Shown one piece after another: positions 1 to 35,311 of a stretch of DNA of 35,311 bases. Source of the DNA: an uncultured Pseudomonadota bacterium (GTDB lineage: Bacteria > Myxococcota_A > UBA796 > SXON01); assembly GCA_903921785.1 (NCBI GenBank), contig CAIXRH010000298.1, positions 1 through 35,311 of the forward strand. The letters run 5' to 3'. The position numbers were made by a program, and so were the translations under genes. Position 1 is the first letter of the stretch; every line of letters begins with the position of its first letter. The notes beneath the pieces are model-generated. The model saw only the letters and a list, made by a program, of their open reading frames with translations. It made no database searches and had not been told where the DNA came from.

Positions 1-79
1 AGACACCGACCTGGGCATGGACTGGGCGCTCTCCCGCCTGCTCTCCCAGGGCCCCGCCAAGAAGGAGGCCACGCCATGA
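1..79 (+). CDS. 3' end of an unidentified upstream gene
   Basis: An open frame enters from the left edge and ends at a TGA (77-79). The 25 visible codons give a tail with a short helix-like stretch and a charged end (KKEATP). The TGA lies inside ATGA, where the ATG at 76 starts the next gene, so the two are probably translationally coupled. Too little is present to name the product. The following OmpA-like envelope protein suggests an envelope role, but that is only inference. Confidence 0.6.
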   Translation, partial: DTDLGMDWALSRLLSQGPAKKEATP

Positions 80-825
80 ACACCGGGCTCCACGCCGCGC
101 TCGCTGCCGGCACCCTCATCGTCCCCACGCTCCTCGTCGGCACCTGGGTCGGCTCCGCCAAGGAGCGGCTCGCCGAGGCCGAAGCCACGCCGGATCCGAA
201 CGCCGCGGTGGCCACGGCCGCTGCGTCCGACGTCGGGTACTGCACCCCCGAGCTGAAGAAGGTCCTCCGCCGCGTGCTCCAGAGCTGCGGCCTCTCCGGC
301 GCCAGCGGCGGCCGCGGTTGCCAGCCGGTCGACGCGAAGAGCGTCGTCGGCGGGGACGACAAGGCGCACGATCCGAAGGCGAAGGGCGGGAAGAAGGCCG
401 GCTCCGTGTCGGGAGACGACTTCAACACCCTGTTCCTCCCGCTCAAGGAGCGCGCCGGGATCATCCAGTTCGACAAGGCCTCCGCCGAGCTCGATGTGAA
501 CGACACCGCCCTGCTCGACCGGCTCTTCGCCGATCAGAAGGGCGCCTCCTACTTCTTCGTGGTGGCCCGCTCCTCGCCCGACGGCAGTGTCGAGGCCAAC
601 CGGGCCCTGTCCGAAGCCCGCGGGCACGCCGCGCTCGACCACCTCCGGCAGGCCTTCCCCGATCCGAAGCTCGACGAAGAGGTCGGCCTCTTGTGGCTCG
701 GCGAAGAGTACGCCCAGCTCGACGAAGAGTTCTGCAAGTGGCAGCGCAGCGGTGCGTCGGACACCTGCCAGCCCGAGGACCTCAACCGCTCCGCGTTCGT
801 CGCGTGGATCGACTGCACCCTGTGA
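76..825 (+). CDS. OmpA-like periplasmic/envelope protein
   Basis: The protein has 249 aa. It starts with a single hydrophobic segment (about residues 5-27, through LIVPTLLVGTWVG) that could be an uncleaved anchor or signal. An Ala-rich linker and a Gly/Lys-rich stretch (about 75-115) follow. The C-terminal half has the pattern of an OmpA/MotB peptidoglycan-binding fold: a beta strand IIQFDKASAEL, a helix, then a RALSEARGHAALDHLR helix like the N..LS..RA..V...L signature. The match is partial and the usual NR.VE motif is not seen. Cysteines in the N-half and C-terminus could form disulfides. The gene overlaps the preceding stop (ATGA) and ends 7 bp before the TlpA-like gene, so the three are probably one operon. 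The family is an inference from pattern. Confidence 0.6.
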   Translation: MNTGLHAALAAGTLIVPTLLVGTWVGSAKERLAEAEATPDPNAAVATAAASDVGYCTPELKKVLRRVLQSCGLSGASGGRGCQPVDAKSVVGGDDKAHDPKAKGGKKAGSVSGDDFNTLFLPLKERAGIIQFDKASAELDVNDTALLDRLFADQKGASYFFVVARSSPDGSVEANRALSEARGHAALDHLRQAFPDPKLDEEVGLLWLGEEYAQLDEEFCKWQRSGASDTCQPEDLNRSAFVAWIDCTL

Positions 826-832
826 GCCCCCG

Positions 833-1399
833 ATGCTGATGCTCCTCACCGCCCTCGGCTGCTCCTCGGGCGACGCCCCCAAGGCCCCCACCGCCGCCCC
901 CAGCCGGGTGGACGTGGTGGCTGCGCCCCCGAAGCGCGCCGCCGACCCGGACGCGTTCTGCGACTCCCGCGGCGGCCAGAAATTCTCCTGGCCCGAGGTC
1001 GATGGCACCCCTCCTGAGAACGCCTCCGGGTGGACCTGGGTGAACGTCTGGGCCACCTGGTGCAAGCCGTGTGTGGCCGAGATGCCGATGATCCAGGGGT
1101 GGGCGAAGAAGCTCAACGAGTCGGGAACCAAGGTCACCCAGCAGTTCATCAGCGTGGACGCGAAGCCGGAGGACCTCACCACGTTCCTCTCGCTGCACAC
1201 CGGCTTCCCCACGCCGATGCCGCGGCTGAAGCAGATCGACCAGCTCACGCCGTGGCTGCAGAGCGAGGGCCTCGACGCCTCGGCCTCCCTGCCCTTGCAC
1301 CTGTTCCTCGACGACACGGACACCATCCGCTGCGTGCGGATGGGCGCCGTGGGCGACAACGACTACGACGCGATCGCGCTGGTCTTGCAGGGGAAGTAG
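833..1399 (+). CDS. TlpA-like thioredoxin-fold lipoprotein
   Basis: The protein has 188 aa. A thioredoxin fold is shown by the WATWCKPC active site (C77 and C80), preceded by a WVNVWATW strand and followed by EMPMIQGW, the arrangement of TlpA/ResA thiol-disulfide oxidoreductases. The cis-Pro region is probably ASLPLHLFLD. These enzymes reduce or isomerise disulfides outside the cytoplasm. I chose the ATG at 833 because it places LTALGC directly after the start, a lipobox-like end with C10 as lipidated residue. A longer in-frame reading from 587 would overlap the upstream gene heavily. The resulting signal is only 9 residues with no basic n-region, a pattern seen in other lipoproteins here. 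It is 7 bp downstream of the OmpA-like gene and convergent with bamD. Confidence 0.8.
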   Translation: MLMLLTALGCSSGDAPKAPTAAPSRVDVVAAPPKRAADPDAFCDSRGGQKFSWPEVDGTPPENASGWTWVNVWATWCKPCVAEMPMIQGWAKKLNESGTKVTQQFISVDAKPEDLTTFLSLHTGFPTPMPRLKQIDQLTPWLQSEGLDASASLPLHLFLDDTDTIRCVRMGAVGDNDYDAIALVLQGK

Positions 1400-1420
1400 G
1401 GGCGGCGACGGCCGCCGCCC
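1400..1420. terminator. Hairpin between convergent genes
   Basis: GGGCGGC (1400-1406) and GCCGCCC (1414-1420) form a perfect 7-bp stem with a 7-nt loop, directly between the stop of the TlpA-like gene and the stop of bamD. There is no T-tract on either side, so function as a bidirectional terminator is likely from position but not proven. Confidence 0.4.
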
Positions 1421-1423
1421 GGC

Positions 1424-2209
1424 TCAGCCCGTGCGCCCGACCTTTCCCGGCTTCGCGGGCTTGGAGAGGTCGCGCTGGAGCTCGCGGAGCCACTTGGCGT
1501 CCTCCGGCTTGGCCTGGAGCTTCTCCACGACGCTCTTGGCGCCTTCTTCGTTGCCCAGCTCGTGGAGCGCCTTGCCGTAGAGGGCGAGAGCCTCGCCACC
1601 ATCGGGGCTCTCGGGCCACGTGCGGAGCATCGGCTCGACGCGCCCCACCACCGCCGGCCAGGAATTGCGCCGCGCGTAGAACTGCGCGACGAGTAGCTCC
1701 TTCTTCGCCAGCCGTGCCCTCGCCTTCCCGAGGTACTTCTCCACTTCGGGGCGGTACTGCGACTCGGGGAACTGAGAGGAGAAGCCCGCCCACTCCGCCA
1801 CCGTCTGCCGGGTGACGGATTGATCGCGATCCGGGATGATGGGCGCCTTCTTGTAGAGCACCAGGCCCAGGCGGTACACGACGAGGTCGAGCTCGGGGTA
1901 GCGCGGGTGGGAGCGCTTGAAGTCCTCATAGGCGAGGCGCGCTTCGTCCCACTCGTTCTTTTTGAAGTGGATGTCGGCGATCGCGAGCTCGGCCTTGAGC
2001 GAGTACGGATCGTCCCGGTAGTAGGTGCGGACCCGGTTGAACTGCTCCAGGGCCTTCTGGTAGTAGCCGCGCCGGAGCCACTTCAGGCCGAGGGAATACA
2101 GGTCTTCGGCGGAGACGGTGTGCCCACCGGGCGCCGCCTCGGCGCGCGAAGGCACCATCGCCGAACCAGCAAACAGCAGCACGCAGAGCAGCAGGCGAAG
2201 ACGGGTCAT
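1424..2209 (-). CDS. bamD: BamD-like outer membrane assembly TPR protein
   Basis: The protein has 261 aa, close to the usual length of BamD (YfiO). It has an N-terminal hydrophobic signal, then TPR-like helical repeats: LYSLGLKWLRRGYYQKALEQ, the SLKAELAIADIHFKKNEWDEA repeat, a SHPRYPELDLVVYRLGLVL segment, and FPESQYRPEVEKYL. These match the FxxxxxxYP and SxxxxEVxxyL patterns of the family. BamD is the TPR partner of BamA in the BAM complex that inserts beta-barrel proteins in the outer membrane. Oddly, no clear lipobox is seen: the signal ends in an AEA-A site typical of signal peptidase I, and the only early Cys is inside the hydrophobic core. The start is the ATG at 2209, with GAGGTG about 15 nt upstream. 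It is divergent from the DUF1844 gene across 36 bp. Confidence 0.85.
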   Translation of the reverse strand: MTRLRLLLCVLLFAGSAMVPSRAEAAPGGHTVSAEDLYSLGLKWLRRGYYQKALEQFNRVRTYYRDDPYSLKAELAIADIHFKKNEWDEARLAYEDFKRSHPRYPELDLVVYRLGLVLYKKAPIIPDRDQSVTRQTVAEWAGFSSQFPESQYRPEVEKYLGKARARLAKKELLVAQFYARRNSWPAVVGRVEPMLRTWPESPDGGEALALYGKALHELGNEEGAKSVVEKLQAKPEDAKWLRELQRDLSKPAKPGKVGRTG

Positions 2210-2231
2210 CGCCCGCGGGGGTAACACCTCG

Positions 2232-2237
2232 TTATAA
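2232..2237. promoter_or_regulatory. Palindromic TTATAA, candidate shared -10 element
   Basis: The 36-bp space between the divergent bamD and DUF1844 genes is GC-rich except for TTATAA, which reads the same on both strands. On the plus strand TATAAG (2233-2238) ends 7 nt before the ATG at 2246, so transcription would begin at the start codon. On the minus strand it lies about 22 nt from the bamD ATG. No good -35 is visible on either side, so this is a candidate only. Confidence 0.4.
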
Positions 2238-2245
2238 GGGCGCCC

Positions 2246-2482
2246 ATGTCCGCTGACTTGCCGGTCACCTTCTCCACGCTCCTCGTCTCCCTCGCCAGCA
2301 CCGCCCTCGCCCACCTCGGGCAGGCCGAGGGGGTGGACGTGCCTGTGGATCCCCGCCTCGCCCGCCACACTCTGGAGGTGCTCGACCTCCTGGAGCAGAA
2401 GACGCGCGGCAATCTGGAGGACGAGGAGGCACGCCTGCTCGACGCGCTCCAGAAGGAGCTCCGCGCCGCCCTCGCGCGCTGA
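2246..2482 (+). CDS. DUF1844 family protein
   Basis: The protein is small, with 78 aa and no signal peptide. It matches the DUF1844 pattern: a TFSTLLVSLASTALAHLG opening helix, then a D-rich link, LARHTLEVLDLLEQKTRGN and EEARLLDALQKELR. The full length of the family is about 80-110 aa, so this is complete or slightly short. The function of DUF1844 is unknown; members are found widely in deltaproteobacteria and other phyla. It is divergent from bamD, and no Shine-Dalgarno is visible before the ATG, consistent with a leaderless message from the TATAAG hexamer. Confidence 0.85.
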   Translation: MSADLPVTFSTLLVSLASTALAHLGQAEGVDVPVDPRLARHTLEVLDLLEQKTRGNLEDEEARLLDALQKELRAALAR

Positions 2483-2524
2483 GCCCACTCCCCCGAAAAA
2501 GCGCATGGCACCGGGCTCCCCGCA

Positions 2525-2554
2525 TTGACAGCAGGGGGCGCTGTGCGCTACGTT
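2525..2554 (+). promoter_or_regulatory. Candidate sigma-70-type promoter
   Basis: A perfect TTGACA (2525-2530) is followed by an 18-bp spacer and TACGTT (2549-2554). Transcription from here would start about 25 nt before the ATG of the lipoprotein gene at 2586. The -35 is exact while the -10 matches only at the T, A and final T positions. Confidence 0.5.
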
Positions 2555-2585
2555 GGCGCGCCTTTACTGTACCCCAGGAGACCGC

Positions 2586-3587
2586 ATGTCCCGTACCCTC
2601 CTCCCGCTCGTGCTCCTCTTCACCGCCTGCAGCAGCAGCGGTACCGACTCGGCGGACACCGCCGGTGCGTGCGACGTCACCATCACCACCTACCCGGCGT
2701 CCGATGCGGCGAGTGCGTACTACCGCACCAACATCGAGGTCACCCTCGACAACCCCGATTCCACCGTGGTGATCGAGACCGACATCCCCGGGACGCAGTC
2801 CTTCAGCGAAGATGGCCTCACGGTCTACTACACGCCGACCAGCGCGCTCACCCCGAACACCGACTACAGCTACACGGTGCACTACTGCGGTGGGGACCCC
2901 GAGATCAAGTTCCACACGTCTGACCTCGGCACGGCGGTCACCGATCCCCAGGCCAGCATCAAGGGCAGCAGCTACCTGCTCAACCTGAAGGACGCCACCA
3001 TCACCGAGCCCGCCTCGGTCGGCGCCCTCCTCGGCGACCAGCTCGGCGAAGTCGACATCTACGTCAACGCCACCGAGGTCACCGACACCCAGATCACGAT
3101 GATCGGCGCGATCGGCAACCCCGACGCCACCACCCCCACCCAGGACTGGTGCAGCCGCAGCATCGACTTCCCGGTGGCCGACTTCTCCCAGTCCCCGCAC
3201 TTCGTCATCGGCGGCACCGGCACCACCACCATCACGGTGGCCGGCGTGAGCGTGGACATCCAGAACCTCGAGATCGCGGGCGACTTCGCGGCGGACGGCA
3301 GCTACTTCGGCGGCGGCACCCTCGCCGGCACGATCGACACCCGCCCCCTCGACGTGGCGTTCTTCGACGGCGAAGAGGGCGCGCTCTGCAAGACCGCCGG
3401 CAGCCTCGGCGCCGAGTGCCAGCCCTGCGGCGATGGGCAGAACTTCTGCCTCTCGCTCAAGGCGCGCGACATCACCGCCACCAAGGCCGACATCCAGATC
3501 ACCCCGATCTACGGCGACGACTGCCTCGGCTGCGCCACCGCGGTTCCGGCCGACAACTCCGACACCTGCGCGCAGGAACCCCAGTAG
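2586..3587 (+). CDS. Lipoprotein with duplicated C-terminal domain (paralog A)
   Basis: The protein has 333 aa. The ATG at 2586 is preceded by AGGAG with 5-nt spacing, and begins MSRTLLPLVLLFTAC, a signal with lipobox Cys at residue 15, followed by a short SGTDSADTAG spacer. Residues about 25-115 look like an Ig/fibronectin-like sandwich (ITTYPASDA, TPNTDYSYTVHYC). Residues about 130-320 form a domain shared with the next gene: a LLNLKDATITEP opening, DWCSRSIDFPVADF, GTIDTRPLDVAFF, CQPCGDGQNFCLS and GDDCLGC. The conserved cysteines suggest disulfides outside the cytoplasm. I recognise no named family and the function is unknown. Its own promoter and terminator flank it, so it is probably monocistronic. 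Confidence 0.8.
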   Translation: MSRTLLPLVLLFTACSSSGTDSADTAGACDVTITTYPASDAASAYYRTNIEVTLDNPDSTVVIETDIPGTQSFSEDGLTVYYTPTSALTPNTDYSYTVHYCGGDPEIKFHTSDLGTAVTDPQASIKGSSYLLNLKDATITEPASVGALLGDQLGEVDIYVNATEVTDTQITMIGAIGNPDATTPTQDWCSRSIDFPVADFSQSPHFVIGGTGTTTITVAGVSVDIQNLEIAGDFAADGSYFGGGTLAGTIDTRPLDVAFFDGEEGALCKTAGSLGAECQPCGDGQNFCLSLKARDITATKADIQITPIYGDDCLGCATAVPADNSDTCAQEPQ

Positions 3588-3604
3588 TTCCCACGCCGTG
3601 AACG

Positions 3605-3650
3605 GCCCCGTCACCGAGTCGCGTACTTGGTGACGGGGCTGCTTCGTTTT
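3605..3650 (+). terminator. Rho-independent-like terminator
   Basis: CCCCGTCACC (3606-3615) pairs exactly with GGTGACGGGG (3629-3638). The stem extends inward through a GA/TT step and G-C pair and outward by one G-C, giving about 14 bp with a 7-nt loop. A pyrimidine-rich run, CTTCGTTTTC, follows. It lies 18 nt after the stop of the 2586 lipoprotein gene. Confidence 0.75.
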
Positions 3651-3725
3651 CGTGTACGCTGGTTGGGTAGAGCCGGTTAGCGCCCGCCCGCGCCTCAGCG
3701 ACCCCCTTTCGTCCAAGGATTCCCC

Positions 3726-4571
3726 ATGCTCGTCTCGCTCCTCCTCGCCTGCGTCAGCCAGACCATCGGCACCGACACCGCCGGCACCGGCTCCGATCCG
3801 ACCGACACCGCCGCGGACACCGCGGACACCAGCGGCGACACGGCGGACACCCAGGACACCAACGACACCGGCGGCGACACCGCGGTGGACACGGGCGACA
3901 CCAACGACACCGGCGGCGACACCGACACGGTGGACACCGACCCCAGCAACGACGTCGATCCCGCCTCGCTCGTGGGCCGCGTGTACGACTTCAACATCAA
4001 CGACGCCACGATCTCCCCCGAGGGCCTCGGCTCGGTGATGTCCGGGCAGATCACCCAGGACCTGCTCCTGGAGGTCGCTTCGGCCGACACCACCTCGATC
4101 GCCTTCCTCGGCGCGCTCAGCGTCTCGGGCGATCCGGGCGCCCAGGACTACTGCGCCCAGACGATGGACATCACGGGCGGCTCCCTTGTCGGCAATCCCG
4201 ACTTCGCTGTCGGCCCCACCGACATCACGATGGACATCGGCGGCAACGCCATCACCCTCACCAACGTGTACCTCTCCGGCACCTTCTCCGCCGACCTCTC
4301 CGAGATCGTCGACGGCCAGATGGACGCGCTCATCGACAGCCGCCCGCTCGACAGCGCCTTCGGCTTCAACGAAGGCGACATCTGCTCCTACGGCCCGATG
4401 CTCGGGTTCACGTGCGAAGCGTGCGCCGACGGGGAGGACTTCTGCATCGCGTTCTCGGCCTCGAAGATCCGGGCCGAGTACGACAGCAAGCTCGACCTGG
4501 TGGACGTCGCCGGCACCAACTGCGAAGGCTGCGAGAGCGGTCCCCCGGCGGTCGACGCGGTCTGTCAGTAG
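3726..4571 (+). CDS. Asp/Thr-rich lipoprotein (paralog B of the preceding gene)
   Basis: The protein has 281 aa. The ATG at 3726 has AAGGA 6 nt upstream, and gives MLVSLLLAC, a signal of only 8 residues before the lipidated Cys. Residues 15-75 are a low-complexity linker of repeated DT, DTAD and NDTGGD units, seen in many myxobacterial surface lipoproteins. Residues about 80-275 are homologous to the C-terminal domain of the preceding gene: VYDFNINDATISPEGLG, DYCAQTMDITGG, ALIDSRPLDSAFGF, CEACADGEDFCIAFSA and GTNCEGC line up one for one with the 2586 product. The pair is a tandem duplication followed by replacement of the N-terminal part. Function is unknown; a surface-anchored protein is inferred. 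Confidence 0.8.
   Translation: MLVSLLLACVSQTIGTDTAGTGSDPTDTAADTADTSGDTADTQDTNDTGGDTAVDTGDTNDTGGDTDTVDTDPSNDVDPASLVGRVYDFNINDATISPEGLGSVMSGQITQDLLLEVASADTTSIAFLGALSVSGDPGAQDYCAQTMDITGGSLVGNPDFAVGPTDITMDIGGNAITLTNVYLSGTFSADLSEIVDGQMDALIDSRPLDSAFGFNEGDICSYGPMLGFTCEACADGEDFCIAFSASKIRAEYDSKLDLVDVAGTNCEGCESGPPAVDAVCQ
3855..3924 (+). repeat. 42-bp period tandem repeat within the DT-rich linker
   Basis: A 28-bp sequence beginning GACACCAACGACACCGGCGG is present exactly at 3855-3882 and 3897-3924, a period of 42 bp. It encodes DTNDTGGDT twice. The surrounding linker (3770-3945) is made of shorter GACACC units, so the repeat number may vary between strains by slippage. Confidence 0.7.
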
Positions 4572-4747
4572 CAGATTTTAGGCTTTAGACCTTAGGCTTC
4601 CGGTCCGAGCGGCGAAACTTGGCCGCCGGGGACGACGAGGACACAGGGGGCACCAGACCAACGTCGGCGCTCCGGTCCACCGCCTCAGGTGCCGGCGGGC
4701 AGGGCCCGCCGTGAACCGTCACCCTTCGAGAGACGGTCGCGGGAGGG
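4572..4747. other. Intergenic region with hairpins between convergent genes
   Basis: This 176-bp gap between the paralog B stop and the sigma factor stop has no gene. It begins with a locally AT-richer stretch carrying TTAGGCTT-type direct repeats (4577-4609). A perfect hairpin, CGGCGGGC (4693-4700), AGG, GCCCGCCG (4704-4711), follows, and then an ACCGTC/GACGGT inverted repeat near 4715-4737. The hairpins could terminate either convergent transcript, but neither has a T-tract. Confidence 0.4.
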
Positions 4748-5500
4748 TCAGCGCCACCGCGAGGTGTAGTCGACAATCCCGCCGCGTGCGTCCTGGGAAA
4801 ACGCACAGCAGAGCTCGAAGGTCTCGCGGAGGCGCTTCCGGCCCCGCTGGACCCTCGCCTTCAGCGTCGGCAGCGGAATCCCCAGCTTCGCCGCGGCCTC
4901 GGCCTGGGTGAGGTCGCCGAGGTCGGTGAGGCGGAGCGCCTCGGCCTGCTCCGGCGGGAGGCTGTCGAGGAACGGCGCGACGCAGGCCGCCAACGCCGCA
5001 CGCGACTCGCTGGCCGGATCGTCGGGCTCCACCTCCGCCGGCAGCTCCGGCTCCTCCTCCGCCGTGGGCAACAGCGGGTCGCGGCGCCGGCGCCGATGGT
5101 CGAGGATCGCGCTCCACGCCACCCGGAAAACCCAGGGAGCGAGCCGCTCCGGCGACCGCAGCGCCCCGACCCCGAGGGCGATGCGCACCAGCGTGTCCTG
5201 GAGCACGTCCTCCGCCTCCGGACCCGCCACCCGCCGGCCGATGTACCGCCGGAGCTCCGCTTCGAACCGACCGACCACCGCGGAGACGTCCAGGGCGGCG
5301 CCCGAAGCGGGGCGCGCCGCCGTCCGCACGGGCGCGCCGCGAGCAACGTCACCCCGCGCCGCGCTCGCCCGCTGGGGCACACGCAGCGCGACCTCCGCGC
5401 TGCCGGGGAGCGAGACGGCGCCGCCACACGCTGCGCCCCCGCCGCCGCAGCCGCGCCGCGCCCCCTCAGGCGATCCAGCCGGTTCGAAGCCCGCGCTCAC
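4748..5500 (-). CDS. SigZ-like ECF sigma factor coupled to arsM
   Basis: The protein has 250 aa with sigma-70 region 2 at about residues 74-140 (RFEAELRRYIGRRV, AEDVLQDTLVRI, PWVFRVAWSAILDHRRRR) and region 4 at about 175-228 (DSLPPEQAEALRL, DLTQAEAAAKLGI, TLKARVQRGRKRL). It ends in a C-terminal tail ELCCAFSQDARGGIVDY that resembles the SigZ tail with its adjacent cysteines (C231, C232). I chose GTG at 5500 because it forms a GTGA overlap with the arsM stop. That adds a 70-residue N-terminal extension rich in Gly/Ala with C18 and C25; an internal GTG near residue 41 is the alternative. Cysteine pairs in a sigma factor beside an arsenic gene suggest direct thiol or metalloid sensing, which is inference. 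No anti-sigma gene is adjacent. Confidence 0.85.
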   Translation of the reverse strand: MSAGFEPAGSPEGARRGCGGGGAACGGAVSLPGSAEVALRVPQRASAARGDVARGAPVRTAARPASGAALDVSAVVGRFEAELRRYIGRRVAGPEAEDVLQDTLVRIALGVGALRSPERLAPWVFRVAWSAILDHRRRRRDPLLPTAEEEPELPAEVEPDDPASESRAALAACVAPFLDSLPPEQAEALRLTDLGDLTQAEAAAKLGIPLPTLKARVQRGRKRLRETFELCCAFSQDARGGIVDYTSRWR

Positions 5501-6306
5501 GGCCTCCGCGCCTCGATGGAGGCCGAGATCACCAGCTCCTCCGGCGCGACGTCCCCCGCGAGCCGACGCGCCTTCGCGCCGAGCTCCGGCGCCAGCTCGA
5601 GCCAGCTCCGGATGAGCTCCGCCGACCCGGGACGGGCGCGCACCTGCACGTCCACGAAGCCGGCCGCCTCCAGCCAGCGCACCGTGTCGTCCACGGTGGC
5701 CGCCCCGCCGACGCACGCCCCGACCAACGCGAGGTCCGCCGTGATCTCGGGCGGCAGCGCCACCCGGGTGACGATGTCGCTGACCGCCACGCGACCGCCC
5801 GGGCGCAGCACCCGGAAGGCCTCCTGGTACACCGCCGGCTTGTCCGGGGAGAGGTTCACCACGCAGTTGGAGATGACGACGTCCACGCTCTGGTCGGCGA
5901 CGGGCAGGTGCTCGATCTCGCCGAGGCGGAACTCCACGTGCTTGAGGCCGGCCTTCGCCACGTTGGTGCGGGCGCGGGCGAGCATGTCGGGGGTCATGTC
6001 CACCCCGATGACGCGGCCGGTGGGGCCGACGGCGTGGGCGGCGAGCAGGCAGTCGAAGCCGGCGCCGCTGCCGAGGTCGAGCACGACCTCACCGGGGCGC
6101 AGGGCGGCGAGGGTCTGGGGATTGCCGCAGCCGAGGCCGAGGTTCGCGCCCTCGGGCACGGCGGCCGTTTCTTCGGCGCTGTAGCCGATGGCGGCGCTGT
6201 CGGGCGTGCAGCAGGAGGGTCCGCAGCACGACGAAGCGGTGCGGGCGATGCCCCCGTAGCGTTCACGGACGGACTGGCGGATGGTGTCGGGCGTAGGCTG
6301 GCTCAT
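5497..6306 (-). CDS. arsM: Arsenite S-adenosylmethionine methyltransferase
   Basis: The protein has 269 aa. It has the ArsM layout: N-terminal VRERYGGIART with a Cys cluster (C27, C28, C32, C33), then YSAEETAAVPEGANLGLGCGNP, and a Rossmann SAM site VVLDLGSGAGFDCLLAA. The As(III)-binding cysteines follow, C148 in SNCVVNLSPDKP and C198 in VGACVGGA. The enzyme transfers methyl groups from SAM to trivalent arsenic in the cytoplasm, giving methylated and finally volatile species. The start is the ATG at 6306, with a CCGGAG-like site 6-11 nt upstream; the longer frame to 6660 reads through a non-conserved region. It is the first gene of a two-gene unit with the ECF sigma factor. No ArsR gene or operator was recognised in the 150 bp upstream. 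Confidence 0.93.
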   Translation of the reverse strand: MSQPTPDTIRQSVRERYGGIARTASSCCGPSCCTPDSAAIGYSAEETAAVPEGANLGLGCGNPQTLAALRPGEVVLDLGSGAGFDCLLAAHAVGPTGRVIGVDMTPDMLARARTNVAKAGLKHVEFRLGEIEHLPVADQSVDVVISNCVVNLSPDKPAVYQEAFRVLRPGGRVAVSDIVTRVALPPEITADLALVGACVGGAATVDDTVRWLEAAGFVDVQVRARPGSAELIRSWLELAPELGAKARRLAGDVAPEELVISASIEARRP

Positions 6307-6457
6307 CGGGGCTCCGGGGACCGAAGGAACGGGTCCACAGCTCAGAAGACGTAGCCCGATGGAAATGGATGCAGGGGCCGCTCGGGAATCCCCTCCCCCC
6401 CGGATGTGTCCCGCCCGCCCGCCGGATAGCCCCCCCGGCCGAACCCCGGAGCCCCCG

Positions 6458-7297
6458 ATGTCCCGTCGTCTCGCCCTGGTCGCCTTGCCGCTCCTCGCCG
6501 TCGGGCTCATCGCCGCCCGCAAGCCCGGTGATCCCAAGTACGAGCACCGCTTCACCAGCGCAGGCGCGCCGCAGAGCTCCGTCATGGGCCTCACGCTCAC
6601 CAACGCCGAGTCCCAGCAGGAATTCGCCGCGGTGGACGCGAAGGCGACCAACACCACCAAGGACCAATACCTGGTCTACAAGCGCGGCGAAGCGAGCTTC
6701 GTGACCGCTACCGGCGTCTACGGCACCAAGGCCGGCGGGCTCTTCGGCGGCCCGTTGTTCATCCTCCCCGGCGCCACCAAGTCCGTGGCGTTCAAGGCCG
6801 AGGGTGGCGCCGACTTCCACGTCGACCAGATGACGCTCCAGCCCAAGGGCTTCTACAGCGCCCCGCAGGAAGGAAAGCCCCTCGGCGCCCCGGACTTCAC
6901 GCTGCCCGCGTCGGTGAACGACTTCAAGGCCGGGCCCTACGCCTGCAAGCTCACCGCGGTGGACCAGAAGACCGACCACACCGCCGCGTCGTTCGCCTGC
7001 CTCTACAGCGGCGAGGGCCTCGGCATCGTGGAGCCCTCCCGCGTCGGCGTGCGCGCGCCGAACGGGCAGGAGTTCGCCAACGCGGCCAAGAAGGCCCCGA
7101 AGGACATCCTCCTCCCCGGGGACACCTCCAAGTTCACCCTCTGGTTCGAGATCCCCGCGAAGGTGGTCGACATGCAGTTCGCCACGCTCCAGATCGTCTG
7201 GCGCGACGCCCTCACGGAGAGCCCGCTCACCTCGGTGCCGCTCGCCGACTGGGCGTTCACCCTCGACGCCGAGCTCACGAAGTCCGCGAACAACTAG
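6458..7297 (+). CDS. Secreted protein of unknown function
   Basis: The protein has 279 aa. The ATG at 6458 follows CGGAG by 6 nt and starts MSRRLALVALPLLAVGLIAA, a clear signal peptide with basic n-region. The mature part is predicted to be mainly beta: repeated short strands such as HRFTSAGAPQSS, YLVYKRGEASFVT, LFILPGATKSVAFKAEG and KFTLWFEIP. There are two cysteines, in YACKLTAVD and FACLYSGEG, which could form one disulfide. I recognise no family. The stop TAG shares its G with the GTG of the next gene, so it is cotranscribed with the methyltransferase, though no functional link is obvious. Confidence 0.75.
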   Translation: MSRRLALVALPLLAVGLIAARKPGDPKYEHRFTSAGAPQSSVMGLTLTNAESQQEFAAVDAKATNTTKDQYLVYKRGEASFVTATGVYGTKAGGLFGGPLFILPGATKSVAFKAEGGADFHVDQMTLQPKGFYSAPQEGKPLGAPDFTLPASVNDFKAGPYACKLTAVDQKTDHTAASFACLYSGEGLGIVEPSRVGVRAPNGQEFANAAKKAPKDILLPGDTSKFTLWFEIPAKVVDMQFATLQIVWRDALTESPLTSVPLADWAFTLDAELTKSANN

Positions 7298-8025
7298 TGT
7301 TCCCACGCTGGCGTCCGCTGGTGGTCCCCTTCGCCCGTTGGCACGCGGGTCGGGCCCACGTGCGCCCGGTCGCCGGCGTGCCGCTCGTGGTGCTCCCGGG
7401 CGTGTTCGACCCCGAGCTGACCAAGGTCGGCGCGTGGCTGGCGGGCGTGATGGCCGAGACGGTGCGCCCCGGGGAGCGTTGGCTGGAGCTGGGGACGGGC
7501 TCCGGCCTCGTGGCGTGCGCGATGGCGCGGGCCGGCGCGCGGGTCACGGCCACGGACCTCGACCCCGCGGCGGTCCGGAACGCCCGGCTCAACGCGGCGA
7601 TCCTCGGGCTGCCGGTGGAGGTACGCGAGGGGGACCTGTTCGCCGCCGTGGCCGACGAACTGCGAGGGGACTCGGCGGTGGCCGGCTCGGTGACGGTCGT
7701 TGCGCCTGAGGCCTCGCCCCGGGGCGCTGCCGGTGTATGGCGCCCCTATTCGGCCGTCGTGGCGAACCTGCCCTTCTGGCCAGGCCCCACCCGGGACCTC
7801 CCGCTCGGCCATGCGTTCTCCGCTGGCGACGACTTCGTGCTCCTCCGCCGCTTCGCCGCCGAGTTTCCCGCCTACGCCCCCCGCGCGCTCACGGTGCTGA
7901 GCGAGGCGTTCGCTGCGTTCCCCCAGGCCCGCGCCGCCCTCGGCCCCCACGCTCGCCTCCTGCGCAGGAGCCGCTTCCGCGGCGAGTGGCTGGACCTCTT
8001 CGAGCTCACCGCCGCGGACCGGTAG
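7297..8025 (+). CDS. Class I SAM-dependent methyltransferase
   Basis: The protein has 242 aa. Motif I is LELGTGSGLVACAMA (about residues 64-78), followed by VTATDLDPAAVRNARLNA and the acidic end of strand 2. The motif IV tetrapeptide reads NLPF (in VVANLPFWPG), the position of NPPF/NPPY in the PrmC/HemK and RlmG-type methyltransferases that modify planar nitrogens. The substrate cannot be told from sequence, and both protein glutamine and rRNA/DNA bases are possible. The N-terminal 50 residues have no recognised domain. The start is the GTG at 7297, overlapping the preceding stop by one base; no better in-frame start is near. Confidence 0.75.
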   Translation: MFPRWRPLVVPFARWHAGRAHVRPVAGVPLVVLPGVFDPELTKVGAWLAGVMAETVRPGERWLELGTGSGLVACAMARAGARVTATDLDPAAVRNARLNAAILGLPVEVREGDLFAAVADELRGDSAVAGSVTVVAPEASPRGAAGVWRPYSAVVANLPFWPGPTRDLPLGHAFSAGDDFVLLRRFAAEFPAYAPRALTVLSEAFAAFPQARAALGPHARLLRRSRFRGEWLDLFELTAADR

Positions 8026-8103
8026 CAAGAACGCTACGATTCATAGCGAGCCGCCCCAGGGAGCCCCGTCCACGCTGGCACGGCGTTTGCCTTGCCCTCC
8101 GGC

Positions 8104-9336
8104 ATGATCCCGCTCCTCGCCGACGCCCCCACCCTCGACGCTTCCTTCCCCGAATGGGCCGACGTGGCCCCGATGGCGGTCGACCGCCCGCTGTGGCACC
8201 ATAGCGACGCCCAGGCCACCGCGCGCGTCGCCATGCACGGCAAAACGCTCTACGTGGCCGTCGAGGTGCACGGCGACACGTTCGTCCCGGGCGGCGGCAT
8301 CGCCGGCGACCACGTGGAGGTGTGGTTCGGCGACCCGACGCTGCGCGATGACGAGGTGGCGATCGAGGCGACCTACGCCGAGCTCGTCCCCGCCTGGACC
8401 AGCATGCTGGACGAGACGGCCCCGCGCGCGGCCCAGTACCGCGCCGACCTCGACGCCTCCCGCCCCGTCCAGCACCTCGTCGTTTCCGCCTCCGGCCCAG
8501 CCCTGGCCGAAGCGCCCGAAGCCAGGACCGTGCCGCTCGCCTCCGCCACCCGCGCCACCGCCGACGGCTGGAGCGCGGAGCTCGCCATCCCGTTGACCCT
8601 CCTCCCCGCGGTCGAGCACCTGGACCTCACCTCCCTCGCCCTCCGCGTCGACGTGATCGACGCCGACGGCACCCGGCCCCAGGACGCCCTGCTCTCCACC
8701 GCCGCTCGCCGCGACTGGCGCAAGCTCCCCACGCTCAAGCTCGCGGCCCCGGTGCACCTCGATGACGGCGCGCCCTGGACCGACCTCGAGATTCCCACGG
8801 ACGGCTGGCTGCGCGAGGACGACCGCTGGGTCGCCGCGCAGCGTTCCTACGACTGGATCGACCTCGTGCCCGTTCAGACCCGCCTCGCCGCACGGTCGTT
8901 TCCTGAGGTCGAGGTCGTCCCCGGGCCGGTGGGCGTGCGCGTCGTCGGCGCGCGGATCGATCGGGCCACCGCCGGCGGCTGGGCGCCCTGGCTCGGCGAG
9001 GTCGACCAGCCCAGCGCCACCGCCACCTGGGCAGGCCGGCTCCTGATCACGACCGTGGAGTCCAACGACCGCGGCATCCCGGGCCCGGGGATGTGCGGCG
9101 CCGCGACCTCCGACACCTTCTCGATCTGGCGCTTCGAGCATGGAACGCCGAAAGAGCTGGTGCACGTCGATCGCGACACCTGCATGGCGTGGCGCGAGTG
9201 TGAGGTCAACGGCGACGTGGCGCACTGTTCCGCCTCCGACGACCCCGATGACGACGCGGCGCCCGAGCAGTGCTGGAGCCTCGACAAGGTCCGTGGGCGG
9301 GTCACCGAGGTACAATGCCCGGAGAACGGCGAGTGA
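8104..9336 (+). CDS. CBM9-like domain protein, probably exported
   Basis: The protein has 410 aa. The N-terminal 180 residues have the shape of a carbohydrate-binding family 9-like sandwich: LDASFPEWADVAPM at the start (the usual D..EW opening), ATARVAMHGKTLYVAVEVHGD, DHVEVWFGDP, and WSAELAIPLTLLP before the closing strands. Such domains bind sugars or haem in secreted proteins. The C-terminal half (about 230-410) has four or more cysteines (GPGMCGAA, RDTCMAWRECEVNG, HCSASDD, QCWSLD) and no recognised family. The ATG at 8104 gives MIPLLADAP, a very short hydrophobic start; a TTG at 8092 would add only four residues. Neither has a clear ribosome site, so the start is uncertain and export is inferred from the Cys content. 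Confidence 0.7.
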   Translation: MIPLLADAPTLDASFPEWADVAPMAVDRPLWHHSDAQATARVAMHGKTLYVAVEVHGDTFVPGGGIAGDHVEVWFGDPTLRDDEVAIEATYAELVPAWTSMLDETAPRAAQYRADLDASRPVQHLVVSASGPALAEAPEARTVPLASATRATADGWSAELAIPLTLLPAVEHLDLTSLALRVDVIDADGTRPQDALLSTAARRDWRKLPTLKLAAPVHLDDGAPWTDLEIPTDGWLREDDRWVAAQRSYDWIDLVPVQTRLAARSFPEVEVVPGPVGVRVVGARIDRATAGGWAPWLGEVDQPSATATWAGRLLITTVESNDRGIPGPGMCGAATSDTFSIWRFEHGTPKELVHVDRDTCMAWRECEVNGDVAHCSASDDPDDDAAPEQCWSLDKVRGRVTEVQCPENGE

Positions 9337-9466
9337 GCCCCGGCGGCGCCTGACGCGCCGGCGCGGGCAGCCCAACCGGCCGGCTTTGTAGCCCCGACCG
9401 CGGGATCGCGGTCCCGCATGGACCCCGCCGTCCCCCTTGGCTACCGTGGCCGAGCAGGGCCACGCC
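9337..9466. other. Intergenic region with two hairpins
   Basis: CGGCGC (9344-9349) pairs with GCGCCG (9355-9360) across a 5-nt loop just after the CBM9-like gene, and may help end that transcript. GACCGCG (9396-9402), GGAT, CGCGGTC (9407-9413) forms a 7-bp stem with a tetraloop 53 nt before the radical SAM start, so it would lie in the 5' leader of that gene if transcription begins upstream. No T-tract follows either. Confidence 0.4.
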
Positions 9467-11065
9467 ATGAAGATCGCGCTCATCAATCCGACGCCGATGG
9501 ACCACTACAGCCCGTGCATCCGCACCCTGTCGTCGTACCTGCGGGCCCACGGGCACCAGACCCGGATGGTCTTCCTCCCGGCCGACACCTACGGCAACCG
9601 CTTCAAGTCGGGCTGGCGGGGGGACACGTGGTCCCACCTCATGCAGCTCCCCGACTCGATGATCGCCGACATGGTCGACCTCGTCGCCGACTGCGACATG
9701 GTGGGCATCTCCTTCCTCACCACGATGTTCGACGTGGCGGTGCAGGCCACCCGCGCGATCCAGAAGAAGTACCCCCAGAAGATCATCGCCTGGGGCGGCT
9801 TCCACCCCACCACGATGCCCCAGCAGGGCCTCGAGTTCGTGGACATCGTGCACGTGGGCGAGGGCGAGCACAGCTTCCTGGAGCTCGTGGAGCGCCTCGA
9901 CGACGGGAAGGACTACTACGACGTGCGGAATTTCTGGTTCCGCAAGCCCAACGGCAAGGTCGTCGGCAACCCCCACCGCCCGCTGATCCAGGACCTCGAC
10001 TCGCTCCCGTACCAGGACTTCGACTTTTCCGACGACTGGACCTACGACGAGAAGCAGCAGCACCTCCACCGCCTGGACTGGGATGAATACCGCAAGATCA
10101 TCCCCACCTATCCGGACCGCTCGGGCGAGCTCCGGCCGGCGTACAAGACGATGATCACCCGCGGCTGCCCCCACAAGTGCAGCTACTGCGGCGTGGCGTT
10201 CAACCACGATCTCTACAAGGGCCAGAGCTACCTCCGCCGCCGCTCGGTGGAGCACCTCGTCGGGGAGATCAAGCAGGTCACCCGCCAGCACCCCGAGCTC
10301 GGCATCATCCACTTCCAGGACGACGTGTTCTTCAGCACCTCCACCGAGGAGATCCAGAAGTTCTCCACGCTCTGGCAGCGGGAGATCGGCCTGCCGTTCC
10401 GCGCGCAGTGTTCGCCGACGACGATCAACGAGGAGAAGTACAAGGCCCTCATCGACGCCGGCCTCTGCTTCACCGAGCTGGGCATCCAGACCGGCAGCAC
10501 CGACACGATGAAGATGTACAAGCGCGGCATGACCAACGAGCAGCTGCTCAAGGCCGTGAACATCATCAGCAAGTACAAGGACTACATCCAGGTCCCCGAC
10601 TACCACATGATCCTGGACAACCCCTGGGAGTCCACGGAAGACGTGATGAAGGGCCTCCGCCTGCTCTGGACGCTCCCGCCGCCCTACAACCTGCTTCCTT
10701 CCTCGCTCATCCCGTATCCGGGCACCGAGTTCTACCACAAGAGCATCGAGGACGGCTTCGTCACCGACGAGTACAACCAGGTGTACCGCCGCGGGTTCCA
10801 CAGCCCCAACGGCAACTACCTCAACTTCTTGTTCTTCCTGACGCTGTTCAACAACCTCCCGAAGGAGCTGGTGCAGTTCCTCGCCAACGACCGCTTCGTC
10901 CGGGCGTTCAACCAGCGGAAGTACGACTGGTTCTGGGGCAAGGCGTACCAGTACGGGGAGTACGTGCGGCAGGCGCAGAAGCTCTCGACGTTCGCCGTGA
11001 AGGGCAAGCTGTTTGAGATCAAGAGCATGCGTGAGCTCAAGCGGGTGGCGAACCAGATCAAGTAG
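9467..11065 (+). CDS. B12-binding-type radical SAM enzyme
   Basis: The protein has 532 aa. Residues 1-145 form a Rossmann-like cobalamin-binding-type domain (MKIALINPTP, DMVGISFLTTMFDVAVQA, KIIAWGGFHPTTMP, VHVGEGEHSFLELV) without the DxHxxG cobalt ligand, as in the BchE/P-methylase class. The radical SAM domain follows with RGCPHKCSYCGVAF, where C234, C238 and C241 bind the [4Fe-4S] cluster. Downstream elements are FQDDVFFS, LGIQTGSTDTMKMYKRGMT and the late SSLIPYPGTEFY. The C-terminal 100 residues have a helical YDWFWGKAYQYGEYVR-like tail. Substrate is unknown: the gene stands alone with no biosynthetic partners. The ATG at 9467 starts the conserved strand exactly. Hairpins lie in its leader. 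Confidence 0.88.
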   Translation: MKIALINPTPMDHYSPCIRTLSSYLRAHGHQTRMVFLPADTYGNRFKSGWRGDTWSHLMQLPDSMIADMVDLVADCDMVGISFLTTMFDVAVQATRAIQKKYPQKIIAWGGFHPTTMPQQGLEFVDIVHVGEGEHSFLELVERLDDGKDYYDVRNFWFRKPNGKVVGNPHRPLIQDLDSLPYQDFDFSDDWTYDEKQQHLHRLDWDEYRKIIPTYPDRSGELRPAYKTMITRGCPHKCSYCGVAFNHDLYKGQSYLRRRSVEHLVGEIKQVTRQHPELGIIHFQDDVFFSTSTEEIQKFSTLWQREIGLPFRAQCSPTTINEEKYKALIDAGLCFTELGIQTGSTDTMKMYKRGMTNEQLLKAVNIISKYKDYIQVPDYHMILDNPWESTEDVMKGLRLLWTLPPPYNLLPSSLIPYPGTEFYHKSIEDGFVTDEYNQVYRRGFHSPNGNYLNFLFFLTLFNNLPKELVQFLANDRFVRAFNQRKYDWFWGKAYQYGEYVRQAQKLSTFAVKGKLFEIKSMRELKRVANQIK

Positions 11066-11185
11066 GAGCCCCGTTCCATCCCAGGCCCCTCAGCGAGGGA
11101 GACGGAGTACTCCCGCGTCGCGATCTGGGCACCCGCTCCTTGACGTGCCTTCAGGTGTGGGCATCCCGAACGAGCGCCCCAGGGT

Positions 11186-11213
11186 CACCACGGAGGACGC
11201 GGAGGACACGGAG
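11186..11213 (+). repeat. Left inverted repeat of the GxxExxY unit
   Basis: The 28-bp arm reads CACCACGGAG, GACGCGGAG, GACACGGAG: three near-copies of a 9-10-bp unit. It ends 3 nt before the ATG at 11217, so its last GGAG also serves as the Shine-Dalgarno of the gene. Confidence 0.8.
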
Positions 11214-11216
11214 AAG

Positions 11217-11606
11217 ATGGAGGGGAAGGCAACCGACATCACGGATCGGGTCCTCGGTGCGGCCATCACCGTCCACCGGGCGCTCGGGCCGGGACTACTG
11301 GAATCAACAGATGAGGCATGCCTCGCGTTCGAGCTTCTGGATCGGCGACTCCAATTCGAGCGCCAAGTGGCGCTCCCCGTGGTCTACCGCGGCGTTCGCA
11401 TCGACTGCGGCTACCGACTCGACCTTGTCATCGAGGGGATTGTCATCGTAGAGATCAAGGCCGTCGAGCGCACGCTGCCGATCCACGAAGCGCAGGTCCT
11501 CACCTACCTGAAGCTCTCTCGCCTTCCCGTGGGTCTACTCCTGAACTTCAATGTGCCCCTGTTGAAGGACGGCATCCGTCGGTTCGTGCTCGACGCCCCT
11601 CCCTGA
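11217..11606 (+). CDS. GxxExxY family protein
   Basis: The protein has 129 aa, the normal length of the family. It has DITDRVLGAAITVHRALGPG at the start, GLLESTD (residues 26-32), LRF-type LLDRRLQFERQVALPVVY, then YRLDLVIEGIVIVEIKA, the PD-(D/E)xK-like core (D69, E79, K81), and the tail LLLNFNVPLLKDGIRRFV. The namesake motif is altered: the Tyr is Asp (G26, E29, D32). Function in this family is unknown; the fold suggests a nuclease-like protein. The stop is 5 nt before the right inverted repeat, and the ATG is 3 nt after the left one. Codons such as TCA, ACA, ATT and GTA are commoner than in neighbours, suggesting transfer. Its last 72 bp overlap the metalloprotease frame on the other strand. 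Confidence 0.9.
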   Translation: MEGKATDITDRVLGAAITVHRALGPGLLESTDEACLAFELLDRRLQFERQVALPVVYRGVRIDCGYRLDLVIEGIVIVEIKAVERTLPIHEAQVLTYLKLSRLPVGLLLNFNVPLLKDGIRRFVLDAPP

Positions 11607-13004
11607 CTCACTCCGTGCCCTCCGTGGTCTCCGTGGTGTATCTCCTTTGCGCCGCCGCCCGATCACCGCCACCAACCCCGCGATCCCCACGCCCGCCGCC
11701 GCGCTCCCCTCCCCCGCCGAACACCCGCACGCCACCGGCTCCGGGTCGTGCGCCTGCGCCGGCGCGACGGTGTAGGTCCAGCCGACGCTCGTCTCCCCGA
11801 CGTCCGCCAACGGGATCACGCCGAGGTACGCGTCGGTGACGCCGGCCCCGAGGTCGCTGATCCGCACCGACGTGGCGCCGCCCTCGGCGAGCTGAGAACT
11901 GTGGGTGAACGAGCCGTCTTCGGCGAGCGTGGAGAGCGTGACGGCCCATCGAGGGTCGGTGCCGTCCGCCGCGTTGTCGCCGGTGAAGTCGAAGACCAGG
12001 TCGCCGCCAGGGTCGCCCGCGAGGTGCACGAAGTTCTGGCCGCGGCCCTCCGGCGCGCTTTTGCCGTTGCGACTGCCGTGCGCCGGGTACTTCGCGAGGC
12101 TCAACGTGTAGGGGTCCACCTCGAATTCTGCCTCGGTGTCGATCCACGCGTCGCGTTCGGCGACGTCCATCGAGGCGGCGTGCTCGGTGTACTCGACGAG
12201 GAGCGTGTCGAGGTCGGTGTCGAGCGCCGTCGTCAGCGCGGTCGGCACGTCGCCCTCGGCGGTGGCGGCCTGCCAGGTGCGGAGCGGCGCCGCTTCGTCC
12301 ACCTGCTCGGTGAGCACGATGTTGAAGGTGAAGTGCCCGTAATTCACCAGCCCCCGCTGGGACTTCCACGCGTAGCCGGGGTTGTCGAAGTACGCCCAGA
12401 GGCTGTAGTTCCAGGCGTTGGCCTCCGGGAAGACCAGCTCCGTAGACCACTCCGCGGTGGACTCCCAATACCACCAGTCGTCCTCCTCGTTGAACACGCC
12501 GTAGGCGAACTGGGAGGCGTGGTTGAACTCGTGGGCGACGAGGGTGTTGGTCCAATCGTCGCTCTCGGCGAACCAGTCGGTGTTGAGCACGATGTAGGGC
12601 ACGCCGCCGACCTCGTTCACGTCGGTCCAGCCGCCGGTGCCGCTGTCCCCGCCTGAGAGGTCGACGAGCAGGACGGTGATGAGGCAGGTGTCGGTCTGAT
12701 CCGGGGCGTTCCACCCGTGTTCCGTCACCTCCACGTCCCAGGACGTCTCCAGGGCGGCCGCCGCGGTGTCGAGCGTGGCGGCGTCCAGAACGGTGTTCGC
12801 GGGGTCCCACGCCAGGAGGAAGTGCGTGGTCTCCCGGGTCTCGGTGTAGCTGCCGTCGACCCCCTGCTGCCGGGCGAGGGCGGCGTGGGGAATACACTCG
12901 GCGGGCTCGGCGAAGGCAGGGCGAACCTCGGCGATCGGGAGCGGGTGTGCGGCGTGCAGCGCCAGGCGGTCGACAGTCCCGCAGGTCGGTCCGAGGAGGT
13001 CCAT
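11535..13004 (-). CDS. MXAN_6640-like zinc metalloprotease with MYXO-CTERM anchor
   Basis: The protein has 489 aa. The zinc site is HEFNH (H158, E159, H162) in TNTLVAHEFNHASQF, with a downstream WWYWESTAEWSTE segment (E181/E185) that probably supplies the third ligand, the arrangement of MXAN_6640 family putative metalloproteases. Residues about 370-420 include a beta domain (GQNFVHLAGDPGGDLVFDF). A MYXO-CTERM-type sorting signal follows: CGCSAGEG, a hydrophobic helix, and GRRRK ending at residue 453. A normal protein would stop about here. Instead 36 residues continue through the inverted repeat of the GxxExxY unit and antisense into that gene. I chose the ATG at 13004; no signal peptide is obvious, so a further upstream start is possible. 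It is divergent from the sulfatase-fold gene. Confidence 0.8.
   Translation of the reverse strand: MDLLGPTCGTVDRLALHAAHPLPIAEVRPAFAEPAECIPHAALARQQGVDGSYTETRETTHFLLAWDPANTVLDAATLDTAAAALETSWDVEVTEHGWNAPDQTDTCLITVLLVDLSGGDSGTGGWTDVNEVGGVPYIVLNTDWFAESDDWTNTLVAHEFNHASQFAYGVFNEEDDWWYWESTAEWSTELVFPEANAWNYSLWAYFDNPGYAWKSQRGLVNYGHFTFNIVLTEQVDEAAPLRTWQAATAEGDVPTALTTALDTDLDTLLVEYTEHAASMDVAERDAWIDTEAEFEVDPYTLSLAKYPAHGSRNGKSAPEGRGQNFVHLAGDPGGDLVFDFTGDNAADGTDPRWAVTLSTLAEDGSFTHSSQLAEGGATSVRISDLGAGVTDAYLGVIPLADVGETSVGWTYTVAPAQAHDPEPVACGCSAGEGSAAAGVGIAGLVAVIGRRRKGDTPRRPRRARSESGRGVEHEPTDAVLQQGHIEVQE
11611..11638 (-). repeat. Right inverted repeat of the GxxExxY unit
   Basis: Read on the minus strand this is CACCACGGAG, ACCACGGAG, GGCACGGAG, differing from the left arm at four of 28 positions. 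In the minus-strand metalloprotease frame it encodes the basic stretch TPRRPRRARSE just after the membrane anchor. Confidence 0.8.
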
Positions 13005-13200
13005 GCCCGAGCCTACCGCGCCCGAGCGAAGGGCGCCGCCGCTTCCCGGATCGACGGCGAGGGTGCCCAAGGGTGGGTGGCGCTCCACCGCCCTTCCCCG
13101 CGGCCAACGCCGAGGTCGAGGAACCGCCGCGGCGAGACTGGCGACACGGGCCTCCATCCCTCCCGGCACCGAACCGTCCCGAAATCGACAACAATCCAAA

Positions 13201-14661
13201 TTGTCGAAGAATCGTCAGCGACCGTTCGCGCGGGGCGGGCTCGTCTACACTCTCGGCAGACCCCGGGGACCCACCCTGCTCCTCCTTCTTGCCCTCGCGT
13301 GCACCGAGCCTGCCTCGGCTCCGTGTATCGCCGGCTTCTCCCGCGCTGACGACGGGACCTGTGCGTACGCTGGGGCGGAGGAGGGCCCCACCTTCGAGCC
13401 CGACGACTCGGCGACCCCAACCGAGACCGGCGAGCCCCCCGACTCCGGGGACAGCGCCGGGGACACCGCCGACACCGCCGACACCGCCCCGGCCCCCGGC
13501 CCGAAGAACGTGGTGGTCGTGGTGATGGACGCCGGCCGCTGGGGCCTGGTGGACGAGGCGACCATGCCGCGGCTGACCTCCCGGATTCCCGAGGGCGTGT
13601 CCGTCGCGAACATGACCAACGTCGCTGCGTGGACGCGCCCCACCACCGCCGCGTTGATGAGCGGCGTACGTTGGGATGAACTGGGCACGGGCGACTTCCC
13701 CGAGGGCATGCCCGACGGCGTGGAGACGCTGGCGGATCGGTACCACGCGGCGGGCTACGGGACCTACCTCAACTCGGCGAACGCCGCCCTGTGGATGAAG
13801 GGCTACGTCCACCCGTTCGACGCCGTGAGCTTCCCCCCGCAGAACGCCGGCCTCGCAGAGCAGGCGGAGATGGTGCGCCACTTCCTCGAGCTCCAGGCCG
13901 GCCCTTCCTTCGTGTGGGTGCAGGCGATGGAGACCCACATCCCGTACGGTCAGGTGGCCGCGAGCTGCGTCGACGACGTGGTCGCCGCCGAGGCGGGCTG
14001 CCCGATCGACGTGATGAGCGACCCCAACGGCGACGCCAGCTTCGGCGTGGACCCGTTCGCGGACCTCACCCCCGAACAACGCAAGGCCTGTGGGGTCGCG
14101 ATCGAGTCCGCCCAGCGCTGCACGGCGACCCAGCTCGACGGCGAGCTCGACACGTTCATCGAGTCGCTCGGCCCGGAGACGATGGTGCTCGTGGTGTCGG
14201 ACCACGGCGAAGGCTGGCTCGACCCCCAGGCCGACCACAACTGGGGCACGTCGCAGAAGCTCACCCGCGGCTTTTTCCTGCTTCTGAACTCGACGATGTC
14301 CCCGCAGGTGGTGCCGAGCGCCAGTCAGGTGGACGTGATGCCCACCCTCCTGCGTGAGTCGGGCCTCCCCTACGCGGACCTCGGGATCGAGGGCGTGCCC
14401 CTGGGCGACGCGCCGACCCACGAAGCGAGCGCCTGGTATTGCGACTTCGCCGGGCAGATGGAGGTCGCGGTGTGGGAGGGAGATCGCCAGCTGCTCCGCC
14501 GTGATGTCTCCGGCGATAGCGTGGCCCACTACCAGCTCTTCGACACCGAGGTCGACCCCGAGGGGGACACCGACCTCTACCAGAGAGAACCGCCCTCCGC
14601 GACGCTGATCGCCGCGGTGGACGCGAAGGTGGAGCGGACCCGAGGGCTGTGCATGCCCTAG
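13201..14661 (+). CDS. Sulfatase/alkaline phosphatase-fold lipoprotein
   Basis: From the TTG at 13201 the protein has 486 aa. The next part is a hydrophobic TLLLLLALAC lipobox with C34, then a small Cys motif (APCIAG, DDGTCA) and a DTADTADT spacer. The enzyme domain begins PKNVVVVVMDAGRWGL, a metal-binding Asp, and TNVAAWTRPTTAALMSG, the usual nucleophile region in which Thr takes the place of the sulfatase Cys/Ser. MVLVVSDHGEGW supplies the second metal site (Asp-His), as in phosphoglycerol transferase and phosphodiesterase relatives. Substrate is unknown. The start is uncertain: there is no ATG between 13003 and the lipobox in this frame, the TTG lacks a ribosome site, and the ATG at 13003 would add 66 poorly conserved residues over the divergent gene's 5' end. 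Confidence 0.8.
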   Translation: MSKNRQRPFARGGLVYTLGRPRGPTLLLLLALACTEPASAPCIAGFSRADDGTCAYAGAEEGPTFEPDDSATPTETGEPPDSGDSAGDTADTADTAPAPGPKNVVVVVMDAGRWGLVDEATMPRLTSRIPEGVSVANMTNVAAWTRPTTAALMSGVRWDELGTGDFPEGMPDGVETLADRYHAAGYGTYLNSANAALWMKGYVHPFDAVSFPPQNAGLAEQAEMVRHFLELQAGPSFVWVQAMETHIPYGQVAASCVDDVVAAEAGCPIDVMSDPNGDASFGVDPFADLTPEQRKACGVAIESAQRCTATQLDGELDTFIESLGPETMVLVVSDHGEGWLDPQADHNWGTSQKLTRGFFLLLNSTMSPQVVPSASQVDVMPTLLRESGLPYADLGIEGVPLGDAPTHEASAWYCDFAGQMEVAVWEGDRQLLRRDVSGDSVAHYQLFDTEVDPEGDTDLYQREPPSATLIAAVDAKVERTRGLCMP

Positions 14662-14922
14662 GCGTGCCGGCTCCCTCCGGTCGCCGTCGGCCTCCCTCCG
14701 GGGTCGGGCCAGAGGCCCTCCGTTCCGGCGCCGCGCGCGCCGGAACCGGCCGCGGCCCCGAGACGCACGCCGACGAGGCGCCCCGATGCCGCGCCCGCCC
14801 GCCGGTCCGCCTCACGCGACGCCGCCGAAACGATCCTGCGACGCGCGCGGCACCTCCCCCGACAGATTCTCGCGCGCGGCCGGCGCATCGTCGGCTATCG
14901 TAGGCGTACCCCCGGAGCCTTG
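14662..14922. other. Intergenic region with strong inverted repeat
   Basis: The 261-bp gap contains no supported gene. TTCCGGCGC (14723-14731) pairs exactly with GCGCCGGAA (14737-14745) over a 5-nt loop, about 60 nt after the sulfatase-fold stop; with no T-tract, it is a plausible but unproven terminator. The rest is GC-rich, with a GGCCTC/GAGGCC inverted repeat near 14689-14716. Close to the next gene a CTATCGTAGG stretch could hold a -10. Confidence 0.4.
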
Positions 14923-17094
14923 ATGCGTCGTTTCGCGCTGCTGCTGAGCCTTGCCCTGTTCGGCTGTCCGCAGTCGACCGACTCCGGCGGCGTGGTGGAC
15001 GAAGACGGCGACGGCTCCCCCGCCGGCGTGGACTGCGACGATGGCGACGGCACGCGGTTCCCCGAGGCCCCCGAGGCCTGCAACGGGCTCGACGACGACT
15101 GCGACGGGAGCATCGACAACGACGGCGCCGGCGAGACCTGGCCCGACGAAGACGGCGACGGCTACGGCGCGGGCACCACCCCCGGGCGCGGCTGCCCGAT
15201 CAACGGCTGGGTGGCCGTCGGCGGCGACTGCGACGACGACCGCGCCGCCGTCCACCCCGGCGCCGACGACCCCTGCGACGGCCTCGACAGCAATTGCGAC
15301 GGCGCCGCCGAGGTCGAGCTCGGCGACTGGTTCACCGACGCGGACGGGGACGGCTACGGGGACGACGCCACCGTCACCGAGACCTGCACCCCGGCGGCCG
15401 GCGCGGTGGCTCTCGGCGGCGACTGCGCCGACGACGACCCCGCAGTGAGCCCTGGCGCCCCTGAACTCTGCAACTCCGCGGACGACAACTGCGACGGTCA
15501 GGCCGATCTCGGGGTCGAGGGCACCTGGCACTCCGACGACGACGGCGACGGCTTCGGCAGCCCGCTGGCCACCGAGGACACGTGTACGCCCCCGCTGGGG
15601 TGGGTCGAGGACGGCACCGACTGCCGCCCCGGCGATCCCCTCGCCTTCCCGGGCGCCCCCGAACAATGCAACGGGGTGGACGACAGCTGCGAAGGCGAGA
15701 TCGACGAAGGCTTCGACGCCGACGGTGACGGCTTCCAGGACGCCGTCTGCCCCGCCGGCGACGACTGCGACGACCACGACAACGCCATCTTCCCCGGACA
15801 GACCGAGATCTGCGGCGACGGCGTGGACGACGACTGCGACGGCGCCGACGTGCACTGCGGGTTCTCCGGCGCGTACGCCACGGCCGACGCCGAGCTCACC
15901 ATCACCTCGGGCGGCGGCGAGCTCAGCGGCTACATGATGGACCACGGAGACCTCGACGGCGACGGCACCGAGGACCTCGTCTCCGCCTACTACAGCAGCG
16001 GCACGATCGCCTTCGGCCCCCTCGTCGGCAGCGGGGCCTGGACCGACTTCGACAGCGTCACCTGGACCGACGGCCGGCGCACCGGCACCGCCGGTCGCTC
16101 CATCGGCGTCGCCGACGTCGACGGCGACGGGCAGCTCGACCTCGGCATCGGCGCGCCGGACGGCACCGTCCAAGGCTCGTTCGTGACGTACGGCCCGATC
16201 ACCGGGAACCTCGACCTCGACAACTGCGACGCCGTGTTCAGCCTCGTCGGCTCCGGACAGGGCGGCCACGGCATGGCGATGGGCGACGTGACCGGCGACG
16301 GCGTAGGCGACGTGATCATGGGCGACTACTACGGCAACTCGATGATGGGCGCGGTGTACGTGGCCTTCGGCCCGCTCACCGAGGATCGCGACAGCGACGA
16401 CGCCGACGCGACCCTCTCGGGTGAGGTCGCCAGCGGCTACGCCGGCCGCTTCATCCGCACCGCCGACGGCGGCGACCTCGATGGCGACGGCGTGGGCGAC
16501 TTCCTGGTGGCCGCGCCCTACGCCTCCGAGGGCGCGCCCACCGGCGGCGTCGTCTACGTGATCCTCGGCCCCCCCTCCGACATGAGCCTCGCCGACGCCC
16601 AGGCGCGCATCATCGGCGACAGCCCGAGCGACATGATGGGCGAGCAGCGCGCGATGGACCTCGGCGACGTCGATGGCGACGGCCTCGTGGACGTGGCCTC
16701 CTCCGGCGCCACCACGGCCGCCACCTACATCTTCGAGGGCACGCCCAGCGGTGACTACGCCGCCAGCGACGCGGACATCATCCTCGCCTCCGCGTCGGTT
16801 TCTGACAGCTTCGGCGACGCCGTCACCCTCGACGACGTGGACGGCGACGGCCGCGCGGACGTGCTCGGCGGCGCCCCCGGGATGGGCGGCGGCGGCGCGG
16901 GCGGCGCGTACTTCTTCTTCGCCCCATCCCCCGGCAGCTACACCACCGCCGACGCCGACGCGTCGTTCACCGGCGGGAGCCAGGCCGGCTTCAGCGTGAC
17001 CCTGGTCGACCTCGACACCGACGGCCACCTCGACGTGGCGGTCGGCTCGCCGAGCGATCCAAACGCGATCCTGGGCTTCACCGCCACCTGGTGA
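14923..17094 (+). CDS. MopE-repeat and FG-GAP/VCBS repeat lipoprotein
   Basis: The protein has 723 aa. The ATG at 14923 follows GGAG by 5 nt and gives MRRFALLLSLALFGC, a lipoprotein signal with C15. Residues about 25-315 contain several putative metal-binding repeats of the MopE type, each with DGDGxG, a CDDxDxxxxPGAxExC segment and a CNGxDDDCDG-like turn; the Asp clusters probably bind Ca or Cu. Residues about 320-723 contain FG-GAP-like repeats (GDLDGDGTEDLV, ADVDGDGQLDLGIGAPDG, GDVTGDGVGDVIMG, GDVDGDGLVDVASSG, DDVDGDGRADVLGGAPG, DLDTDGHLDVAVGSP) that form an integrin-like beta propeller with Ca sites. It is a surface-anchored, probably Ca-dependent protein; adhesion is inferred. Such proteins are common in myxobacteria. 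Confidence 0.87.
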   Translation: MRRFALLLSLALFGCPQSTDSGGVVDEDGDGSPAGVDCDDGDGTRFPEAPEACNGLDDDCDGSIDNDGAGETWPDEDGDGYGAGTTPGRGCPINGWVAVGGDCDDDRAAVHPGADDPCDGLDSNCDGAAEVELGDWFTDADGDGYGDDATVTETCTPAAGAVALGGDCADDDPAVSPGAPELCNSADDNCDGQADLGVEGTWHSDDDGDGFGSPLATEDTCTPPLGWVEDGTDCRPGDPLAFPGAPEQCNGVDDSCEGEIDEGFDADGDGFQDAVCPAGDDCDDHDNAIFPGQTEICGDGVDDDCDGADVHCGFSGAYATADAELTITSGGGELSGYMMDHGDLDGDGTEDLVSAYYSSGTIAFGPLVGSGAWTDFDSVTWTDGRRTGTAGRSIGVADVDGDGQLDLGIGAPDGTVQGSFVTYGPITGNLDLDNCDAVFSLVGSGQGGHGMAMGDVTGDGVGDVIMGDYYGNSMMGAVYVAFGPLTEDRDSDDADATLSGEVASGYAGRFIRTADGGDLDGDGVGDFLVAAPYASEGAPTGGVVYVILGPPSDMSLADAQARIIGDSPSDMMGEQRAMDLGDVDGDGLVDVASSGATTAATYIFEGTPSGDYAASDADIILASASVSDSFGDAVTLDDVDGDGRADVLGGAPGMGGGGAGGAYFFFAPSPGSYTTADADASFTGGSQAGFSVTLVDLDTDGHLDVAVGSPSDPNAILGFTATW

Positions 17095-17132
17095 GCGTCC
17101 GCGCTACACTGCCGACGCAACCGGGTGCGGCG

Positions 17133-18071
17133 ATGATCCGTTTCTCCGTCGGCGGCTTCTACGGGCACTACCGGCCGCTGGTCACGTTGCTGCTCCTCCG
17201 CGAAGAGCACCCCGAATGGTTCCGCGAGGGGGTGATGGTGGACTCCACCTTCGACTCGTGGCCGAACGTGCCCTGGAACGGCGGGCGCATCCGCTTCGAC
17301 AACCCGTACCCGATCCGCGAGATGGAGAAGAACATCCGGTTCTTCAACGGGCGGGGCATCGGCATCCGCTTCACGTACACCAACCTGCTCCTCGGGCCGG
17401 AGCACCTCGGCGACGTGCTGGGAAACCGCACGCTGGAGCTGGCGAACGACCCGCTCAACGCCGTGATCGTCGCGAGCCCGGTGCTTGAGGCCTACGTCCG
17501 GGAGCGCTACCCGAAGTTCAAGATCATCGGCTCCTGCACCACCGACCTCCGGAATCCCGCGGCGCTGGCGGCCCGCGCCCAGGAGCTCGACCTCATCGTG
17601 CTCCCGCCCGACCTGAACCACCACCCGTCGCTCGTGGAGCAGCTTGGCCCCGCTCGGGTGGAGATCCTCGTCAATGAACGTTGCAAAGCCTGCTGCGGCG
17701 ACCGAAAGCTCCACTACCACAACATCTCCCGCGCCGTCCTCGACCAGGAGCTCGCCGCCCAGCGCGACCCCACGCTCACCCTGCCGCAGGCCTGCGTCTT
17801 CCGGGTGGGCACGCCCGCGTGGCGCCAGCGCGAAGGCGCTGCGGTGAAATATCCGCTCTACCTCAGCTTCCCCGAGATCGAGGCGCTCCACCGCCGCGGC
17901 GTGGAGCACTTCAAGCTCGCCGGCCGCGACGTGGCCTTCCCGGTGCTCCTCGCCGACTTCGCGAGGTTCCTGGTGCAAGAAGAACACCAGGCCGAGTTCA
18001 GCTTCGCGTTCCTGGAGCTGCTCCACGACGGGCGGGCGTTCCGCTGGGCGTCGGGCGCCGCCGCCGCGTAG
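17133..18071 (+). CDS. U32-peptidase-like Fe-S TIM-barrel protein (putative)
   Basis: The protein has 312 aa with no signal. A barrel-like pattern of short strands and helices is visible (RIRFDNP, IGIRFTYTN, AVIVASPVLEAYVRERYPKFKIIGS, DLIVLPPDLNHHP). Then VEILVNERCKACCGDRKLHY resembles the VN..C...C stretch of U32 family proteins, with C184, C187, C188 and the later C221 (QACVFR) as likely Fe-S ligands. Late in the protein, SFPEIEALHRRGVEHFKLAGR fits the KIEGR region of that family. U32 relatives (TrhP, RlhA, UbiU/V) carry out hydroxylation of RNA or quinone. I cannot assign a substrate, and homology is by pattern only. The ATG at 17133 is 38 nt past the preceding stop, with TACACT (17105-17110) between. 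Confidence 0.6.
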   Translation: MIRFSVGGFYGHYRPLVTLLLLREEHPEWFREGVMVDSTFDSWPNVPWNGGRIRFDNPYPIREMEKNIRFFNGRGIGIRFTYTNLLLGPEHLGDVLGNRTLELANDPLNAVIVASPVLEAYVRERYPKFKIIGSCTTDLRNPAALAARAQELDLIVLPPDLNHHPSLVEQLGPARVEILVNERCKACCGDRKLHYHNISRAVLDQELAAQRDPTLTLPQACVFRVGTPAWRQREGAAVKYPLYLSFPEIEALHRRGVEHFKLAGRDVAFPVLLADFARFLVQEEHQAEFSFAFLELLHDGRAFRWASGAAAA

Positions 18072-18101
18072 ACACCAGGGCGGCGATCGGGCTCACGAGG
18101 A

Positions 18102-19790
18102 TCACCACCCGCCGAGGGCGCCGCCGTATGCGCCCATGTCGTTCGCTGAGCCGTCCCAGTCGAGCTCCGCGGGGTCCGCCGCGTCGGCGCAAGGGGATCC
18201 AGCGAGCAGCGTGAGCGTGTCGTTGTCGGGGTTGGCGTCGTCGCGGAAGTTGGTGAACATGCAGTCCACCGCGACGTTGCCGTTGGTGCCGGTGGGGTCG
18301 GTCACGCCCGCGAAGTTGGCGGTGTCGTTGTGGAAGCTGCTGTAGCTCATCGTGAGCGTGGAGCTGGTGAGCTGCATCCCGTAGGCGTTGCCCGCGAAGA
18401 TGGAGTTGTCCACCGTGATCTTGGCGTTGCGGGAGAGCAAGCCGTAGTCGTGGCTCACGACGTCGACGTGATCGAGCTGCAGCGTGGCGTCGTAGACGGC
18501 GAGGCCGCCCGGCGAGCTGGTGGGCTGGTTGGCGTCGAAGATGCTCGCGGTGAACCGCACCTCGCTCGAGAGGTCGGCGTACAGCGACGCCCACGCGTAG
18601 CCCTCGTTGGCGCCAACCCACGTGTTGAACGCATCGAGCTGCCCACCGGTGACGTAGAACGCCCCGCCGTTATACGCGTAATTGTCGCGGACCACCACCC
18701 CGTCGAGGACCAGCGAGCCGCCCTGAACGTAGACCGCCCCGCCGTAACTGGCGGTGACGTACTTGCTCGAACCGGAGGTGGTCTCTGCATATTCAGCGAG
18801 CAGGTTATCAGAGAGGATGGAGTCACGCAGGGTGATGGCCGCGCGGGACCCAACCGCGACCGCGCCACCGTAATACTTGGTGTAGTAGTAAGTGGTTCCC
18901 CCAGACGTGCCGGAGGAGGTGACCTGCCGGCCGCCGCCTCCGCTCAGCGTGAAGCCCTCCAGCGTCGCGAGCGTGGAGCTGCCCTCCGCCACCGTGAGCA
19001 CCGGCGCGGTGCCTGAGCCGGAGATGGTGGTCTTCGCGGCGCCCTCGGTGCTGCGCACCCAGAGATCGTCGGCGGGCCAGGTGAGGTCCTCCGAGTAGGT
19101 GCCGGGGCCGACGATGACGCAGGCGACGCCGGCCGTCAGCGCGTCCTGCACCTTGCGGTAGGGGTCGTCGACCGTGCCGGCGCCAACGCCCGCGCCGTGC
19201 TCGACCCACACGGGGTTGGCGGCGTCGGCGTCGTCACAGTCGTACGAGTTGGTCACGAAGGCGCCGACCTCCGGGACCTTGCAGGCCGCCGCGTGGGTGT
19301 CGGGGTCCCCCGCGCCGTCCCCGTCGGCGTCCACCCAGTAGTCGATGTCGGTGGGGAGACCTTCGTCCACCTCCCCGTCACAGTCATTGTCGACCTCGTC
19401 GCACGCCTCATCGGCGCCGGGCCAGGCGTCGGCGTTGTCGTCGTCACAGTCGGCCGTGCCGGAGGCGTAGCCCTCCGGGGCGACGCACGCGGAGACCGCT
19501 TCGCCGGCGCCGCCGTAGCCATCCCCGTCGGCGTCGAGATGCCAGCTCACGTCGGGGTCTTCGTCGATCGTGCCGTCGCAGTCATCGTCGACGGCGTTGC
19601 ACCCGTCCGCCGCCACCCCGGGGTTCACCGTGGCGTCGGCGTCGTTGCAGTCGACCTCCTCGGTGTACCCGTCTTCGTCGCGATCCGGGAGCGCCGCGCT
19701 GTCAGCCGTGTCGGCCCGCGCGGGCGAGCTGTCCTCCGTCGGCACGGCGGGACAACCAGCGAACATCACCACGAAGAGGGTCGGAAGCAT
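18102..19790 (-). CDS. MopE-repeat plus parallel beta-helix lipoprotein
   Basis: The protein has 562 aa. The signal MLPTLFVVMFAGC ends at lipidated C13, then an SADTADSAA spacer. Residues about 35-200 carry MopE-type metal-binding repeats (DRDEDGYTEEVDC, CNAVDDDCDGTIDED, DADGDGYGGAGEA, DEVDNDCDGEVDEG, DADGDGAGD). Residues about 215-555 look like a right-handed parallel beta-helix: DDPYRKVQDALTAGVACVIV is the usual start of such domains, followed by short GG-rich rungs (GGAVYVQGGSL, GGAFYVTGGQL, NSIFAGNAYG) and a closing AGSPCADAADP and GAYGG. This is the layout of surface proteins with a pectate-lyase-like fold; enzymatic activity is not evident. The -10-like TAGACT ends 7 nt before the ATG. 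Confidence 0.87.
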   Translation of the reverse strand: MLPTLFVVMFAGCPAVPTEDSSPARADTADSAALPDRDEDGYTEEVDCNDADATVNPGVAADGCNAVDDDCDGTIDEDPDVSWHLDADGDGYGGAGEAVSACVAPEGYASGTADCDDDNADAWPGADEACDEVDNDCDGEVDEGLPTDIDYWVDADGDGAGDPDTHAAACKVPEVGAFVTNSYDCDDADAANPVWVEHGAGVGAGTVDDPYRKVQDALTAGVACVIVGPGTYSEDLTWPADDLWVRSTEGAAKTTISGSGTAPVLTVAEGSSTLATLEGFTLSGGGGRQVTSSGTSGGTTYYYTKYYGGAVAVGSRAAITLRDSILSDNLLAEYAETTSGSSKYVTASYGGAVYVQGGSLVLDGVVVRDNYAYNGGAFYVTGGQLDAFNTWVGANEGYAWASLYADLSSEVRFTASIFDANQPTSSPGGLAVYDATLQLDHVDVVSHDYGLLSRNAKITVDNSIFAGNAYGMQLTSSTLTMSYSSFHNDTANFAGVTDPTGTNGNVAVDCMFTNFRDDANPDNDTLTLLAGSPCADAADPAELDWDGSANDMGAYGGALGGW

Positions 19791-19797
19791 GTCGGCG

Positions 19798-19803
19798 AGT
19801 CTA
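19798..19803 (-). promoter_or_regulatory. Candidate -10 (TAGACT) for the beta-helix lipoprotein
   Basis: On the minus strand TAGACT is followed by 7 nt and then the ATG at 19790, so transcription would begin at the start codon. No Shine-Dalgarno lies in those 7 nt. No -35 match was seen, so this is a weak call. Confidence 0.35.
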
Positions 19804-19835
19804 CCCCGCCGGCACGCGACCGGCGCGGGGCGGGC

Positions 19836-20528
19836 TCACTCCTCGAAGCGGTAGCCGGTGCCGTGCACGGTGAGGATGTGCCGCGGATCGGCAGGCGTGT
19901 CCTCAATCTTCTTACGAAGCTTGAGGATCTGGTTGTCGACCGTGCGGGTGGCCATCGTGGGCGAATAGCCCCATACATGCTGGAGGAGATCCTCCCGCGA
20001 GACGTCCTTCCCCTTGTGCGCGATGAGGTACTGGAGCACCCCCGCTTCGTGCGTGGTCATCCGGTGTTCGATGCCGGCGCGCATGAGGATGCGCCGGCGC
20101 AGATCCACCTCGTTCGCCCCGAACCGGTAGTTCTCCGGCGCGCGGGGCGCCTCGGGGCGGGCCCGCAGGCGCGCGCGCACCCGGGCGATGAGCTCGCGCA
20201 GGGAGAACGGCTTGCTCACGTAGTCGTCGGCGCCGAGCTCCAGCCCGAGCACCCGATCGAGCTCGGCCGACTTCGCGGTGAGCAGGATGATCGGCACTTC
20301 CACGTGCTCGCTCTTGACCTTGCGGAGGACCGAGAGGCCGTCCATGCCGGGGAGCATCACGTCGAGCACGATGCAATCGGGGAGATCGTCCTCGATCGCC
20401 TCGAGCGCCTTCTCGCCCGTGTCGCAATGCGTGACCGAGAAGCGCTCATGTTCGAGCGCGGAGACCAGCCCCATCGCCAGGGTCTCGTCGTCCTCCACCA
20501 CCAGGATGCTCGCGCCCGAGGGTTCCAT
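19836..20528 (-). CDS. OmpR/PhoB-type response regulator
   Basis: The protein has 230 aa. The receiver domain has the acidic pair D13-D14, phosphoacceptor D56 in VLDVMLPGMDG, T84 and K106 in the ADDYVSKPF loop. The C-terminal winged helix (about residues 140-230) includes MTTHEAGVLQYLIAHKGKDVSRE, and ATRTVDNQILKLRKKIED before GTGYRFEE, diagnostic of the OmpR family. It binds DNA when phosphorylated. The ATG shares its A with the kinase TGA (TGATG), so they are coupled and cognate. It is the last gene of the cluster. Targets are unknown. Confidence 0.95.
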   Translation of the reverse strand: MEPSGASILVVEDDETLAMGLVSALEHERFSVTHCDTGEKALEAIEDDLPDCIVLDVMLPGMDGLSVLRKVKSEHVEVPIILLTAKSAELDRVLGLELGADDYVSKPFSLRELIARVRARLRARPEAPRAPENYRFGANEVDLRRRILMRAGIEHRMTTHEAGVLQYLIAHKGKDVSREDLLQHVWGYSPTMATRTVDNQILKLRKKIEDTPADPRHILTVHGTGYRFEE

Positions 20529-22594
20529 CAGCTTCTTCTCCGGATCTTCAGGATGAACTTCGCGCCGCCGCCGGTCCCGTCCACACACTCGACCTTGCCG
20601 CCGTGCAGTCGGGCCGTCTCCGCCACGAAAGCCAGCCCTAACCCGTGCCCCCCCGCCTTGCCCCGGCCCGCCCCCTCTACGCGACGGAAGCGTTCAAAAA
20701 TCGACCGGCGCTGCTCCGTCGGGACACCGAGACCGTCATCTTCGACCTCGAAGTAGACAAATCGTCCGGCCGCATGGGCCCGGAGCCACACCCGCCCGCC
20801 CCCCTCCGACTTCCGGTACTTCAGCGCGTTGTCGAGCAGGTTGGTGAGCGCGTCCCGAAGCAAGACCGGCATCAGCGTGAGCGTACCGATCGGCTGCACC
20901 TCGACGAACAGCTGCATCCGCGCGGCGTCGTACCGGGGGCGCCAGCTGGCCACGAGGTCCGTGAGCAGCGCGTCGACATCCGCGCTCACCGCGACGTCGT
21001 CCTCGGGGCGGGTCGCGGCCTTGATCACCTCGTTGACCCGCTCCGTGAGCCGCTCCGCCTCCTGCACGATCCGCCGGGCGAAGGCCTCCCGTTGGGCGTC
21101 GTCCCGGAAGGCGCCGATCTCCAGGTTCTCCGCCATCACCCGGATGCCGGCGAGCGGCGTCTTCAGCTCGTGGGAGACCCGCGCCACGAAGTCGCGCTGA
21201 CGTTGGAGGAGGAGGTCCTGCTGCCGGTCGGTGCGGACCAGCGCCAGGAGCGCCACCACGCCGATGGCGATGGCCATGCCGAAGGGCGCGAGCCGAAGGA
21301 CGAACGCCGACCGGCGCTGCTGCCCCGTGGGGATGACCGACATCGTGAAGCCCACGTGCAGGTTGGGCAAAAGGTGCGGAAGCGCCACGTCCACCGCCAC
21401 GTCTTCGCTGCTGCCCGCGACCACCCGCCCCGCGCTGTCGCGGATGGTGAGGTACCGAGCGAAGCGCGACTTCGCGTGGCCAAGGATGTCGCGAGCGAGC
21501 TCCACCTGATCGATCTGGATCGCCCCGGTGAGCTCCCCGACCCCGAGTCGGGAGACCAGCACCACCCAGGGAGGGTCATCGAGCGGGTCGAAGTTCACCA
21601 GCGGGTATTCGCCGAGCAGCGGGGTCTCTGGGCCGCCGATGGAGTCGCCCTGGAGCTCATGCCACGCGGCCAGCCTGCGCCTCGCCCGCTCCAGCGTCTC
21701 CTCGACGTCGGCAGGGAGTCCCATGCCCGGGCGATACACCGCGAGGTCTTGGGGGATCGGGAATTCCGCGAAGTCCATCACCCGCTCGAGCTCGGGACCG
21801 TCGAGCGAGCTGATCTCGTTGGCGAGCGCGACGATCCAGTCGGCCGCGCGACCGGATCGACCCAAAGCGGCCTGCGCGCGGGCCTCCTGCAGGCGTACGC
21901 CGACCAGGATCCGCGCGTCGACCCCCTCAGGGCGCGCCCCCTGCACGAGCGGGGTGGACGCGGGAGCGCGGAGCAGGAGCTCGTCGGCCTCGGCGGGCTG
22001 GCCGGCGTCGAGGAGCAGCTCAGCGGCCTCGGACGCGGCGAACAGCCGAAGGTTGAGGTCCGTGGAGGCGAAGCAGCGACGGTAACCCTCGGCGAGCACC
22101 ACCGGGTCGGGGATGGCGCCGGTGGTGGGGGCGGGGGGCGCCCCCAAGGCCGACGTCCCCGCGAAGCCCGGTTCGGGAGGCACCGCGAGGGCGCTGGGGA
22201 TGTCCGGACGCATACACGGCGCCCGGCGCATCTCGCCGACGTCCTTGTCCACGGCGGCGGGCGGGAAGATCATCTCATCGCGATCCCACACGTAGATGGC
22301 GTCGATGAGCGGCGTCCGACGCTCGGTTTCGAGCTTCGCGAGGTCGGCGGGCGTCTCGGTGGTGCTCATCTCCACCAAGAGCGGACGGAGGCGCTCCGCC
22401 TCGATGCGTCCCTCCGCGTCATCCACCAGCTGGGTGAGCTGATCCTGCAGGTCCCGGCGACGTTCGGCGGAGTAGCTCTGCTCGAACGAGCGTGCTTCCT
22501 GCACACCCAACGCCAGGATGAGCAGAAGGACAGTGGCGATTCCGGCGTAGACGAACGGCCGGAGGTTCCGCCGCTGCCGCGTCTTGGGCGTCAC
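20528..22594 (-). CDS. Sensor histidine kinase with large extracytoplasmic domain
   Basis: From the GTG at 22594 the protein has 688 aa. TM1 is at about 13-32 (FVYAGIATVLLLILALGV) and TM2 at about 434-453, enclosing some 400 extracytoplasmic residues that are helical and Ala/Leu-rich, perhaps TPR-like, with no recognised sensor family. The kinase core follows directly with no clear HAMP domain: H-box VSHELKTPLAG with H475, N-box LTNLLDNALKY at about 583-593, G1 EDDGLG at about 618-623 and G2 GHGLGLA at about 650. It should autophosphorylate on H475 and pass the phosphate to the downstream regulator. The start chosen forms a GTGA overlap with the upstream kinase-like gene; an ATG at 22645 is the alternative. 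Confidence 0.92.
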   Translation of the reverse strand: MTPKTRQRRNLRPFVYAGIATVLLLILALGVQEARSFEQSYSAERRRDLQDQLTQLVDDAEGRIEAERLRPLLVEMSTTETPADLAKLETERRTPLIDAIYVWDRDEMIFPPAAVDKDVGEMRRAPCMRPDIPSALAVPPEPGFAGTSALGAPPAPTTGAIPDPVVLAEGYRRCFASTDLNLRLFAASEAAELLLDAGQPAEADELLLRAPASTPLVQGARPEGVDARILVGVRLQEARAQAALGRSGRAADWIVALANEISSLDGPELERVMDFAEFPIPQDLAVYRPGMGLPADVEETLERARRRLAAWHELQGDSIGGPETPLLGEYPLVNFDPLDDPPWVVLVSRLGVGELTGAIQIDQVELARDILGHAKSRFARYLTIRDSAGRVVAGSSEDVAVDVALPHLLPNLHVGFTMSVIPTGQQRRSAFVLRLAPFGMAIAIGVVALLALVRTDRQQDLLLQRQRDFVARVSHELKTPLAGIRVMAENLEIGAFRDDAQREAFARRIVQEAERLTERVNEVIKAATRPEDDVAVSADVDALLTDLVASWRPRYDAARMQLFVEVQPIGTLTLMPVLLRDALTNLLDNALKYRKSEGGGRVWLRAHAAGRFVYFEVEDDGLGVPTEQRRSIFERFRRVEGAGRGKAGGHGLGLAFVAETARLHGGKVECVDGTGGGAKFILKIRRRS

Positions 22595-24729
22595 TGGAGG
22601 CACGGTCCGCTCCGCGTTCCCAGGGCTGTGCTGAGGAGTGCCCACGCGTGGGCGTTGTCGCCGGCCCCGTCCACCATCTCGGCCCCCGCCTCATCCGTGC
22701 ATCCGCGCGCCAAATCCCCGAGCGCGAGGCACCATTGGCCCCCCGACGTCACCGGCTGCCCCTTCTTGTTGTAGGTGAACTTCGCGTCGGCACAGCCGAT
22801 CCCGGCGGCCGTGTAGAGGTGGGTGAGCACGCTCGCCCGCGCTCGTCGATCGGTCGGCAGGTTGGCGAGCCGAAGGTCGGCGAAGTGCAGATAGGCCGGA
22901 ACGTCGTTGATGAACCCGGCCACCACCAGGCACTCTTCCTGGAGCTCCGGGCCGTTGACGGGCGCGTAGGGCATCCACGGCTCCGCGGCCCGACAGCGGG
23001 CGATGGCGGCCTCCCCGACGATGTCCGCCTCGGCGTTGCCGGTCTCCACGTAGCGCCCCGCCAGAGCGGAGCGGGCGCGCACCTCCTGCCACGCGGCCTC
23101 CACCCGAAGCCAGTTGTGATCGTCTCCCGGAGGGAGCGCCGACCAGAACGGCTCAATCGAGGCGGTCGCCAGCTCACAGTCGGTCGGAGAGATGACCCCA
23201 TGCGTGCGCCGACGGCAGGCCCCGGCGTACAACGTCGCCTTCGCGAGCATCGCCTCGGGTTCGTGCAGGCACTTGACCTCACTGACCGCCGAGCTCGCCG
23301 CGTCGAAGTCCGCCTGAGACCAGTCCGTGTCGAACTGCCAGCGTTGTTGCCAGACCATCGCCAGGGCACGGACGGCGCAGGTCCGGGGGGTCTCGTGGTT
23401 CTCCCACAGCCCCTCGGCCTCCTTCGCAAGGCGATCCCGCTCGGTCTTCCCGTTGAGCGCGATGTCGGTCTTGTGGACCTTGAGCTCCGCCATCAACCGC
23501 TCGGCCTCCTCATCCGCGGCGTTCTGCACCCACAGATAGAGGACCGTGCCCAGTGAGCACAGCGCGAGCCCCCCCAGGCCGAAGGCGGCGAACGCTGCCT
23601 GGCTCAGGCCGACGAGGATGCCGCGACAACCGCTGGCGCGCGCACCCGGCGGCGCCGAACGCGGCGGCGCCCCGCCCCCCCCGCGTTGCCAGCCCGGTCC
23701 GTTCCCGCCCGGCTCGGCCGGGCCACCGGGAGGCGGCACCTGGGCGCCCACCGTCCCCGAACCCGCGGTCGCGGTGCCGCCGCCCTCGGGGACCCGTTCG
23801 GTCGCGCTCCCGCCGCCACCCTCCGGCACCCGCTCGGTCGAGCTCGCACCGACCGGCGCGCGTTCTGTGGCGCCGACCGGGACCCGCTCGGCGCCGGGCT
23901 CCGGCGCGACGTCATCGACGGCGCTACAGTCGCGCCCGAGGGTGTCCAAAAGCGGCGCCGCAGGATCGAGCAGCCGCTGGCGGAGGTGGACGATCGCCGG
24001 CCGACAACGGGGATCGCGGGCGCGACACGCCCGGATCGGCTCCAGCCACGGCGCCGGGAGGTCCTCTCCCCAGAGCGCCGTGAGCACCCGCGCGAGCGCC
24101 CAGGTGTCGCTGCCGATCCAGGTCTCGCCGCGCTCGAGCTGCTCCGGCGCCGCCCATCCGCGCGTACGGTCGCGGCTGGGGGCCCCGACGTCCGCCGCGG
24201 GCACCTCGCGGATGGTGTCGAGGTCGATGAGGCCCACTCCGCCGTCCGGACGGAGCACCAGGTTCGACAACTTCAAGTCGCCGTAGGCGACACGACGGGC
24301 GTGCAGCTCGGCGAGGATGTCGAGGATGGCCTCGGTCGCGCGACCCCGGGCGCTCAGGCTCAGGGGCTCGGGGAGCTCGTGGAGCGGCGTGCCCTCGATC
24401 CAGGTGGTGCTGAGGTACACGTGCCCCTCAGCGGTGACCCCCGCATCCACCGCGCGGGGCCACCTCGGGGGAAACCCAGGGTCCGCGAGCAGCCGGGCGG
24501 CCACCGCGTAGCCCTCCAGCGTCATCGCGATTTCGTCGCCCAACGAGGCGATGCTTCCCCGCCCCTGCAGCGCAGCGTGGCGCACCACCCGCTCGAAGTG
24601 CCGGGGCACCGTTGAAGACCGCAGCACGCGCGTGACGCAGGTGACCCCCTCGCGCGCACACAGAAACACCCTCCGCTCCGGGCTGTCCCGGAGCATGCGG
24701 ATCAGCTCCTGGCCTTCTACCGGCGTCAC
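22591..24729 (-). CDS. Transmembrane Ser/Thr-kinase-like protein with Cys-rich extracytoplasmic domain
   Basis: The protein has 712 aa from a GTG in a GTGA overlap. Residues 20-255 are kinase-like: catalytic loop YGDLKLSN (D151, K153, N156), DLD in place of DFG (D169), and AAPEQ in place of APE (A194-E196). The N-lobe has no glycine-rich loop and no lysine before K153, so the ATP-anchoring Lys is missing; R34 in VTRVLR is the nearest match. A Pro/Gly/Ser linker (about 265-365) holds four ERVP/ERAP motifs. One TM helix lies at about 370-401. The C-terminal 310 residues contain about 11 Cys and helical repeats, with no PASTA. By position it corresponds to PknA/PknB of actinobacteria. It may be a pseudokinase or an atypical kinase. 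Confidence 0.85.
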   Translation of the reverse strand: MTPVEGQELIRMLRDSPERRVFLCAREGVTCVTRVLRSSTVPRHFERVVRHAALQGRGSIASLGDEIAMTLEGYAVAARLLADPGFPPRWPRAVDAGVTAEGHVYLSTTWIEGTPLHELPEPLSLSARGRATEAILDILAELHARRVAYGDLKLSNLVLRPDGGVGLIDLDTIREVPAADVGAPSRDRTRGWAAPEQLERGETWIGSDTWALARVLTALWGEDLPAPWLEPIRACRARDPRCRPAIVHLRQRLLDPAAPLLDTLGRDCSAVDDVAPEPGAERVPVGATERAPVGASSTERVPEGGGGSATERVPEGGGTATAGSGTVGAQVPPPGGPAEPGGNGPGWQRGGGGAPPRSAPPGARASGCRGILVGLSQAAFAAFGLGGLALCSLGTVLYLWVQNAADEEAERLMAELKVHKTDIALNGKTERDRLAKEAEGLWENHETPRTCAVRALAMVWQQRWQFDTDWSQADFDAASSAVSEVKCLHEPEAMLAKATLYAGACRRRTHGVISPTDCELATASIEPFWSALPPGDDHNWLRVEAAWQEVRARSALAGRYVETGNAEADIVGEAAIARCRAAEPWMPYAPVNGPELQEECLVVAGFINDVPAYLHFADLRLANLPTDRRARASVLTHLYTAAGIGCADAKFTYNKKGQPVTSGGQWCLALGDLARGCTDEAGAEMVDGAGDNAHAWALLSTALGTRSGPCLQ

Positions 24730-27700
24730 CGCTTTTTCTTCCCCTTCGCCTTCGCCTTCTTCGGGCTGGACGCCTCGGGGGCCGGCGGGGGCGGCGCCGG
24801 AAGGTAACCATGCGCCTGCAACGCCTCGATCGCGTCGATCGCGAGCGGACCCGCGGCGCTGGCGCCAAAGCCGCCGTGGGGGACGACGGCGGTGACGACG
24901 TAGCGGCCCGCGCCCTGACCACAGTCGGCGTTGCTGGACGGCTCCGCGATGGCCACGAACCACGAGTGCGGCCCGGTGACCTTCCCCGGACGGATGCCCC
25001 AAGGCGCTTCGTCACGGGTGCCCGGCGCGTCCGCCGTACCGGTCTTCCCGTAGATGCGTACCCCCGCGACCTTCGGGAGCTTCGCCCCGGTCCCCTTGTT
25101 CATCACCTGCTCCATCCCCGAGAGCAGCGGCGCCACCGAAGTGGCCGGGGGGAGCAGGTCCTTCCGCTCACAGGGTGCGCCAGCCTCCATGGTGGAGGGA
25201 CAGCGGACGTAGGTGCCACCGTTGGCGATCGTGCTGACGAAGCGCGCCGCCTGCATCGGGCTCCAGCTCCCGGCGCCCTGTCCGAAGCCGGTCTGGGCGA
25301 GCCGTCGGCTCCCCCCTTCCCCGAAGCCCGTGTACGCGCCGTCCTTTTCGTCGAGCACGCCGGGATTGCCGAACTCCACGCCATCGGTACGCAGTCGCCG
25401 GTAGGGCTCCGGCCCGAGCTTGAGCCCGAGCTGGCCGAAGTAGACGTTGCTCGACTTCGTGATCGCCTGCACGAGGTCGAGCGTGCCGTGGGCGCCGCCG
25501 TCGCCGTGGTCGTGGATCGGCTTGGTCCATCCCGGGAGAGCGAAGCTCGGACGGCCGTCGTCCACCTGGTCGCAGACGAAGCTGGGCGACGCCGAGGTGG
25601 GACACGCGTCGGGCTGGAGCTCGGCGGAGACGATGCCTTCGCGGATCGCCAAGAACGCGGTGAGCGTCTTGAAGACCGAGCCGGCCTGGAAGACGCCGTG
25701 GGCGCCGGTCTTGTCGGACCAGGGCCCGTAGATGCCCATGAACTTCTTCTCGTCGGCGCGGCGCAGCGGGCGCCACGCCGTGCCTCCCGGATCGAAGTCC
25801 GGCCACTGGGCACGAGCAAGGACGGCGCCCGTGGTCGGGTCCATCACCACCACCGCGGCGGCGCCGACATGCCCTGGACCGGTCGACTTCGTGGCCGCCG
25901 CCTTCGCGGCCGCGGCGAGGTCGGCTTGGAGCTTCGCGTCGATCGTGAGGGTGACGCTCCGCTCCGCGACGGCGTCGGCGAGCGTGCGAAGCGCGGCGGC
26001 CCGCTCGGCCAGCGGCATCCGGGCAATGGGAAGCAAGGGACGCAGGTCGGGATCGTTGAGCGTGAGCTGGCGCAGATCGCCGGTTGCGCCGCGGGCGGCA
26101 GCACGACGGGCCGCGGCGGCAGCACCGTCCCCTCCCCCGCCGTCCTCCCGGGCGAGGACGATCTGCGGCGTGCCCCGAACCGAGGAGAGCCACACGGTGG
26201 GGCCAGAGGGAAGGTCGGGCCAGCCGCGGAGCTTCCCGTCGAGCTGGCGTTCGAGCTGCCACGCGGCGCGGGCCACCCCGCGGTCCGCCGGACCGAGCAC
26301 CGTACCGAACGCCTCGCCGAGCGGGTTCACCCGCGCCCCCGCGGTGGGCGACGCGGCGAGGACCTCGCCGTTCCGATCGAGGATCGAGCCCCGTCGGACC
26401 TGGTTCGCCAGCCCGGTGAGGCGGGGATCGTGACGGATCCACGGCGTGCCGTCGTCGAGCGTGGTGACGACCCCTCGGAGCGTGGTCTCGTCGCGGTTCA
26501 ACACCGACCGCACCCCGGTGGCGACCGCGAGGCCGAGCCCGAGGAGCACCAGGGCCACCCGGAGGTGCTGCACGCCCAGACGCAGCTCGGCGAGCTCCTC
26601 GGTGTCCGCCCGATACCGGCCGTCTTCGCCGAGGCGCACCAGCAGGGCGAGCACGCCGAGCAGCGCCACCGTGCCGGTCTTGCCGAACGACAAAAACGGC
26701 ACCACGACGCCGGTGAGCGGGAACAGGCCGAGCGTCCCACCCAGGATGACGAAGGCCTGCCCCGTGAGCAGGAGCCCCAACGAGGCCGCGATCATCACCC
26801 GCTCAGGGGTACGGTTGAAGGCCGCGACCCGGAGGCCGTCCGCCACCGACACCGCGAGGAGCGCGAGGTAGGCCACTCCGCCCGCCTCCCCGAGCACCTC
26901 CACGAGGTGGGCATAGATGAGGTCGGTGTGTCCGGCAGGGAGCGCCCCAGGGATGCCCGACCCGACCCCCGAGCCGGTCCACCCGCCGGCGCCCATCGCC
27001 CACCACGCCATCGCGAGCTGGTCGCCAAAAGGGCGGGCGTTGAGCCAGGGGTCCCGCCACATGTCGACCCGAAGCGCGAGGGTGGACGAGGGGGCGAGGT
27101 CCGGATCGTGCCAGAACAGGGCGAGGAGCGCCGCGGTGAGGGCGACGGCCGCGAAGACCCACACCGGAGAGCGGGTGACCACGTAGAACAGGCCCAAGAA
27201 GACGAACGCCAGGATCAGCGTCGGGCCGAAGTCGTGGACGGCAAACAGGGCCGCCCAGCCGGCCACCAGGATCGCGACGGCCACCAGGAGCAGCCGCGGA
27301 CGGGGGATCCGCAACCAGCCGGGGCCGACCCGATGCCACCTCAGCTTCAGCGCCCGGGCACCGAGCGCCCCGCCCACGGCCACCGCCACGCAGAGCTTCA
27401 CCACCTCGATCGGCTGGAACCCCCAAAGGTTGATGGTCTGGCCCGACTGCCCGGGCGCCGTACCGAACGCCGCGAGGAGGTCGACGAGGACCACCGCCAG
27501 CCCGATGAGGCCCCACCGCGCGCGAGTGAGCAGCGCGCCGATGTCGCCAGGGATCACGAGGAGGAGGGCGCCGGCTGCCCCGGCGTAGAGCACGCCCTCT
27601 GCGAACGCCGGCCCCGGCCACGACGCGGCGAACGGCGAGCCGTACCCGGTCTGGAGCGCAAAGCCGAGGCCAAGGGCCGCGTAGGCGGCCGGCATGGAGA

Positions 27701-27947
27701 ACGGGGCGAGGATGTGCTGCCCCTTGCGCACGAAGCCCCCGTAGACCCGTGCCACCGCCAGGAGCAGGCCCGCGGCGGCGAATTCCCAGCCCGCCGTACT
27801 GAGCTGGGCGTGGAGGGCGGTCGCGTCCCCAGCTTCGCCGCGGAGGGTCGCCGCGGTGATGCTGCCGTCGAGGGCGCGCGCGGCGAACCACGGCCCGAGC
27901 GCGGCGACGAGCACCAGGAGCAGCGGCTCCAGCAAGAGCAGGATCAT
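24726..27947 (-). CDS. RodA/FtsW (SEDS) glycosyltransferase fused to PBP2-type transpeptidase
   Basis: The protein has 1073 aa. Residues 1-480 are a multi-pass SEDS domain: GFQPIEVVKLCVAVAVGGAL, HDFGPTLILAFVFLGLFYV, GGWTGSGVGSG and the LPAGHTDLIYAHLVEVLGE loop (D342, likely the conserved catalytic Asp), then GLFPLTGVVVPFLSFG. Residues about 510-1050 are a class B PBP: a VRRGSILDRNGEVLA pedestal segment, the SVFK motif (S757, K760), SSN at 832-834 and KTG at 968-970. SEDS proteins polymerise glycan and the PBP cross-links it; normally these are two proteins (RodA and PbpA/PBP2). The chain has no stop or frame change between halves. The C-tail is Pro- and Lys-rich. A GAGGAG site precedes the ATG at 27947. 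Neighbours are the PP2C gene upstream and the kinase-like gene downstream. Confidence 0.92.
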   Translation of the reverse strand: MILLLLEPLLLVLVAALGPWFAARALDGSITAATLRGEAGDATALHAQLSTAGWEFAAAGLLLAVARVYGGFVRKGQHILAPFSMPAAYAALGLGFALQTGYGSPFAASWPGPAFAEGVLYAGAAGALLLVIPGDIGALLTRARWGLIGLAVVLVDLLAAFGTAPGQSGQTINLWGFQPIEVVKLCVAVAVGGALGARALKLRWHRVGPGWLRIPRPRLLLVAVAILVAGWAALFAVHDFGPTLILAFVFLGLFYVVTRSPVWVFAAVALTAALLALFWHDPDLAPSSTLALRVDMWRDPWLNARPFGDQLAMAWWAMGAGGWTGSGVGSGIPGALPAGHTDLIYAHLVEVLGEAGGVAYLALLAVSVADGLRVAAFNRTPERVMIAASLGLLLTGQAFVILGGTLGLFPLTGVVVPFLSFGKTGTVALLGVLALLVRLGEDGRYRADTEELAELRLGVQHLRVALVLLGLGLAVATGVRSVLNRDETTLRGVVTTLDDGTPWIRHDPRLTGLANQVRRGSILDRNGEVLAASPTAGARVNPLGEAFGTVLGPADRGVARAAWQLERQLDGKLRGWPDLPSGPTVWLSSVRGTPQIVLAREDGGGGDGAAAAARRAAARGATGDLRQLTLNDPDLRPLLPIARMPLAERAAALRTLADAVAERSVTLTIDAKLQADLAAAAKAAATKSTGPGHVGAAAVVVMDPTTGAVLARAQWPDFDPGGTAWRPLRRADEKKFMGIYGPWSDKTGAHGVFQAGSVFKTLTAFLAIREGIVSAELQPDACPTSASPSFVCDQVDDGRPSFALPGWTKPIHDHGDGGAHGTLDLVQAITKSSNVYFGQLGLKLGPEPYRRLRTDGVEFGNPGVLDEKDGAYTGFGEGGSRRLAQTGFGQGAGSWSPMQAARFVSTIANGGTYVRCPSTMEAGAPCERKDLLPPATSVAPLLSGMEQVMNKGTGAKLPKVAGVRIYGKTGTADAPGTRDEAPWGIRPGKVTGPHSWFVAIAEPSSNADCGQGAGRYVVTAVVPHGGFGASAAGPLAIDAIEALQAHGYLPAPPPPAPEASSPKKAKAKGKKKR

Positions 27948-27974
27948 CGTCGACTCCTCAGGCGAGGCTCGGGA

Positions 27975-29288
27975 TCAAGGGGGAGCTCCGGCCGCGGGGC
28001 CGGGAGCGGGAGCGGCCGGGGACGGAGCGGCCGGAGGCGGAGCCGAAAGGGGGGGTTCGACGCCGGAGGGGACGACCGACTCCTCGGGGATCACCCCGAC
28101 GTCCCGACGGGAGACGAGCCCGTCGCCCTCGATGACCAGGGCCCCCTCTTCGCGCAGCCGCACGTGTTCAAGGATCGCTCGGGCCCCCTTGGGGACCACC
28201 AGCCGAAGCCGACCGCCCTCCACCCGCACGTCGCGAACGAGCACCTCCCCGCCCTCGGACAGCTCCAGGGACAGGTCACGTTCGAGGTCCAGGACGTCGC
28301 GATCGAGCTGCACATCGGCGTTTCCGCCGACGCCGACGATCCAATCGCCACCGGTGATGCGCTGGCCGGTGACCCGCAGCACCCCCCCCGATCGGACCTC
28401 GGTGTGCGTGGCGCTTGGCACCACCAGCTCGCCAGGAGCCCCGAGAAGGGACTCCGCGCTGACGACGCTCGGCAATTCGGCACGGCCCCCCGACCGCCCA
28501 TAGGCGAACCAGAGCCCGACCGCGACCGCGACCAGCGCGAGTCCGGAGAGCACTCCCGCCCAGGGACGGGCCGGCGCGGCGCCCCGCCGGAAGCGGCCGA
28601 CGCGGATCACCACGACGGTGACGTTGTCCGTTCCCCCGGCGGCGAGCGCCATCCCCACCAGGCGGGTGGCCGCGGCGTCGGCAGGGCGCCCATCGGCGCG
28701 AAGGCGCACCAGCTCCCTCCCGAGCTCCTCCGCCGGCACCATGTCGTGGAGGCCGTCGCTGCAGAGCACCAGCAGGTCGCCGCGGGCCACGCGGCTCCGC
28801 CCGGTCTCCACCCAGTCCCCCTGCAGGTCCCGGCGCCCGAGATCGCGGGCCACCTGTCGCTTCTTCCCTGGAGCGGCGTCCGCGAGGTGGTCGTGCGTGA
28901 GTTGTCGGACGCCGTCGGCGCCCACGAGGTAGGCGCGGGAATCGCCGACGTGCGCCCAGGCCACGACCCCGCCCCGGTCGTCGAACCGTAGGGCGGTGCC
29001 GACGGCGCCCATCCCCTCCTTGCCCCGGTCCGCGTCGGCCTCCGCGAGGATCCGGTCCCTCGCGACGCGCAGCGCCTGCGCGAGCACCGTCTCCCCGGCG
29101 AGCTCGGGCACGTCGGGCACCTCCGCGACGGCGGCCACGGCGATGGCGGCCGCCACCTCGCCGGCCTGCTCCCCGCCCATGCCGTCGATCACCGCGAAGA
29201 GCCCCGCCGCGGGGCGACACACCCAGGCATCCTCGTTGGAGCTGCGGACCTTGCCGGGGTGAGTGCGGGCCGCAGCGTCGAGGCTCAC
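27975..29288 (-). CDS. PP2C-type Ser/Thr phosphatase with membrane anchor
   Basis: The protein has 437 aa. The PP2C core (about 1-232) has RSSNED (15-20), DGMGG (35-39, metal Asp D35), HVGDSRAYLV, the SDGLHD metal site (D178) and GGTDNVTVVV (D221, N222). It needs Mn/Mg and removes phosphate from Ser/Thr. One TM helix lies at about 243-263. The remaining 170 residues are extracytoplasmic and made of short strands (ADVQLDRDVLDLERDLSLEL, GEVLVRDVRVEGGRLRL), ending in a Pro/Ala-rich tail. Its position between the FHA genes and the RodA fusion is that of pstP. The start is a GTG in a GTGA overlap with the FHA gene upstream. It probably counters phosphorylation in the same locus. Confidence 0.92.
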   Translation of the reverse strand: MSLDAAARTHPGKVRSSNEDAWVCRPAAGLFAVIDGMGGEQAGEVAAAIAVAAVAEVPDVPELAGETVLAQALRVARDRILAEADADRGKEGMGAVGTALRFDDRGGVVAWAHVGDSRAYLVGADGVRQLTHDHLADAAPGKKRQVARDLGRRDLQGDWVETGRSRVARGDLLVLCSDGLHDMVPAEELGRELVRLRADGRPADAAATRLVGMALAAGGTDNVTVVVIRVGRFRRGAAPARPWAGVLSGLALVAVAVGLWFAYGRSGGRAELPSVVSAESLLGAPGELVVPSATHTEVRSGGVLRVTGQRITGGDWIVGVGGNADVQLDRDVLDLERDLSLELSEGGEVLVRDVRVEGGRLRLVVPKGARAILEHVRLREEGALVIEGDGLVSRRDVGVIPEESVVPSGVEPPLSAPPPAAPSPAAPAPGPAAGAPP

Positions 29289-30112
29289 CGCGTCACCGTG
29301 CCGCGCCAGGCGCCGCCGCCGAGCCCGACCGCGGCGGGAAGCACCGCCCGCACGGCCTCGCCCTCCGCGAGCGCGACCCCGGCCACCTCCACCGGGTTCG
29401 AGCCCGGGAGCCGGACGATCTCCGCTTCGTTCCCACGGATCGTCACCGAGATGTGCCGGCGGCTCACCCGCGGTCCTGCGCCGGGGAGCGCGAGGTGGTC
29501 CGCGCCGACGTCTGGCGCGGCACGGCCGAGCGCCATGGGTCGGCCCTCCGGCAGCCCGATCGAACCGGCTTCGCAGACCACACGGAGGCCACTCTCCCGC
29601 TCGGTGGACTCCGGCGCCTTCGGCGCGGGCTTGGCGATGCGGTCGGCCCGCATGGTGATCTCGCCGGGCACGACCGGGGCCTGGGCGAGGTCCTTGCGGT
29701 GCCGGACCCGGAGCACACCGCGGCCCTCGTTGAGCTCATCTCCCTCGTCGACGACGAGCGCGACGAGGAACCCTTCGGGCATGCGGGCATCCCGACGCAC
29801 GATCTCCTCATTGAGCAACGAGAGGAGATCCGTGCGGAGCGCATCCTCTACGTCGCGGAGTCGGTCGTGGTCGGGCCGAGAGAGGAAGATGCGGTACTCA
29901 TTCCACAGCCAGGCTCGACCCTGGACGTCGGTGAAGTCGCACGCGTCCATCACGGCGACGATGGCCTGCGCCAGCGCTTGCCCGTCCACGGTGACCGGGG
30001 CCGGAGCCCGGACGAAGATCGACTCGATCGACTTGCCGATTCCCTTCCGGCTGCGCCTGGCCTTCGAGAAGTCGACCAGGAAGGTGCCAGCGTTCGCTCC
30101 GCGCGTGATCAC
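29285..30112 (-). CDS. FhaA_N (DUF3662) and FHA domain protein
   Basis: The protein has 275 aa. The N-terminal part (about 15-135) matches the FhaA N-terminal domain: FSKARRSRKG, ALAQAIVAVMDACD and NEYRIFLSRPDHDRL. A linker (about 140-175) contains ST and E-rich residues. The FHA domain (about 176-265) has a full motif set: LGRAAPDVGADHLAL, then RVSRRHISV with S217 and H220, and the SNPVEVAG turn. FHA domains read phosphothreonine. In actinobacteria FhaA lies two genes from pstP and links kinase signals to wall synthesis. The start is the GTG at 30112 in a GTGA overlap with the upstream FHA gene. Confidence 0.88.
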   Translation of the reverse strand: MITRGANAGTFLVDFSKARRSRKGIGKSIESIFVRAPAPVTVDGQALAQAIVAVMDACDFTDVQGRAWLWNEYRIFLSRPDHDRLRDVEDALRTDLLSLLNEEIVRRDARMPEGFLVALVVDEGDELNEGRGVLRVRHRKDLAQAPVVPGEITMRADRIAKPAPKAPESTERESGLRVVCEAGSIGLPEGRPMALGRAAPDVGADHLALPGAGPRVSRRHISVTIRGNEAEIVRLPGSNPVEVAGVALAEGEAVRAVLPAAVGLGGGAWRGTVTR

Positions 30113-30819
30113 GCGGCCTCCAGGCGCAAGGCGATGCGGGCTTCCCGGCCGTCGTGGAACTCTACGCGGTCGCCCAGCGCGACGGGCACGCGACCCGAGG
30201 CGGTCATCGCCGGACGACGGGGGGTGCCGTCTCGGGGGAGGACCACGACGAATTCGCCTTGGTCACGAGCCTCGATCTCGAAGCCAGAGCCGGTGCGGCG
30301 CAGGATGGCCGCGCCGCGGGAGAGCCAAGGCGCCGCCTCGGCGAGCACCACGTCGTTCTGTACACGGTTGTCCGTATGCCACCGGCCACGGCCGATGCGC
30401 CATTCCCGGCGAGCCGGGCCGATCGGGTACCGGTCGCCGTCGTGATCCCCGCCTTCCACCACCAAGACCCCGAGCACCGGGGCGGGGTCCTCCACCACCT
30501 CCACCCCGTCGCGCTCGCCCCGCTCCACTTCCCAGCGCCGGGCGGGGAGCACGGAGGGGTCCAGCCGCTCGTTGAGCAGGCGCGCCGTGATCTCACGCTC
30601 CGTGGTCGGGTCGGCCGCCCAGCCACGCAGCGTCTCCAGGGAGCCCTCCCTCGCGCTCACCCGGAGGATGACCCCCGGCGGAAAACTCGGCTCGCCCTTG
30701 AGGTCGCGACGAGCGAGATCGAGGATCCCTCGGGCAGCGAGCGAGACGAGGTCGGCACGGCCGAGCTCGCCGTCGGTGTCTGCGGCGAACGAACGCCGCA
30801 AGTCGTCGAACCAGCGCAT
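30109..30819 (-). CDS. FHA domain protein, first gene of the cluster
   Basis: The protein has 236 aa. The N-terminal 110 residues have weak similarity in layout to FhaA_N (DLVSLAARGILDLARR, PGVILRVSAREGS, EREITARLLNE). The FHA domain (about 115-235) has WRIGRGRWHTDNRVQNDVVL, but the usual VSRxHA is LSRGAA (S167, R168, G169): the His is replaced, so phosphopeptide binding may be weak or lost. A strong AGGAGG site precedes the ATG at 30819, and its stop overlaps the next start as GTGA. It leads the minus-strand cluster; upstream sequence (30820-30901) separates it from the FHA-GGDEF gene. Confidence 0.85.
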   Translation of the reverse strand: MRWFDDLRRSFAADTDGELGRADLVSLAARGILDLARRDLKGEPSFPPGVILRVSAREGSLETLRGWAADPTTEREITARLLNERLDPSVLPARRWEVERGERDGVEVVEDPAPVLGVLVVEGGDHDGDRYPIGPARREWRIGRGRWHTDNRVQNDVVLAEAAPWLSRGAAILRRTGSGFEIEARDQGEFVVVLPRDGTPRRPAMTASGRVPVALGDRVEFHDGREARIALRLEAA

Positions 30820-30901
30820 GGGGCCCTCCTAACCGGGTGAAGATAGACACCGCGGGCGTTCTCGTCGTCCCCGCCCTCACGATCGAGGCGAGGACGCAGG
30901 A

Positions 30902-32179
30902 TCAACCCTCGGAGGTGAGCACCCGGTTGCGCCCCTCACGCTTGGCGCGGAGCAGCGCCTTGTCCGCACGGGCCATCCACTCCCGGGCCGCCTCACCCGT
31001 TCGCCACTCGGCGACCCCGGCGCTGATGGTGGCCTTCAGCCCAGGCGCGGTGCGCGACCAGTCATGCGCCTCCACGGCCTGCCGGATCCGGTCCGCCACG
31101 TCGGCGGCCCCGGAGAGTGGGGCGTTATGCAGGAACATCAAGATTTCTTCGCCGCCGTACCGCACGCAGGCATCCTGATCGCGCACGTCGTAGAGCATCA
31201 GGCGCGAGCACCCGACCAGCACATCGTCGCCGATGTGGTGACCGAAGGTGTCGTTGACCTCCTTGAAGCGGTCGATATCGAAGAAGATGCAAGAGAGCGG
31301 CTCCCCTCGGGAGGCTCGCTCCATGAGCGCGGGGAGGTCTTCGTCGATCCAGCCGCGCGTGAGCAGACCGGTCAGCGGATCGCGGTTCTGCAGCTTGAGC
31401 CGAGAGATGACGTTGGAGAGATGGGAAATCTCCTCCATCGACAGCATCTCCAGCCGCAGCGAGACGCCCCCGACCTCGATCTGGTCGCCCGGACGGATGA
31501 CCGCCCGAGACACCGGTTGCCCGTTGACGGACGTGCCGTTGGTGCTGCCGAGGTCGTAGATCACGACCGTGAGGTCCTCCTGGACCACCACCCGCGCGTG
31601 CCGACGGGACACCAGGGCATCGGTGAGCACCATGCTCGCGGCCTCGTCTCGCCCGAGGATCACCTCATCGACCCCGTGCAGGGTGACGTAGGAGAGCATG
31701 TCCCGACCGGCGACGACCCGGAGGGTCGGAACCTCGATGCGCGTTCGCAAATTACGCGCATCTATTCTACACTGCTGGGTGATCTCGCTGTCGTGCTCAA
31801 CCAAGGTGGAGGCCTGACTCGGCCGGGGCAGCCCTCGCGCGCCACTCGCGACACTCCCGGTCCTCGGCGCATCAAAAACATCATCGGCCTCCACCCATCG
31901 CGAGTCGCGGGGCGGTACGGTCGTGGGCGGTTTGTGGCCGGGGGGTGGGACCATGGGAGAGCGTCCTCGAGGCTCCGTCGACGGATCGACCGAGTTCACA
32001 AATACCGGCGGCTCGTAAGCGGAGCGGCCCCGGATTTCAAGGGGCGCCGACGGATGGGGACGGGAGGGAACGGCGATGACACGGCCTCGGGGATCGGCCG
32101 CGGGCCCATCGGACGTGAGGCGGGCGCTCAAGCTCGCGGAATCCTCAACCTCCGGCTGGCGTGACCGAAAGGAGGCCAT
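30902..32179 (-). CDS. FHA-GGDEF diguanylate cyclase
   Basis: From the ATG at 32179 the protein has 425 aa. Residues 1-145 are Pro/Ser/Arg-rich and look disordered. The FHA domain (about 155-245) has LGRDEAASMVL, LVSRRHARVVV and LGSTNGTSVNG, the full phosphothreonine set. The GGDEF domain (about 265-425) has NRDPLTGLLTR, FFDIDRFKEVNDTFGH and the active site RYGGEEI (342-346), with the inhibitory-site RxxD (RDQD) five residues upstream. It should make cyclic di-GMP, gated by phosphopeptide. The start is ambiguous: GTG at 32218 adds 13 residues, and TTG at 31750 would drop the low-complexity part; codons near 31740-31770 are unusually AT-rich and include TAGAAT. It ends 82 bp before the FHA gene at 30819. 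Confidence 0.9.
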   Translation of the reverse strand: MASFRSRQPEVEDSASLSARLTSDGPAADPRGRVIAVPSRPHPSAPLEIRGRSAYEPPVFVNSVDPSTEPRGRSPMVPPPGHKPPTTVPPRDSRWVEADDVFDAPRTGSVASGARGLPRPSQASTLVEHDSEITQQCRIDARNLRTRIEVPTLRVVAGRDMLSYVTLHGVDEVILGRDEAASMVLTDALVSRRHARVVVQEDLTVVIYDLGSTNGTSVNGQPVSRAVIRPGDQIEVGGVSLRLEMLSMEEISHLSNVISRLKLQNRDPLTGLLTRGWIDEDLPALMERASRGEPLSCIFFDIDRFKEVNDTFGHHIGDDVLVGCSRLMLYDVRDQDACVRYGGEEILMFLHNAPLSGAADVADRIRQAVEAHDWSRTAPGLKATISAGVAEWRTGEAAREWMARADKALLRAKREGRNRVLTSEG

Positions 32180-33794
32180 GTGCACCACCAGCGGCTTCTG
32201 GCCCCGCGACGCCGCCACCCGTCTCGTCCTCGCGCGTCACCTCCTGCACGGCACGCCCGCTCCCGAACGCGATGACGACGGCTTCGTGGCGGCATGCCGC
32301 GCGGTGGCCGGGCTGCCCAACCCGTCGCCCTCCCCCGCCCAGGTCGCCGCGCAGGCGCGGTTCGGGTTCGGTCCCCGGGGTGCCGCGGAGCCCCTGGTCA
32401 GCATCCTCATCTGCACCTTCAACCGCGCGCATTGGCTGAAGGAGGCGATCGCGTCGGCCGCGGCCCAGGACTGGCCCTGCGAGATCGTGGTCGTCGACGA
32501 CGGCTCCAGCGACGACACCGACACCGTCCTCGCCACGACGCCTGGCGTCTTGACCCTGCGCCACGCCGAAAACCGCGGGAAGCCCGCCGCGCTGGAGCTC
32601 GGCATGAGCGTCTGCCGAGGCGACGCGGTGCTCGTCCTCGACGACGATGACAAGCTGCTCCCCGGCGCGGTCCGCGCCCTGGCCACGGCGCTGTTCGCCG
32701 ACGAGACGCTCGCGGCGGTCTTCGGGGATACCCTGGTGTTCGACGACGCCGATGGAGCGGTTCTCGATTGGAAGCCTGCCTCGCGGCTTCCCCGGGAGCT
32801 GACTCGCCGCGCGGTGCTCACGACCATCCCCGCGATGCCCGGGGCCACGCTCGTGCGTATGTCCGCGCAGCTCGACCTCGCGCCGTTCGAGCCTACGCTG
32901 GTCCGCGGGCAGGACATGGACCACTACCTCCGGCTCTCCGCGCTCGGCCCGATGGCAGCGGTGCCGCTGCCCATCCAGCTGTACCGCCGACACGACGGGC
33001 TCCGGGGGGCGGCTCAAGCGCGCTGGAAGAAACACCAGGACCCCGCGGAACACCGTCGGCGGTTCTTGGGCTACGTGCAACCCGTGTTCCGCGAACGCTG
33101 GCAGGCGGACGTGCACGGCCGCGACGAGGGGTTCGCCTGGGCCCTCGGCCTCGCCGAGCGAGACCTCCCTGGGCTCGCGCAGCAGGAGCTCGCCCGGTGG
33201 CCGTTCCCCGACTCCCCCCACGAAGCCTGGGTGCGCAGCCGGCTCGGGCTGACGACCCACCCGGCGCGGGCCGATGAACCGGGTTGGCTGGTGCTCGACG
33301 ATGGCGACGAGGGGGCGCTCCACGCGCTCCTCCATGCGCTGGCGCCGACCGGGCCGGTGGAGGTGGTGGTGGGGCAGCTCCGCGAGAGCCTCGGGAGCGC
33401 CCAGCTCTTCTGGCCTGGGGACTATCGGATGGAGACGGTGCTCCGCCCTCGTGGCCGGGTGCTCCGACTCGCCAGCTCCGCCTCCCCCGAGTGGCGCTCG
33501 CCGCCCGTTGAAGGGACCTGGCTCCCCGCCTTGCCGCCGAGTCAGGTCGCCACGGCACTCTCCGCCGTCGCGGGTTGGCCGCCCCCGGTGCGCTCCCGCG
33601 CCGTCCGGGGCGACGCGCTGCTCCCGATCACCAGGCGCTGCATCCAGATGCGCAGCCCCGACACGGCGACCGCGCTGGCGGCCACCGCCGACGTGCTCGA
33701 GCGGATGCCCCAGTGGATCCCGGCCCGAGCGCTGGCCGCGGCAACCTGCCGGCGCGCGGGGCTGACCCGTGAAGCCGAGGTCCTCGCCGGTTGA
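32178..33794 (+). CDS. GT2-family glycosyltransferase
   Basis: The protein has 538 aa. The GT-A domain (about 71-300) has EPLVSILICTFNRAHWL, IVVVDDGSSDDTDT, NRGKPAALELGMS and a VLVLDDDDKL metal-binding site (D155-D158). RGQDMDHYLRLSALGP and YRRHDGLRG follow in the acceptor half. The donor sugar and acceptor are not known. The C-terminal 200 residues have no named domain; they include segments with several Leu/Ala helices. The ATG at 32178 has AAGGAGG ending only 2 nt upstream, which is close for a ribosome site. Its start codon overlaps the FHA-GGDEF ATG on the other strand within CATG. A hairpin follows the stop. Confidence 0.85.
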   Translation: MCTTSGFWPRDAATRLVLARHLLHGTPAPERDDDGFVAACRAVAGLPNPSPSPAQVAAQARFGFGPRGAAEPLVSILICTFNRAHWLKEAIASAAAQDWPCEIVVVDDGSSDDTDTVLATTPGVLTLRHAENRGKPAALELGMSVCRGDAVLVLDDDDKLLPGAVRALATALFADETLAAVFGDTLVFDDADGAVLDWKPASRLPRELTRRAVLTTIPAMPGATLVRMSAQLDLAPFEPTLVRGQDMDHYLRLSALGPMAAVPLPIQLYRRHDGLRGAAQARWKKHQDPAEHRRRFLGYVQPVFRERWQADVHGRDEGFAWALGLAERDLPGLAQQELARWPFPDSPHEAWVRSRLGLTTHPARADEPGWLVLDDGDEGALHALLHALAPTGPVEVVVGQLRESLGSAQLFWPGDYRMETVLRPRGRVLRLASSASPEWRSPPVEGTWLPALPPSQVATALSAVAGWPPPVRSRAVRGDALLPITRRCIQMRSPDTATALAATADVLERMPQWIPARALAAATCRRAGLTREAEVLAG

Positions 33795-33804
33795 CGGCCG
33801 CCGA

Positions 33805-33829
33805 CGCGAGCGCTACGCTAACGCTCGCG
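33805..33829 (+). terminator. Hairpin after the glycosyltransferase gene
   Basis: CGCGAGCG (33805-33812) pairs with CGCTCGCG (33822-33829), giving 8 bp with a 9-nt loop, 10 nt after the TGA. A CACTTTTCTG stretch lies a little downstream. It is a probable terminator, imperfect in its T-tract. Confidence 0.5.
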
Positions 33830-33850
33830 CCCGGATCGGCTCACTTTTCT

Positions 33851-33920
33851 GCCGGTTGTAGTTCGGCTTCGGTCGGCGGCGGGTTGCTAACCCGACGCCT
33901 CGGTCAGCCGTACAACCGGC
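33851..33920. repeat. Nested inverted repeat A of a twin element
   Basis: GCCGGTTGTA (33851-33860) and TACAACCGGC (33911-33920) are exact complements separated by 50 bp. Inside are CGGCT/AGCCG near the ends and CGGGTT (33880-33885), GCT, AACCCG (33889-33894). As RNA this could fold into one branched hairpin of about 70 nt. It has no protein-coding support. It is next to repeat B, whose arms are also 50 bp apart. Confidence 0.6.
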
Positions 33921-33930
33921 GACGCGGGGT

Positions 33931-34004
33931 GGGCCAGCCCGGCTTGCGGTGAACGATTTCAGCCACTTGGGCGACGCGTGTTTGCGCAGCGCCCGGGCTG
34001 GCCC
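33931..34004. repeat. Inverted repeat B of a twin element
   Basis: GGGCCAGCCCGG (33931-33942) and CCGGGCTGGCCC (33993-34004) are exact 12-bp complements separated by 50 bp. It lies 10 bp from repeat A and 28 bp from the stop of the von Willebrand lipoprotein, so it may also end transcripts. A minus-strand open frame covers both repeats but has no start context or recognised domain. Confidence 0.6.
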
Positions 34005-34032
34005 CGGCACGCCGCCTCCGCACGTCCCGTGA

Positions 34033-35052
34033 CTACCCGCCCGTGTCTGCCGTGTCGGTGACCGCAGCCGGATCGTGGGAATCGGCGAGCGGGAGGTAGT
34101 CGATGTTGACCACCGCCAGCGGGTCGGGCACGAAGGAGACGAACGTGATGCTGTTGCGCACGCCGTCGTAGGTCCACTCGTCGGTGCCGAACTCGCGCAC
34201 GTCGCCGTCGGTGTCCACCGAGACCTTGATCGTGTCGACCACCGGCACGTCCGAGAGGAAGAACTCCCGCTTCAACCCGGCCGCCTGCATGCCGAGCTCT
34301 TCGAGGATGCTGGAGTAGTCGTCCTCGCAGATGGAGTAGGTGATGCCGCCCACCTGGTCGGTGACCTCGAGGTACCCCGTGCCGCGCTCCGCGATGTTGG
34401 TGCCATTGGTGCACCCGTTGGGAGCGGGGCCCACGATGGAGCTGAACCAGGTCTGGTCGTCCTCCGGCTTCACCGCGACCATCCACGCGGCGAACTCCTG
34501 CCAGGAGGGGTTGCGGGACTGGTTGACCTCGTCGGAGATCACCACCACGCTGAGCACACCATCGTCGCGGAAGAAGCCCTTGTTCACGTCGGCGGCGTGG
34601 GTGACCAGCGCCGCGTAGGCCGCATCGGTACCGCGCTCCGTGGAGCTGCCGGTGGTGCCGAGCTTGGCGCGCTGACGGAAGCTGCTCACGGCGTCTTCCG
34701 CGGAGGAGCTCGCGTCGATGTACCGGGTACCCGAGCCGTCGTCGATGAGCTTGCCGGACTGGTTCCGGTCGTCCATGTCGGTGCTCACGACGCCGACGTG
34801 GTAGTCCAGCCCCGAGTCGGTGAAGTACCGCATGAAGTCGTCGAAGTTCTGGCGGAGGTTGGTCTGCTCCTCCATCATCGACCCCGAATTGTCGATGACG
34901 AAGAGCACGTCCACCGACGGCACCGTGACCTGGGTGATCGCATCCTCTCGCGTCGCCACCGCCAGATCGGGCGGGTTGTACGACGTCTCCACCGTGTTGG
35001 GGCCTTGGAGGTTGTAGTCCTGGCAGCCCAGAAGGACGAGGGAGAAGATCAC
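34033..35052 (-). CDS. von Willebrand factor A domain lipoprotein
   Basis: The protein has 339 aa. I chose the GTG at 35052 because GGAGG lies 5 nt upstream and the peptide is MIFSLVLLGCQDYN, a lipobox with C10 but only 9 signal residues. The longer frame to 35268 would run into the rRNA terminator. The vWA domain has a MIDAS motif DNSGS (D54, S56, S58) in VDVLFVIDNSGSMMEE, followed by NFDDFMRYFTDSGLDYHVGVVSTD and DGVLSVVVISDEVNQS. It binds a divalent metal and a protein partner. The C-terminus ends TDTADTGG, the DT-type tail seen in other surface proteins here. Function is unknown; adhesion or complex assembly is inferred. It lies directly downstream of the 5S gene and its terminator. Confidence 0.85.
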   Translation of the reverse strand: MIFSLVLLGCQDYNLQGPNTVETSYNPPDLAVATREDAITQVTVPSVDVLFVIDNSGSMMEEQTNLRQNFDDFMRYFTDSGLDYHVGVVSTDMDDRNQSGKLIDDGSGTRYIDASSSAEDAVSSFRQRAKLGTTGSSTERGTDAAYAALVTHAADVNKGFFRDDGVLSVVVISDEVNQSRNPSWQEFAAWMVAVKPEDDQTWFSSIVGPAPNGCTNGTNIAERGTGYLEVTDQVGGITYSICEDDYSSILEELGMQAAGLKREFFLSDVPVVDTIKVSVDTDGDVREFGTDEWTYDGVRNSITFVSFVPDPLAVVNIDYLPLADSHDPAAVTDTADTGG

Positions 35053-35170
35053 GAAGGCCTCCGCGCGCCGCGAATGTACCACGGCGAGTGCCCCACCGCA
35101 CCGCCTTTTCAGGCGGCCGCTCCATGCCCCCAGCTGCCGTCGCGCCAGGCGAGGCGCGCGAGCGGGGCGG
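35053..35170 (-). other. Leader region of the vWA lipoprotein gene
   Basis: No gene is seen between the GTG at 35052 and the rRNA terminator. On the minus strand TACATT, about 18 nt before the GGAGG, could be a -10, and CCGCC (35101-35105), TTTTCA, GGCGG (35112-35116) is a small hairpin. No -35 match is seen. Confidence 0.35.
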
Positions 35171-35215
35171 AAAAAGGAAACCGCCCCCGGAGTCGGAGGA
35201 CTCGACGGGGGCGGT
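35171..35215 (-). terminator. Rho-independent terminator of the rRNA operon
   Basis: On the minus strand ACCGCCCCCG (35215-35206) pairs with CGGGGGCGGT (35189-35180), with an inner GAGTC/GACTC stem, then TTCCTTTTT. It lies about 6 nt beyond the 5S 3' end and is the strongest terminator in the window. Confidence 0.88.
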
Positions 35216-35221
35216 AAGGGA

Positions 35222-35311
<90 letters not shown>

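Follow-up and report, generated by a model that had tools for sequence, protein, structure and literature searches.

FHA-based phosphothreonine control of cell wall synthesis has been studied mainly in polar-growing actinobacteria. The actinobacterial fhaA-fhaB-pstP-rodA-pbpA-pknA-pknB locus corresponds to Rv0020c-Rv0014c of M. tuberculosis and is found also in Tsukamurella (L079) and Actinomyces (L081). The canonical Rod system comprises MreBCD, PBP2/MrdA and RodA/MrdB. Natural single-ORF SEDS-PBP fusions have been mentioned (PMC10449877); these and the engineered fusions hold glycosyltransferase and transpeptidase in one chain. In M. tuberculosis, PknB phosphorylates the MviN pseudokinase tail, recruiting FhaA (PMC12599244, PMC6180346).

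The locus described here lies in a window of 35,311 nucleotides, the whole stretch of DNA that was analyzed. It resembles the actinobacterial locus in its order (FHA, FHA, PP2C, SEDS, class-B PBP, kinase), its FhaA_N domain, its SEDS clade and a PP2C followed by a membrane segment. It differs in that SEDS and PBP are fused, the second FHA gene rather than the first carries FhaA_N, a two-component pair and an FHA-GGDEF gene are added, and the host has two membranes. The first-pass annotation had equated the gene order with that of Mycobacterium. Against the annotated loci of Tsukamurella and Actinomyces the order stands, but the correspondence is partial: there is no membrane-anchored FhaB, and one atypical kinase without PASTA takes the place of two. 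With the Rod system the locus shares a SEDS plus class-B PBP synthase, and MreB-like genes are present in the window genome; however, the SEDS lies outside the RodA clade and precedes the PBP, and MreC and PBP2 were not found in this genome. Apparently unlike the published SEDS-PBP fusions, this one sits inside an FHA/PP2C/kinase operon and is conserved across a Myxococcota lineage. We consider it rather probable that the product of the locus is a single-chain peptidoglycan synthase under phospho-threonine control, and that the SEDS and FhaA_N parts of the locus share their stock with the actinobacterial one.

Gene layout and host

Seven minus-strand reading frames are all open and adjacent, nearly all with start-stop overlaps (Table 1). 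They encode, in order, an FHA protein, an FhaA_N plus FHA protein, PP2C, the SEDS::class-B PBP fusion, an atypical Ser/Thr kinase, a histidine kinase and an OmpR-type regulator. These ORFs and their Pfam domains confirm the actinobacterial-type wall locus that had been proposed at 19836-30819. Upstream of 30819, beyond the region first proposed, lies an FHA-GGDEF gene whose product has a GGEEI active site and keeps the FHA residues. It is an operon member in close relatives, and its distance to the next gene is an 82-nt gap here versus a 4-nt overlap in L037/L038. On sequence grounds, we take the operon to extend to this gene. The GTG start of the histidine kinase overlaps the stop of the Ser/Thr kinase by 4 nt, and the regulator, if begun at the ATG at 20528, overlaps the histidine kinase stop by 1 nt. 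Overlaps of 1 to 4 nt make cotranscription likely. A sigma-70 promoter scan found none, the scan being uninformative for a GC-rich host.

Table 1. Features of the locus, with positions in the window
Feature	Positions	Strand	Evidence or remark
FHA-GGDEF diguanylate cyclase	30902..32218	-	Pfam GGDEF 2e-36, FHA 4e-18
orfA, cytosolic FHA-fold protein	30109..30819	-	AlphaFold pLDDT 76; Foldseek; kept in relatives
FhaA-like protein: FhaA_N, linker, divergent FHA	29285..30112	-	PF12401 4e-6; FHA 0.034, below cut-off
PP2C phosphatase	27975..29288	-	PF00481 2.8e-14
SEDS::class-B PBP fusion, 1073 aa, one chain	24726..27947	-	Pfam FTSW_RODA_SPOVE 9.5e-35 + Transpeptidase 6.9e-30
Codon of Asp342	26922..26924	-	HTD motif alignment; equivalent to E. 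coli FtsW D297
Atypical transmembrane Ser/Thr kinase or pseudokinase	22591..24729	-	Pkinase 7.1e-11; Foldseek kinase fold, best E 8e-9
Two TERVPE motifs, Thr298 and Thr310, in disordered kinase linker	23791..23838	-	Candidate phospho-Thr/FHA docking sites
Membrane histidine kinase	20528..22594	-	HisKA 3e-12, HATPase_c 7e-23
OmpR-type response regulator	19836..20588	-	Response_reg 3e-30, Trans_reg_C 2e-24

Related loci number 24, nearly all in Myxococcota-like MAGs. The fusion and most of the gene order recur in them, so the locus is not a chance arrangement. G026, from another family and with a weak FhaA_N, was rejected as a related locus, as no other cluster part is present there. No SEDS match was found in plasmid records searched with the window fusion protein, and viral contigs searched for actinobacterial loci yielded none. 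By this comparison the ancient core is FHA-FhaA(-PP2C)-SEDS::PBP(-kinase). The close family keeps the two-component pair, but distant relatives that retain the core lack it, and we therefore regard it as a later add-on. NCBIfam scores of the regulator are MtrA/YycF/PhoB-like, all below the equivalog cut-offs. The first-pass suggestion that a His-Asp relay takes its input from the module is a conjecture. The proposal of a Gram-negative myxobacterial host is supported by the relatives, which are Myxococcota MAGs, and by BamD (1424-2506); BamD and the MopE proteins were both confirmed. As evidence for an outer membrane we used BamD, since Pfam detected no LptD.

The SEDS::PBP fusion and the ancestry of its neighbors

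Pfam and the alignment of fusion proteins agree with the earlier proposal that rodA and pbpA are joined in one chain. The fused state is kept across 8 aligned proteins and at every related locus with a complete gene. An in-frame TGA had suggested unfused genes in relatives; this was ruled out, the frame crossing the junction in all that were checked. Both halves retain their active-site residues. In the transpeptidase the SXXK, SXN and KTG motifs (here SVFK, SSN and KTG) are conserved, and in the SEDS half Asp342 is invariant; the equivalent D297 of E. coli FtsW is a putative catalytic residue (PMC8765783). Since this architecture links SEDS permanently to class-B PBP, polymerization and crosslinking would proceed 1:1.

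The fusion SEDS and the RodA of the actinobacterial fhaA-pknB locus form one clade (UFBoot 100, SH-aLRT 99), and this split, with support of 99 in a larger tree, separates them from all FtsW, RodA and SpoVE. The AU test rejects placement of the fusion SEDS with the canonical RodA (MrdB) clade (p=0.0028) and an FtsW-like placement (p=0.021). By tree and AU tests, the SEDS half does not fall with unrelated deltaproteobacterial paralogues. Hydropathy shows two extra N-terminal TM helices common to the fusion and actinobacterial-locus RodA, mostly outside the columns used for the SEDS tree. Within the phyla sampled, shared ancestry of the SEDS domain with actinobacterial-locus RodA is thus supported at the sequence level. 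Branches are long (1.68 changes per column for the fusion SEDS and 2.32 for the fusion PBP), leaving some chance of a long-branch artefact in the placement.

The SEDS, PBP and PP2C trees had been proposed in the first-pass annotation. The PBP tree does not choose among PbpA, PBP2 and FtsI-like for the fusion PBP: the best tree makes it FtsI/SpoVD-like with support 93/87, and the AU values are p=0.089 for fusion plus PbpA and p=0.10 for fusion plus PBP2. The PP2C has a PstP-like layout, with a hydrophobic, probably TM, segment followed by a C-terminal extracytoplasmic region. Its best PDB match is M. tuberculosis PstP (1e-23) and its metal-site Asp is invariant in 10 proteins, but the tree does not join it specifically with PstP. 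A shared actinobacterial origin is not demonstrable for the PBP and the PP2C, which counts against the reading we prefer.

The same two trees are consistent with independent assembly, in which local FHA, PP2C and kinase genes came together with a Myxococcota-native SEDS/PBP pair and the resemblance to the mycobacterial order arose by convergence. The kinase is also unlike PknA/PknB (26% over 174 aa to PknA), and in three related loci (L068, L070, L071) the PP2C lies outside the operon. We judge this origin unlikely. The SEDS half groups with neither RodA nor FtsW of Myxococcota, and SEDS precedes PBP as in actinobacteria, the reverse of the PBP2-then-RodA order of canonical Myxococcota, E. coli and P. 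aeruginosa. In addition, the FhaA_N protein matches actinobacterial FhaA in hhalign (prob 95.5, E=1.6e-8), and among 14 controls FhaA_N occurs in Corynebacterium alone. Common ancestry of this domain with actinobacterial FhaA is supported by the profile match.

FHA proteins, atypical kinase and TERV motifs

The orfA protein has no Pfam match and its sequence has no N-terminal hydrophobic segment. Its predicted structure resembles the FHA domains of GarA, OdhI and FhaA (prob 1.00, TM by target about 0.65, best E 1.8e-3). Foldseek also matches it to the N-terminal domain of Rv0020c, 2lc0 (prob 0.93, E 0.044), suggesting that the alpha/beta N-terminal domain of the orfA model may be FhaA_N-like. 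Identity with FhaB was considered and rejected: no profile match was obtained to FhaB, FhaA or the neighboring fhaA, and only structure revealed the FHA fold. The fhaA profile gave no convincing FHA match against the PDB. The conserved motif of the FhaA linker, T-[EDQ]-R, is present in 8/8 proteins. Both FHA domains are divergent (Ala replaces the FHA His in orfA, and that of fhaA scores below the Pfam cut-off), which also goes against our preferred reading.

The kinase is modeled with a disordered linker (272-384), a long helix (378-421) and a helical C-terminal domain. The extracytoplasmic domain is all-helical with conserved Cys and has no PASTA by Pfam. The linkers of 18 kinases contain 36 TxR[VLI] motifs, at least one in each, against 1.1 expected by shuffling. 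We take these TxRV motifs as candidate sites at which FHA proteins would dock on phospho-Thr. In the kinase domain, invariant Arg34 replaces the VAIK Lys, the Gly-loop is missing and DLD stands for DFG. The protein may thus be inactive, a further point against the preferred reading. The chance that it is a pseudokinase scaffold whose TERV sites receive their phosphate from other Ser/Thr kinases, as MviN does from PknB, we put a little short of even. The MviN-FhaA precedent fits this, as does L074, where the equivalent position is occupied by a Ser/Thr kinase of ordinary type that carries an FGE-sulfatase domain. However, Asp151, Lys153 and Asn156 of the catalytic loop, the metal Asp169 and APE are invariant in 7 aligned kinases, and ATP binding can persist in atypical kinases that lack the beta3 Lys, as in POMK (cited in PMC12599244). 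The resemblance to MviN covers a membrane protein with a degenerate kinase domain, wall synthesis and the proposed phospho-Thr recruitment of an FhaA-type protein. Unlike in MviN, the domain here has no lipid II flippase attached, its kinase residues are better preserved, the motif is TERV in a linker, and phosphorylation is only proposed.

Distribution and proposed role

The window genome has two SEDS genes, FtsW beside murC and the fusion. No match to MreC (PF04085) was found in its assembly, 96% complete, while MreC is present in 153/189 genomes of the phylum. With FtsW and without detectable canonical RodA, the genome has the fusion as its only other SEDS enzyme. The remaining transpeptidases of the genome either resemble FtsI/SpoVD or match the class-B profile weakly and in part. 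The fusion is present in most sampled members of its family. Outside the family, most genomes of the same order are without both MreC and the fusion, so MreC loss does not require the fusion. Exact pairing of MreC loss with fusion gain was rejected, as neither is present in many relatives and the two occur together in some distant ones. In the distant members G215, G218 and G219, canonical RodA and MreC coexist with the fusion, which is not a replacement there.

It is possible, if doubtful, that the fusion is a specialized synthase (polar, developmental or stress) rather than an elongation enzyme, with phospho-Thr control limiting it to a life stage. Its coexistence with the Rod proteins, its absence from many relatives also without MreC, and its linkage in the close family to FHA-GGDEF and the two-component pair would agree with such a role; its standing as the only SEDS beside FtsW in the window genome and its presence in most of the family would not. 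Only tentatively do we extend the preferred reading, a synthase regulated by phosphothreonine, to a two-membrane lineage in which the MreC-RodA-PBP2 machine was lost and its job taken by an actinobacterial-stock SEDS::PBP, switched by FHA docking on TERV and later wired to the two-component pair and c-di-GMP.

We infer phospho-Thr regulation of the synthase as follows. The membrane kinase or pseudokinase would sense an envelope signal through its extracytoplasmic domain, and the TERV threonines would be phosphorylated by the kinase itself or by another Ser/Thr kinase. The FHA proteins may then dock on the phosphorylated sites and scaffold or gate the synthase, and PP2C would reset the phosphorylation state. 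In the close family, addition of the two-component pair and the FHA-diguanylate cyclase probably couples wall synthesis to both transcription and c-di-GMP. For non-septal wall growth, the window genome has no candidate SEDS enzyme other than the fusion.

A two-membrane locus with a fused polymerase and crosslinker separates the general elements, FHA with SEDS-PBP, from the actinobacterial ones, namely the PASTA kinase, FhaB and the polar scaffold. The fusion offers biochemistry a natural, obligate 1:1 SEDS-PBP, and TERV is a testable docking motif. In lineages where the Rod system is apparently lost and the fusion is the only second SEDS, its role would be directly testable once a relative is cultured.

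Layout and conserved core of the operon

Most adjacent genes of the operon overlap by 4 nt and the histidine kinase and regulator genes by 1 nt, and a 27-nt gap separates the PP2C gene from the fusion gene. The order FHA, FhaA_N-FHA, PP2C, fused SEDS-PBP, kinase, histidine kinase and OmpR regulator in the first-pass annotation is correct, but an FHA-GGDEF gene, whose GGEEI site is intact, was missed. This gene is 82 nt upstream of orfA in the window and has a 4-nt overlap with the next gene in two close relatives, so it probably belongs to the operon as a further gene. One of the two MopE-type proteins adjoining the operon also carries FG-GAP repeats.

Coordinates of the operon genes and other features in the window
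Feature	Position	Strand
FHA protein (orfA)	30819-30109	minus
FhaA_N+FHA protein	30112-29285	minus
PP2C phosphatase	29288-27975	minus
SEDS::class-B PBP, 1073 residues	27947-24726	minus
Kinase-like membrane protein	24729-22591	minus
Histidine kinase	22594-20528	minus
OmpR-type regulator	ends 19836	minus
MopE-type repeat protein	18102-19790	minus
MopE-type repeat protein	14920-17094	plus
BamD	1424-2506	

Relatives were sought among the genome contigs of GTDB, using the alignment of the fusion as query. The 24 loci come nearly all from uncultured MAGs labelled Myxococcota, 'Deltaproteobacteria' or 'proteobacterium', with one named Acidobacteria. The order orfA-fhaA-PP2C-fusion-kinase is found in 15 of them. 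In loci L068, L070 and L071, fhaA immediately precedes the fusion and PP2C is not in between. Histidine kinase and regulator lie downstream in 14 close-family loci and are missing in L067, L073 and L077. From this variation, the core is FHA-FhaA-SEDS::PBP, usually plus PP2C and a kinase, to which the two-component pair was added late. The SEDS/PBP junction is read through in all relatives checked; L074 requires a frameshift to keep the fusion frame, probably an assembly error.

Some single loci show other features. The kinase position of L074 (5465-8152) is taken by an ordinary Ser/Thr kinase that also carries an FGE-sulfatase domain. In-frame stops break the FhaA gene of L036 (G142:C102), reflecting sequencing error or decay. 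Contigs titled Klebsiella pneumoniae (L057, CAMAWH010000052.1) and Bifidobacterium breve (L066, CALQBK020000179.1) carry the same Myxococcota-type operon and are evidently mislabelled MAGs.

Kinship with the actinobacterial locus

In actinobacteria, this type of operon has been well described (PMC11898655). Our comparators were chromosome pieces filed as plasmids; those with the fhaA-pknB locus (L078-L081, L142, L143) are from Nocardia, Tsukamurella, Nonomuraea (11.85 Mb) and Actinomyces. The FHA, FHA, PP2C, SEDS, PBP, kinase order recurs in Tsukamurella and Actinomyces, annotated as DUF3662-FHA, FHA, PP2C, FtsW/RodA, PBP2, kinase and PknB; in Tsukamurella, the PP2C lies where the gene table has a gap, at the position of the PstP match. 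Maximum-likelihood analysis of 95 SEDS domains placed the fusion together with RodA of the actinobacterial locus on the same side of a branch (support 99), and a careful 71-row tree joins them with support 100/99; these trees are without Chloroflexota and the fusion is on a long branch. Constraining the fusion to canonical RodA (p=0.0028) or to FtsW-like proteins (p=0.021) was rejected. Hydropathy indicates two extra N-terminal membrane helices common to the fusion and the actinobacterial-locus RodA, mostly in columns outside those analysed in the tree. The FhaA_N domain can be aligned with FhaA of actinobacteria (E=1.6e-8). By these comparisons, the fusion SEDS and FhaA_N are akin to their actinobacterial counterparts. 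PP2C does not join PstP in its tree, and the PBP half may belong with PbpA, PBP2 or FtsI-like proteins.

Asp342 of the fusion is the counterpart of the putative catalytic D297 of E. coli FtsW (PMC8765783), and SXXK, SXN and KTG are kept in the PBP half. Both catalytic sites are intact, and the fusion is presumably active. Natural single-ORF SEDS-PBP fusions have been mentioned before (PMC10449877). Our literature search, of incomplete coverage and including the Myxococcota Rod system and DUF3662 beyond actinobacteria, returned no description of the locus.

SEDS complement and envelope of the window genome

The window is contig C298 of a 7.48-Mb assembly, 96% complete, in which MreC was not found. 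Two strong MreB matches are present (contigs C131 and C68). SEDS proteins are encoded by two genes of this genome, the fusion gene and an ftsW that adjoins murC. Apart from the fusion, its transpeptidases comprise one FtsI/SpoVD-like protein; the remaining matches to the class-B profile are weak and partial, presumably class A PBPs. MreC is present in 153 of 189 genomes of the phylum sample, 3 of 33 in the order and none of the 12 in the window family. Most other genomes of the order have FtsW as single SEDS, and many of these also lack MreC, a pattern that points to repeated losses of the Rod system within the order or to its loss in the ancestor. The distant members G215, G218 and G219 have canonical RodA and MreC alongside the fusion, and in the simplest history the fusion is older than Rod-system loss in this lineage. 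LptD gave no Pfam match in the window genome, though BamD is present; this could mean a divergent LptD or a different mode of LPS export.

Kinase linker and proposed control

In the kinase-like protein, the kinase domain has a kinase fold; its catalytic loop retains Asp, Lys and Asn, and the metal Asp and APE are kept as well. Arg replaces the VAIK Lys and the Gly-loop is missing, so kinase activity is uncertain. The disordered kinase linker contains TxR[VLI] in 18 of 18 proteins scored, with 36 motifs observed versus 1.1 expected from shuffled linkers. FHA domains commonly prefer a hydrophobic residue at Thr+3, which this motif fits. The FhaA linker conserves T-[EDQ]-R (8/8). TxR[VLI] was not seen in PknA/PknB or FhaA of two actinobacteria, which makes it specific to the Myxococcota-type variant of the locus.

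In M. tuberculosis, the tail of a pseudokinase brings in FhaA once phosphorylated, and wall synthesis is controlled in this way (PMC12599244, PMC6180346). Based on this case and the motif enrichment, we propose that the TERV sites of the kinase linker would become phosphorylated and that FHA proteins would dock on them, controlling the fused synthase, while PP2C would reset the docking state.
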